Assembly: GCA_019671135.1 (NCBI GenBank)
Contig: JAHRHY010000005.1
Span: forward strand, 124,001 to 188,000
Direction of reading: 5' to 3'
Source of the DNA: Linnemannia hyalina
Lineage: Eukaryota > Mortierellomycota > Mortierellomycetes > Mortierellales > Mortierellaceae
DNA: 64,000 nt
Shown here: positions 1 to 64,000 of the stretch, piece by piece
Layout: each line of letters begins with the position of its first letter
How positions within the stretch are numbered: position 1 is the stretch's first letter
Position numbers and translations under genes: made by a program
Notes under the pieces: generated by a model
The model's input: only the letters and a program-made list of their open reading frames with translations
Databases searched by the model: none
What the model was told of the DNA's origin: nothing

Positions 1-839
1 ATGACAGCGAGGCATGAGGAACGAAATGAACGAGGACTGATTCCTGCCCGCGTATGTGTCTCTTCTGAGTAGAATAATTCCAGGGGAATCATGAGAAGAG
101 AAAGTGAGGGAAAGGTAAAAAGTGGTTTAGTCCAATCCCGTGTAACGATAATGCATAACGACGGATCGGAGCCTTTACTTTTTCAATAGCGATAAAAGAG
201 TGGGTGGGTGAGAAGAGGACTCCAGGTTCGTCCCCCGTCCTGTCTGCATGTGGGCGAATTAGGAACAAACGCGGGGAGTGTAATGGAGAGAGTGGGTGGG
301 ATATTTTCTTTTCTATTTTATTCCGCCCTTTTCTTTGCATGCTCACAACAGCACACACACAGCTTGAGACGACGACAACTACGCACTCAACCACAATTCA
401 TCGGCGTTGTTAACGAGACCTCCTTCTGATGCACAACAACGGAAGAGAAAGACAAATGAAGTTAGCGATGGAGACCACAACAGTGGTCATGAAAAGTATC
501 TTCGAGAAAAGTTATGGGTCACTCGCTATTCATGCATTGGGAGAAAGAAAAAAAGGGGGGACATTATTTGCATGGTTGAAAAGTATCCCACGGTCTATCA
601 CTTTCCTTCTTTGCTCAAATTGACCCATCACTCCCAACAATGCACACAAGGACAGTGCAGGAAAGACAAACAACAGGAAGAGTACCAACGATCAATGGAA
701 GAGAGCAAAGGAGTTATAAGGGTACTGTACAGGGTTGTTTTTATTATTTAGATATGTATCATGGCGGTGAAGACGAGGTGCAAAGTGGGTATGGGTGATC
801 TGTATCTCTCTCTATTGTTCAAACACACACTCCTTTGCT
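1..839. other. Intergenic, no gene seen
   Basis: Only short, low-complexity open frames occur here, none with a recognisable domain. The stretch lies downstream of the uricase stop and probably contains its 3' UTR. Confidence 0.4.
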
Positions 840-1787
840 TTAAAGACGAGCACTGAGGGAGCGGGCAACGGTGGCGGTAATGAGACCGGATGGGTCAGCG
901 ACGGGCTGGTAGACATCAGCATGCTCCTGCAAGTTCTTGGTGCCACGGAAGTAGTTCAAGTCGACGGCAAAGAAATGGCGGTTGGGAAGAGCATAGGAGA
1001 CACGCTCCAACCACTTCCAGTTGTTGATCGACTTGGCAGCCATCTTGTACAAAGTAGCCTGGACCGACGCAGACTCATCCTTGGCAAAGATGTCGCAGGT
1101 GACATCACGGACAGAATCGTAGATGGTGTTGAAGGGGATCTGGCCGAGGGTCGAGAGGACGTTGACAGAGTCGACGGCGGGGACGTTGAACTCCCAAGTG
1201 GCGTCGACACAGGTCGAGAGGACGCGGTCCTTGGCCTCGGGGAGGGTGGTGTACTCGTCACGGACGAAATCCTCGAAGGAAGATCCGGTGGTCTTGAGGA
1301 CAAGGAGACCGGCGATGGAGGATTTGAGGTCAATGGTGCGGCGGCCCTTGCAGTTGGGTCCACGCTTAATAAAGATCTCGGTCTGGCGGGTCTCGTCACC
1401 ATCGCGCCAGAAGGAGTGGTTGTGCTCCTTGCCGTCGATGATCATGCGGGCCCAGCGGTGGCGGATGATGGTGACGTGGGCGCCCTCGACCCAACCGTAG
1501 GTGTTCAAGAAGTGGTTGGCGAGCTCGGCGGCAAAGAGCTCGAGGGTGTCGACGACCTTGGAGGACTTGGCGAGGATATAGCAGGTGTTCTTGATAGAGT
1601 CGGTGGCGACGACGGCCTTGTTGGACGCCTCGGTGTAGGAGGTGGTGAAAGAGGAGCCGGAGAGGAGGCAGCGGATGGTGAGGTCGTCGACGCGGTGGAC
1701 GTTGGTGTCCTTGTGCACCTTGAGGAGGCGGACCTTGTCCTTTCCGTACTCCTGCTTGTCGAGGTAAACGTTAACGGTGGCAGTCAT
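840..1787 (-). CDS. uaZ: Urate oxidase (uricase), peroxisomal
   Basis: Oxidises urate to 5-hydroxyisourate with O2, the first step of purine-ring catabolism to allantoin. The single-exon frame gives 315 residues, about the usual uricase length of 300. The family region around LVLKTTGSSFEDF is present, followed by RDEYTTLPEAKDR, and the N-terminal half carries the YGKDKVRLLKV block. The protein ends in ARL, a peroxisomal targeting signal type 1, so it should act in the peroxisome matrix. The start is the ATG at 1787, which begins MTATVNVYLDKQEYGK; the open frame runs 28 codons further upstream, but that part is low-complexity Ser/Thr/Pro and looks like leader sequence. The opposite strand also has a long open frame, which I treat as a shadow of the codon bias. 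Confidence 0.95.
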   Translation of the reverse strand: MTATVNVYLDKQEYGKDKVRLLKVHKDTNVHRVDDLTIRCLLSGSSFTTSYTEASNKAVVATDSIKNTCYILAKSSKVVDTLELFAAELANHFLNTYGWVEGAHVTIIRHRWARMIIDGKEHNHSFWRDGDETRQTEIFIKRGPNCKGRRTIDLKSSIAGLLVLKTTGSSFEDFVRDEYTTLPEAKDRVLSTCVDATWEFNVPAVDSVNVLSTLGQIPFNTIYDSVRDVTCDIFAKDESASVQATLYKMAAKSINNWKWLERVSYALPNRHFFAVDLNYFRGTKNLQEHADVYQPVADPSGLITATVARSLSARL

Positions 1788-3564
1788 CTTTGTTGTAGGT
1801 GTTGGTGAGAGAGAGAAAGAGGAGGAGTGAGTGGAGTGAGGTTGTATGGATAACGAAGAAGAAAAAAACAAGAAAAAAGAAGGAAGACGATGTAGTTTTT
1901 ATAAGGATCAGAAATAAGTGAGACCAAGTGAAATTGATTGGCTCTGATACGAACAATCAGATGTCTCCCTTTCCCCGGATATTTTTCTTGTCTGGTTGAA
2001 GTGTGCTGTGGATCATCCAGCACAGGTTCCCACCCTGAACGAACTGCCTGTACTTGGTCATGCCTGAGGGAAGCAAGGCGACGTGCCTGAGTAACTCTGC
2101 TCACACACACACACACACTCACTCACGCCCTTCCTGCATTGCACTCTCACGTACAAGATAAAGAGGTGGAGGCATGACCCACAGCGATGCAGCCATACAG
2201 CCATGCAGACCCACATTTTTTTTCTCTGCTTTCACCCGCCGACCGGGCAGTTCGGGAGATTCAATCGGAAAAAGAAAACTGACCGGAATGAAAAATTAAG
2301 GAAGGAATCACACGGCAACAACAAAAACTGGGTTCATTTCGAAAGTGTGGGGTAGGAGGAAAGACAGGACCCGATCTACATTTCATTTGTTGACGTACAT
2401 ATCCAAAAAAAAAAAAAAAGGAAGACGACCCCACTTCGTTGTCGTACTCCCCTCCTCCGTTCCATGCATCCATTCCATTCCTTCTCCTCCATCTACCCCA
2501 GCGCCCCTCTCTTCCTTACAGCCGTAGAGACTCCACCTTCCACCCTATAGAACAATCACCACTTCCCTCATCCATTGTCCTCCTCCCTCCCTCTCACAAG
2601 AAAAAAGATCGGCTAACCTATCAAAGAAAGAAGCCAACAAGGTAAAAGCCGTCACCTAACCCCATTGCTCAATTGCTTCTTCCTTCTGAACTCTGTTAAC
2701 ATAAAGGCAATTAGTGGAATGCGGGGAACACTTTCTCTGCATTCTTGCATTGCACTATTAGTCGTTGTGTCTGTGTGCCTGGGCAACTCATTGGCAAAAC
2801 ATATCTCTTGATCGCAAAACAGAATAGCCGAGCCAATTGCGCTGTTACTGCCTTTGAATGCGACTTTTTTCAAATCGTCATTTGCATTCTGCTAAAACAA
2901 CCACCCATGAAGGTACTCCCTCTTCCGCCTAGCAAAACGCAATCCTACGTATTTCCATCTCCCCGCAATCGAACGTCGCATTTGTTTATCCCAAGTATCG
3001 AAAACTATGTCTCTCAACCTTCAACCTTCCGCTGCCTCTACTCACAGCCCTTGGATCCCTAGGAAGAGCTGTGAGTGAAACCCGTTGTTTACCTTGACCG
3101 GCACACTCATCCACACCCACAAACACTGCATCATCCGTAAGAGCCGTAGAAAGGGTTGGAGAGGTAGAGTCTTCCTAGGAGCGAAAAAGGACGTACGTTG
3201 CTTAGGAAGAAAAATAAATAGAAAGAAACGCGTTCATCGCCAAATCAAAAAAATGTAATGTGTAACCCTCCTGCACCTAACCCACCTCGCCGACACTTGG
3301 TAAGACGAAAGAGACAAGCACTGTTGCTAGTTATAAAAATACATGGAGAGGAGAAGGTGAGGTGAGAAGAGGGACCTATGGGATGTGACGAGTGAAAGAA
3401 GAATGACTACCCTGCCTTGTGTGATCCTTTCCTGCCGCCCATTTGACTAGTAGAGTAGTAATACATACTTTTGACGTTTTCTCAGCAATGGACGTGTGAA
3501 GAACAGTTGGAACGAGTTTCAAGCATCCACGGTTGGATAGAATTGGATACAATCATGGGCAACT
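1788..3564. other. Uricase upstream region and gene-free spacer
   Basis: The part nearest the uricase start is pyrimidine/purine-biased leader and promoter sequence. A short AC run lies near 2101-2120 and a poly-A tract near 2406-2419. No coding region or RNA gene is recognisable. Confidence 0.4.
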
Positions 3565-3702
3565 TCAACCTGCTCTTGACACTATTTCAGCATGGAAGCC
3601 GCCAGCAATGATGGACAGAGTGAGGTAGAATGCAGAGTGGAAGTCGGTGCCGCTGGAGTCCTTGTGGCGGCGGGAGAACCTCTTCCGGCGCTCTGAGGTC
3701 AT
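3565..3702 (-). CDS. Possible small membrane protein, 45 aa
   Basis: A 46-codon frame starts at the ATG at 3702. Its N-terminus is very basic (MTSERRKRFSRRHKDS) and is followed by a hydrophobic stretch (AFYLTLSIIAGGF). The codons are GC-rich at third positions, like the real genes nearby and unlike the AT-rich surroundings. I do not recognise the product. It could be a complete small membrane protein, or the first exon of a larger gene whose later exons I cannot identify. Confidence 0.25.
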   Translation of the reverse strand: MTSERRKRFSRRHKDSSGTDFHSAFYLTLSIIAGGFHAEIVSRAG

Positions 3703-4729
3703 GATACTTTAGACGTGTCACACACACAAAAGGTCCCCCTCTCGTCCACCTCAAAGAAGATTGACGTTCAACAATAAGTCGATCACCTTCCAGGCACCAT
3801 CGACCTCTGCCACTGATCTCGATTCGATCTCGCCGTTGCCTGCCAGGTCCGCCCCCTCCTCGACCGAAAAATAGAAGTATGGATTAAAAACAAAACGCGT
3901 CTCTTCGACATCATCATTTCTATTCATGATATATGCGAACCAGAAGCGAAAACACGAAAAAGAAAACGAGTTGACTGCCAAATGAAGGGCGAAGAACATG
4001 TTTGGGTCTTGGTTGGACTCACTCTCAATGCTTGCATCCGCTCTCATCTATCGCACACCATTCTCTCCGACCCTATCATTTTCTTTTCTCGCTGCTATTG
4101 TTGTCAGGTCTGTGTCGATAGTCTCTTTGAAGTAGATGATGAATAAAGTATCCGTACGCGAGTGACAATTATTAGGCTGACTGGCTTCTATTAACTTTTT
4201 TTGACCATCTCGCCTCGTTCCTTATCACATATACTAATTGTGCAACGAGTTACTCCCTTTGATGTGAGTGACATTAGTACACACTTTCTTCCAGAGAGAG
4301 GTTGAACTGTTGCTGTTGAAACGGTCGATCCCTTGGTGTTTTGCTGTTAAATAGGCAGGAGATGGGGAGGGTGTTCGATCAATTTCTTAATTCCTTTTTT
4401 TCTTCCTTGCACTTTTTTTCCGCCTAACATGGATGGGTGGAGGTCGTCAAGCCTATACCCGTAATGAATGGTAGAAGAAGAAGGGAGAAAGAGCTGTGTG
4501 TGTATTGGGCGAAAGAATAAAAAAAATAGCTAACACCAAATGAAACGAACAGAACGAAAAAGAAACATGGTAGAATAGAAGGGAAAGGAGTGGTAGTGAG
4601 TTAAGTATGTTAACGAGTGATTGTTTACTATGAAAGAGGTAACGCAGGACGAAGTTGTTGAAGAATAGAGGATTATTCTTTGTTTGAAAGTAAAGTAAAG
4701 GGGAGAGAGAGGTAAAGAGAAGTACGTTC
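3703..4729. other. Intergenic, no gene seen
   Basis: AT-rich sequence with T-runs between the small reverse-strand frame and the P450 stop codon. Short open frames occur but show no domain or splice continuity. Confidence 0.35.
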
Positions 4730-7027
4730 TCATGCCTCTTTGGCCGCATATGCAAGGGCGTCAGAGGAAGGGAATGTCATTTTACCATCTTTGTTATTGT
4801 TGTTGCGGCTGGTAACGTAAAGTCCTGTTAGACTGGTGTAAGTGAGTGGGGAGGTGAGCATGCCTAGTTCCCTTTTCTTGTCCTGCGAGACGAGACTTGA
4901 GTACTTGGTGACAAACAGCGCAATCATGATCTTCAAATCGTGCACAGCCAAGAACCGACCAGGGCATGTAAACCTACGAGCAAGAAAGCAAAATGACGCA
5001 CTCCGTCAGTACGTTATCGCGCGTTGCGGGGATAGTACATAATGAAACAATAAAAACAAAAAAACAAAGGGGACTTACTTTCCGAGACCGAAGGTCATGT
5101 AGTCTTTGGTGGCCTTGGCAGCACCAGGGTTCTTGCCCAGAAACCTCCAGGGATGGAACTCTCTCAGATTATCGCCGTGGACCTTGTCCTGATGAACCGA
5201 TCGCATATTAACAATGACCTTCTCGCCTTTACGAACGACATGCCCTGTCGACAACATCACATCCTTGCGTGCCAAATGCGAACTTGCCAGACGCTCGATC
5301 CGGTGCCGGAACATCTCCTTCAGGAACGAGTCCACTTTGACAGCTCTCTTGACCACAAACTCTGTGATCTCGCGATCCACCGAGGGATCCAGATCGGTGC
5401 CCTCAAATGAGGACATTGTTCCTTTCTCGTGGTAGCTCTGACGCTGCTCCTCACGGTCCTTTGCTTGCTCATCGAACAGCGCCTCGACCTCTTCATACAG
5501 TGGCTGGAGCGAGTCCGGAAACGCCGCTAAATAAAACAACACGTTCATCCCAGCCTCCAAGGTAGTATGCATGCTCGCCAGGATCAACAGGATCAAATGC
5601 CCACAAATGTCCTCCAAATCCACAAACCCATACTCGTCCACATTATCCAACATCCTCTGCAACATATCCTGGGGCCGATCATACTCGACTCCTTGCTCAG
5701 CAGCCAGGCGCTCTTGTTGACGACGCTGTTCGACAACGGGTTGAGCGGCCTCGAAAAGGACCTGACGGTGCTTGTGCATGGCGCTGAGATATCCATATTG
5801 GGCCTTGTTCTTAAGGATTCTGTTGGTGTCACGGGTTTCGGTGTTCTGGTTGATGATCTTGCCGAAATCGTGGGTGCAGTTGATGAACGTCTGGAGTACC
5901 TGTGTGTTCTCGGCAATCTCAGATCCCATGAAAATCTGCGCCACTATGGTTTGTCGTTGTTTTTCCCAATGGCGGCAATGGGGAAGGACGAAATCATGCG
6001 AAAGTGAAAGTTTAGAAGAAAGAATGGTGGAGAGGAGAACAAACAAAGTGAGCAGTTAGTGAGCGAAAAGAAAGAGGAAGAACCATAAAGAAGAAGACGA
6101 CCGAACGAATAGTGTGGACACAACTTTAAACTGAACAAAGAAGCAAACACACATCCAACACTCTCCATATCGCACACACCTCAAACGCTAAAAAAATTGC
6201 GCGTAAGACAGAGGAAAAAAAACACTTACTCGTGGCAGCGACGATATTCTGAAGAGCAACCAGAGGCCATTCAATCAACTTCGGCTCCTCTCCCTCGGAC
6301 GGCCCAATATGCTGCTCCAGCGTAACAGTCATCCTCTGGACAATCTCGGGCGTAAAGCTGCTCAACTTGGTCGAAACACCCTCCCGCAGCAATTGAAAGT
6401 GCAACATTGTGTCGACATCCTTGTGGCTCTTGATCACACTGTGGATGAACGCCCGGTATCCTGTCATATGTTCGACAGCATCTCTGAAGCTGAAATCTTC
6501 GTGTAAATGGATCTCTCTGGCTAGCGAAGGGCCTGAGACGACGGTCAGAGACTGGTTTAGGCATTGAATTAGGAAGACAGGGCCATAGGCTTGTTCGCAT
6601 CGGAGCAAAAATGCATCGGGGTTCTCATTGTACTCGACATCGTGGGTTGAGTCTCCCTCCCGCAGCGATACTTTTGGAATCACCTATGTTCAAGAGGTAC
6701 AACGAGATACTGGTGTTAAAAATTGCAAGCGTACATAGGTCTGCATGAAGGATGCATGACACTTAGTTAATCAAGTGAAGTGGGGAGGGCCATGCCGTGT
6801 CCAGCAAAGTCTCAGACACACACACACACACACGATGGGACATGATGTTCCTATCAATCCCTTCTCTTTCTCTATGTCCCTCCATTTGTTACCTCCTCGG
6901 ACTCATATTCAGTGCGGACGTTGTTGATGAACAACTGGGCACACAGGTACGCTAGCGAGATGACACCGGCACCGATGGGGATCGCCAGTTTGAGTGTGTT
7001 GGCAGAGACAGTGGTTAAGGTTGACAT
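4730..7027 (-). CDS. Cytochrome P450 monooxygenase, ER-anchored
   Basis: Four exons read 6893-7027, 6230-6683, 5079-5943 and 4730-4973 and join in frame to 565 residues, slightly longer than most fungal P450s. Donors are GTAACA, GTAAGT and GTAAGT. Residues 10-34 form an N-terminal membrane anchor (LAIPIGAGVISLAYLCAQLF). The I-helix carries ASMHTT in place of the usual AGxDTT. The K-helix has EMFR (ExxR), followed by PWRF (PxRF). The heme loop is FGLGKFTCPGR, with the Cys thiolate near residue 488, and it is completed exactly across the last intron, which supports the model. The protein should be a microsomal monooxygenase that takes electrons from a P450 reductase. The substrate is unknown, and no biosynthetic cluster partners are next to it. 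Confidence 0.9.
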
Positions 7028-8063
7028 GAGTAGAGATGAGAAGGAGCGAAGGTGAAAAGGGTTCGGAACAAAACTTGAAGGAAAGAAGAGGAGAAGTGGG
7101 AGTTGCTTGTAAGAGGAGAGAAAGAAGGATTGAAAGCGAAGGAGAAGAGTGAGAAACGCATTACAGGTTTTCCGACAATAGCAGAGCATTTCCGAGCAGC
7201 CTCCTCCCTCCACCTTCCCATACACACTTCGGTCGATTCTGGACCTCGATATCGATGTCGAACCATAGATGCCAAAGTCGATAGCAATCAAAAACAACAA
7301 CTCCAACAACATAGCAACAAGAACAGGAACAATGCCGACAACAAACAGTGGCGACAACAATAAAAATAACACTTGAACAATTGAACAGGCGATCAAACAA
7401 TCCAATTGTCTGTGCAACCATAGCTTCTCATTTTTCGTCTTCCTTCCCATTCTTTCCCCATGCCATTGGTCCCTCTTTTGCCAAGTGCTCTCTTGAAGCG
7501 AGAGGCTACCGTTTCTTTCCACAGGGCTCTCTTTTTTCTTTTTCTTTTTCAGTTGCACCTTTTCTTCCTGACCCACAACTTATGTCCAATTTGCATGCTT
7601 TTGGCATTTCCCCTGCCTTTGTCACTCTTTCTTGGTCTTCAGGCCCTTCCAGATTCATAAAACAGTTTACGCCCCTCGGTCTTGTTTGTGCTACCTCATC
7701 TCACCCATCCCATGTCAGTAAAATTAACATCCGTTCGCAACTCTGTGTGTGTGAACCACTCACCTTTCTCTCTTGCTCCTTCGCCTTCTCAGCCAACAGC
7801 CCATTTCTATCCTCTTTTGTATTAAACCCAAGGAGCACCTCCCTTCTCCCCGCGGACAACTGCATCCCTGTCGGCAAATAAAAATGTTACACGCGCACAT
7901 GCTCACGCATGTTGGGGATGATATCAATGGTTGTCATTTTGTTTCTTTTTTGTATGTTTTGAGAAGAGGTGTTTTCTATGGAGAAATAAAAATCTCTTTC
8001 TCTTTCATATATGCCCTATGGCGCCTACCACGAATTTATTATTTTATTGAGACGATTCCTTTA
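7028..8063. other. P450 upstream region and spacer
   Basis: The P450 promoter and leader lie next to 7028. An open frame of 177 codons on the plus strand (7348-7881) is rich in Ser/Phe/Pro with no recognisable domain, and I do not call it. The homology to the Fanzor-like gene begins near 8064. Confidence 0.35.
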
Positions 8064-9435
8064 GTAAATCGACATTGGTATACAGGACAACATTATTGAG
8101 AACTCTCTTAAATCGAATCACTAGCAACAAGCGTCGGATTACCCCCCTCACTACATTCAAGCTACCGTTTGTGTCGTTCACTGAGCCTGAGCTTGCTTCG
8201 TTTTTCTGGAAGAGAGAACCGCTAAAGACGAGACTTATGGATCTGGTTGCAAAGGATGGATCCCCCACCAGTACCTTATCCGACATCGCGAGCTGGATCG
8301 CTGGCAAGGGTCCCGGGATCATTATCAAGCAGTTCATTGCTGATGTCGCGCCTCAGGTTAAAACGAGCCGTTAGTGGAGGAAGGCCGGTCACCGCGGAGC
8401 TGTCAAGCTTCTCAACTTGGAACAGATCAAGTCGCATTTGACAGCTGTTCAAGACAAGTGGGTCGACCCGATCAATTACGCCACAAAAGGATACATCCTG
8501 CGTGATTCCATTCGCACGGACGGATTCCAGCTTCAACTTCCCGCCTACAAGCTCTGTGAGCTACAATCAGTACGGTACCGTCGGCTGGAACCTGCAAAGC
8601 TGCCACCCAAGTTGACGTCTACGGTTGGAGGCACAGATTACTATCTCCAGGGAATCCGGGGTGTGATAACCTGCAAGGAGGGTATCGAGGAGCTTTGGCC
8701 AGGTGTCACTGTCGACAGGATCAAGACTTTGACGTTGGACGGTGGACAAGTATGCATTGTTAATGCCTTCACGGAACTTTCAGAGGCCGTGTTGAGCCAG
8801 GCTAAGGGCAAGGAGAATGCGAGCGAGTCATCTATGGAGGACGTCACCACCACCACCACCGTCGCCAGTACCATCGCCGCCGACAATCAGCAATCGATTA
8901 ATGCGACTACCTCCGCATCGACCAAAAGTCCCCATCCCGTTGCCACAGTCACAAGGGTTACCCGCCTTCTCGTCCAGGATAAAATCTCTGAACCTGGCTG
9001 TCAAGCAGAAATCCGTTTACCAACCTACGTTCAGATTCCGGCGCTGGCTTGAGGACGCAAAGCAAGAGCAGGTCTCTGTGGATAGACAACAGGTATCGAT
9101 ATCTGACATCAAGTCTCGACTTCCGCCCCTCAAAGGCCAAGGCTCGAGCGTGATCAACTATGTCCAGAAGCTGGAGCGGGTGGGGAGTGTCTCCAGGAGT
9201 TTTATACTGGCTCGGGAAATCTGTACAAGCGGCACAAGTGGGACATGGAGAGGACCCGCGATTATGAGTATCGGCTTATCGCAAATCGCCTCCTTGGGAT
9301 CGTGGGAGGAAGCCTTGGCAGGCGATATGACCCATCAAATCCTGTTCTCATTGGCGTCGGTCTTGGGAACTTCTCTATCAGGAGCGGACTGTCAGCCCTC
9401 AACTCGACCTTTCTCAGCTACTTCATTCAAAAGGT
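8064..9435 (+). pseudogene. Truncated Fanzor-like nuclease copy
   Basis: A diverged duplicate of the middle of the larger gene downstream (roughly its 12066-13440). Matching blocks include SFTEPELASFFWKREPL, GHRGAVKLL, IRTDGFQ, LTLDGGQVC (RuvC-I Asp region), NLAVKQKSVYQPTFRFRRWL and LLGIVGGSLGRR through IGVGLGNF to YFIQK. It stops at the same exon end (a GTAACC donor at 9436). The first half (FEN1-like region) and the last exon (catalytic Glu, zinc ribbon, RuvC-III Asp) are missing. Inside it are an in-frame TAG (8372-8374) where the paralogue has Gln, a frameshift near 8960-8985, another near 9185, and a disturbed frame around 8080-8130. It is non-functional as it stands. Confidence 0.8.
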
Positions 9436-9618
9436 AACCATTGCCTTGAAGGTGTCCATTAGCGGAGAGTTGAAATATTTCCTAATATGGGTCATGCAAG
9501 ACTTCGTGTACTTGCTTCGGTGACGTGAGAAATGCGTCCACTGTCCCATAAACAACTCGAAAAGTGCGCGTACACAACAACGACTCTCTCTCCTTTCTTG
9601 AACACATGTGCAACCGCC

Positions 9619-12600
9619 ATGGGTTTATCTTTTTGGTACCCATTCATACGACGCAAGGGCTACAACCCTGCTCAATTGTACCAGTCGATCGTCGCCAAAG
9701 TCGCTCCCAACAGACGTCGCAGACTCGATGTCCTCGGAACATGCTACCGTGTCATTCGCAACAGTTACTCCAACAATCCTCCAGATGTCGCGCACCGTAT
9801 GCTCGAGAAGGAAGTGAGCCGGTATGGGTCTTCTCTGGATATGTCACTCTATATCGACGGCTATCAAGCAGTGGAAAAGAGTCACACGGCCGCCGAGCGA
9901 GAAGGAGTACGGGATAGAGCAATAGAACGCACCACCACACACTCGAGTCCCGTCTGGACAACGGTCTCCGCATTAGAAAACGCCACTTTGTTGACGTTCG
10001 GTCGGGACTGACGTCGTCTTTTTACTGGTCTCGGGAAAGTCGCTTGGGATTTGCACAGTACATGCAGAACGCGAGCTGGACTGTCAAAGTTGCCGACACT
10101 GAAGCGGACTTGGCCATTGCGATCGATGCGGAGCCAGACGATATTGTCATTTCTAGTGACTCGGATATGATGGCGTACGCCTCCATCCAAACTCTATGGC
10201 GTCCCGTATCCGGAGGTCTCATCCTCGCTTACACCGTTCCAGATCTTTTAAAAGCTCTTGGTGTCACCCGTTCCCAGTTGACTGCTCTGGCAGTTGTGAG
10301 TCGCAACGACTATAACAGGAACATTCACTCCCTCGGCCCGGCGACTAATTTTTCTATTATCAAGTCCATTGACCGTACAGGTAATGATCAAATGGGGAAA
10401 TTTTATCCCTTGATATTGATTGCTTTTTCATATGAAATTCTGACAGTCGATATCCTGCATTACTAAATAGACCCGAAGGACATCGTGTTGAGCTATCTAT
10501 CTAACAGCAGGGTTGTCTCAAAAAACACCAATAATCAGGACTTCGCCTTCTCGACCAGAGTCTTTGTGGATCTCCGACAAACCAGACTTGAAATCGACGG
10601 ATCCCGGCCCGGTTCTCAGATCCTGTTCCAGCAACTACAGGACCGATTTCAGGATTTCTGCACGCGATATGACCAATATAAACAGAGTCAAACGCGGGGA
10701 GTTCAGCTTAAGTAACTATTTACTGTTGGGCCAATCGAGATCAGGCTATATACGTGAACTGTATCTCATCATGTTTGTATTTTTTTAAAAAAATTGATAG
10801 GTCCTCCGACGATACTATCGCACGATTGCGAGCTCCGAGCTCTTTTAATCGGTATCGGACTGTCGAATCCCCAGCACCGGTTTCCAAGGACTCTGAATCC
10901 TTTCCTCAGAGGCCACCCACTGCTAGTTTGGAGCCTACTGCTTCGACTTCTTCGGATCCGCAAGATCATAGCCATCCGCCATTAACCAGAACACAGATAC
11001 CTCGACATCGTCAACGATTTTCCTTCAAGGAGCGACGAGGGAACGTGGCTCATGATCCCCCACCCAAGGCCAAGCAATTGGTTTGGAAACCGCCCAAGAA
11101 GGCTCCCGAGTCCCCCGACGACACTTCCACCAGCAGCACCAAGAAGGACAGCAAAAAGAAGGATGCAAAGGCTAAGAAGACTCGGGAAAAGCCGTCATCC
11201 AATGAAGGATCGAACTCGCACGCGGAGAAGGGCAAGCAAAGTCTCGTGAGGTCTCTCGGCTGGCACCACCCCATATCATCGCTGGAGGTCGGTACTTTGA
11301 AGACCAACATCGATAGAGTCTTGACGAATCGGCCTGATCTACAGCTCGAGGTGATCAACTGTATCAGCGAAGGTTCAGAGCTTGCAGTGGATATCAAGAG
11401 AAAAGCTCAAGGTCTCATTGGTGGGTTTCTGGAGAAGTTGCGGAATCGTATGAAGGCAGCGGAGGAGTCTAAGCGACAGGAACTGAGGAAATCAGGCAAG
11501 ACCATGTCGGAGTCGGAGCGGCTGGAGGCACGGCGGGATGCGGTGACGATGGACGAGCGAGATACTCTGGATTATCTGTGTGAGAGGGTTGAGCCCAAAG
11601 TCAACAAGTGTGGTGACGACGACGTCGACGACAGTCAGGAGGATTCAGGCGACCTGGATACAGAAGGGAAGGGTAACAAATACTTCCAATTCCTTCTGTC
11701 TTTCTTGGCCTACTTGTACTCAAGGAACCTTCCAGACAAGAACTCGAAAATCGGAAAAGTCGTCAACACCTTCATCAACATCCTGGTAGGGCTTCAACTC
11801 TTCGACATCTGTAGAAATCGAAACGAGCTCAACGAAAGAATGCCGTTCACGGCGAGCTATCTGGTGCGGTCCGTCGCTGGACAGCTCTCGGTGGAACTGA
11901 AGAAGATGTATAAAAATGGCACCCACCTTTTGTATGATCAGGTAAGGATACCAGGGCTATTAACAAAATGGGCTGAAGTTCATTGCTGCAAAATATATAG
12001 CTCATGCTTCTTAACTTTTCGCTATAGGTCAAGACCTTGAAGGAGAAGGGACGACTAGAGGACCATATCGATATCCGGATTCAGGAAAACATCTCGGCCG
12101 CGGAAAACTACCTTGCCCTCAACGAGCTCATACCGAACAGCTGGTGACTCGCTCCCATCACCTCCTCGCAGCAACCGTTTGTGACATTCTCGGAGCGAGA
12201 GCTGGCACTTTTCTTTTGGAAGCGACCCTTGTTGAAACAGAGACTGGTCGAGCTGGCCTTCTCGGACGAAGATAGTACCACCCTCACGTCTACTAAGGAT
12301 CTCGAGGACTGGATCGGAGGGCGAGAGCCTGGGGTTATCGTCAAGAAGTTCATCTCCGACATTGATCCAGTTGGGCTGTCAAACCGTCAAAAGCGCAAGA
12401 CTGGTCATCGCGGGGCCATCAAGCTGCTCTCCTTGGGTCAGATTCGGGATCATTTGGAGTTGGTTGAAGAGACAAAGCCAAAGGACTATCATTATAGCGG
12501 CTACATCCCTCAAGGATCGATACGGACGGACGGTTTCCTGGTCCAGGTTATGGCCTTCAAGTTGCGTGAACGACAGGACGCTCGATTCAAAAGACTGGCC

Positions 12601-13935
12601 GAGGAGGATATGCCCTCACGAATCACTACAACCGTTGCAGGGGTTAACGGTTTCCTTCAGGAAATTCGGAATGTGATCAAGAGCGAGCAGGACATCAAAG
12701 AACTTTGGCCTGGAAAGGACGTGGACAGGATGAAGATTCTAACCTTGGATGGGGGCCAAGCGTGTGTGGTTGGCGCGTTCGCACATCTACCCAATGGCTT
12801 GGGTGGCAAGGAGAAGGCTGAGGAGGAGTCCAGCATGGACGAAATCATCACCACCAACCAAGAATCGACCAGCCTCGCCAGCCAAGGGTTAGCGTCCGTG
12901 GATCCAGTGCCCGCGTCAGCCTCCACCATCACCTCTGCGCAGCCTCCAGTAACGGATTCGCTCGTGACCATTTCGAGACCTGCCTACTATAACTTGGCGG
13001 TGAAGCAGAAGGCCGTATATCAGCCAACATTCCGCTTCAGAAGGTGGCTCGAGAACGAGAAGATAGCTACACTACAAGGCGACGAGGAGAAGTCGATTAC
13101 TTACATCGAAACCCATATGCCACCTCTTCGAGGACAAGATGCGAGCGTTATTGAGTATGTGACAGAGCTGGAGCAGGTCGAGCAACGGCTGAAAAAGTTC
13201 TATACTGGAGACGACCATCGGTATCAAAGACATCGTTGGGATATGGCACGGGCCCGACAAGCAGAGTATCAAACGATCGCGGAGAGACTGCTTGGGATTG
13301 TTGGTGGTAGTCTAGGTCGGCGTGTGGAAGATAACAAGGACACCGACCCTATCCTAATTGGCGTTGGTCTTGGACAGTTCGCAAGCAAGTCTAGGCTCTC
13401 GTCCCTACACTCGACCTTCCTAACGTACTTCATTCAGAAGGTAGGCTTGTTTTTATCGATACCTTTGATACAAGGCACTGCAAGTGAATGTCATTGAATG
13501 AAAAAAAAACTAACATGGTTATTTATTCGCGATTTTCAGGCACGCTCGTTGGGCTATGTGGTTATTGGCCTGAACGAGTTTTATACCTCGAAGAAGTGTC
13601 CGAGGTGCACTCACTTTGTCGCACAAGTGACCTTACGGACCTTCCACTGCTTCCACTGCCAGATATACCACCACAGAGATGTCATGGCAGCCGAAAACAT
13701 GTCCAAGATCGCTCTAGGACACCTGGTGAGGCAGGAGAGACCCGATTACCTCCAGCCTATCAACGCAGATGGAACGTACCCTTGGAAGGCTAGGTCTGGC
13801 GAGGGATCCGGTACAAGTTCGAGCAGTATGGCCACCGGCAGCACCCCCACCGATCGAGTCCCAGGACGTCGCAAGAGGGCCATTACCGCTTCCAGTCAGG
13901 ATCAGGGCAGGAAAGGCAAATCGGCCCGAGCTTAG
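9619..13935 (+). pseudogene. FEN1/XPG-like plus Fanzor/TnpB-like fusion nuclease, interrupted
   Basis: Five exons (9619-10380, 10471-10711, 10801-11940, 12028-13440, 13540-13935) would give about 1,316 residues. The N-terminus begins MGLSFWYPFIRRKGY and matches the XPG/FEN1 fold. Acidic positions are LDVLG (D37), LYIDG (D80), DTEADLA, SSDSDMM and SRNDYNRNI, the last inside an H2TH-like LGVTRSQL...LGPATNF region. A charged, low-complexity linker follows. The C-terminal part is TnpB/Fanzor-like: RuvC-I LTLDGGQAC (Asp at 12748), NEFYTSKK (Glu at 13576), zinc-ribbon CPRC and CFHC, and RuvC-III HRDVMAAENM (Asp at 13678). Two lesions break it: a one-base frame change in the CA run near 9930-9940, and a TGA at 12145-12147. 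Transcripts and relatives are needed to say whether this allele works; from the sequence it looks recently inactivated. It could also be two adjacent genes, but intron phases keep one frame throughout. Confidence 0.75.
12148..13935 (+). CDS. Fanzor-like RuvC and zinc-ribbon module (open C-terminal part)
   Basis: This is the uninterrupted portion of the fusion gene downstream of the TGA, spliced 12148-13440 to 13540-13935 across a GTAGGC...TTTTCAG intron. It contains the SFSEREL-like block conserved with the truncated copy, the RuvC-I Asp in LTLDGG, a Ser/Thr-rich insert, the basic block VYQPTFRFRRWL, the IGVGLGQF strand, the NEFYTSKKCPRC segment with a Glu just ahead of the zinc ribbon, and HRDVMAAEN. 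Fanzor proteins are known as eukaryotic RNA-guided nucleases related to TnpB. Placing the catalytic Glu close to TSKxCxxC fits my recollection of Fanzor rather than bacterial TnpB. The first ATG in frame is downstream of 12181, so independent expression is possible but unproven. The tail is basic and disordered (RRKRA, GRKGKSARA), as expected of a nuclear protein. Confidence 0.65.
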
Positions 13936-14046
13936 ACTAGTTTTTTACGCGTGTGCGAAACCACGCATTAGTGATGGATTGTGGGGCTGGGTTCTACGAT
14001 GGCGTTACTTCGGTGACGTCATTTTGGCGCCCATTGTCCTGCAGCC

Positions 14047-15051
14047 ATGCGCTCATTCTTCTATTATCATACGACACCGCTTGGTGCTTCTTTCACCACT
14101 CACCAAAGTAATCCACGTCCCTCAATGGAGCAACCTTCCGATATCATCCCTCATCTTTCGACGGATCTCAGAGCTATTCATGATGGCCTACAAACCCAAC
14201 TACAAGGATTGTCAGAGGTCCTTGCTCATCGCAACCTTTTCATTTACAACCAAACTACACAGCATTACACCACGCTTGTCGACAAGTTCATGCACGTTCT
14301 CCAACAGTACCTCGACAACACACTACTCGACCTCTTCCGAGTAATCGATAACATTTCAAGCCTGATGAGGATTTACGACCGAGACCTCGACATATTTATC
14401 CACCATAAAGCATCTACCATTTCAGGCGTGGAATCGTGCATACAAAAAGTCGAGGCGCTGATCGACCAACACTCCAACACTATTAGCGAGTTATCCATCA
14501 CTTCTTTCGAGATCGCCGAACTCATTAAGGAATATGAAGCCGAAGCCGACAACCATTCAAATGGCTCCGTGACGGCAAAGATTGTTTCTGCCAGTCTGGC
14601 CGTAACAGGGGCCGTAGCGAGTGCTGGTCTTGCAGTCATGGCCCCACCCTTTGCCATTGGTACATTCGTTTTGTTAGCAGGAGGTGGTGGAGGAATTAGT
14701 GGTCTTATCTCTCTCCACGACCAACACAAGTCCGATATCTATACCACCGCAGCAGCCAATCTCAACATAGTCCAAAGATGCTCCGAGGGACTCCAAGCAC
14801 CTATCTCCGCGATTTACAAAAAACTTGGAAGCAGCAAACAGTCTCTGCTGTACATCAAAGACGACACCTCGACTGCAACTTCTGACAACCAGCCAGACTT
14901 CATTCGTCGTGACTCATACATGGCGGCAAGAAAGGAGGCTGAACAGATCATACAAGTGTGCAGCGAGATTAGACAGCACGCAGTAGATATTAGAATTTTA
15001 AGGGGCCAGCTTACATCCAGAACGAACCTGAGACAAATCACTCAAAATTAA
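14047..15051 (+). CDS. Helical protein with ClyA/HBL-like architecture
   Basis: A single-exon frame of 334 residues; MEQPSD at 14125 is an alternative start and the first 26 residues may be leader. Long amphipathic helices flank a central hydrophobic hairpin at about residues 179-222 (SASLAVTGAVASAGLAVM, then a Gly-rich turn). That layout resembles the ClyA/haemolysin BL type of alpha-helical pore-forming proteins, in which a tail domain surrounds a membrane-inserting hairpin. I see no secretion signal. The resemblance is in architecture only, and a non-toxic membrane-binding or vegetative-incompatibility role is equally possible. It begins 111 bp after the fusion nuclease stop and is intronless, unlike most genes here, so it may be part of the same accessory block. 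Confidence 0.6.
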   Translation: MRSFFYYHTTPLGASFTTHQSNPRPSMEQPSDIIPHLSTDLRAIHDGLQTQLQGLSEVLAHRNLFIYNQTTQHYTTLVDKFMHVLQQYLDNTLLDLFRVIDNISSLMRIYDRDLDIFIHHKASTISGVESCIQKVEALIDQHSNTISELSITSFEIAELIKEYEAEADNHSNGSVTAKIVSASLAVTGAVASAGLAVMAPPFAIGTFVLLAGGGGGISGLISLHDQHKSDIYTTAAANLNIVQRCSEGLQAPISAIYKKLGSSKQSLLYIKDDTSTATSDNQPDFIRRDSYMAARKEAEQIIQVCSEIRQHAVDIRILRGQLTSRTNLRQITQN

Positions 15052-15241
15052 ACATAAGCTTGGTTTAGATTGCTTCTTATCTGCTGTTGCACTTTGTCCT
15101 TGAGGAGCCATTCAATTGCTTGAGCAAGCACTGGCACAAGGTTAGGAAGATGCTAGTTTGTCCGGAAAGACCGTCACGAGGTATGTTTTTTAATCGCAAC
15201 TGCAGATATCATACCTCGTTTGCGGATATGATACCTGTTAT

Positions 15242-15480
15242 TAGAGAAATTGAGCACTCTGAAATTTTCACAGTGTGTGGCAGTGAAATTCCAAATACGT
15301 AGGTTTTTCTAAGCCACTGTGAACATCACTGTGAAATTTTCACTGGTTCGTTCACAAGCTGTGAAGATGGCTTCAAATGTTCATAGTGGTTGTTTTTGAA
15401 TCAATTCTTCCACCTTTGCAATTGAAAAACCAACTTCACTGCCACACACTGTGAAAATTTCAGAGTGCTCAATTTCTCTA
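15242..15480. mobile_element. MITE-like element with 46-bp perfect terminal inverted repeats
   Basis: Bases 15242-15287 and 15435-15480 are perfect reverse complements (arms begin TAGAGAAATTGAGCACTC). The 147-bp centre contains further short CACTGTGAA/TTCACAGTG inverted motifs and no coding frame. TTA sits just outside each end (15238-15240 and 15481-15483), the target duplication expected of PIF/Harbinger-type elements. The assignment to that superfamily is an inference from TTA alone. Confidence 0.6.
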
Positions 15481-15483
15481 TTA

Positions 15484-16592
15484 AATTGTACCTCTTAACA
15501 ACCAGTATCACACACTTTTTTTTTCAAGGTAAAGATGCGCGTCCGCGACGACACATCTATTTTATCCAATCAATAGTGGAGCTCTCTAAGTGTCCCTCGT
15601 ACGTGCACATAGTCTACCTCACTCAGTAAAGTATCCTAAACCGTACAGCGCACATGAGGATTGTACAGCCCGTCCTCACCGGGTCAGGGACGACGAGCAT
15701 CACACACTGGATGGTAGGCGACTCACCCTTTTTTTTGTCGCAACGGCAGGTCAAGTGCTTGAATATTTTTTTGACTGAATACACATTAATTGAAAAGGTT
15801 ATTGGACGATTTACTAATGGAATCGTCCCAGTCCCAATAAAAAAAAATTCACAGTGCTTCTCTTTTATCTGCAACAGTATCACCAGCCTTGGTATGGACA
15901 TGCCGCACTGACGCGACTCTCTTTTACTGTTACACGTCCATTCATATAGACAAGAATAAGACGATCATGCATACAGTCAAATGAATCGGGGCGGTTGGGT
16001 TCTTGCTAATTGGAGTGCGAAGAGAGAGAGAGACAGTAGTGGAACTTATGAGAGAAAGTGCACAAAAATCCATAAACAAAAAAAGAATGGATAATGATGT
16101 GAAGGGACAGGATCATACATGTTATGGAAACTCGCATTAGAAGACCACTTGGTATAAATAGCTATCACATCCGTACATAGGATTATTAAAGCACGGATGG
16201 ACCTTGTACTCGTTGTTTTTCTCTACTGCGCCTCCAAAAAATAATAAGAAACAAAAAAGAAAGGATGCGGAGGGACAGCATCAGGATTGAACCTGTTGGA
16301 TCCCTCTGACTAGTTCATAGTGGAGGTGTCTCCTTTGTGAGAGAACACTGGTTTTTTTTGGTTGTTTTGTGGATTATACTTTGTTGACGATGAAGGGTGT
16401 TGTGGTCGCTAACGCATTCCTACAGTCAAAAGTTGCAGCAGGGTTGTTATTCTCCTTGACGTCTAACGTTTCTGGGAGTAAAGAAGGAACGACGATGTAC
16501 TCCTTACGACTGAAGGTGTATGTCTGGATATGTTCTTTGGCAGCTGAGACCACCACTGAGATCTGGAAGGAAGCCATGGGCAAGATTGACGA
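15484..16592. other. Intergenic, no gene seen
   Basis: AT-rich spacer with short open frames only. No RNA gene or further long repeat is recognisable. Confidence 0.35.
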
Positions 16593-17105
16593 ATGGGTGT
16601 GCAGGCGACAAATAGCTACAACGCAGCCAGGGAACGGGAACACACACGCGCGGTTGACAAAGGTCGTCAAGTGCCGAGGCCAGTGCCCATACATTGGCGG
16701 CCCCCTTCGGATGCGGATCATGTACGAGGGTTCGCCTCCATCGGTGGAACTCGAGCCTTGCACAACGGTAGTCCTGCTCCCGATCGCGACGATAACCTCA
16801 AGTGGAACGTATCGGATCTCCTCCGCGGCATCACTCCCAAGAGCATGTTGGCTGAATGGTCCACGGTCTTCCGGACCCCAATGTCCATCGCCAAGACGGT
16901 TCTGCACAAATTTGTTAGCTACCTGGAGACGCAGGCCTTGGAGCTAATCTGGAAAGCTCGGAGCTCCGAGACGATCGCGTGGGAACAGACCCAGGGCATC
17001 TCTGCCAAGGACAAGACATCCAAGTACACAGGCCCCGAGGTGACTGGAGTTAGGGATACGGTTACATCACCCGTGATGGTTTTTGCCCGTGTGGCGCTTC
17101 GTTAG
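16593..17105 (+). mobile_element. Possible non-LTR retrotransposon reverse transcriptase tail
   Basis: The open frame ends with LETQALELIWKARSSETIAW and then EQTQGISAKDK. This resembles the region after the reverse transcriptase domain in fungal LINEs, where an 'xxxWxxRCxxxxxWExxxGIxxxxK' pattern is common. The upstream part has no RT motifs and the reverse strand also has an open frame, so this is at most a degenerate 3' remnant. The call is tentative. Confidence 0.3.
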
Positions 17106-20100
17106 CCACACATGATGAAGAAAGGCGCCCTGGAGCGACCAAGGACCCTCCGCTTCTGATGAGCAGTTGTTGTAGAGTGTCAAGGATCTAGACTAGAACA
17201 AGGCAGAGTTGACTTTTTCTTATGCAGGATCAAGGAAAGAGGTGGAGGGAAGAGAACAAAGGGAACAGAGAATGAGATATGGGGTTTCAAGTTGTAAACA
17301 AAGTATTATTCAAGTTACTAGGTAAAGATCAAAGTATTTGGGGTGCCGTGGGATCTTTTTTTTGTTTTTTTTTTTTTGTTTTTAAGAAATTTATTGCGTC
17401 GTGGGTGTGCGTGCAGGGTGCCGTGGGATCTACTAATACAAAGCGACTGCAGGACCACTGATTTAGTAGTGCACCGTCACAGTCTGCCAACCGCCCACCA
17501 TGTTATGCATGTTCTTTTCTTTTGAGATGTGAGATGTGTGCGGGTTGTGTGTGTGTCTGTTTGTGCGTTCGAATGTGTGTGTCGTGTAATTATCTGATTC
17601 TGATGGTGAGTGATTTTTTAAAGTTAATTAAAAAAAAATGAGATATGGATGCGATAAAACCATATCGCCAAATCATGGTAAGAATAAGGAAATGGAGAAA
17701 ATGAGGAAAACCGAAATGCTCATGGGTCAGGAAGGTGAGTTGAGGTAGAAAAGAGCCGACGCCTTTTCTTTTTCTTTTCCAAATAAGTCATGTTTGCCTT
17801 TCTTTTTTCATTCTTATCTTCTACATCTTTCGTTTGCTACATTTTCATCACACCTATCACTCTCGCCGTGTCGCTCTTACCTCCATCTCCACTTCCGATG
17901 TCTCTCCTTCTGCAACCTTTACAGGATACCGACGAACCAAGGCGACCAACTCAACAAGGTCGCTCTACTGCTAGTCTACCGCTCCCTCCATTTCCTCCGT
18001 TCCCTACTTCCTTCCCACCAAGCGCAACACCACTATCACCGCCAAACTCAAAACCATCACCCCTTACTCTCCTCCTCATTCCTCCTCTTCTTCTTCTTTT
18101 CCCTCTTTTCCTCTTTTCCTCTTTCCCCTCTTTTCCCTCTTTTCCCTCTTCCATCAGTAGGTGTGCCAAGTATCGTGGACGTGGAACCGGTCTTCAAAGG
18201 TCGACAAGTCGTTACTATTCCTACTATAACGGAAAACAAACGGTAACATCAGGGCAAACAGACCACAATTGCTCGGACCATCGCTTCTTTGCAGCACAAC
18301 TCCTAAATTTATAATGGTAACAACTGTGAAACAAGCTTTGATACTATTTCAGACGGGGATGTTTACGCTGCAATTGCTGACATGGTTCAATAGTTAGAGA
18401 CTACAACTCAGACAACGGTTGAGTGGGAGGGTGAGGAGAGTGAAGATGGGTCATCGATCAGGCGGCGGAGGCATTGGTAACGGGAGAATGCTTCCAGTCT
18501 GAGGCCTACTATTCTGACCCATTTAGGTAACATAAGCAACAACGACGACCTGCTGAAGGAGAAAAGCCCGCTGACACAGGTTGTCCCAGTTACGCATGAT
18601 TGTAGCAGCCATGCATGGTTCCAGCCTGACGCCAACCATTCCAACCCATTTAGGTAACATGGGCGAGCTATTGCCATTGCATTGCATAACGCTCCTCAGT
18701 ACTCTGCTATTAATGTAATGCTTGCAGACAACTTGGTCACCATCGTGCAACTAATGCGGATTGCCTTATAAGCAGGCAGCGCATGATCGTTGCAGAATCT
18801 CTTGCTCCTAATCCTTCCATGGTCCTTGCTGCTCCTGCCGCTCCTGTTGCCCCTGCTGTTTATGTTACCCTTGCTGCTTATGTTACCCCTGCTGCTCATA
18901 TTTCCTTTATTGCTCATGTTGCTCCCGCTGATCTACGTGTTTTTGGGAATATAATAGCTGCTGTTAAGGAGCAGGACGACACAGTGTACATGATCTAGGG
19001 ATTTATGAGCGTGGTCTGCTCTCATTGGGGTGCTTTACATTGGACAGAGGTAACCAGTTACGATAACACCTACAACTATTCTACATTCTTCTATCTTTTT
19101 ATTGATGCGCGATTTAATTATTTATTTTGAATACGTAGGAGCGTGTCGGACGTACAGTCGCTAATCCACGCTTCTCTGTATGCTGCCTATGAGTCAAAAT
19201 GCCAGCCATCGAAGCTTCCCTTGCTGAATTGCAAAGCCTTTTCAGAGGTATTTCTTGCAACCACCTGGGCCTTCAACAGTGTCTTTGCCTTTACATCCTT
19301 TGGTAGCAGTACAAAGTACCGTGACATGCGACATGCGTTGACCGCCTGGCAGAGGGAAAGCGAAAAGAAAAAAAGGTATTGTGAGTGCGATAGAGGACTT
19401 TGGGAGGATGGAGATATGGCACGTACGTTGCAAGGGCGACGGTCGAGTAGGGGAAGACCCAAGGAATAACACCTCGAGAGAGGAAGGCGGGTTTGAGCAA
19501 AGGAGGAAAACCGACAGGATTTGACCCGCCAAGGCAACGAGTCGATTTGTCAAACAAGGTCTGAGTGAGGCGGACGAGAGGGTTGTACAGCACGTACATG
19601 GCAAGACGGTGCATTTGATGGAAAGAAAGGAGAATGCTGCATAAAATCTTTGACCGGGATCTCGACCGACAGAGGGCTCATCAGACCCGACAGGTCGCGT
19701 TGGGGATGCGGAGGGCTGGCTCGGTGCTAGCCACTTCATGGCATTCATACGACCCAAGTTGTGTAACCATAGGCATTCGGACTCCTAGGGGTCCCGTCTG
19801 ACACCTCCTTCCCGTGGCCGTGGCTTGGATCTGTCAGGCCTGGCACGCCGGCACGATTTGTGGAAATCTGACGTCAAAAAAAAAAAGGAAGGGAGGACAA
19901 AACAAAAAAAAAGTGAAGGCAGAAAAAAAATCAAATAGAAAAGCGAGAGAGAAATGAGGAACTAATAAACACCACTTTTTTATCAATTCACACTTGCTCC
20001 ACACCTCTGCGAGCGAAGCCGCGGGTACTATTCTAGTATATATATGTTTTGAGAGAGAAGCTAAGTAGTTATCTTGGGCGCAGTTGGCTGCGCAAAAGGA
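17106..20100. other. Repeat-rich spacer without a convincing gene
   Basis: The stretch contains a duplicated GGTGCCGTGGGATCT motif (near 17340 and 17417), a pyrimidine-rich low-complexity block (17990-18150), a diverged direct repeat at 18488-18660, and a short alanine-codon-like tandem repeat at about 18820-18935. Open frames on both strands at 19.1-19.8 kb show no recognisable domain or splice continuity and may be old gene debris. Confidence 0.35.
18488..18660. repeat. Diverged direct repeat pair, about 46 bp each
   Basis: Copies at about 18488-18533 and 18615-18660 share TTCCAG(T/C)CTGA near the left and CCCATTTAGGTAACAT at the right, and lie 127 bp apart. Read on the minus strand both start MLPKWV, so they may derive from a repeated coding unit, but neither sits in a credible gene. 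Confidence 0.45.
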
Positions 20101-20160
20101 TCGACTGATCATGCCAAGGGTCGACCGATCACGTCGAGAGTCGACTGATCATAGGGAACG
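20101..20160. repeat. Three tandem 20-bp units
   Basis: Three consecutive 20-bp units each begin TCGA(C/T)TGATC or TCGACCGATC. They lie between the possible Helitron end near 20036 and the LTR. Confidence 0.6.
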
Positions 20161-20527
20161 ACGCGACAGTGAGTTTATTAGGAAGGGATAGGTTATCAAT
20201 GAAGGAGAGGATGGGAAGAATCCCTTTTATTCGTATCTTGGTTTATTTCCCTCCGTTTAAGCTGTGAAGAGCAGCGACAATTGTTGTGCAGAGCTAGGTT
20301 GCAACAAGCGAAGACTGGGACAGAGAAGTATAGAACGGGGACGAGAGTTGAAGCAGTGATGATTGATGTTATTACTATGATACAACTAAATATATATATA
20401 CAAAGTCGCCAACTAGGTTTCTAGGTGTAGTGTCATACAGAGTCAGAGATGATAGAGAGTGACAAGGAATGACTAACTAGAGAGCAATGATAAACCTAAT
20501 ATGTTGCAGTTGCCGTTCATGTTCTAT

Positions 20528-20972
20528 TGTAGCCCCAGACTAATAGATAGAAACCGTTATGTTAGACACCTCACCGCAACGGGACCGGGAGCGGGTAACC
20601 GGCGCCATAGAGTAGACAGTGGGTAGCGACAGCGCTTAACAAGATAGTGAACTATAGGCAGATCCAATAGAAGGGCGACGAGGACATAAAAGAAGCAGAT
20701 AGTGAAGAAATATGTAAATATAATTTATGATGAGAGAAAACTAAGGGACTTTCTTGAGAGGCAGATTCACTCTCTATTTATATAGATATGGGGCTTGGTG
20801 ATGGAGCTCGAGAGATCTCTCCAAGATCTCGAGATGTCTTTCACGAGGAGATCAAGATGATCTATAGAAGTTGCATGCTGGGCGCTGGGAGCGATCCTAG
20901 CATGCCTATCCTGCAAGAGCGTTTACATGGAGATCCTAGTTAGATGTGTCCCGTGTGGCACTAATCTTGACA
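20528..20972 (-). mobile_element. Long terminal repeat (3' LTR of a minus-strand retroelement)
   Basis: On the minus strand the unit starts TGTCAAGATTAG right after a polypurine tract (GTGGGGGGA) and ends GGGGCTACA, giving TG...CA termini over 445 bp. A TATA-like TATATAAATAG lies inside it, as expected of an LTR promoter. No second LTR is seen, so the element is incomplete. The boundaries come from termini and the polypurine tract only. Confidence 0.5.
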
Positions 20973-21420
20973 TCCCCCCACTGAACAGAGGCCGGGGGAG
21001 CGACGGGCTCGGAATGGCTCCCAGGTGTAATAGTACTGAAGATTCGTAAAGAAGTAGCGTACGTGTTTACCTTCGCGGCGAAGAGAGAAGACGTCTTGTT
21101 CAAGATCGATAGAGTACAGCCCATATTCATTGGCGTGGTAAACGCGTTCCAGGATAGCCAATTGAGCATGAATGATTTGAAGACGGGCGAGGTAAGTCGG
21201 TACGAGATCGATCTCGGCAGGAAGAGCTGCTGGATGGTCCGGGATTGTTGGGAGAGGTTGTGATGAGGACTTGAGGATACTAACCAGGCGATGCACCGGA
21301 CTTGAAGGACGCGAACAGAGGACCGGGAGCGCTTGAGAGAGCTGGTCAGATGGGCTGTCGTGGTTTACCATGAAGGAGGAGTCTCGGTCTTAATTCGAAA
21401 CTTCCGACGGTGAGGAGACT
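20973..21420 (-). mobile_element. 3' internal fragment of an LTR retroelement
   Basis: A reverse-strand frame (20961-21371) runs through the polypurine tract and stops just inside the LTR. It has a Pro/Ser-rich part followed by YLARLQIIHAQLAILERVYH. A similar pattern recurs at 24296-24586 on the same strand, suggesting a repeated element family. I cannot assign gag or pol. Confidence 0.35.
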
Positions 21421-24295
21421 TGACAGGGCATGGGTTGAACGGGAGAAGTACGGAAAGGTAGAATAAACTAAGGGGCTGAAGTGAGAGAGGAAATTGTGTT
21501 GCTCTCTCTTTTTTTTTTTTTTTTTGAAGAGGAATTGAGTTGTGAAATGGAAAAGATGGATGAGGAAAAGAATGAGGTGCAGGATAAACAAAGATAAAGA
21601 GAAAGTGTTGGAGAATGCGAGGGGCAAGAGTAGAGAGGAACAGAGAGAGAGTAAAGGATGAGGAGGAAGAGTGAATGGTTGAAGAGGTGGTGCTTTTGGA
21701 AAAAGTAGTTTGATATTTGATTTTGTAATTTGATTTTAAAAAAACACATATATTTTAGTCATTGTTTTTGCTTTTCCAGATGAGAAGAATAAGTGATATG
21801 GCAATCAGACAGGAGATAGTGCACACAGGTATTATTGTGCTATTTGATAAGCTGACCGCGCATGAGGCAAACTGCGCAACTGTGAAAGCAACGGGAGGAA
21901 TAAAGAATAAAAGGAAAACCTGTGACTTTGTGCGTATTGAGTGTTGTGTTAAATCGTGCGTGCTCCTAAAATATGCTCTAAGAACACTTATGAGAAAACA
22001 TGCAGGTGGAATAAAAATAAAAATGCTTATTGAAATTGTTGGGCAATAATTCCCAGAGGATTTTTGAAATTGTGGCAAAAAACAGAGTAGAAGTGAAAAA
22101 GAGAAGAACGAAAGAAAGCAAATAGCCAACGAAGCCGTTTCAAATCCAAAGGGCATGTTTTAAGATGAGTAAGTAATGTTTGTAATAATTGATGATGTAT
22201 GCCCCAATCGTAGTAAAGAGGAGGGTATTGACTGTGAAGGATGTTGGTGTTCTGAGGGTGTAAAGAGTGGAAATAGCGACCACAGAAAAAGAAGAGGGAT
22301 GCAAACGCGAAAAAAAGAAAGGGAAAGTGTAATGAGATCGGAGGTGGACCAAGAGGGAGAAAGAAGCGACATAAAGAAAGAAAGGAGAGGAGAGAAGAAT
22401 GAGGAAGTGAAGAGAGGAGGCGGAAGAGGCGGGACAGGGGACGAACTGAAAAAAACTCGATGAAGATATCGCGGCAGCGGCAGAGGGCACATTAATATAT
22501 CGATCACGGTCGCAAAAACGGACGTCGAGGAGGGTATGGTAGGATAGGAAAAAAATTCTTGAGCTTCGCCTTTGCTTTGCCTTTGCTTTGCCTTTTGCTT
22601 TGCAAACGTTTCTTTGGAAGGTTCTTTGGCGACCAAGAAAATTTCAGGGGAACTGAGGGAAAATTCAAGGGCATGGTAACACAAGATGGTGCCTTTGCCT
22701 TCCTCAAAGTAGAGACGCTTTTCTTCTTGTGCACTTTCTGGCTTGTGGCAGCCAAGCGTTCATAGCGACGTTGCTTTTTGATCCTTCGATGCCAATCCTT
22801 ACTTCATTAGAATTCGAGGTCGCGTTGCTGATGCTTTGTTCATTTGTAAGAAATTTTATTTTATTTAAGGGGGTTGAATGTTCCATAGCGCGTTTCCAGT
22901 GTCAATGAGAAGAAAGAGAGGGATCTTTTTATTACGCACTACAGAGAGGTAAACCAGTAACGCACCAGTACTTTCGACGCATCACTGGGTGTGGTCTATG
23001 TACGCGTCGCGATCTACGGAAAATTTTGTTTTATTTTGGAGGCGCTAAAACAAAGACGATTCACGTTTAACAATATATGATTGCTCCGAAGTAGAAAGAT
23101 GCCAATGATTGGTAGAGACAGGGGGAGAAGGGGGAGAAGGGAGAGAAGGGAGAGGAGGATAATAGGGTTAGCATCGCGTTCTAGGGCTAGGAAAGAGACG
23201 ACCTAGGGAAAGAGGCGAGTCAAAGGCAACTACAACCAAATGACTTGTGTCAGCACCATCACCCCCAGAATTATTTGAACTCCTCTGAGCTAGTTGGATG
23301 GCCAATTGAGGGTGAGCAAATGTCGATTCAAATGTGCAGGCGAGTACGGCAAACACCAAGATATGGATAGTGATAGCACCACTGAACTTCTGTGGTGTCT
23401 TGGAAGAGAACATGAGCAATAGCTGGAGTCTGCGAGAGAATGTCACGCGATACTATGGTCAGTTAAAAATAAACACTGCCATTACTTATTGTGCCTTTCT
23501 AACAAAATGAGGCAAAAAAATTAAAACTAATCCAACAAAGTTCAGTGGAGAGCGGAGTGTACACAGGCGCGGAACAAAATTTTAGTTGTGAACAGCAACT
23601 TAATCAGGGTTTAGTTGTCCGAATTAATTATTTTGGTTGCAAGGCGCAATACGTGTAATCGCCTAAGTGAATTTTATGGCCTTACGAAAGTCTGATTTCA
23701 AAATGCTGTGTATTCGAAGATTGCGCAGGTCCTCTTGTAAGCGTTTCCGTGAGTGTTCCTATGAACGTTATTGATAGGGGTATGCGCCGCACTTGTAAGA
23801 GTCCAGCGAAGGAGATTGTTCATGTGGCGGCTTTTGCGACGGCTCTTGAAGTAGTTGTTACCGGCATTGAGAGTGCTATTGCGAGTCTAGAGTCTTGGGA
23901 TAGGATCAGATGTGTGTCAATAAAGGACGCTGAGAAGGTGCGGCTTCCTTATAAACGTGAAGATGACTGTAAAAGAAACGAGTTGTTGCCCAATTGGGCA
24001 TGGAGAGAGAAAACAAAAAACGGGCACACTATTCATTCCCATCTGGGCAAGAAGAGAGAAATATCAAGGACTCACTGAGAAGGGGAAAGACGCCAAAAGA
24101 TCAAGGGTATGCTTAAAACAGGCGAGAAAAACAAGACGAATCAAGGGGTGAAAAAATCAAGAGATACCACCAGAAACAACACCGAAGGACAACATCAAGG
24201 AACAAACATCAAGGAACATCATCATCTTGAAGACATAAGGAACATCACCAAGGGATAATGTCGAAAACAGCATCAAGGACATTGGTCGATTGGTA
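21421..24295. other. Low-complexity spacer, no gene supported
   Basis: Purine-rich and microsatellite-like sequence dominates, including a GCTTTGCCTTT-type repeat near 22560-22605. Several reverse-strand open frames are hydrophobic or Ser/Leu-rich only because of that composition. A frame at 23168-23446 (-) has a signal-peptide-like segment but no other support. Confidence 0.35.
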
Positions 24296-24586
24296 TTAAG
24301 CCACGTGGTTCCAGAATTCTTGAGTGAGGATGAAGGACGATACTCCTGGCGGAGGCTGAGCCCATTTCCAAAACTGGTCGATTTCGATAGCCCAGGGTTG
24401 TTGATGGAAGTGACGGATCTGGCTGAGGTAATCTACTAGTAATGGAGGCGAGCCAGAAGGTGGAGTGACAACGGCGCCGGAAGCGATAATATATGACTCG
24501 GCACAGAGGGATCGTCGGACTGGAGTTCGAGAAGGAGGACCTTGGGAAGGACAGTTCTGGGCGGGAGTGTTTTGAGCAAGGCGCAA
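24296..24586 (-). mobile_element. Retroelement-related fragment
   Basis: The frame has a Ser/Pro-rich start, then LLVDYLSQIRHFHQQPWAIE. That aligns by eye with the block in the fragment next to the LTR at about 21.2 kb (YLxxLQIIHAQLAILE). It is a short remnant of the same family. Confidence 0.3.
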
Positions 24587-24808
24587 GTGAGGATCTGGGT
24601 CAAGAGACGAACTCGAACTCTGGCGTCATTACTCAACATAATTACCCTTTCCTACGTCATGAGGCCCGAGCTAGGACTTGGATTATTTGTTTTTCTATTT
24701 TTTCCCTTTTCCCTTCTCCCTTCTCCCTTTTCCCTTCTCCCTTCTCCCTTCTCCCTTCTCCCTTCAACCCAAAAAAAACACAAACCACCACCAGAACACA
24801 CACAGAGG

Positions 24809-25873
24809 ATGCCACGCATAACACAAGAAAAGATAAACGAGGCAGTGAGAATGATAGCTACAGGAGCAACAACCAAGGAGGTCTCACAGGCGCCCGACAT
24901 CTCCGCATCTTCTGTCAGTCTCCTCCGTCGCGCCAACAGCGAAAACATCACTTCCACCAAAGCAGCAGCGGGACGACCCAAGAAAGACCCCGGTCTCATC
25001 TTTGACTTTCTGCAACCCAAGAGCAGACAAGGCACCTTCAAGTATGCCTTTGCTGTTACACCAAGGGATCTTGTCACCAAGACACCTTATGGTCGTCAGC
25101 TCCCTGCAACTACTGCTCAGGCCAAGAGGAATAAGTCAAAGGAACCAGCTGCAATGCCAGAGGCACCACCAGCACGGCCAGTACCCGATACACACAACAT
25201 CCAGGGACGACTGCGCTTTGTAGACAAGTATAAGGACTGGACCGAGGAGGATTGGAAAAAGGTCATCTGGTCAGGGAGAACAAAGATTGGCGAGGGCTGT
25301 GGAGGCGAGCCAACTGGTATGTGGGTCGACATACGCAACCCACATGAGCGTGATGAGGGTTCTGTTGTCTATGGAGGATGGGAAGTGCAGGTCTGGGCGT
25401 GCTTCTCGTGGGACGGACCAGGGAACATCACCCAGATCGACGAGGACCAGACTAGGAGCACCGAGCGCTATGTTCAGATTCTGAAGGAGGACTTGGAGGT
25501 GTCGATCGAGAACTGGGGTATTGCCAGGGATGGACTTGTTTTCCATCAGAGGACTGGACCCGTACCACACAAGACCAAGAAGACCATCGACACCCTGCGG
25601 GCAGCACATTTCTCTGAGGCCGAGGGGACTCTTTTGCTTGGACCAACTCATTCACTTGACATTGATCCGATGGTTCAGATCTGGGACTTTGTCAGGAAGC
25701 GACTATGGACTTATCACAACGCCCCAAAGAGCCCGGAGGAGCTGTGGGAGCGACTTGTGGCAGAGTGGCGCAATATCCCTGTGAAGGTCTGTCAGGATCT
25801 CATCAAGTCGATGCCAAGTAGGGTTGAGGCAATTCGTGAAGTCAAGGGGATGCAGGTCAAACAGCGAGAGTAA
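24809..25873 (+). CDS. Tc1/mariner-type transposase lacking catalytic acids
   Basis: A single open frame of 354 residues starts at MPRITQEKIN. An N-terminal helix-turn-helix (KINEAVRMIATGATTKEVSQ) is followed by an AT-hook-like GRPKK at residues 55-59 and the DDE_3 core. Core landmarks are DWKKVIWSG, VYGGWEVQVWACFSWDGPGN, RYVQILKEDL, FHQRTGPVPHKT and HSLDIDPMVQIWDFVRKRL. At each catalytic position the acid is gone: WSD to WSG (G156), QDN to QRT (R248), and NPIE to DPMV (V289). The frame has no stops or frameshifts. Terminal inverted repeats are not visible, and the upstream side is a CCCTTCTCCC tract. Either a young inactive copy or a domesticated DNA-binding protein would explain this; the undamaged frame favours the second. 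Confidence 0.8.
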   Translation: MPRITQEKINEAVRMIATGATTKEVSQAPDISASSVSLLRRANSENITSTKAAAGRPKKDPGLIFDFLQPKSRQGTFKYAFAVTPRDLVTKTPYGRQLPATTAQAKRNKSKEPAAMPEAPPARPVPDTHNIQGRLRFVDKYKDWTEEDWKKVIWSGRTKIGEGCGGEPTGMWVDIRNPHERDEGSVVYGGWEVQVWACFSWDGPGNITQIDEDQTRSTERYVQILKEDLEVSIENWGIARDGLVFHQRTGPVPHKTKKTIDTLRAAHFSEAEGTLLLGPTHSLDIDPMVQIWDFVRKRLWTYHNAPKSPEELWERLVAEWRNIPVKVCQDLIKSMPSRVEAIREVKGMQVKQRE

Positions 25874-26866
25874 AATGGTAGTAGAGGATTGGAGATACGC
25901 ATAACGGTCGTCCTTAACCCATCCGAGGTCAACTAACAAGCAATAAAAACAACACGTATTGCACCTTCCACGGACATGGCTTGTACTGATACTTATTTGC
26001 CAACGGTTTCTTTCCAAATAAACATGCGCCGATACACCACCTAAGGTTGACTCGTTCGCACTTGGTGTAGCGCTTCCATTCATACCGGAGCCGAGAGTAG
26101 GCAAATGAAGCAAAGGTTGAGGATCACGATACGATTTTTATTACGAAGGCTGATTCTAAAGTTACCCCCACATTCTAAGTCAAGCGTTACCAGCGTCTCA
26201 TGTCTTGTCCATCCCCCTATGACTTCAGCAAACCCAGTTCAGATCCGTCGCTTGTTTACTGCTTGTGTACTCTTGTCCGCGTTATTATGTCCGTGAATCC
26301 ATTTCCATGTCTCCATATCCGCGAGCGTATGAGGCGAAGCACAGTGAAAAAAGATGGGGGAGTGTGGAGTGGAGGAAAGATGGGAAAGGAGACAATCAAG
26401 GGAAATTGATTGAATAAATAAAAAAAACTTGGCCTATGAAGAGGTTAACAAACAAATGTCCGCTCTATCTGTAAAAATGCATGCGTATCTTTTTGTGACA
26501 TGCTCATGGTTGCAAAAAAGCCACCTACAAACCTTGTTAGAAGGAGCTATATGGCGGAGGACTGATTTTCGTGCGTGGGAGAAGTTACGTATTCATCAGT
26601 CTCAAATAAACCGATCCCTCGCCATTTTCCATGATCTAACCCCATCATCACTGTACAATGAATATTTTTGAGGCAGTCGAGGAGAAGTATACGGTTAGGA
26701 ACAGGGATGCAGAAAACGAACAAGGGCATTGAAGAAATATGTCAAGGCTTTCGCGATAATGTACAATGTCTATTGGGGTGCTTGTCTAACCCTACGAGGA
26801 ATGAACCTCACTCTAAAAATGCCAGACTTTCAAGGCCTATGGGCTTTTCCTTCCTGACAGACGATA
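25874..26866. other. Intergenic, no gene seen
   Basis: Spacer between the transposase and the 3' end of the deoxyhypusine synthase gene. A short plus-strand open frame (26429-26671) has no recognisable domain. Confidence 0.35.
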
Positions 26867-28213
26867 CTATGAAGACTCGGGCTCGGTCTTCTTGAAGTCC
26901 TTGGCAAAGGTCTGCGAGACGATCAAAGGGAAAGCAATAGTAGCATCCGCGTAGACCTTGACAGACTTGGCATCCAGGCGGATCTTGCCCCACGACACAG
27001 CCTCATCCGGTCTGGCTCCTGCATCACTTCCATCAAACTCCTGTCCCGTGTTGATGAATACCGCGTAATCTGCCCCATTGCGCTAGAAGGATCATAAGTA
27101 CAAGAAGGAGGCGTCAGCATAAACGTGATATCGACATTTCACCACTCCAGAATCCGTGCATACATCGTTTGATAGATGACGAAGAAATACGTACCATAAG
27201 GTTGGCATTGCAGATATGGTGCTTGACGACACCGCCTCCGAGAATGATGACTCCGGTCTTCTTGGCAAAGACAGCCTGGTTGTTCATGTTCCGGATGTCC
27301 GACACAATGTCAATGATCAGGCCAGGGCTCTTGTACGAGTGAAAGTAAATCATATCGCCCAAAGAGCCGTCCGTCAATGCTGGGCAGAACACTGGGATAT
27401 CATTCTACATGGTAGTTAAGAGAGTGGCGAGCCATGTTAGCTTGGCGGTCAACCGTAGCCGTCCTTGTGCCGGACCACAAAATAACGAGCAATCCTCTTT
27501 GAATAGCTCACCTTGTAAGCCCAGTAGTAGATCGACTCCTCATGAGCAATCTCCTTGCCCAACCTCCTGATAACACTGCTGGGTGTCCAGTGGGCCTTCT
27601 CCTCTCCGTTCTGCTCCGCCAACAACTTGTCGAGAATGGGAACAACCCAGTCCTCAAACTTGCAGTAGTTGTCGTTCGGCACCAGCAAGTTTCCGATCCT
27701 GTTCAAACCCTGTCGTCTCAGCTTTGCGCCCTCCAACGAAAACTCGCCCAAGTAGGTTGGTGCCAGACACTTGATAAAGTCCTCCTCGATGCCTCCTGCA
27801 GACGAGACCAAGCAGTCGACGAGTTTGTGTTGGACCAAGAACCGGATGATCTCTCGGACTCCGGACGAGACAAGGTTGGAGGTGTAGCCCAAAAAGATCT
27901 TGCACTTGACCGAGCGACGGTATTCTGGGTCGAGCAGCTCTGGGTCGACAGGGCTCTCTGTCGAGACAGGAAGGGGATCATCAGAGAGACGCCACTGGCG
28001 CATTTCGTTGATAATCTCGATCGCCTTTCCAATGGCCGAGGCCTGGAATCCCGAGGTGATAAAGGTGGAGAGAAGAGAGTCAAGGCTGACGGTTTGGTTG
28101 AAGTCAGGGCCCTTGATCACAATCGAGTCCTTGGGCATCTCTGTCGATGTCACAAAGACGGCTGCCTGTGTCGAGTCTGGGAGTGCCTCCTGTCCTGGTC
28201 CTGGTGCTGACAT
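26867..28213 (-). CDS. DYS1: Deoxyhypusine synthase
   Basis: Transfers the aminobutyl group of spermidine to a lysine of eIF5A, using NAD, the first step of hypusine formation in the cytosol. Three exons (27512-28213, 27195-27404, 26867-27082) join in frame to 375 residues, close to the family's usual 369. Visible blocks include [32 protein letters not shown], the [11 protein letters not shown] segment, and [20 protein letters not shown]. The reactive lysine lies in EAVSWGKI (about K337), matching the human active-site Lys in the same motif. The gene is divergent from the GON7-like gene with 208 bp between the starts. Confidence 0.96.
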
Positions 28214-28421
28214 GGCGTTGAGCGGTCTTTGTTGTCTGGGAGTGAATGGTGTCAAGAAAAAAAAGAGAGGCAAGCATACATTAAGTCCTTTGAAGAACCA
28301 TGGGCTGTGGCTTTGATCGAACAACAACTCATCACGTGCACGATCGCTTGGTGATAAGTGCAAAGTGCGTCGCCATGGCGACACTCCTTCCTTCACCCCA
28401 TCACGTCTCAGCCAGTCAGCC
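28214..28421. promoter_or_regulatory. Bidirectional promoter region, DYS1 / GON7-like
   Basis: The two ATGs face away from each other across 208 bp, so both promoters must share or overlap this stretch, unless leader introns exist. No TATA box is evident. Confidence 0.5.
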
Positions 28422-29279
28422 ATGTCAACCCCCTCAGTCACCGCAGTATACAGCGTCTCTACGCCCACGCAGGATACAACCACCGCTACTGAGGCAGCAG
28501 GAACCTCAGGACCCATCCTCACCTTCGATGCCCCTATCGACTCCTCTTACAATGCCTCCGCCTTGCCTGGCCAACTCCAAAAGGAACAGTACCTGAGCGC
28601 CCTTGCCAAGGCCCTCTCCGCCCTCCAAGAATCCATCAATACCGGCTTGACTGGGCGTCTCGTCCAACAAGGCGTGCTGGAGGAAAAGGGCGACAACCCC
28701 ATCGATGTCAAGAACAAGGTCCGCACCAAGGTCCCAGGACAGCCAAACAACTCCAAGAAGGGCCAGACCAAGAAGCAACAACAACGCGAACAGCAGGAGC
28801 AAAAGGACAAGGAGTCAGAAGCAGCAGCAGCATCGACAGAGGCGACATCATCAACGACAGAAATCGCACAGGGGACAAAATCAACAACAGCCACGTCAGG
28901 AGTCGAAGCCATCTCGCTGTCGGCTACCTCTACGACTGCTCCTGACACTTCCTCTGCGATGGACATCGATCTTACACCATCCTCGACTGCTGAGACTGTC
29001 TCATCTACAGACGCACTGGAACTGGAAGACCAATACAAGCCCAAGGGCGGGATCTATGGAAGCGACGATGAGGATGAGGGTGCCACTGCTAAGGACGAGG
29101 TTGATCTGGTTATGGAGGCGGACCCTGGTGAGATCGACGGTGCTTGTCTAGAGCTGCCCAAGGAACAGGATGCATCCTCCGCTGCGCCATCCCAGACCAA
29201 GAAACGGAACGAGCTCCCTGTCGAACTTGCTGGCCAGGAATCTGCAGCGACCAAAAAGTCCCGAGGATCAGAGGCATAG
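28422..29279 (+). CDS. GON7-like protein (putative EKC/KEOPS subunit)
   Basis: A single exon of 285 residues. A conserved-looking block at about residues 30-80 reads [28 protein letters not shown] and [10 protein letters not shown]. It matches my recollection of the fungal GON7 pattern (acidic or Pro-rich start, LP, YL..L...LQ..VN..LT). The rest is low complexity: Gln/Lys-rich, Ser/Thr/Ala-rich, then an acidic SDDEDEG stretch. GON7 supports the KEOPS complex that makes N6-threonylcarbamoyladenosine on tRNA and is largely disordered. The long C-terminal extension is unusual, so the identification is moderate; an unrelated disordered nuclear protein is the alternative. Confidence 0.5.
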
Positions 29280-31014
29280 TCCTCTTTCGGTGTAGTTTCA
29301 GACGACAATAAAAGAGACATAGTTGTCAAGGGACGCTCTGAACATTGCTTGATGCGCTAGAGGATTTGTGGTGATATGCCTGGGTAACGAGGCGATGGGA
29401 TTAGATCATGGATAATGGCGAGGATTAGTTTATCTGAGACTGATAAACACAATCGACGCAGACCTTTTCCTAGGCACGAAAATCAGTCCTCCTCCTCCAC
29501 CTCGCTCCTTCTAGCGAGGTTTGTAGGCGACTTTTTTTTAGCAACCATGACCATGCCACAAAAGATAATACATTTCTCAGATGGAGCGGACATTTGCTGT
29601 TAACCTCCCCTTAAGCCAGGCCTTGACTTCTTCCACTTTAGATCTGAATCGTACTGCACGCTTTCGGCCCACAGAGCAGCCACTCTGGTTGCTGTACGGG
29701 CAGTGAATTGACTTCACTATCAGGTTGACAAACAACAGCAGAGATCTCGGCAGTGATAAGCTGTTCTCATCGTAAGGCCGCTTGAGTAGCTTACCTTAGA
29801 AGGCTTTCGAATGGGTAAAAGTGGCCAGAACTGTCCTGACCTCTCTATGGCGTCAAGGAAGTGAGAACTGTTTATACACTTATGAGGGTATCGGGGGGGC
29901 TTCTTAGGCGGAAGCGACAATGCAATACGCTTTGGAGTACAAGTGGGGGCACAAGTTTTTGGACTTTCGGACACAGCAGTGGTCTTTTCGAGTTCACTGG
30001 CCTTTCATGGCATACGTTGTCTTTCTCATTTTCATTGAGGCCATACTATGATTATCTGATTTTACTAAGATCTAACCATTCGTCTCTCCTTTCTGCCGCA
30101 TTATGCTCCAAACACGCACGCGGGAAACAGATTCATGGACATGGACATGGATAAGGACATGAACGTGGATACAAAAGCAACAAATGAGCGAAGGAACTGA
30201 GATGGACTTGCGGGAGCTTTATGATAATAGGCGAGGCATGGCAAAAATAAAAACGACCTCATCAATTTCATAGAAGGCTGTTAAGTGTACGTGAGAGATC
30301 CCTAGCCTTCTACCTCAGTTCCACTCATCATCAACCGTTCTTCCCAGTTGATGAAAAAAAATGTCAAACACACTTGAACTTTGGTTGAACCTCATTACTG
30401 CATCCTTGATTCACCACCAACCCTCCTTCTCGTTCACAACAACTCCTTTTCTGTTCCCAGTAACCCTGTCACCTTTGTCTTTCAAACTCCGTCTCGTCCA
30501 GCTCTTGACGACTTCGCCCAACAACAACATCACCCTCCTCCTCCTCCTTGACGAGAAAGGACCTCACAGACTCAATATTCTCCACTTTATCCAGCAGTCA
30601 GTTGAATCAGATAGGTGTGCACATGTATGAGTATAAGTATTTATTCGTGTTGTTGTCTGTAACTCTACGGAACAAGGGCGCTAGTGTACATGAAAAGTGC
30701 GATCCTGGGGGGGAAGGCGGAAGGGGGAGGTCGTCATAAATATCAGACGTAAAGAGAGGAGAAGAGTCCAGTCGCTGTTCGGGAAATGATCCTGGTAGTA
30801 GAAACCGACGGAAAAGTAACATGAGATTATGCAAAGTAAAAAATCTAGGGTGAAAGCAAAGAAGCAAGAAAATGGCGGGTCCTTAGAGGATCCAGAGGAA
30901 TGAAGTCAAGATGCAATAGAGGATTTCCTGATAAGGTGAGGTAGCGCCCAGCTATCCAGTAGACTGTCAATGTTTTGCTGTAAGAGTGTTGATATGTGGT
31001 AGGTTCAATAATCC
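29280..31014. other. Intergenic, no gene supported
   Basis: The GON7-like 3' UTR and a spacer. Short open frames on both strands show no domain. The pyrimidine-rich stretch near 30400-30560 accounts for the longest plus-strand frame. Confidence 0.35.
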
Positions 31015-33896
31015 TTAGAACTTTTGCTCCAAGGGCTGGATGTGGTGTTGAGGGAAGCGGACGTTTAAGGCGTACACATGAGTCCTATAGTTCAAGCAAA
31101 TAACAAAAAGTCAGTGGTGAGTTCATGTTCGACTGATTGTACAGAGTAACCATGATCCATTGGCAGAGGAGATAGAACTTTTCATACCTCTCCAGGATGA
31201 TCTCAAAGGTCTTGGGATCCACACGCTTTGGGGTTTCATGAACACGCTCGTCCATCGTAACAGCATATCCACGTTCCGAGAGAATGCTGATAACAACCTC
31301 CACAATCTTGGGGTCGGACAAGATGGTGTTATCACTATTGAAAAGGAAAGGCCACTAAGGTTAGCAAATGTCTTGGGGCGCTCAAACATCCATTTGTGCG
31401 TGCATTAGCAAAAGGTGGCGAAACGTACGATCGGACGAGGGCCTGTCCACTGATGGCGTGGCGGGCAATCATGGGCGAGACCTCATGGTCAATGAAACGA
31501 ACAGCCTTGGAGAAAATATCGGGCTCGGTCTCACAATAGTGCTCCAAGCGTCTGATAAGATCCTGACGACTATAAGAGAAAATGTTGGTTAGGTACTGGC
31601 ATTCGACTTCAATTAGTATCCTTTCACTGCTGTCTTATATGCCAAACTTACGCGTGGATGCCAATCTTGGTGGCGAGGGGGATGTGAGAGATGGCCTCAT
31701 AGGTGTCGTGTTCCAGCTCGAGGGAAGACTGGTACTCGAACTCCTTGAGAATGATGCGCATCACACTGTCAATGCTTCCGACGGCGTTGATAAGGTCTAT
31801 CAGTAAAGAGGTCAATTGCAAGTAGTAAAAGGTCAGACAAAGATCGATCACGACATTCGAGACGGTCATAGCGTGTATGAGTACTTACGGAAAGGAAAGA
31901 TCTTGCTCAGCTTCAGTAAGCACGAGTAGTGGTCCTTGAAGATCTGGTATCTCGCACGAATGAGCTATCATGATAGGAGAAATGGATCGGAGGTGTCAAT
32001 GGTAATGTTCATAGAGCAAGTAGCCGTGCACAAAACAATTGTTGAAAAGGACATACCAGCTCGTCAAAATCAGTGACACGCTCTTCCATGATTTCGCCCT
32101 TTCCTGATCGCATGACTTGAGCGTTGTGTTCCTGGATGAGTTTTCCACGCATGAGCTGACGGTTGACAGAGATCTCCTCGTCGACATAGAGGACACAGAT
32201 GCGGAAGGTGGGTCGAGGGAAGAAATCTTTGAGTGGTGTGTGCTTGAACTCTTTCCTGAGCTCGTGCATCCTCTCATGGAACAACTTCAGACACTCAACC
32301 TGGGCTTCGCTACGTGGGAATCCATCGACGAGGACTCCAACCTCAGGTTCACAGTCCAGAAGGGCATGGAGCAAGTTTTCGACGACTTTGCCGTCGCTGA
32401 CCATCATGCCCTTGTTGATGAGCTCCTTGCATTCAGGGGTGGCGAGGAGGGAGGACATGGAGATGGAGGGGTTGGTGATACCGCGTGCACGGAGGATGGC
32501 GGGAGTGTGAGTTCCCTTTCCTGAGCCAGGTGCGCCCATGAGCCAGATGATTTCCTTGGGGAACTTCATGTTTTCTCTGCCGTGGATATCCTGGACATTT
32601 TTGAATGCCTGGTTGAATATCAGCTTTGCATCCTTGATCTCTGAGATCCTATTTCGGCAGAGACAGTAAACGGCGATTGAAAAAAAAAAAACAAGGTTAG
32701 ATGGAACAAAGGGAAGGGTAAAGGGGAGGAAGAACCATGGTCCATGACTACAGTGGTATGATGTCATCTCAGGGGATAGTATTGGATACGGTCAAGAGGA
32801 ACTTGTTTTGGAAAGGGGGAGAACAGTGAGGTTGTCAAGTGTCAAGTGGAAATGAGAAGAGTGATCATTTTGTGTGCTGCTGACCCGTATCCCACTCGTT
32901 CATAGAGTGACCGACAATTGGCCGGGGTACGGAGGAGAAGTGATATGCCGATGATGATGATGACGGCCCATGCATTGGATCATCCATGACATTGTCGATT
33001 GAATATAGAAGTGAGCATTTGTACTGCAGTTTGTGTACTGCACAGAACTGCGGACAAAGTAGGTTGAAACAAAGAACAAAGAGAGCGGGGAGTTGTTGTC
33101 TCAGGGACCACCCACCACCTTCTCTATGTCCATTGCTCATTGCCTGCGGGGAAAGGGAACATGGAAAGAATAATTTTTTCGTCGTCGTCGATTGTTGTTG
33201 TTTGTTGGCTTCCAGGAACGAAAGAACAATAAAAGAAGGGAAGGGAAAGAGAAGGGGAAGGGGTCCACATGGACACAGCAGAGGACTCACTCGTCTTGCC
33301 CATTGGTGAAGGTGCTTCTCATCTCCTTGTTTTTGCTGTTATTCATACAACACAAACCACTTCCTGTCCTATTCCAACACTGTCAATGCAGACAAGTCTC
33401 TCTAGCTCATATCATAATGCATGGAGGTGTGGAGAAGTAGCGCATTCAGGGGAAGAGAGAGAGGAAGACGGCCTTACCTCTTTTCTTGCTTCTCCTTCTG
33501 AGAACTCGAATCGTTTATACTCTCGTCCTGAGCAACAGCTGCCAGCGCCGGTGCTAATTCATTCCTCATTCAAAAAGAAAGAGTCATTGAGTACCTCATT
33601 CAACAACAACAAAACCAAAAGAAAATCGCTCATGTGAAATAAAATATAACCATACCCTGGTTGATGTTTGTCTTTTCATTCTGAATGGTCAAAGAGGGAG
33701 TCGAGTACTGGCGAAGGGGGTTGACACCAGGGACAACCGAGAGTCCCTTCGATGCTGTCGAAGTGAGGGCTCGTTTTGAGATGAGAATGGGAGAAGCTGT
33801 TCTTGTGAGGAGGAGAGTTGATGGTAAAGACGAGATCTTGGGGAAGGCATTTTTTGAGGCCTGTCTGAGGTGGGAGATCAGGGTGGAAGTGGACAT
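31015..33896 (-). CDS. Adenylate-kinase-family protein with mitochondrial-type leader
   Basis: Eight exons (33656-33896, 33478-33553, 32057-32648, 31889-31964, 31652-31796, 31429-31569, 31188-31334, 31015-31084) join in frame to 495 residues. The first 60 residues are basic, rich in Ser/Thr and free of acids (MSTSTLISHLRQASKNAFPK), typical of a mitochondrial presequence. A nucleoside monophosphate kinase fold follows, with P-loop GAPGSGKGT at residues 144-152 and the NMP-binding LVDGFPRS at about 212-219. Adenylate kinases interconvert AMP, ADP and ATP. About 190 residues after the kinase fold have no counterpart in ordinary adenylate kinases; they contain MIARHAISGQALVRSY and are split over five small exons. 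The second intron (829 bp) is long for this genome and could hide another exon. Confidence 0.8.
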
Positions 33897-34194
33897 TGTG
33901 ACAAGAATATAGAAGGTTGCTGTTGTATTAGTTGTAGTTGGTGTGATGGGGGTGATGAGTCGAAGGGGAATTGCATAAAGAATACAGAGAGTAAGAGAAG
34001 AGAAGAGAGTTGGAAGGAAAGGAAAGAAGTATGAAAAAGGGTTTGTTCACAAGTCAAGCACAAGATATGGAGGAAGGAAGACAAGAACCAAGGGCAAGGA
34101 CTGGCAAGGAAAAGCCAAGCCCAGTCGATGGTCGTCAAGTTCCATAAAAAGAGCTTGACACTGTTATCCCACGCAAACACCTCTCTCTCGCTCT

Positions 34195-34263
<69 letters not shown>

Positions 34264-34774
34264 CCATGCTCACACATATCTCAGCCCTATGCCGCTCTCA
34301 TTCAGCGACACTCATCATCACAGGTGCCTTTCCCATTCAATTAATGTATCGTACATGCTAAGAATAAACCAAATGGATAGTCGAAGGCTGAACATGGCAG
34401 ACAGGGGATTCCCTTCTTCAATTTATTGGTGTCGAGGGGGGTGCATTTGTTCCATCTCACCCATGTATCTTTGTACCAATCGACTGTTTCTCTTTCGTCC
34501 ATCGACCATCGGGAGAAAATTACCATTAGAGATGATATTTATTTATTTATTTATTTTTTTATTGGAAAGAGGGATTGAACAAAGGTAAATACAGAGAGAG
34601 AGAGAGGAGACAAAGATACAGCCGATAGATACGATGGATGCTATGTAGGATGCGTTTTTTGTTATTGTTGTTGTTGTTGTTGTGATTTGCTAGTGAGGGT
34701 ATCCATCATTGAAGATGGACATGAAATGGTACATGAAAATAGACATTGAACAAAGAAAACAAGGATCTCTTCAC
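33897..34774. other. Promoter and spacer with TC microsatellite
   Basis: The upstream region of the kinase-like gene and downstream region of the membrane-protein gene. It holds a long TC run at 34199-34260 and a GTT repeat near 34660. No coding region is seen. Confidence 0.4.
34199..34260. repeat. (TC)n microsatellite, about 62 bp
   Basis: An uninterrupted TC dinucleotide run about 300 bp upstream of the kinase-like gene's start. It would read GA on that gene's sense strand and may act as a GA-rich promoter element. Confidence 0.9.
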
Positions 34775-36553
34775 TTAAAAGTCGGCCTTCTTCTCATCCT
34801 CCAACAACTTCTTGTCGTCAATGACGGCAACCTGGACAAACTCCTCAACAGCCTCCTCCTGCTGGATCTTGGCATAGCGGGCCTGGCGACGCTTGAGGAT
34901 CAAGGCACGGAGAGACGTGGCAGAGGCAACAAACATCGACAAAGCAACCACAGCAGCAACCAAGAAGGCAGGCCAGTTGAGCGAGCGGAACCAATCATCG
35001 ATCGACTTCATGACCTCGTCCAAGTCAGATCCCTGGCAACCGTTGCCAAGGGCGAGAGGGGTGTAGCTGCCGAGGGTACCGTCAGCCATGATCTCGATGA
35101 CCTGCTGGGCGGCGTCGGTCTGGGTGATCTCGTGGCCATTGACCTCGACAATCGACTCCTGGAGGGTGACACGACGGATGATCGAACCATCCTCGGCGGT
35201 GACAAACTCGGTCGAGGCGGTGACCTGGACGGTGACGAGGCCAATGTCAAAGGCCTCCATGAGGTCCTCCATGGGAGTCTCGGGATCGAGGGCAGGGCCA
35301 ACAACGACGCCGGCCTCGACAGTGACCGTGACCGTGACGGGCTCCTCGGGCTGTCCTGATTCCAATAGCAATGGGACCTTGTTCAAGAGGACCTATTGGA
35401 TCATTGTAATTGTTATATTGGGTTAATACATCACTCACTTAATACCAGTACGTATACATGGATGGACTGCGGAACAAAATGATAAAAAAGGGTCGAACAG
35501 AGAACAGGGTGCAAGTGGTTGGCGGCGAAGTCGTTGGATATGTCGATTTGTCGATTTGTCGATATATATGTTGATATGTGTTCATTTGTAAGTGGGTGAG
35601 TGGTTCACAAAAAGAGAGCCGAGCCCACATTTGTATCACTAATCGAAAGCACGGCGCCCTATGAGCAGTCAAAGTCTCGATATGACATGACTGACTGTCA
35701 CCCACCGCACACCTCTTCTCTGCTCCGTTATTGAGACAGCAATAAGTGTGGTGGCAAATAAAAGTGCATTGAAATTGTCCACTGTACGTGTGTGTAAAAA
35801 TAGGGGAGGGTCGGTGATTGGGTTGGGGGGCACAGGGGAACCGTTGCTGTTGAGGGCGAGTACAGAGGAAGAGGAACAACAAAAGGGCGAGTAAGATAGA
35901 CAAGTTACCTCGTGGTTTTGAACGTCAAAGTCAAAGGCGACGGACATGATGCGCTCGGCGAGGAAGGTGCCGTCGTCGGCGAGGAGGTCGTCGGTGCGCT
36001 GGACAGTAACAACAAAAGTATCGATGTTGGGGCCGGTGTGGACCTCCTTGACTTCCAATTGGGTGTCGGAGATATCGACCAGGCGCTTGTCAACATCCTG
36101 TGCAGACACCAAAGCTAATTGTTAGGAGTAGAAGACGAGTCGAGTCAGTCAATGTTTCGTTTGAAGGTAGGGAACAGGGGTATGGGAACGGGAAGATGGA
36201 CGACGGATGCGAGGCCAATTGTTTTTTTAGGGGGTGAGGATAGGAAGGTAGTGCGGTAAGCAAGTGAGTGAGTCTGTGTGTCTATGTGTGCGTGAGTGAG
36301 ATACAAGAAAGAGAGAGAGAATGACGGGTGGTGGGGCAGTGAAGGCGCAGGAAGGGGAGGAGACGAGTTGTCTTGTAGTGTGAAAGTAGTGCGAGTTGTT
36401 GACGTAGGTGCATGTGTTCAAGGAAGGACGGAGGAGTGTTGACAGTTGGCGAGTATGTTGGTTGAGAAGGTAAAGGAAAGAGAGTGTGCAATGGAGGAGA
36501 GGATGCTTACTGGCAAGAGCGACCAAGGCGGTGGCGATAGAGAACAGCTTCAT
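34775..36553 (-). CDS. Type I single-pass membrane protein, secretory pathway
   Basis: Three exons (36511-36553, 35909-36114, 34775-35392) join to 288 residues. The first junction completes a signal peptide, MKLFSIATALVALATLVSA, with a likely cleavage before QDVDKR. The luminal part is mostly beta-strand-like and acidic (VTVTVTVEAG, TEFVTAEDGS). One membrane segment (PAFLVAAVVALSMFVASATS) lies at about residues 224-246. A cytosolic tail of about 42 residues starts RALILKRRQARYAK. I do not recognise the family. The topology suggests an ER, Golgi or plasma-membrane receptor or adaptor. Confidence 0.75.
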
Positions 36554-37394
36554 GGTGGGGTGGGGGGGAGAGTGTGGGTGCGAGTGAGAGAGGTGGAGTT
36601 GAGTAAGGTGAGAGGAAGGAAGGCAAGGAGGGAAGAGGGAACAGGAAAAAAGGGTATGAGGAAAGGAGGCTGAGTGGACGGAAGAAGAAAAGAAAGGGTC
36701 GTTAAGAAGAAGAAAGAAGATAAAAAGTAAAAAAAAGGCGGTGCCAAGCCCAGTCTTCCCCTTTGTCAAAGGTCAAGTCAAGGAACACCAACAAGGAAGA
36801 CATCAAGGGGTCACACATCCATCTCCTGCCATTGGTGTGCTGTAGCAGCATTGCACGTGACCTGTCAGATGACAACCTCGCTCTAAAAAAATAAAAAGTC
36901 GACTGTTGGTTGGCTCTGCAGCTGGGATCGATCAGAACTGGGAGTTGACTCCGTGCGAGAGTGTGGCCAGGGGGGACAGATGGTGAGGAGAGGAAAAGAG
37001 TGACGGGTTGTTCAATGTGACGACGCAGGGCCATGAGCATACAACATAAAGAAAAGAGCTGTTGTTCGGGAAGGATGGGAATACATCTTTGCTGCACTCG
37101 TCTCCTTTTTTTTTTGGTCTTCTTGTTGAAAGTCGCAATAAAAGGTGACGATAAAAATAGGATACTCTTTTGTTCAGGGATATCCTACTCTTGCTCGAGA
37201 TAATAAGTCTCCAATGCAACAAAAGAAAAGAAGACATAGGAAAGAAAAAAGAAGTCGCGTAAAGAAAAAAGAAAGAAAAAGGCATAGTAAGTATGAGAAA
37301 ACATGAAGTTCCATGCGTCCTAGGGATTTGACTCTTATCCTGTTATTTCCCGTGCAGGTTCTTCCCTAGGTGACGACAACAATGATAACAATTA
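36554..37394. other. Spacer between divergent genes
   Basis: Upstream sequence of the membrane-protein gene and distal upstream sequence of Hsp70. It is purine/pyrimidine-biased, with no coding region seen. Confidence 0.4.
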
Positions 37395-37443
37395 GAAGGA
37401 AGAAGAAGGAACCCTCGAGAACCCGCAGGAACCCTCGAGAACC
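37395..37443 (+). promoter_or_regulatory. Heat-shock element array upstream of Hsp70
   Basis: GAA triplets fall at 37409, 37419, 37429 and 37439, exactly 10 bp apart, with CTC, CGC and CTC at the alternating 5-bp positions where TTC is expected. Additional GAA units occur at 37395 and 37399. The repeat AGGAACCCTCGAGAACC occurs twice with a 20-bp period. This is the arrangement bound by HSF trimers and lies about 330 bp before the Hsp70 ATG. Confidence 0.75.
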
Positions 37444-37675
37444 AGTGAGAAGATCACCATTGCTCAGCTTTTCATAATACCCCAATGGAAAAGACGAGAA
37501 ACATCGAGAAGGTGATTCGATGTCCGAATTAGGAAGGCGTGTCGAAGATGACGGAATTGCTCTCCCATTATAAGAACGGCGGTCGGTGCGCGTCGATTTC
37601 CTTCTTTTTTTTTCTTTCACTCACATCCTCACTCCCTCTTCCACTTCACTTTTCCCACACACTCACATCCACACT

Positions 37676-37681
37676 TATAAA
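37676..37681 (+). promoter_or_regulatory. TATA box of the Hsp70 gene
   Basis: TATAAA lies 89 bp before the ATG, with the heat-shock array upstream. This fits a strongly inducible promoter. Confidence 0.6.
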
Positions 37682-37769
37682 GAAGCAAACACCCCCCACT
37701 TCTTTCTTCAACCAACAAGCACACTCCACTCCTCTACTTTAACAAACACACCCATACACATACACAACC

Positions 37770-38691
37770 ATGGCTGCTGATCAAGGAAAAGGTATGCACC
37801 TCACGCCCCCTTTCGCTACTTACATAGACTCACACTCCTTCGCTCTTGTCCCCCTCTTTTGTCTCCTCCCTTCTACCGCCTTACTCAGTACTTGGAAACA
37901 ACACACACTCTTACACGCTCTTCGTTGGACTTTATCTTGGACTTTTCTCGATAACATCTGGATCTGGAAACAAAGAAACCACTCTCACAAGCTCGCCTTG
38001 GGATATGGAAAACAAGGATGTGAACAAATATCACCCGCCTTCTTTCGCCATAATTTTTTTTCTCACACTATGGAACAACGCATAGCAGAAACAAATGGAC
38101 AAGACAATCTCCTTTATGCAACACGCAGGACATGCATGGATACATCGTCACTTCTCCTTTTTTCCTTATCATTCGGTGCCCTTCCACTTCTCTTTCTCTC
38201 TTCCAGTGTGAATCACGTGTAGTGTTGGTGATGATATTGATGACGACCGTGATCACTAACCACTACCTTCTAATCACCATCCAATAGCTGTCGGAATTGA
38301 TCTCGGAACCACCTACTCGTGCGTCGCCGTGTGGCAGAACGACCGCGTCGAAATCATCGCCAACGACCAGGGTAACCGCACCACCCCCTCCTATGTCGCC
38401 TTCACCGACTCTGAGCGTCTCATCGGTGACGCCGCCAAGAACCAGGTTGCCATGAACCCCGTCAACACCGTCTTCGACGCCAAGCGCCTCATTGGTCGCC
38501 GCTTCGACGACAAGGACGTCCAGTCCGACATGAAGCACTGGCCCTTCAAGGTCATCGACAAGGCCACAAAGCCCTACATCCAGGTCGAATACAAGGGCGA
38601 AACCAAGGAGTTCACCCCCGAGGAAATCTCCTCCATGGTCCTTACAAAGATGCGCGAGACCGCAGAGGCGTACCTCGGAACCACCGTCAGC

Positions 38692-38729
<38 letters not shown>

Positions 38730-39567
38730 CCAGCGTCAGGCCACTAAGGACTCTGGTATGATTGCCGGCCTCAACGTCCTCCGCATCATCAACGAGCCCA
38801 CTGCCGCTGCTATTGCCTATGGATTGGACAAGAAGACCGTCGGAGAGAAGAACGTCCTCATTTTCGATCTCGGTGGTGGTACTTTTGATGTCTCCCTCCT
38901 CACCATCGAGGACGGAATCTTTGAGGTCAAGGCCACCGCCGGTGACACTCACTTGGGAGGCGAGGATTTCGACAATCGTCTCGTCAACCACTTTGTCCAA
39001 GAGTTCAAGCGCAAGCACAAGAAGGATCTCTCGTCCAACCCTCGCGCACTCCGCCGCCTCCGCACCGCCTGCGAGCGTGCCAAGCGTTCGCTCTCTTCGT
39101 CTGCCCAGACCTCGATCGAGATCGACTCTCTCTTTGAGGGTGTTGATTTCTACACTTCCTTGACCCGTGCTCGTTTCGAGGAGCTTAACCAGGACCTCTT
39201 CCGCAACACCATGGAGCCCGTCGAGAAGGTCCTCCGCGACTCCAAGATCGACAAGGGTCTCGTCGACGAGATCGTTCTCGTCGGTGGCTCCACCCGTATC
39301 CCCAAGATCCAGAAGATGGTCTCCGACTTCTTCAACGGCAAGGAGCCCAACAAGTCCATCAACCCCGATGAGGCCGTCGCCTACGGTGCTGCCGTCCAGG
39401 CTGCCATTCTTACCGGTGACACCTCCGAGAAGACTCAGGACCTCCTCTTGCTCGATGTTGCTCCTCTCTCACTCGGAATTGAGACCGCCGGAGGAGTCAT
39501 GACTGCCCTCATCAAGCGTAATACCACCGTCCCCACCAAGAAGTCAGAGACCTTCTCGACCTACGCA

Positions 39568-39598
<31 letters not shown>

Positions 39599-40206
39599 AC
39601 GAGGGTGAGCGTGCCCGCACAAAGGATAACAACCTCCTCGGCAAGTTCGAGCTCACGGGTATCCCCCCTGCCCCTCGCGGTGTTCCTCAGATCGAGGTCG
39701 TCTTTGATATTGATGCCAACGGTATCTTGAACGTCTCAGCTGTCGAAAAGTCCACCGGTCGCGCCAACAAGATCACCATCACCAACGACAAGGGCCGTCT
39801 CTCCAAGGAGGACATTGAACGCATGGTCAACGAAGCCGAGAAGTACAAGGCCGAGGACGAGGCAGCCACTGCCCGCATCCAGGCTAAGAACGGGCTCGAG
39901 TCGTTTGCCTTCAACATCAAGAACTCTTTGGCCGACGAGAAGGTCGGTGGCAAGCTCGATGCTGCCGACAAGAAGAAGCTCGAAGATGCCTGCCAGGAGG
40001 TCATTACTTGGCTCGACGGCAACCAGGAGGCCGAGAAGGAGGAGTTTGAGGCCAAGCAGAAGCACCTCGAGGAGATCTCCAACCCCATCATGATGAAAAT
40101 CTACGGCGGCGCCGGTGCTCCCCCCGGTGCTGGTGCTGGCGGTGCTCCCCCCGGCGGCTTCCCTGGCTCAGGCGAGTCCGAGCCTACCATCGAGGAGGTC
40201 GACTAA
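37770..40206 (+). CDS. HSP70: Cytosolic Hsp70 chaperone (SSA type)
   Basis: ATP-dependent folding chaperone of the cytosol and nucleus. Exon 1 is 37770-37791 (MAADQGK) and exon 2 is 38288-40206, joined across a 496-bp intron to give 646 residues, the family's usual size. Signatures are [24 protein letters not shown] and [13 protein letters not shown], with the linker region [19 protein letters not shown] Gly/Pro-rich tail ([10 protein letters not shown]) ends in EEVD, the motif bound by TPR cochaperones. Codon use is strongly C-ending, as in highly expressed genes. The heat-shock array at 37395-37443 predicts control by HSF, whose gene is also in this window. Two decayed tandem copies follow. 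Confidence 0.97.
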
Positions 40207-40902
40207 GCCCTCAAGTCTTTCTTTCTCAACACATCCCCCACCGCTTTGTTCACTCTCAACACACTTGTACTTTTCCGTTTTTTCAATCTATCCCTCCTTC
40301 CCACATGCGTCTTTGGCACCCCCTGTAGCAACACCAATCTGTAAATAAATAAGTAAAAAATGAATCGCAATGATCAAAACGTCAATGAACTTTAAAAGAA
40401 TGCCACTTGTACTTGAAAATGACTTTGCGCGAGCACAAGTTTTTCTGGATGGCATGATCCTAGCCCTTTGGTCTATGTTCTTTGTTCTTTATCTTTGGTG
40501 GGCTCAAAAAAATCGAATACAGGAAATCAAGGCGAAGAGGGGTATGGGGATAGGATGCACTATGAAGCAGAAAAAGGAGCCGATGGAAATCAACTATGTG
40601 GTCTTCTTTTCACCCATCCTTTCCACATATACTCGCTGAACAAGGAACTTCCAAGGACAAACAAAAGCGAAACAAATCTCTGCTGATGGCGCCTCAAGAA
40701 TCACACAGGTCGCCTCCTCTTCTACAAACCAGCTGAATACATATGCGTCTACTTCTTTCCTCATTTTTTCGTTCATCACCATCAAGTCATGCAATGAACC
40801 ATTCAAAGTCGCACTCTCATCCGAATGGACATGTCAAAGAGATGACCCATAGCCAATCACTTGCTCACCATTCACTCATCCTTTTGTCTAATAAACAAAC
40901 AG
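40207..40902. other. Hsp70 3' UTR and spacer
   Basis: The 3' UTR of Hsp70 followed by AT-rich sequence. No gene is seen. The last bases resemble an intron branch and acceptor (CTAATAAACAAACAG) just before the first decayed copy. Confidence 0.45.
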
Positions 40903-42256
40903 CTATATGAATCGACCTCGGAACCTCCTATTCTCGCGTAGCAGTGTGGAAGGATAAAGTTGAAATCATTCTCATCGACGCCCCAGGGTAACACAAGCAT
41001 GCCTTCTTATGTCGTCTTCGCAAGTTCGAGACGGTTGGTTGGAGCGGTCGCCAAGAAATCAGGTTATCGACAATATCACCAACACGGTCTTTGATATCAA
41101 GCGTCTACTTGGCCGTCGCTTCGACAACATCAACGTCCAGTCGGACGTGAACCTCTGGCCGTTCAAAGCTGTCAACACCGACAGGAGCAGCAGTTCCCGC
41201 AGCGTCCAAGTCGACTACAGAGGCGGGACCTGGCAGTTGACGCCCGAAGGAGATCACCGCCATGGCCCTTTCCAAGCTGCAAAAGGCTGCCAATGCTCGC
41301 CTTGGAACTTCTGTCAGGGACGCCGTCATCTCTGCGCCTGCCTACTTCAACGACTCCCAGCGCCAGGCGACCATGGAGGCAGGATCGATTGTCGGTTTCA
41401 ATGTCCTCCGTATTATCAAAGAAACAACCACTGCTGCTAATGCTTTTGGACTGGACTATTAGAACGAAGGGGAAAAATACTGTCCTCGTCTTGGATCTCG
41501 GTGGTGGTACCCTTGATGCCCCCCTTTTCGGCATTAGGCGAGGGCGTCGTGAGGTCCAGGCTACTACTGGAGACAATCACTTGAGAGGCCGGGATTTCGA
41601 CAACTTTCTCGTGGGGTCCTTTGTCCGTGAGTTCAAGGAAAATATTCCCAATGACAACTATAATGGTCCTTGTGCCCTCAATCGCGTCCAAATCGCCTAT
41701 GAGCAAGCCAAGATTGCCCTCTTCTCGTCGGATCAGACCGACATTGCCCGTTTTGAAGAGATTACCTCATCTCTCTTCCATCGCGTCTTGGAACCACCAA
41801 TACCGTACTCCAGTGTGCCAATATCAACAAGCAATCTGTCCATGATATTGTCTTTGTTGGCAGTTCAAGCAGGGTTTCCAAGATCCAGAAGATGGTCTTT
41901 GACTTCTTCTATGGCAAAACGCCCTACAAATTCATCAACGTCGACGAGGCCGTTGCCTAAGGCGCAGCTGTCCAGGCCGCCATACTCACCGGCGACACCT
42001 CCGAGAAGACCCCGGATCTCCTCTTTGCTCGATGTTGCTCCTCTCGCTCGGAATTAAGACCGCTAGAGGAGTCATGGCTGCCCTCATCTAGTGCAACACC
42101 ACTGTTCCACCAAGGGACACAATACCCCTCGCTGCTGTCACCGACAACCACGCTAGAGTCTTGACCGAGGTCTACAAAGGCGAGCATCATGTAATCACGG
42201 ACAGCAACCTCCTCGGCAAGTTCGAGGTCATCGGTGTTTCATCCCCCCCCCCTTGG
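40903..42256 (+). pseudogene. Decayed tandem Hsp70 copy 1
   Basis: Homology starts exactly where exon 2 of the intact gene starts, after an AG acceptor. Readable pieces include [76 protein letters not shown] and NEFKE-type segments, and it ends near NLLGKFEVIG. Several frameshifts and stops interrupt it, for example near 40985 and the TAG at about 41459. Retention of the splice-acceptor context argues for DNA-level tandem duplication rather than a retrocopy. Confidence 0.85.
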
Positions 42257-42325
42257 CGGCGACATGGCTCTTGCACTCATCTTTGTCTCGCCTTTCCTTT
42301 CTTTTTTTTTCATTGTTTGACATAG

Positions 42326-43040
42326 ATATCGAAGGGGACCTCGGAACTTCCTACGCTAGCGTGTCGGCGTAAAACAACGACACTGTAGATGTCATCCCCG
42401 TCGAACTGGAGGGGCAACAAAAAGCCGGCGGTACTACGTCACCTTTACAGGATCGAATCGCCTGGGGGGTTCAGGTCGGAGAGGCAACGAAGGGTCAGGC
42501 GGTGGACAATGTCACCAGTCGTCCAGTCAGATGTAAACCCTCTGATTTGTTCAAGATGGTAGGCGACTAGAAAAAAAACCCCGTCTCGCATTGAAATCGA
42601 CAAACAAGGGCAGGACCAAGCAGTTTTGCTCCCTAGGAGATTTGCCACCATAAATCCAGTTCCAAGTTGCGCAAAAGCTGCTGTGGCACATCATCTCGAA
42701 ATGACTGTCACCCCATGCTGTCATTTCTATCCCTGCGTACTGTACGGACTCTCAGCGTCCGGCGACCAATGATCCAGGAACAATTACCGGCCTCGATCCA
42801 GAAGGAAGATCAATGGAGAAATGAAGTGCGGAATGTTTTTATTGAGAATGGCGTGAAAAGAACAAAAAAAACGATAAAGTTCAAATAATGGAGGCATTGA
42901 GTATTCATGCCAGAAGGGATTATGGTTGGGAGGAGCTGAACGTCGTGGAACATGGGGCCTGTCTGTTGGAGGAGGAGATTGAGCGCATGGTCAAGGAAGC
43001 CGCCGATTTCCCCCTCGAGGAGCAAGCTGAAAAAAAGGTG
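42326..43040 (+). pseudogene. Decayed tandem Hsp70 copy 2, internally deleted
   Basis: Begins again after a CATAG acceptor with a GDLGTSYASV-like block. It then jumps through NAVISIPAYCTDSQRPAT-like sequence and ends with EEEIERMVKEAADFPLEEQA, matching the substrate-domain helix [17 protein letters not shown] of the intact protein. Most of the nucleotide-binding and substrate-binding domains are deleted. It is more degraded than copy 1, so it probably arose earlier. Confidence 0.75.
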
Positions 43041-44859
43041 TCACTTTGGTAACAACGTCGTTCCTTTTCAACGTCAATCATTCATGTCACAAATACTCTC
43101 ATGCCAATTGACGACACATACGCAACGCGGTTCGTCTTCCGATTCATTATCGTTTTCAGTAAGCAGGAAGGCAAGGAAGGGGGGGCAAGAGAGAAATTAA
43201 TCAGCATTACGCGTCCTCTCCCGTCTCTATCTCTTTCTGTTTATGTTGAATGGGTGTGTGGAGATTGAAAAAGAACGCAGGAAAACGAGACTGCCTTCTC
43301 TTCCTTCCTCTTGCATGGTCCTCCACGCACCATTGGATGAAAGGAAAAAAAAAAAAAAAGAAAAAAAAAAAAAGAAAAAGGGAATTGGAACAGCGCAGCG
43401 ACGAAGTAGGGACAAGGTTTCCTGATTTGGGTTGAATATCAACAAAGTGTAAGTTTTGGCGATGATGAGATCTGTCCTCATCCATACCTTATTTCACTTT
43501 TACTCTTCTCTCTCTCTCTTTCTCCTTCTGTGGTGGGAGGGGATGTTTGGTTTGAATGGTGCAAGGAAGGTGTCATTTTACTCTGGGAGTTAAAAAGAGA
43601 GCGTGGTATGGATAGTGTTATGAATGGCCGATCTTTGTGTCCTTTTCCTGGGAAGGTGCAAGCATAAGGTTAGAATGAACATCGTGTCCAAAAAGAGTCT
43701 CGTTTTGTCTTTTCGACAACAATTTGTCATCTCGCCAAGGAGACCCAGAGGAGAGACAAGACACCACCATCCTAGTTCAATCCAGATATTCAGAAACACA
43801 ATGGGGGTCCAGGTAAAATCAAAGTGAAGGAAGAGGAAAAAAAATTCCTAAAGGTTGCGATCGAGGGTGGAGTACGGCGAGGAAGAAGAAGAAACAGCGC
43901 AGAAGCAAAAGAACATTTTATTTTTTTAATTTGTCAGCGGAGGAGAAAAAACTAGTGAAAGGGATAGAGAATAGGGGAAGGGAGCGGAGACTCGCTGTTG
44001 GTATTGCTTTCTAATGGTACTTTTGCTAATCTAGTCTTCTTTCATCAAAAAATAAAGATGAACATGCACGGGCACAGGACGGGATCAATTGACGCTCTGT
44101 TGTGCAACCGTACGATAAAAGAAAAAGGTACAGCACAACGACAACGACAACGATGACAACGCTAGCAATTGCGCATTCGAGTGTTGCGTATATGTGTGGG
44201 TTGACGTGAGTGTCTTCTATTTGTAACATTGTCTTTTCTTTTCCTTGTGGGTGCTGCGTGGCAGATCGACTCGATGGCCGGTAGGGTACTGTTAGCATAG
44301 GGCGTTGCTTACAGAGCACAAAAACAAAACAAAACGGCGAGGAGAAAGAAGGAGAGAAGGGGGATGGCGGAGAGGAAAAAGGGGTCCATCCAATTTGGAC
44401 TTTGCTCCAAACGAGGCAACGTTAATACGTTTTGAACCCACTCACAACACTGACCTTTTCTGTTGGACAAGAAGTGAAATACCGTTCCTCGGTGTTTGTA
44501 TTTCTGTATTCCCCGGTCGCTCTTCATTTGCAAGACATAAATACCCTCGATCCCCCATACTCGGATTCTCCTTTTTCTTCTCTTTTCTTCCTTCTTTCTT
44601 CATTTAACCTTTAACCCGTTTATTCTCTAAAAGATCCTCACCCGGAGAAGACGATCATCCTCGCCCTTCCCCTTTTACTACTGCATATACCTTAATACCC
44701 ATTCTCTCCTCTTCTCCCCTCCTTCTCTTCTCCCCCCTCTCTCTTCTCTCCTCTCTCCTTCATTTATTTGGGCGTAGCTGCTCATTTGACCTTTGATTCC
44801 ATTGACTGAGATCTCACAAACACCTGCTATCACAACATTACTATCCCCTCCTTCACACA
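43041..44859. other. Intergenic, ABCC upstream region
   Basis: A poly-A/AAAG tract lies at about 43348-43380. The last 300 bp before 44860 are strongly pyrimidine-rich, as in fungal promoters. No coding region is recognised. Confidence 0.45.
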
Positions 44860-47800
44860 ATGAGCATCGACTCGTTCTGCCACGACCCTGAGGGTTGGGT
44901 ACGTATCTCCTGTCTGGCATCGTTTTTGTCTTCACTTTGCCCGCTCACTTTGCCCGCTCACTTCCATCCGATCATTGTGTTACTTACCATTCATTTCTCG
45001 AAATCATCCATCGTTCACAAATAGGGTCCGACGAGCCATACTCGCCCCGATCTGACACCATGTGTGGAAAACACGATCCTGCTTACTCTCCCATCCCTCA
45101 TCGGGGTTCTCTACTTTGGCTACTCTGTCTTCTCAATGTCGCGACACGGCAAACCACACAATCTCGGTCGCACAAACATCATCTACTGGCCATCTCAATT
45201 CTTCATCCTCGCCAGCGTCGTGGCCTTGATCGCCAGAGCTGCCGTCCTCAACCAGTCTGGTTACGTCCCCGCCACCATGCTCAGCACCATCTCCCTCATC
45301 GTTGCTTGGGTACGTTGCCTTACTTTGGATGTTGGGTCGCCATTTGAAAATCTTCGAACCCCTTCAAGACCTACTTTCTAACTTTGTTATCTTTTTGTAC
45401 CTGCATCTATGTGTAGGCGGCGGCAATGGTTCTGAACCACTTTCAACACCAACAAGAAATCCGCTCGTCCGATCCAATCTTTACCCTCTACGTCTTCACC
45501 CTCGTCGCAAGCGCAATCAACATCCGCACAATGTCCCTCCTCAACCAAACCGATCAGGCCCAGTTTAAGGCGTTTATCGCCTTCTTTGCCTTCAGCTTTG
45601 CAGGATTCATTGTCGAGGCTTGGCCCCGAAGCGGGACACAGGTCCAAATCAAGAGTGGCGCCAGTCGATTCGAAAAGGCAAACCTCTTCTCGCGTCTCTC
45701 CTTCGACTACCTGCAGCCCATCATCACTCAGGGATACAAGGCCCCACTTGCTGCAAAGGATATTGCCGGGATGGTGCCTCGTCGCATCAAGACCGAATTC
45801 AGTCACGATAACCTCAACAACCACTGGCAAAAGGCTATCGCCAAGGCCGCTGCCAAGGGCACCAAGCCTAGTCTGTTCTGGACCGTCATGACCTCGTTTG
45901 GATCTCTGTGGGTTCCCATCATGGTCTACCGCATTATCGCCTCGACCTTGACCTATGTTTTGCCCACTCTCTTGAACGAGCTGTTGAGCTTCATTGGATC
46001 GTATGACACTGCCAACCCACAGCCTGTTTCCTTGGGAGTGATCCTGGCGTTTGGAATGTTCTTTGCCTCGCTTTTGAACTCGTTCTTTATGGCCCAGTAC
46101 TTCCAGGGTTCGTTGGATGTTGGTGTTGAGGCCAGAACGGCGCTCATTGCCATGATCTACCGCAAGTCGTTGAAGCTCTCGAGTGCTGCCAAGCAAAAGT
46201 CGACTGCAGGAGAGATCAACAACCATATGAGTGTTGATGCCGAGCGCTGGAACGACGCCATTACCTTCTTCCCCATGTTTATCTCCATCCCGTAAGTCAT
46301 CCCTTTGCTGTTGTCTGGTACACAATGCTTGTTTAATACAGTACAAGCAACTAACAAGCAGTGACTCTTCTATCTTTGTTTAACTATTGCATCCAAATAG
46401 ATACGAGTTGTGTATTGCCCTCTGGCTTTGTAAGTCGTTGTATTGGTTTAATTGCCTTGCAGGCCGAGCATTTTTTGTCAAAAGGTGCAACAACTAACCT
46501 GCTTTCATTCGATTGACCCTTGTAGTGTACCAGCAGATCGGATGGTCGGTGTTTACGGGTCTAGCTACGATCCTCATCATGATCCCCGTGCAGGGCATCG
46601 TCGGCAAGTACTTCACCAAGGCCAAGGCCGGCAAGCTCGAGTCCATGGACGGACGCATCCGCATCATGAACGAAATCCTCTCCGGTATCAAGATCGTCAA
46701 GCTCTACGGCTGGGAGGACTCCTTCAAGGAGCGCGTTGCCGTCTTCCGAAACCGCGAGCTCTCCAGTCTCCGCAAGATCGGTACCATCTTCTCGTACATG
46801 TCGATCATGTTCCAGTCGATGCCTCTCATCGTCTCCTTGGTCGCCTTCACCGTTTATGCCACCGTTGGAGGACCCAACTTTGGCCCTGGTGATATGAGTC
46901 CCCAGAAGGTCTTTGTTTCTATCTCGCTCTTTGGCATGCTCAACCGTCCCATTGGAATGTTGTCCCATATTATCGCTTTGACTATCAGTGTTACCGTCGC
47001 AACCAACCGTATTCAAAAGTTCCTCTTGGCGGAGGAAATCTTGGGCACCACCACCGAGTCCATCAAGACCCTGCCAGAGGATCGCACCATTCCTGTCATC
47101 GAGATCAAGGACGGTGTCTTTGCCTGGGAGACCGAGGGCCCTGAAGTCGAGAACCCCAAGGAACAAAAGGCGCGCGAAAAGCAGGAAGCCAAGAAGCAAG
47201 CCCAGCTTGAGAAGGAGGCCCGCAAGGCCGGAAAGCCCATCCCCGTGAAAGACGCCCATGTTGAGAAGGACTATGGCCCTACCTTGACCAACATCAACCT
47301 CGCCATTGCTCGCGGTGACCTGACCGCTGTTGTCGGACGTGTCGGCCAGGGCAAGACCTCGTTGTTGAATGCCATTATCGGAGACATGTACAAGCGCCAG
47401 GGATCGGTCCGCGTCTATGGCAGAATGGCCTACGTCGCCCAGCAGGCTTGGATCGTCAACGCCACCATGCGCGACAACATTTTGTTTGGAAACGAGTTTG
47501 ACCAGGCTCGCTACGACCACGTCCTCATGGCCTCTGGATTACTTCCCGATATCGATATGCTCCCTGCTGGCGACCAGACCGAGATTGGCGAGCGTGGAAT
47601 CAACCTGTCTGGAGGCCAGAAGCAGCGTGTCTCGCTTGCCCGTGCCGCCTACGAGAATGCCGATGTCTACTTGTTTGATGACCCCCTAAGCGCCGTTGAT
47701 GCCCATGTTGACCAACACCTCTGGCAGCACTTGATCGGACCTACCGGATTGCTCAAGGACAAGACTCGTGTCTTGGTCACCCATGCCATTCACCACTTGG

Positions 47801-50037
47801 AGCACGCAGACCAAATTGTTGTCATCAAGGACGGAGAGATCAGCGAGACCGGCAAGTACGATACTCTCATGGACGCCCGCAACGCCTTCTACCAACTCAT
47901 CAAGGATTACTCTGTTAACGAGGGCAAGAAGCGCAAGGAAAAGACTGTGGACGGCGAAGTCGCTGATGACGAGAGCGATGCTTCAACGCAGGCTGGGATC
48001 GACAAGGAGGGCAAGGAGGAGGTCGCTGAGGTCAAAAAGGATGACAAGGCTGGTCTGGTCTCTGAGGAAAAGATGGTTCATGGTAGTGTCGCCTGGGGCG
48101 TCTACTCGATCTACGCCAAGGCTGCGTCGTACAAGCTGTCTATCTTAATTGTTCTCTTCTTCTTGGGCTGCCAGGGCATCCAGATCGGCACCAATGTCTG
48201 GCTCAAGTACTGGACGACCCAGAACGGCGCCGAAAAGCACTCTGTCGGCGAGTTCCTGGGCGTCTATGCCGCCCTTGTTATTGCCTTCCTAATCAGCAAC
48301 GTCACTGTCACCTACATCACCATGGTCATTGCCGCCATCCGCGCTTCTACTATCTTGCACGAAGGTCTCCTGTCAACGATGCTCCGCCTGCCCATGTCCT
48401 TCTTCGACACCACCCCTCTCGGTCGTATTGTTAACCGCTTCTCGAGCGACATCTTCAGCATTGACGAGCTCACCCCATGGAACTTTATCAACGTCTTTGT
48501 CTGCGGTGCTTCTGTCCTCGGAACAATCGTGGTCATTGGTACAACCACCCCTATTTTCCTGGCCATCGTCCCTCCACTCGTGGTCCTCTACCTCCTCATC
48601 CAGACTTTCTACATTCGCTCGTCGCGTGCCCTCAAGCGTATCGATTCCGTCTCCAAGTCGCCCATCTACCAGCACTTCAGCGAGACCCTGGCCGGTGTCA
48701 CCACCATCCGCGCCCTTGCCGCCAACGACAGATTCATTGCCGAGAACGCCGCCAAGGCCGATATTGCTGCCAATGCCTACTTCGTGTGGGTCTCTACCAA
48801 CCGTTGGCTTCAGATCCGTTTGGAGGCTTTGGGAGCGATCGTTGTTCTTGCCGCTGCCTTGTTTGTGGTCCTCAGTCGGTCCAGTCTTGGTTCTTCCAGC
48901 GCCGGTCTTGCCATGTCGTATGCTCTCAGCGTCACCCTGGATATCACTTGGCTCGTTCGTTCCTACTGCGACCTTAACGTAAGTCTCTTCCCCATTCAGT
49001 ATTTGTAGCTGACAACTACCAATGTGTGATCATTATCAACGCCTTTTCTCTAACGATTATACGCTTTACCTTCTCCTTGCTAATAGAACCAATTGGTTGC
49101 GGTGGAGCGTGTGGACGAGTATGCCAAGAAGAACCCCGAGGCTCCTTCAGAGACGGACGTTGTCCTGCCCGAGAACTGGCCCCAAAACGGTCTGGTCGAA
49201 TTCCGCAACTACTCAACCCGTTACCGCGAGGGTCTCGATCTTGTCATCAAGAACATCTCCTTCTCGGTCCAGCCTGCCGAGAAGGTCGGTATCGTCGGTC
49301 GTACAGGTGCCGGTAAATCGTCCCTCACTTTGGCCCTCTTCCGTATCGTCGAGGCTGCCAACAGCCACTGGGCCAAGGCTACTCATAACGGCGCTGATCA
49401 GGACGCCGACCCGACCAAGACTGACAAGATTGCTGACCTGTCCGATGTTAACGTTGAAGAGGACGGTGGATCGATCTGGATTGATGGTGTCGACATCTCG
49501 ACCGTCGGTCTTCAGTACCTCCGCCAGCACCTTGCCATCATCCCCCAGGATCCTACCCTGTTTGTCGGCACTGTCCGCGAAAACCTTGATCCCTTCGACC
49601 AACTCCAAGACGCAGAACTCTGGGAAGCCCTCGAACGTGCCCATCTCAAGGACCACATTTCCTCCCTCGCCGGCGGCCTCTCCTTCAAGGTCTCCCAAAA
49701 CGGTGACAACTTCTCGGTCGGCCAACGGTCGCTCATCTGTCTTGCCCGCGCCCTCCTCCGCAAGACCAAGATCCTTGTCCTTGACGAAGCCACGGCTGCA
49801 GTCGATGTCGAGACGGATGAGTTGATTCAACGGACGATCCGAAAGGAGTTCAAGGATAGGACGATCCTGACGATTGCCCATCGTATCAAGACAGTTATGG
49901 ATTCTGACAAGATCTTGGTGTTGGAGAAGGGTCGTGTTCAAGAGTTTGAGGCGCCTGCGACGTTGTTGAAGAGGCCCGATTCGTTGTTCTTTAGCCTTGC
50001 TCAACAGGCTGGCGAGATCAAGGACCACGACGATTAG
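44860..50037 (+). CDS. ABCC-family ABC transporter (MRP/YCF1 type)
   Basis: Six exons (44860-44898, 45025-45309, 45417-46291, 46401-46429, 46526-48978, 49087-50037) join to 1,543 residues, the size of a full MRP. Order: N-terminal TMD0 helices and linker, first transmembrane domain, NBD1, linker, second transmembrane domain, NBD2. NBD1 has Walker A GRVGQGKTS (about residue 680), signature LSGGQKQR and Walker B VYLFDDPLSAVD. NBD2 has GRTGAGKSS (about residue 1300), the weak signature FSVGQRSL usual in ABCC, and VLDEATAAVD. Yeast Ycf1 and Bpt1 of this group move glutathione conjugates and metals into the vacuole, which is the likely role here; plasma-membrane efflux is the alternative. One exon is only 29 bp. 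Confidence 0.95.
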
Positions 50038-50401
50038 GAGCTCTAGTTTATACCATTGTTTTTCATTCATTTTTTTTTAGTACTTTCACCGTAGAGGTTT
50101 AATTAGCATTTGCATCCACTTAATACATACACATCGCTTTCGGTCTTTCATATTGGATTGGTATTGGAATGTTGCCTTCAAATGTTTGGTGGATCCTGTT
50201 GTGATTGAAAAGTTCGATCTGGCGTTCAGTCAAGAAGCAGTCGACTTTGTCAGACCCCGTCAGGAAGCGTGGACGAAAGTGGTGGTACAAATGTATTTAA
50301 TGCTTAATATGTTGTATTTTGTTCTCTATGCCAAAACTCCTCCTCCTGCTTGCCAGTTGTTTATGGGTGGTGGCTCCCGCACAAAAGTCAAAGTCATGAT
50401 C
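50038..50401. other. Convergent 3' spacer
   Basis: The ABCC and bL27m genes end tail to tail here, and their 3' UTRs must share these 364 bp. Nothing else is seen. Confidence 0.5.
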
Positions 50402-51501
50402 TTATGCCTGGACGACCTTCTCCAAAGAAACCAACTCCTCCAAGGCCTCTTTCCTAGACTGGTCCAATTCCCGCTTGAAGGCCGCAGTATCAACCATCCT
50501 GAACGCTCTCCTCCTAGGCTCGTTGATAGGAGTAGGCAAGACCTCGTCCTTGTGAAGCGTGACGCCAACATATGTCCTCTTCCAGAACTTCTTGTCCTTA
50601 ACTGGGTCCTGGTAGTACTGCACCCACCCGGACTCGAGTGCAAATAGTGTGTGATCCTTGCCCATTCCGACATTCTCGCCTGGGTAAAAGTGTGTGCCGC
50701 GTTGGCGGTAGATAATGTTTCCAGGGATCACCGGTTGGCCTATTTTTTTTTTTTTTTGTTTTTGTTCGGAAATGGCGGCATTGTTAGAAAAAAGGAGAGT
50801 ATCGGCAAGCAAAATTGATTCAGGGGAAAGTGGAGGTGGGGTTTGATGATCTGTTGTTTTGGTGTTGTGTTTTTTTACCTCCGACTTTCTTGGCTCCGAG
50901 ACGACGACCGGCAGAATCTCTGTTGTTCTTTGTGGAACCTCCAGCCTTCTTACTGGCGAAACGAACCTGGTTCGTGAAGGCTACAAAGTCATTGGGCGAA
51001 AAACGGGAAAGTGGAAAAGGGTCGGGTCAGCTACTAGGGTTCGTGATTCTAGAGGTTCAATTCCGAGATCTGATCCCGCTGGTGGCGAGAGAAGTCCAAG
51101 ATACAGTATGAATGACATTCGACTGCTTTCGGAGCTCCTTGAATCATTTGTTTCTTTGGTTCCTGGATTTCCTGGTTCGATAGAACTGACAGTTCGATTG
51201 AGTTTTAAAGGTGATACGCCCGCGATGCTTCAACGTCCTGGGAAGTATCGATCCACTCTCAAAGAGAAAGCGCAGTTCCTGGACCCGGAAGTATTCTAGC
51301 CGATCAGCGCTCTTCACATTGACGGCCACTTCCTGTTCCTGAGTGAGATCAGACCTAAAGCTGATCTGGTTGTTGTTTTTTCCGAAACGTGCGTCGATCC
51401 GGGAATGCGGGTGGGTAGTGTATACCTGAGGTCTCTGCGGTGAGGCCGAGGCGAGCGAATTGGCGGTTGAGGCCGAGGATGTTTGTTGACAGGAGAGACA
51501 T
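50402..51501 (-). CDS. MRPL27: Mitochondrial large-subunit ribosomal protein bL27m
   Basis: Three exons (51426-51501, 50879-50980, 50402-50739) join to 171 residues. A mitochondrial leader ([19 protein letters not shown]) precedes the bL27 core: [24 protein letters not shown], then [17 protein letters not shown] and [18 protein letters not shown]. The core is split precisely across intron 2. bL27 lies near the peptidyl-transferase centre of the mitoribosome. The C-terminal extension of about 80 residues ([15 protein letters not shown] and onward) is like that of yeast mitochondrial bL27 (Mrp7) and is expected in fungi. The gene is divergent from the HSF gene. Confidence 0.93.
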
Positions 51502-51825
51502 GGTGGTGGCGCTGTGTGGGGAGGAAAGGAGAAAAGTGTGATCGGAGGAGGCGAGAGACGGGCGGTAGAAGTCTTGCTGATCAGAGATGCAGCAGTAGGG
51601 CGAAGGAGTAGAGAGGCAGTCGAAAATGACGTATAAGAATCGTATTTGTTACCAATTAACACTTCCTCGATCCCTCCCTTGCACTTGCTCCAGACACAAG
51701 TGCTGAGGATGAAAAAAAAATAAATAAAGTTTTGCGTTGGTTTTTTGTTTGATCACCACCTCCTTTGCTTGCACCTTTTCAACTTATTCACTCTTGCCTC
51801 ATTCGAACAAACAGCCCAGCGTCGC
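51502..51825. promoter_or_regulatory. Bidirectional promoter region, bL27m / HSF
   Basis: The two start codons face away from each other across 324 bp. Runs of T and pyrimidine lie toward the HSF side. Confidence 0.45.
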
Positions 51826-54486
51826 ATGTCCCCAGCACCAACTACAGGAACAGCCAAAAGAACCCTCGCCGCACCACATAACCCCATGACCCTCGCCCCC
51901 GAGACAGCCTTGGCACTCATTCAAGCCGGGGCCTCTTCTTCCAATAACATCAATAACAACACCACCACTATTGCTACTCCTACTACTGCAGCCACCACCG
52001 CAGTCACCGCTTCTACTGTTGCTGCATCAGCAACAACACCTGCGCAACCACAGGGCCCTAGTATGAGCATGCCCAACGCCAACAACATGCTCGTCAACGG
52101 AAGAGGCAATGCCGCCTCGACCTCAAGAGCCTCCTCTAGTCGAACTGCCTCGGCCTCTTCTTCCTCCTCTATGCAGCAACTCCCTCGACCCTCCAGCACT
52201 GCCCGAGGAAACGTTGCCGCATTCCTGACCAAGCTCTACAAGTACGCCCTTACTATTCCACTCGTCTGGTCCATAGCATCGTTCGTGTACCAATTGAACC
52301 CTTGGTTCTCAATTACTTACCTTTGCCACACTTTTTTTAACGGTTGTAAAAATAATCTGTTACAAACAATCGTAGCATGGTCGGCGACGAGGCTTCCAAT
52401 AACTTGATCAAGTGGTCCGACGATGGCCATTCCTTCATTGGTAAGAACAGCACAAACTATACCAGCCAATTGACTCCTATTCCTCAATGCTTCCACGAAA
52501 ACGTTGCATTATTCTCCAAAGTTATTATTTAGCATTGACAGGACTGAAATCGAACCTGAACATCATGTGTCTGTCATACAACCTGACTCCATGCATTTTG
52601 CTTCAAACACCTCTAGTTGTCAAGCACGTGGAGTTTGCAAAGGAGGTGCTGCCAAAGTTTTTCAAGCACAACAATTTCTCGTCGTTTGTCCGTCAACTCA
52701 ACATGTACGGGTTCCACAAGGTGCCTCATCTGCAGCAGGGAGTCCTCCTCCCAGACGCCGACTCGGAACAGTGGGAGTTCAGCAACCCGCATTTTCAAAA
52801 GAACCAGCCCGACCTACTCTGCTTGGTTTCCAGGAAGAAGGCGTCGAACGGAAACGATGACAAGGATGCCCTAACAATGGATTTGGGCCATATTCTCTCG
52901 GAGGTCACCGCCATCAAGAAGCATCAAATTGCCATCTCGTCCGACTTGAAGAATATTGAGCGGGATCACCAATCGCTCTGGCAAGAGTCCATCGCCGCAC
53001 GGGAACGCCACCAACGTCAGCAGGACACTATCGACAAAATTCTCCGCTTCCTCGCCAGTGTCTTTTCAGGAGAGAAGAAGAGGGCCATTGTTCCCAACAA
53101 GAAGCCCAGACTTACTATCACCGAAGGAGATGTGGACGACGAGTACGAACATGAACTCGGACTAAGCTCTGGTGGTGAACACGAGGAAGAGGTCACGAAA
53201 TTATTGGGAAGCAAGCGCAAGCGTGCGTCCATGGTCGAGTCCGAGGCAGACTATCTTTTACCAGGCATGGAGACTCGCGGATCGCCCAGCAAGCCAACTT
53301 TCAACATTAGTGAAATGACACCTGGTGAGCATTCATATCTTCGTTCTCGTTTGAGCCATGCTATATTTATGCATTTTTGATGCGGTGCTCTAACCATAAC
53401 AAATGGCTCTTTGTTGGGTTTAATTTCCTCCGACGTAGCAACACTGGCACTCCTTGCTAATGCAAGTCAGTCTGCCCAGTCTGCCCAGGCAAACCCCTGT
53501 TCTCCAGCTTCAACGTCAACATCCTCGATCTCAACTCCACCCATTGCAACAACATCAACAGCACCTAGCAAAAAGTTGGCTCCGCCTCCGGTCACGAGCG
53601 AACCACAGGGGTCGATCACGGACTATCTCAGCGCATTCCCTGGATTGAACTTTCCTGGCGTACAACCTTTCAAACTGGACGGTTCAAACTTGTCGATCCC
53701 AACAACACTTTTGCCCAATGCCATTAGCCCTTTGCATCACGATATGCTCCGGTCGATCTCAATGGCGAATGCACAGGAGAATCTGCCTGCACCGCTCCCA
53801 CCTTCCTTTGTCCAGACACCAGCAGGAGCGAATGCGGTTAAAGGAGTGGACCAGATAGCACAGGAAATGGAGCAGTTGCAGAAGAGTATTGAAGCCTTGG
53901 AGGCGCATGGCCTCAATGTCAACGACTTCAACTTTGACGAATCTTATTTAAATTCGGCCAACTTTGGTACGTTATGCGTATTTGTATTGACCTTTGACAC
54001 AAGCGTGAGAAAGTAAGTTTTCAGCTAACATTATGCCTTCTCCTATTTTCTTTGACTGTTCAACTAATAGCTGATAATGGGTATGGCGATATGAGTGGTA
54101 TCAGCGGAAGTGGGATCCCTTACCAGGATTCTCTGGGATCGGAGGCCGATAACATGGACGATATGATTCACGCGGACCAGGACGACCTGAATATGATCAC
54201 GCCAGCACTTGACCATCAACATATTGTGTCTGAACCTGTGACACCTTCATCGTCCTCTGCCTCGACGCCTCGAAGCAGCAGCAACATCAACACTATACCT
54301 TTATCGACACACCCTTCCAAGTCATTCTCACCGTTGTCTGCCTCTTCTTCTACCTCGACCCCCGTTATCACTCTTCCAGTCTCTGCCGCTTCAACGCCGA
54401 CCGAGACGCCCTTGATCAATCCACGGACATCTACCGTTGGCGACGAGTACCTTGAGGATATGATTCACCTTGATGACTCTATCTAA
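51826..54486 (+). CDS. HSF1: Heat-shock transcription factor
   Basis: Five exons (51826-52241, 52376-52440, 52617-53324, 53439-53966, 54071-54486) join to 710 residues. A Ser/Thr/Asn-rich N-terminus of about 130 residues precedes the DNA-binding domain: AAFLTKLYN, LIKWSDDGHSFI, FAKEVLPKFFKHNNFSSFVR then QLNMYGFHKV, and WEFSNPHF. The domain is split by two introns. A heptad-rich trimerisation region follows (about residues 250-310, HILSEVTAIKKHQIAIS onward), then a KRKR-containing basic patch and a long acidic, Ser/Thr-rich activation region ending DEYLEDMIHLDDSI. It should bind nGAAn arrays such as the one before Hsp70 at 37.4 kb. A relative of the HSF-domain regulators Skn7 or Sfl1 is less likely, since no receiver domain is present. 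Confidence 0.93.
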
Positions 54487-55112
54487 ATCCTTCACCTTTC
54501 ATTTTCTTGCAGTTTTGTTTTTGCCATCTGTCCCTTCCTCTTTTCATTGCTTATCTATCCACCTCATTGTTCTAGTTATGTCCCATAGTCATTTTCTTTG
54601 CATTTTTCATCTATGTACTTTACACCACTACCCCACACACTTCGCCCATCATTCGATCACAATTAAAGTTTGTGAAAGCCCAAGCCAAAAAAAAAAAAAA
54701 AAAAAAAACAACGTTTAGAAGTGTCTGTTAGCGCGTGTCCTTCAAGTCTACTCTACTGCATAGCACCTGCACTGTAGGCGGCGTGACTGGGGATCAACTC
54801 AAGGCTGCCTTTCCTGGGTCGAGCTGGGTCCTCGTCCCTTTTCAGCCTACCGTACCCTAGTAGTTTCTTTGAATCACTTCACTCTCCTTCGACAGCCAAA
54901 GCTCTCATCAACTACACTCTTGTTCTCCTCTTGACTCTTTCGCCCTTCCTACACCAGACGCATTCCACTCTTTTAATCAACACATTCTCGCCCCTCACTC
55001 TAACCAACCGACCAACGCGCTCCATCCTTCTCGTCCCTTTCCACCCATACCTTCACCACGCGCACACATAACCTCCACCCACATCCAACCAAACCAGCAA
55101 GCAACAACTATC
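54487..55112. other. HSF 3' UTR, poly-A tract and next promoter
   Basis: A 22-bp A run lies at 54687-54708. The last 250 bp before 55113 are pyrimidine-rich. No gene is seen. Confidence 0.45.
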
Positions 55113-55336
55113 ATGGCCTCGTTTATGTCGATGCAGTACGATTCAGACTCAGACTCGGCCGATGATCTCGACTTTAAGCCAGTCAGCGACGGAAGCTCTG
55201 GTTCCGGTAAGCACTCCTATACTCTACACTCACAAAGTTATTCTCCCTTTGCCAAAGTCTCAGCTTCCAACCCTCGAACATGTACCCTTTGAACGGGCCA
55301 CGTTTTTATTTCTGCGTATGCCTGTGGCACAACCTT

Positions 55337-55402
<66 letters not shown>

Positions 55403-56974
55403 CTGCTTGCTCTTGTCCCAATGCCAGTCAATCCAAAAAAAAAAAAAAAAAAAAAAAAAATCCCCACTATTTTGTTATCCTCCTCCACATATGTGTAACA
55501 GACCCTATTGACACTACTGTGTATGTATGTTTGTTTTTTTTTGTTTGTAAATAGATGGTGACAGTGCCGCTGATGAGGATATAGACGAAACCATGGAGGG
55601 TGTTGAAGGAGAGACTGACGCTGCCGGGCCAATAGTACCTGCTCCTGCAGTACCTTCTACAAAGGCCGGCGCCTCTAAAAAGAAATATAGCCCACGCGCT
55701 CAACAGACCGGCGCCACCTCAACGCCGCCAGCAACAGTAGTAGCCTCCTCGTCAGTTCAGGTCTCTTCACAACCCGTCTCTACAGATTCAGTGGCAATAC
55801 CTAGAGTCAATGTGCCAACAGCTGCAGGGGAAGCTGGTGGCGCCACTACTGAACCTTTGGCAGGTACCTCTGGATCCTCTGAAGTAAGTTTTGTTTCCTT
55901 GTTTTATCTATACTAAGTCTCAGGCGCGCTCGGTGCTTCAATTGCAAACCCATTTGTTATGCTATTGCGAAAATGGAAACTTAATATTTATGTTTTGTTG
56001 CGTATTTTCATTCACTCCAACTGGTTCGTTAACAATAGCTAACGGCTACTGCAACTGGCGATGCAAGCGCTGCAGGAAGTGCACCAGGAGAGGTGGTGAA
56101 GAAGAAGAAAGGACCCAAGAAGGGCACAAAGTACAAGAAACGAGCAACAGCTGCTCCAGATGCAGTAGGTGGATTGGCACCCAAGTACCCCAAGATGACC
56201 AAGAAGGCTGCTGCAGCTGCCGCTGCTGCAGTCGCGGCGGCGGCGGCTTCTTCTCGGACTATGGCTCATGCGTTCGGACGATTCGGTCTCCAAAATACCC
56301 AGGTCGACCTCGGTAAGCATTTCTTGTGCAAGTCACTAAACATCTCAGCCTCTTTTCACCCTTTGCAACTGCGTCCTCATACCTTTACTTCATATCGATA
56401 TACATGAATGATGCTAGATCATCCACTGGAATCGTTCAAGTGGCCGTACTCGCCATTCACAGCGGATTTCAAGACGCAGCACCAGGCGAGAGGCACGATG
56501 GCGAAGGACTTGCATCAGGCTGTGCAGCAGATCACGGAATCCAATAACCGGTCAACATGGCATTTGCAGGAGCTCGATCAACAATTGCAGATGAGTCGAC
56601 AGGACTTAAAGACGAGTCTAGACGAGATTCAATTCAGGAAGAGTCAGCTTCGGGATATGAGCTTGATGGCAGCTGACATCGTGCGGAAGCTTTCATCGTC
56701 TTCGTCGTCGAGCCGGAGGAGTGGAAGAGGAGCAGAGAGGGCGGGTTTACCGTCGTCATCGTCATCGACGTCGGCTTTACCGGGCGGCACAGAATCTGTA
56801 GGGCGAGTGAGTGACCTGGACTCGGATGCTATGGAAGTTGACGGAGCCGAGGAGATGTCTGCGAGTGCTGAGCTTGGGCAGCTACGATTGAACGATTTGA
56901 ATGAGAGTAATGTCCGGTCTTTTCTGGAAAAGATTCGCGAGCTTGAGCAGCACCAACGCCATATCATGGTGTAA
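55113..56974 (+). CDS. Unrecognised nuclear-type coiled-coil protein
   Basis: Four exons (55113-55206, 55555-55883, 56039-56312, 56418-56974) join to 417 residues. The start is acidic (MQYDSDSDSADDLDF). A Ser/Thr/Pro/Ala-rich section follows, then a Lys-rich patch likely to be a nuclear localisation signal (KKKKGPKKGTKYKKR) and an alanine run. A folded-looking block (HPLESFKWPYSPFTADFKTQ) leads into a long helix predicted to coil (QQITESNNRSTWHLQELDQQ and onward). The C-terminus is acidic and ends in another short helix (FLEKIRELEQHQRHIMV). I cannot assign a family; a chromatin or transcription complex subunit would fit. Intron 1 carries a 62-bp CA run and a poly-A tract. Confidence 0.75.
55339..55400. 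repeat. (CA)n microsatellite in an intron
   Basis: About 31 CA units in intron 1 of the preceding gene, followed 36 bp later by a run of about 25 A. Such tracts are prone to length change. Confidence 0.9.
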
Positions 56975-57423
56975 GGAATAGCTTGCTTCTCTCTATGACA
57001 ACATCTTTCCTTTTTTTGGTTTTTCTCTCTCTCTCTTTGCAGCTCAGCGTTGAAATGGATTCTTTACGGGTTACTTCCTTCACTTTGAGATTGGAACATT
57101 CGACCAGTTCGTTTGTTCTTAAACTCTTGTGATGCCCTGTCCCACCTCTTTTTCCATCTCTTCAATCCTTTACATTCTTTTGCTTCTTTGCTATCTCTTA
57201 CCACCCGCCCATTATTCCAGTTTCCCTGCTCCATCATTCAATGCTTGCTCTCATTGCTTCTTACCCTCTACGTTCATTTGCACTATTATTTTGTACTCAT
57301 GTAAAATAAAAACAGCCGAAAAAAGTCAACCCGCAGCCTTGCTCTTTTGTCCATGGCAAATTTGCATGCGGACGAAAATATTCCCTGTGGTATTATTCAT
57401 GTACTTTTTATTATTGTTGCTCT
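56975..57423. other. Convergent 3' spacer
   Basis: Pyrimidine-rich 3' sequence between two genes that end toward each other. No coding region is seen. Confidence 0.45.
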
Positions 57424-58178
57424 CTAGACGGACAATCCGAATGCGTAGACGATGACGATCATGGACTTGTTCTCGAAGCGGTGGACGGCCGCTCCTATTT
57501 TGACATTTGACAATTTTTTTTGTGCAAAGAATGTGTGTTAGCTTTGGGTTAAATTGAGAGGTATGTGCGCGAATGGTGGGGGTGATTGATTGAGTACCAT
57601 CGGACTCTGCATCCCAGAGACTGGTGGATGAGATGTGGATGCCTGCGCCGATCGACTCTAGGAACGTGCTCGTTACTAGAAGGAGATAAGGTATGATAAG
57701 TGTGCGTTATGTTAGTACTGCGAGGGTGACAAACAAGCCGGAGATATGAAGGACCTTGCCAGTGTGAATATGACTAAGTGATACGGACCGATGAACTTGA
57801 AGGTATTGCCTTTGAGATGGGTGGTGAGACGGGCGATGGCTTCCTGATAGATGGCGGATTGCCACTCTTGGACGAGATCTGACCGGTATGTGGCATCCTT
57901 TAAGACCTTCTTCACCACCTGTTTTGGTAGGTTTGTTGTAGGATAGTTTTCGAGTCAGTCAGTTGGATATCAATGCTTTTTTGTTGTTGTATATTTGACG
58001 GAGTATGTTGGTTTACCTCTTCGAGGATTTTTGTTGCGGCCTTGACGTCAAACTTGGGTTTCTATACGAGTTGAAGGTCAAAGGGGAGTTGTAAGGTTAT
58101 GTCTGGTCGTTTGTCCCTTGACGCAGGCTTAATTCTCTCTTGTTGTTATCGATTGGAGCGTACTTCTTCTGTTGCCAT
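57424..58178 (-). CDS. Dynein light chain, Tctex1/DYNLT family
   Basis: Five small exons (58164-58178, 58017-58061, 57789-57918, 57598-57675, 57424-57494) join to 112 residues, the standard Tctex1 size. The joined protein reads KPKFDVKAATKILEE, then LKDATYRSDLVQEWQSAIYQ, KGNTFKFIVTSTFLE, SIGAGIHISSTSLWD and ENKSMIVIVYAFGLSV. These match the family pattern KFKYIV...GAGLH..S..WD..TDG...WEN...CIVSVFGLS. It binds dynein intermediate chain and cargo in retrograde microtubule transport. The first exon encodes only five residues, so an automatic model could easily miss it. The third intron uses an unusual GTCCGT donor. Confidence 0.9.
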
Positions 58179-60229
58179 TGTGATGTAGGTAGGTGGGTAG
58201 TGGATGTGTGGGAAGGTGATGGTTGAATGAGTTTGAAAAAGAAGGGAGATTGGTATGTGTGCCTATTCTCAAGTCGCCTTGGTACCTTTTAAGAGTACTG
58301 CTGCTCTGCCTGTCATTTTATGCTCAGGAAGAGTGGCTTGTGATCATATGGGTCAGAGATGGTGCATTGGCCCACATCATTCTGCTCCACTCCTTTCAAA
58401 TCTTCACTGCAGCAGCAAAGAAAGCAACCCCACTCGGCCGAGTTCAAGAAAAAAAAAGAAGGGGCCCCCGCCCTCCATCCTTCTTCCTTCCCACAAACAG
58501 CCACGATAACTGTGGAAGAACACGAAGAAGAGAAGGAGAAAAGAGGTGCAAAAAAGGCTCTTGCTCGAGGACGCTTGAAAAACAAGGCGTCCTTTTCGCT
58601 GTCCTCCTTTCTACCCAACTTTCACTTTTACTCTCACTTCTCTTACTTCTCCTTCTTCTTGTCGCCGAAAAGGCCTCCTTCAGCATTCTCGGTCGTATTT
58701 TCATACAGATACTACTTTCGACCTACTAACACTGTCTCTCGTCCCCTTCTCCTCTTACTTATTTCTCTTTCCCACTTTTACATCTACACAGACACCCACC
58801 TGCTCTCTTCCTCCTAGTCCTTTTTTTATTAATATCACTCATCCCCATCGTTAGGAATAAAGAATTTTTTACAATCGCCTTTGCTGCAGCAAGGACACAC
58901 ACGGCACAAAAGAAGAGCACACACGCTGATTTTTTAGGTATCAAAAATAACTGTATGGATGGGGATTTTTAGACATCCTTTTCCCTTATTTCTTCATCCC
59001 CCCCGACTCCCCCGCAGCAGTGTCGATCACCATCATCATCTTGGAGCCAGGAATAGTACTCTTTAGGATATTGTAGTACTGTGTCAGGTAAGAACGAGAA
59101 GGAAGAGTTGTAGAAGGGTTTTTTTTATGTCGAGAGTGAGGGGAGGAGAAGGAGGCATCAACTACAGGTAAAAGAGGTAGTGAAGAGTGGTGAGATGGAA
59201 GACGGGAGGTGAGGGTGGAGGTGACCGAGAAAAGAGTGGAGAGGAGAGAGGAGAAGAGGAAGCGAAGGAGCGAAGGAAAGAAGTTTATGAAAGGGAGAGA
59301 AGTGAGTAAAGTGCCTTTTTTTTTTTCTCAAGCACAACCAACTCGTTCACAGACTCTTGGCTGTGTCAAGGCCGAGGCAGTTGAAAAACAGGCGTCTAGG
59401 ACAGGTGCGCATTTTTACACGCGGTTAGCACGCATGGCATGGGAAGGAAGGGCTGAAATTGGAAGAGCTTCGCTGGGGCGGTGTGTGTGTGTGTCCCTGG
59501 TTCCAACTCACTCCGACCGGTGAGTATAAAGTGAGGTCCCATTCAGGGCTGAGAATTATTTGCATGATACGATATCGACGTGGCGCCTTGGCCCCTTCCC
59601 CACCCCCGTTCCGTCTCGAGCAAAGAAAAAGCTGGGGGTTGAAGGTGAAGCACAGGCCATGAACATGTTAGCCTCAGCCACTCGAGGATACGCCCTCGTT
59701 AAAACGAACGAACCATCGAACCTCTTTTGGAGTGAACCCCTCTTTTCCCTTTATCGCCTTTGTTCCCTTGTCCCGTTAACGTGCACCTCTCTTTCCCCCC
59801 TTTCCCTTCCCTGGCCCCTTCTTTCTTCCTTTCCTTTCTTACCCTTTCTTTACCGGTTCTTGGTGTTGCTGCTGTACACGCACTTACTCTTCGACACACG
59901 ACATTACTATCTCCTCTTTGTTCAATAGCACTCTCATCAATACGAACTCTCGACCAACCACCACCAACCCGTCGTGAATTACTCCAACCCGTTTCAACAC
60001 ACCAACCAACTGGTTGCCATCACTCCCCACCGCAACTTAACTCAAAAGGAGCCGGGCCTCCCTTTCTCTCTGTCGTTCTTGTGTGCAAGCGCAAACAACA
60101 TCAACAACACGGATTCGCACTCGCACTCGCACTGGTTCTCGACATTCCCTTACCACTTTGCCAGCGGGACATACCCTTCCCCTTCTGTCTTAACGTACCT
60201 GTACTTTTACTCATCCTAATTCCGTCGCC
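58179..60229. other. Two-kilobase divergent spacer
   Basis: The space between the dynein light chain and CHD-like starts. It is largely low-complexity with purine and pyrimidine tracts. The only coding-like piece is the possible reverse-strand exon at 58986-59078, entered separately. The last part is probably the CHD leader. Confidence 0.4.
58986..59078 (-). other. Possible orphan terminal exon
   Basis: A CTGACACAG acceptor is followed by 31 codons reading YYNILKSTIPGSKMMMVIDT and ending GGMKK and TAA. Composition and frame look coding, but I find no companion exons on the minus strand up to 60.2 kb. It could be the tail of a small gene or a remnant. Confidence 0.25.
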
Positions 60230-60775
60230 ATGAACCCCTACAACTACCAGGCAAGTCAAGTCAAAGGACGAAATGGATGTTTGAATGTGTGTTCATCCCT
60301 GGTCACCAGGTCTACCCGGGAGAGCAGGCGTTTGTTCTGGATTTTCAGGAACAGCCTTTTTTTTTTTATTTTTCTTTTGAAACACGTTTTTTCTTTTATC
60401 AGCCATTGAAACCAACAAGATTATCATCTGCGGACTTCCCGGGAAAACACACACACATACTTACTCAGGAACCGTCTGGATACCCTGAGAAAAAATATTA
60501 ACAATTCGAGGAGCCGCCTTTTTGGATCCATCCTGTCCTTCTGGACACATTCATTACAGTTGCTGACAGTGGCTGAGGCTGTAACTCACTTGGGAATGTC
60601 TCCTTGACGACTCGCCCAAATGACATTCGACAGAAAAAAAAATGGCGAGAAGGAACGAAGGAATACAAGACTGAACAGAAACGGAGAGACCGAGCAACCT
60701 TACTAACAGCATGTGGACTATTTTTTCACTGAGTGTCATTAGGCCCAGATCCTGCTGCAGCAACAACAACAACAA

Positions 60776-60806
<31 letters not shown>

Positions 60807-60830
60807 AACTACAACACGGGCAACAACTTC

Positions 60831-60870
<40 letters not shown>

Positions 60871-61594
60871 GCGTCAACACCCACAAATGCATGTTCAGCA
60901 GAAGCCGCAAGGCCAGATCCCACAAGGATACCCACAGGTCCCGCAATACCAACAACAGGTGTTCTCTTCTCAACAGTATCCTTCGACGGGCATGACGCCA
61001 CAACAGCAGCAACATATCTTCTTGCAACAGCAGCGTCAACAGCAACAATTTCAACTTCAACAGCAACAACAGCTGTATCTGCAACAACAGCAGCAACAAC
61101 AACACCAGCTGCAACAGCACCCTTCACAACAACAGCAACAACTCCCTGTACAACAGCAACAACAACTCCCTGTACAACAACAACAACAACAACAGCAACA
61201 ACACCAGCATGCTCTCGGCTTTGCGGCGCCTGTCCAGTTCAGCAGCCCAACTCTTGGATTCAGCCAGCCTTTGCAATACGATCCTGCAGGAACGTCCTTC
61301 ACGATCGACCAATCGCATCTGACCTCACCACCCAGCAGTCAAGCACACCTCCCCTCGCCATCTCCCACACCAGCGCAGCTCGAGGCTCAATCACACGCTC
61401 TCCAGATGGCCGGCCATACCATGTCTTCGACAGATGCGGCCCGACTGCGCGCCCAGCAAGCTTTGGCACAATCCCAAGCGCTACAGACTCAGGCCCAGAT
61501 GCAGGCAATGCAGGCAAAGGCGAAGGCTCAGGCCCAGGCACAAGCTCAAGCTCAGGCTCAGGCACAGATGCAAGCACAGGCACAGGCACAACTC

Positions 61595-61634
<40 letters not shown>

Positions 61635-63914
61635 TACAACTCCAGGCACAAGCACAGGCACAAGCACAGGCACAGGCAAAGGCTAAGGCACAAGCTCAAG
61701 CTCAGGCAAATGCTCAAGCACAAGCACAAGCTCAGGCTCAGGCTCTAGCCCACGCACAAGCGCAGGCCCACGCAAAATTCCTGGCGCATAATCAGTCCTT
61801 AGCCCACAATCAGGCGATGCTCCAGCAGCCCCTCGGTTCTCCTCTTTCCAGTGTGTACTCGTCCATGTCAAGCCCCGTCGCTCAGCCAACCTTGTTGAAC
61901 GGAGCTGTTGCTACAGCAATATCAACTCCCTCGATCCCCATGGCTCCCGTCACTCCAGCAGCTCTCGTCACTCCAATGGCACCAGTGGCTCAAGTGGCAC
62001 CAGCGGCAATAGTGGGACCAGCAGGAACCAACAAAACTCCAAGGCAACCCTCGACACGTGGCAAAGCTAAAGCAACAGGAGCCACGCGGAAGCAGGCAAA
62101 CCAACAGCTTCAGCATCAGCAGCAGGTATCCATGTCACAACCGCCACCTGCACAAGCTTATCAACAGCCTCCCCCACAACAGTTTTCTGAGCAAGCGTTC
62201 TTGCAGCAGTATCAGCAACCTATGCAACAGCAACAAAATCAACGAGTTCTCCCTCAACAGACGCAGGCACATTCAAAACAACAGACAAAGCCCCAGATTC
62301 CTCCTGTGAGCAAGAAACCGGCGACAACGAAGGTTTACAACAGCGACGACGACTCGGACTCAGACTCAGGATCATCGAGTTCGGGAGACGAATCGTCTTC
62401 TTCTTCCTCGTCATCTTCTGGGTCGTCATCTTCCTCAGAATCAGAGCAGGAGTTCAAGGGGAAAACGCCGCCGCCCGTCAAGAAGGCAGTGGGCAGGAAG
62501 AAGAATGTTGTGAAGGCTGGGGGCACGGCCACGCGGTGGGCAGTGCCTTATGATCCGGTGTTGGTCCCCATGGGTAGTAAGACGCTGGAGAAGATTCTTG
62601 CCTGGAGGTCGAACAATGGAGCTGAGGAACTGTTGATCAAGCACAAGGTATGCAAAGAGCGTGGATGGATAATGGACCTCCAAGAGATACTGCGATGGCC
62701 AGGATGACACAACTAACCTGTCCTTTTTCTGTTGATGCCACTGTCATTAGTTCTCGAGCTATCTTCATGTTGAGTGGGTGCCAAGGAAGCGGATTGAGGA
62801 TGGCGAGCATCTGGGCAAAAATCGAGTCAAGAAGTTCATGGAAAAGAATGGGCAACAGACAGATTATGAATTTTTCAACCCAGCGTTCACCAAGGTAAAG
62901 CCGACGAGTATGAAGTGCACACCTTGCGAATGTTCATTTATGACTGGATCTCTTTACATCTCACTGACCAGTACTGCTGCATCTCTCCCTTTGATGGACT
63001 AGATCGACCGCATCATTGACGAAGGAGAACTCACGACTGCAGATGGGGAGATTCAGATCTTCTTCTTGGTAAAATGGTGCAACACTCCCTACGACGGCTC
63101 AACTTGGGAGAAAAAGGACGACATCATGGGGCTGGAGCCGACCAAGGTCCACGAATTTTACTCGCGCAAAATCCATCCCACCGAAAGTGCAGCCCGGCAG
63201 TTGCCCCGTCCACCACGAGGCGCATTCCGGAAACTCAAGGAGTCGCCCAACTTCAAGCACGGGAACCAGCTTCGTCAGTATCAGATGGAGGGCCTCAACT
63301 GGTTGCTGGACTGTTGGTTCAATGAGCAGGCGTGTATTATGGCCGACGAGATGGGACTGGGCAAGACCGTTCAGTCGGTGACGTTCTTGAACGAGATTCA
63401 CAACACCTATCACATCCGCGGGCCCTTCCTCGTCATTGCTCCACTTTCGACCATCCCACATTGGCATCGCGAATTTGAAGCCTGGACAGACATGAATGTG
63501 GTCGTCTTTCATGGAAACATCCCTTCCAGGAACTTGATTGTCGACACGGAGTACTACTACAAGGACGTCACAGTAAGCAACTCGGATCATGAATGTTAAA
63601 CCTGCGCAACGTGAAGAAACACAGAAGGTATGAGTGAATGCTAATCAAGGTGTTTATCCGTTTGGTATTTGATTAGGGCCAAATTGTGCCAAACCTGTAC
63701 AAGTTTGACGTCTTGATCACGACCTACGAAATGGTAAGGCTCAGCGAAGTTTTATCTTCTTGGTTGTAAATAGACATTAGAGAAGAGTGTGACAAGCTAA
63801 CGACGCGTTATCTGTTCATTTGCTCGTTGTTAGATTGTGGCGGCATCAGCACAGCTCAAGCCTATTGCTTGGAGGGCGATTGTTGTTGACGAGGCGCACA
63901 GGTTGAAGAATTCG
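60230..63914 (+). CDS. CHD-family chromatin remodeller (5' part)
   Basis: Exons 60230-60250, 60743-62647, 62751-62894, 63003-63572, 63677-63733 and 63834-63914 give the first 926 residues; the gene continues beyond the window. The first exon is only MNPYNYQ and uses a GC donor (CAG|GCAAGT). Next comes a very long Gln-rich region, an alternating Ala-Gln tract, a Pro/Ser/Thr region and an acidic serine run. Tandem chromodomain segments then appear ([34 protein letters not shown]), followed by the SNF2 ATPase: [27 protein letters not shown] (motif I), [26 protein letters not shown] and [10 protein letters not shown] (motif II, DEAH). The [13 protein letters not shown] form is closest in memory to CHD6-9/Kismet rather than CHD1. 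It slides nucleosomes using ATP in the nucleus. Confidence 0.9.
60760..61215. repeat. CAA/CAG glutamine-codon repeat tract
   Basis: Mixed CAA and CAG codons encode long Gln runs in the CHD-like protein, including a block of CAACAACAA near 60831-60870. Interspersed Leu, His and Pro codons break it into blocks. Confidence 0.85.
61490..61790. repeat. CAGGCA hexanucleotide repeat (Ala-Gln tract)
   Basis: A CAGGCA/CAAGCT-type six-base repeat encodes alternating Gln-Ala with occasional Met, Leu, Val and Lys. It is in frame with the CHD-like protein, so length changes in six-base steps would keep the frame. Confidence 0.85.
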
Positions 63915-64000
63915 GTAAGGGCTCGTTCCATGGATGCGCTCTGTATTTTGTGTCCCTGTATGTCTTCAATATGTGACTCTAACAACTAAAGTGTTGTTAC

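Follow-up and report, generated by a model that had tools for sequence, protein, structure and literature searches.

Fanzors are RNA-guided nucleases of eukaryotes, and their role in the transposons that carry them is unsettled. In Mucor, Rhizopus, and Phycomyces, MuDR-type Fanzor1 elements have been described as bearing inverted repeats and a 9-bp target-site duplication (TSD) and lacking a transposase, and the section devoted to them mentions no nuclease fusion (Bao and Jurka 2013, PMC3627910). In a passage of PMC10711439, the sequence DPG at RuvC-I is given as a Fanzor fingerprint. According to parts of two further reports, an engineered Cas9 editor based on EXO1 raised homology-directed repair (PMC11107001), and Cas12a carrying T5exo at its N-terminus was efficient in both knockout and knock-in (PMC8945719).

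We analyzed a 64,000-nucleotide stretch of Linnemannia hyalina contig JAHRHY010000005.1 (positions 124,001 to 188,000), hereafter called the window, in which a gene on the forward strand (9619-13935, ATG to stop codon) encodes a FEN1/XPG-type nuclease followed by a Fanzor-like nuclease. An earlier note on this DNA, made from the letters alone, had placed both domains in one spliced frame; the domains, their order, and the coordinates were confirmed, but the frame was not, being broken by a frameshift near 9942 and by an in-frame TGA at 12145-12147. At the first position the copies L012 and L013 are in frame, and at the second Arg is encoded by L009 and L012, copies with 97% identity. All features lie on the forward strand. 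Exon 1 is split by the frameshift into a first part (9619..9942) with the start of the FEN1/XPG-type domain and the equivalents of D34, D86, K93, and R100, and a second part in another frame (9921..10380) with the remaining core (TEAD, SDSD, RNDY). Exon 2 (10471..10711) holds the end of the nuclease domain and the start of the linker, and exon 3 (10801..11941) a low-complexity linker followed by a helical region that, judged from its position and the overall Fanzor fold match, is probably REC-like. Exon 4 (12028..13440) contains the WED motif TDG and RuvC-I of the Fanzor-like half, together with the TGA, and exon 5 (13540..13935) the alternative RuvC Glu, a TnpB/Cas12f-type zinc ribbon, the RuvC-III Asp, and the stop codon.

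The element extent shared with copy L012 (97.8%, blastn) is 9471..14046. The window copy lacks the 5' terminus that L012 has, as seen by comparing ends, and in both the element-end motif recurs internally, within the 5' leader (9515..9546 in the window). A fragment of a second paralog consisting of the Fanzor-half exon only (8070..9470; blastn, protein match) abuts the element at 9470/9471; it matches positions 3996-5404 of L014 at 91.5% (blastn) and the window's own Fanzor exon at 42% of amino acids. Like the window copy, its two nearest relatives are either interrupted or truncated. The window copy is a decayed relic that keeps its 3' RNA part, in a family that has intact members.

The earlier note had reported that all seven FEN1 acidic positions and the RuvC Asp, Glu, and Asp are occupied, and each could be located in the window translation. 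The FEN1-type acids are the D of RRLDVLG, the D of YIDG, the E and D of TEAD, both D of SDSD, and the D of RNDY, the fourth being D in place of E. Across the family they are kept in 49/49, 52/52, 51/51, 50/51, 50/51, 51/51, and 50/52 aligned letters, respectively; the third is Q in L060, the one copy seen from subfamily B, a second, deeply diverged group with recent copies. The gateway Lys and Arg, which we take to be K93 and R100 by FEN1 numbering, stand at +7 and +14 from the second Asp in 52/52 aligned rows. They were also present in 78/78 matches to a pattern that fixes neither residue, run on 100 proteins, 22 of which gave no match.

The predicted structure of the N domain (pLDDT 94.4) bears out the fold expected in the earlier note. 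Its best fold matches were EXO1 (1.8e-10) and FEN1 (3.0e-10), and among the best 50 listed, matches to EXO1, FEN1, Rad2, and XPG ranged from 1.8e-10 to 6.7e-7, with TM about 0.45-0.63 and identity of 12-16%. The suggested profile searches matched fen_arch and XPG_I to the N part and, within the same chain, guided_TnpB/TNB to the C part, several of these domain matches scoring below curated cut-offs, but gave no match to Pfam XPG_N in the window or in the family proteins profiled. Pfam XPG_I passed its cut-off for P0006, P0164, and P0167, fell short of it for P0002, P0005, P0010, and P0022, and was unlisted for P0009 and P0012. PDB profile matches of the fusion protein were Rad2 (0.0011), LaTranC (0.038), and FEN1 (0.05). 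The N-terminal half resembles FEN1, EXO1, and XPG (Rad2) in fold, in the seven acidic positions, and in the spacing of K and R, but differs from them in having Asp instead of Glu as the fourth acid, in the missing Pfam XPG_N match, in its Fanzor-like partner, and in being carried by a mobile element. Academ-type transposons, a conceivable source of the XPG domain, yielded nothing usable in searches of papers.

In the C-terminal half, the RuvC residues of the window are the D of LTLDGGQ, the E of LNEFYTSKKC, and the D of HHRDVMAAE. They were found as D in 18/18, Glu in 11/13, and D in 12/12 alignment letters (22 rows, the remainder being gaps). The Glu is the alternative one just before the zinc ribbon, also seen in 41/42 motif matches, and the nine alignment columns of the RuvC-II strand contain no Glu. 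At RuvC-I the window reads LDGGQ and not DPG; over 118 motif matches the middle residue of D(x)G was L in 51, G in 33, A in 25, P in 4, and others in 5. Because DPG is mostly absent, we call this subfamily Fanzor-like; the one subfamily B copy read has GIDPGE, in which DPG is present. The zinc ribbon in window exon 5 matched Pfam Cas12f1-like_TNB at 4.5e-13, and the ribbon was found in six of seven proteins profiled, the seventh, P0022, ending before its position. The WED motif TDG occurs in the window as SIRTDGF, and SIRTDG was present in 62 of the 90 'SIR'-bearing proteins out of 141.

For this half, structure prediction gave a weaker model whose first matches were Fanzors. In Foldseek against PDB structures, Fanzor chains (SpuFz, PpFz, GtFz; Fanzor1) took ranks 1-7 (E 2.0e-7 to 1.4e-6), above every Cas12, for a model of mean pLDDT 60.5 and pTM 0.44 whose superposition as a whole on these chains was poor (TM 0.18-0.33, rmsd 16-27 Å). 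In PADLOC, 9/10 matches fell on the zinc-ribbon end, and one weak match (PbeC, 0.0065) on the N part. The fusion shares with Fanzors the alternative RuvC Glu before the zinc ribbon, the TDG of the WED domain, and a structured, RNA-like 3' region reaching the element end. Unlike Fanzors, it adds an N-terminal FEN1-type nuclease and a long linker, giving about 1300 aa versus 590-726 residues in solved Fanzor chains, and the RuvC-I of the window subfamily is mostly DLG, DGG, or DAG. In the sequences aligned, the active-site residues of both halves are nearly always retained.

The fusion goes beyond chance, because paralogs at unlinked loci of L. hyalina hold the pieces in the same order as the window, L013 and L014 each splice to one open frame with introns at matching places, and the spliced, intact L014 is identical to the annotated protein P0002 (KI688_002751, 1335 aa). 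Contrary to what two always separate genes would give, both signatures lie on one chain in 11 of 141 database proteins, and the nuclease half stands just upstream on the same strand at 68 of 120 Fanzor-half loci genome-wide. In subfamily B this arrangement was found at 40 of 43 loci, and many copies are near-identical with open frames. Many database entries have a single half, and stops are present in many family matches. The dN/dS of intact L013 versus L014 was 0.18 for the N part and 0.15 for the Fanzor exon; at the sequence level, purifying selection is evident on both halves. Profiles, fold, genome-wide co-occurrence, and the two-signature proteins support a real fusion of a FEN1/XPG-type with a Fanzor-like nuclease, old enough to be present in two deep subfamilies. 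That a further XPG family exists which lacks the Fanzor half was ruled out at the one locus read (L062, which is a Fanzor half) and elsewhere mostly by co-occurrence. As the earlier note had supposed, a Fanzor-like protein fused to a flap/5' nuclease appears to be undescribed, no description having been found in the open-access papers searched.

The family elements have terminal inverted repeats, and no transposase was seen in the element. Three copies are 99.2-99.4% identical over the 1.54 kb compared, a stretch that stops at most one base short of the 3' end, and their flanks are unrelated; the family is multi-copy, recently spread, and mobile. Some copies are internally deleted with both ends kept, like the 'ghost' elements described for S. 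punctatus in a passage of PMC10432273. Among five elements with both ends, L013 has a clear 9-bp TSD, ATTTGCATG, L034 has a 7-bp match at its flanks in place of a clear TSD, and no TSD was found at the termini of L012, L014, and L035. Inverted repeats, a 9-bp TSD, and an element without transposase recall the MuDR-type Fanzor1 elements as presented in the section on them (PMC3627910), but with a single clear 9-bp TSD, membership of the MuDR superfamily is not established here.

Behind the stop codon lies a structured, covarying stretch of 111 nt (13936..14046) with a short hairpin and a long terminal one, in which the 3' arm forms the element end. Its fold z is -4.71 in the window and -2.63 to -5.98 over the six copies folded, and the window matched the scaffold model at 3.4e-10. 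Covariation was 0.238 versus 0.141 in shuffled alignments (0/500 shuffles). RNAalifold on the raw MAFFT alignment gave only 11 pairs, 2 of them changed on both sides; the structure-fitted alignment gave more pairs but is biased to the model by construction. At gathering scores the window gave no Rfam match; there was no matching scaffold within the 301 bases read 3' of subfamily B, and no right end of this type in 2 of 13 copies examined (L015, L018). The terminal hairpin could partly mirror DNA-level repeat structure. We consider the stretch a candidate guide-RNA scaffold that, as in Fanzor guide RNAs, would use the variable flank as guide.

We propose that a single protein, encoded by a terminal-inverted-repeat element without its own transposase, would have a C-terminal Fanzor-like nuclease programmed by RNA from the element's own right end, with flanking DNA as guide, and an N-terminal FEN1/EXO1-type nuclease that would trim or resect 5' ends. 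The RNA, once made and bound, would guide cutting at element-free sites; the fused 5' nuclease would resect the break, and repair would copy the element from a homologous copy, resulting in homing or retention. Coupled target cutting and end processing would fit both the conservation of the active sites and the guide-like RNA at the 3' end. For the whole proposal, comprising an RNA-programmed Fanzor-like half, coupled 5' resection, and an element preserved or copied, the balance for and against appears even to us.

Elements that are mobile, with inverted repeats, and whose fold match is EXO1/FEN1 would also suit a FEN1-like half serving transposition or replication, uncoupled from RNA-guided cutting, by removing flaps, the substrate of structure-specific 5' nucleases, at excised or copied ends. 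We think this unlikely: as no transposase was seen in the element, end cutting would need another enzyme, and the Fanzor fusion is kept across two deep subfamilies. It seems quite improbable that one or both halves are inactive in most copies, leaving a DNA- or RNA-binding regulator or a family of mostly decaying junk. The broken state of the window copy and of its two nearest relatives, the many stops, and the mostly non-DPG RuvC-I point that way, but the active-site residues are kept, dN/dS is low among intact copies, and subfamily B has open, near-identical copies. Even less probable, in our judgment, is a FEN1-like half that processes the guide RNA, trimming the right-end transcript at its 5' end instead of acting on DNA ends. 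Protein and scaffold are encoded side by side, and FEN-family folds handle branched nucleic acids, but the kept residues match those of DNA-acting EXO1, FEN1, and Rad2, and SpuFz1 is not known to have a FEN1-type domain. In a passage of PMC10432273, SpuFz1 was found with its guide RNA upon expression in yeast together with its right end. That gene prediction or assembly joined two neighboring genes or transposons has next to no probability, for although single-half entries are many and another copy's fragment abuts the window element, read-through is ruled out by the unlinked paralogs in the same order, annotated P0002, and one-strand co-occurrence (40/43 subfamily B and 68/120 of all loci, with two-signature proteins in five genera), and an assembly artefact by the arrangement at dozens of unlinked loci.

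The proposed cut-and-resect protein resembles the engineered EXO1-Cas9 (PMC11107001) and T5exo-Cas12a (PMC8945719) editors, as described in parts of those reports, in pairing a 5' exonuclease with an RNA-guided nuclease, and T5exo-ErCas12a has the same N-to-C order (PMC8945719). Those editors are man-made, whereas the arrangement in L. hyalina is natural; if the proposal is true, the enzyme would be their natural counterpart and would offer a natural architecture for editing that favors homology-directed repair. A 5' resection or flap nuclease joined to an RNA-guided nuclease points to break repair. We tentatively suggest, as plausible though somewhat short of probable, that a self-programmed 'cut and resect' enzyme may bring about RNA-guided homing of a eukaryotic transposon, and through the fusion lineage the idea of homing or retention becomes directly testable.

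The order of the fusion pieces was compared in 13 other loci of the L. hyalina genome, the window copy itself (L010) being left out. The N domain, linker, Fanzor exon, and zinc ribbon follow one another in the same order in the unlinked loci L012, L013, L014, L016, L018, L020, L021, and L022. In L019 the order is kept without the first N piece, L009 has just the final part of the N domain followed by the remaining pieces, no N part was seen in L015 and L017, and both the N part and the zinc ribbon are absent from L011. L013 and L014 have open frames after splicing, with introns at matching places, and the spliced L014 model is identical across 1335 aa to P0002, the protein annotated as KI688_002751. 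The fusion of a FEN1/XPG-type nuclease with a Fanzor-like nuclease, as claimed in an earlier note on this DNA, is thus real.

Several searches of the genome (51.5 Mb, 50 contigs) with N- and Fanzor-half queries were clustered into loci, leaving out rows on already-listed loci and three weak cross-hits of a second fused subfamily, subfamily B, to the window subfamily. This yielded at least 120 Fanzor-half and at least 85 nuclease-half loci, counts that are lower bounds because the searches score best candidates only. Two halves that were always separate genes would have spoken against a fusion, and this is not what was found. Upstream of 68 of the 120 Fanzor-half loci a nuclease half lies on the same strand at a distance of up to 6 kb; viewed in reverse, 68 of the 85 nuclease-half loci are paired with a Fanzor half. 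At 6 loci a nuclease half lies nearby in another arrangement, and a Fanzor half is missing from 17 nuclease-half loci; one of these, C23:1074474, has an open frame of 1398 aa and is perhaps the XPG-type gene of the host itself.

The 22 homologs found in the database carry the genus names Linnemannia, Haplosporangium, Podila, Gryganskiella, Entomortierella, Benniella, and Mortierella; membership of the Mortierellaceae was confirmed for three of these names, and we take the others to belong there as well. Searches with each half protein gave 141 and 79 matches, and the organism names among the matches listed (120 and 79) are of the same kind, many of these matches carrying no name. Strict regular expressions found the N and C signatures together in 11 of the 141 proteins (P0002-P0142), many of the remainder being partial or single-half. 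Across nine long proteins, pairwise identities in the N part track those in the C part (matrix correlation r 0.76, a value reached in 7 of 5000 permutations); some proteins, P0005 for example, are mosaics.

In profile searches on the N domain, the fen_arch model matches all seven proteins, at 1.2e-7 to 0.0044 and in each case far under its cut-off, and XPG_I exceeds its cut-off in P0006 alone of these seven, as well as in P0164 and P0167 in a further search. A PDB profile search returned Rad2 (0.0011) and FEN1 (0.05). Structure prediction upheld the nuclease fold; the AlphaFold2 model of the P0143 N domain, built from a 52-row alignment, reached a pLDDT of 94.4 and a pTM of 0.89 and matches EXO1, FEN1, Rad2, and XPG structures, with D86N and R100A named in PDB titles among the matches. 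The seven FEN1 acidic positions that had been read in the window copy are kept almost throughout the aligned proteins, in 49/49, 52/52, 51/51, 50/51, 50/51, 51/51, and 50/52 letters of the alignment, in order. A Lys at +7 and an Arg at +14 after the second Asp occur in 52/52 rows, a spacing that we take to be that of FEN1 D86, K93, and R100.

In the C part, a Pfam TNB match over cut-off agrees with the zinc ribbon of TnpB/Fanzor type proposed earlier, and guided_TnpB matches 6 of 7 proteins under its cut-off, confined to the zinc-ribbon end. P0012, modelled for the C part, begins within the N domain, and its model has a mean pLDDT of 60.5 and a pTM of 0.44; the helical lobe is modelled confidently, the RuvC less so. 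In a Foldseek search seven Fanzor chains rank first (2.0e-7 to 1.4e-6), ahead of all Cas12, but overall superposition on these chains is poor (TM 0.18-0.33, rmsd 16-27 A). The RuvC-I Asp (18/18 letters) and RuvC-III Asp (12/12) are kept, no Glu was found across nine columns of the RuvC-II strand in the window subfamily alignment, and a Glu stands ahead of the zinc ribbon in 11/13 letters. The available text of PMC10711439 describes for Fanzors both a rearranged RuvC site, with the Glu moved, and a companion DPG fingerprint at RuvC-I. The window subfamily shares the rearrangement, whereas most members lack the fingerprint (4 of 118 motif matches have P), and because of this absence we call it Fanzor-like.

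The N-domain searches also hit about 40 further, weaker places besides the window subfamily. A second XPG family without a Fanzor half was ruled out for one of them, C44:394810-399500, outside the window on the same contig and read as L060-L063 except for bases 396101-396599, where a Fanzor half is present. This copy of subfamily B, a deeply diverged branch of the fusion, has both Fanzor marks, the DPG motif in GIDPGE at RuvC-I and the alternative Glu in VDEYLTSTMC, together with a Pfam TNB match (6.5e-8); in L060 the third FEN1 acid is Q. The N half accompanies 40 of 43 Fanzor-half loci in subfamily B, and 11 of 52 matches are 98-100% identical across the entire Fanzor-exon query, which points to recent spread.

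In the window (C44:124001-188000) the gene runs from an ATG at 9619 to a stop at 13935 on the forward strand, the extent first proposed. Homology and splice signals give five exons, at 9619-10380, 10471-10711, 10801-11941, 12028-13440, and 13540-13935. Both halves are present, and they are joined in intact paralogs, but the single spliced frame described earlier was not confirmed. The window copy is interrupted, by a frame shift inside exon 1 near 9942, where the near copies L012 and L013 read through, and by a TGA at 12145-12147, where L009 and L012 have Arg. L009 and L012, both 97% identical to the window copy, are likewise defective: the L009 match begins no earlier than window 10226, and L012 has frame changes in both its linker and its Fanzor exon. 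The 5' terminus present in L012 is missing from the window copy, whose element adjoins at 9470/9471 a paralog fragment (8070-9470) that is 91.5% identical to L014. The element-end motif also occurs in the 5' leader at 9515-9546, in direct orientation relative to the right end, and in the leader of L012 (1094-1125).

Elsewhere in the window, a 344-aa open frame without a Pfam match at 0.01 adjoins the element's right end (14017-15051), and a MITE-like foldback lies just downstream of the gene (15238-15484; 53-nt arms, 96% complementary, 141 nt apart). A 458-aa open frame at 24497-25873, with weak Pfam matches to helix-turn-helix only, presumably resembles a Tc1/mariner-type transposase. A decayed Hsp70 copy at 40964-42057 (Pfam HSP70 7.2e-20, 41095-42057) follows an Hsp70 gene (38260-40206), and very long Gln/Ala-rich tracts (60743-62707) precede a chromodomain-SNF2 gene (Pfam, 63003-63599).

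A terminal stretch behind the stop codon is common to 11 of 13 copies examined, L015 and L018 being the two in which it was not seen. With up to 3 mismatches allowed, the genome holds 94 matches to the 32-base core pattern of this stretch, in which 4 positions are free, and 0 to the reversed control. In L013 the element is complete (about 1195-5982), has inverted ends and is flanked on both sides by the 9-bp duplication ATTTGCATG; a target duplication is clear in this one of five elements with both ends, and another has a 7-bp match. L034, a relative of L014 reduced to ~0.78 kb by internal deletion, retains 147 bp on the left and 635 bp on the right, the latter including the zinc-ribbon exon. 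Copies on contigs C1, C8, and C21 are 99.2-99.4% identical across the 1.54 kb compared, up to at most 1 base from the 3' end, past which their sequences differ. In these recent copies (L019/L037, L042, L053) the loop sequence CTTCGGTGACGT is doubled in tandem at the right end, and the scaffold is therefore longer.

This candidate guide-RNA scaffold, at window 13936-14046, folds as a short hairpin followed by a long terminal hairpin in six copies taken from 37 end sequences collected (fold z between -2.63 and -5.98, equalled by no more than 3 of 200 shuffles). Covariation was assessed against shuffles through which relatedness among copies persists. In a raw alignment of 16 copies, selected because their upstream part could be aligned, the share of paired cells is 82.9% versus 78.2 when shuffled (0/500), with a covariation of 0.186 versus 0.118 (0/500; slid 0.023-0.126). 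In a model-fitted alignment of 27 matches from 38 sources, 7 of which built the model and which include one weak antisense match and some near-identical sequences, 86.2% of cells pair versus 79.0, with a covariation of 0.238 versus 0.141 (0/500; slid 0.044-0.086), and all 6 pairs of the first hairpin show changes on both sides. Two weaker measures were matched more often by shuffles, pairs changed on both sides by 40/500 (raw) and 5/500 (model-fitted), and further pair types by 352/500 and 56/500. The arrangement is that reported for the right-end RNAs of Fanzor1, whose scaffold includes the terminal repeat, according to the available text of PMC10711439 and PMC10432273. No scaffold of this type was found in the 301 bases read behind the zinc ribbon in the subfamily B copy (fold z -1.19).

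Between the intact L013 and L014, dN/dS is 0.18 for the N domain and 0.15 for the Fanzor exon, values that are rough because synonymous change is almost saturated (dS 1.8-2.3); dS was not estimable for the zinc ribbon. Among near, broken copies, dN/dS is 0.56-0.90. The earlier remark that this fusion lacks a description agrees with a search of open full-text literature, a body that mostly excludes subscription papers and preprints, where among the papers listed we found neither a published account of a nuclease-Fanzor/TnpB fusion nor a report of a Fanzor in the Mortierella group.

In the available text of the respective papers, an engineered EXO1-based Cas9 editor raises homology-directed repair (PMC11107001) and an engineered T5exo-Cas12a gives efficient knockout and knock-in (PMC8945719), both following the logic that we propose for the fusion. 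Our best reading is that predicted RNA-guided cleavage would take place at sites without the element, that the fused nuclease would then trim or resect the 5' ends, and that repair copying the element would thereby be favoured. The individual parts are supported by the conserved chemistry of both halves and by the guide-like end, and we infer that cutting and resection may be coupled.
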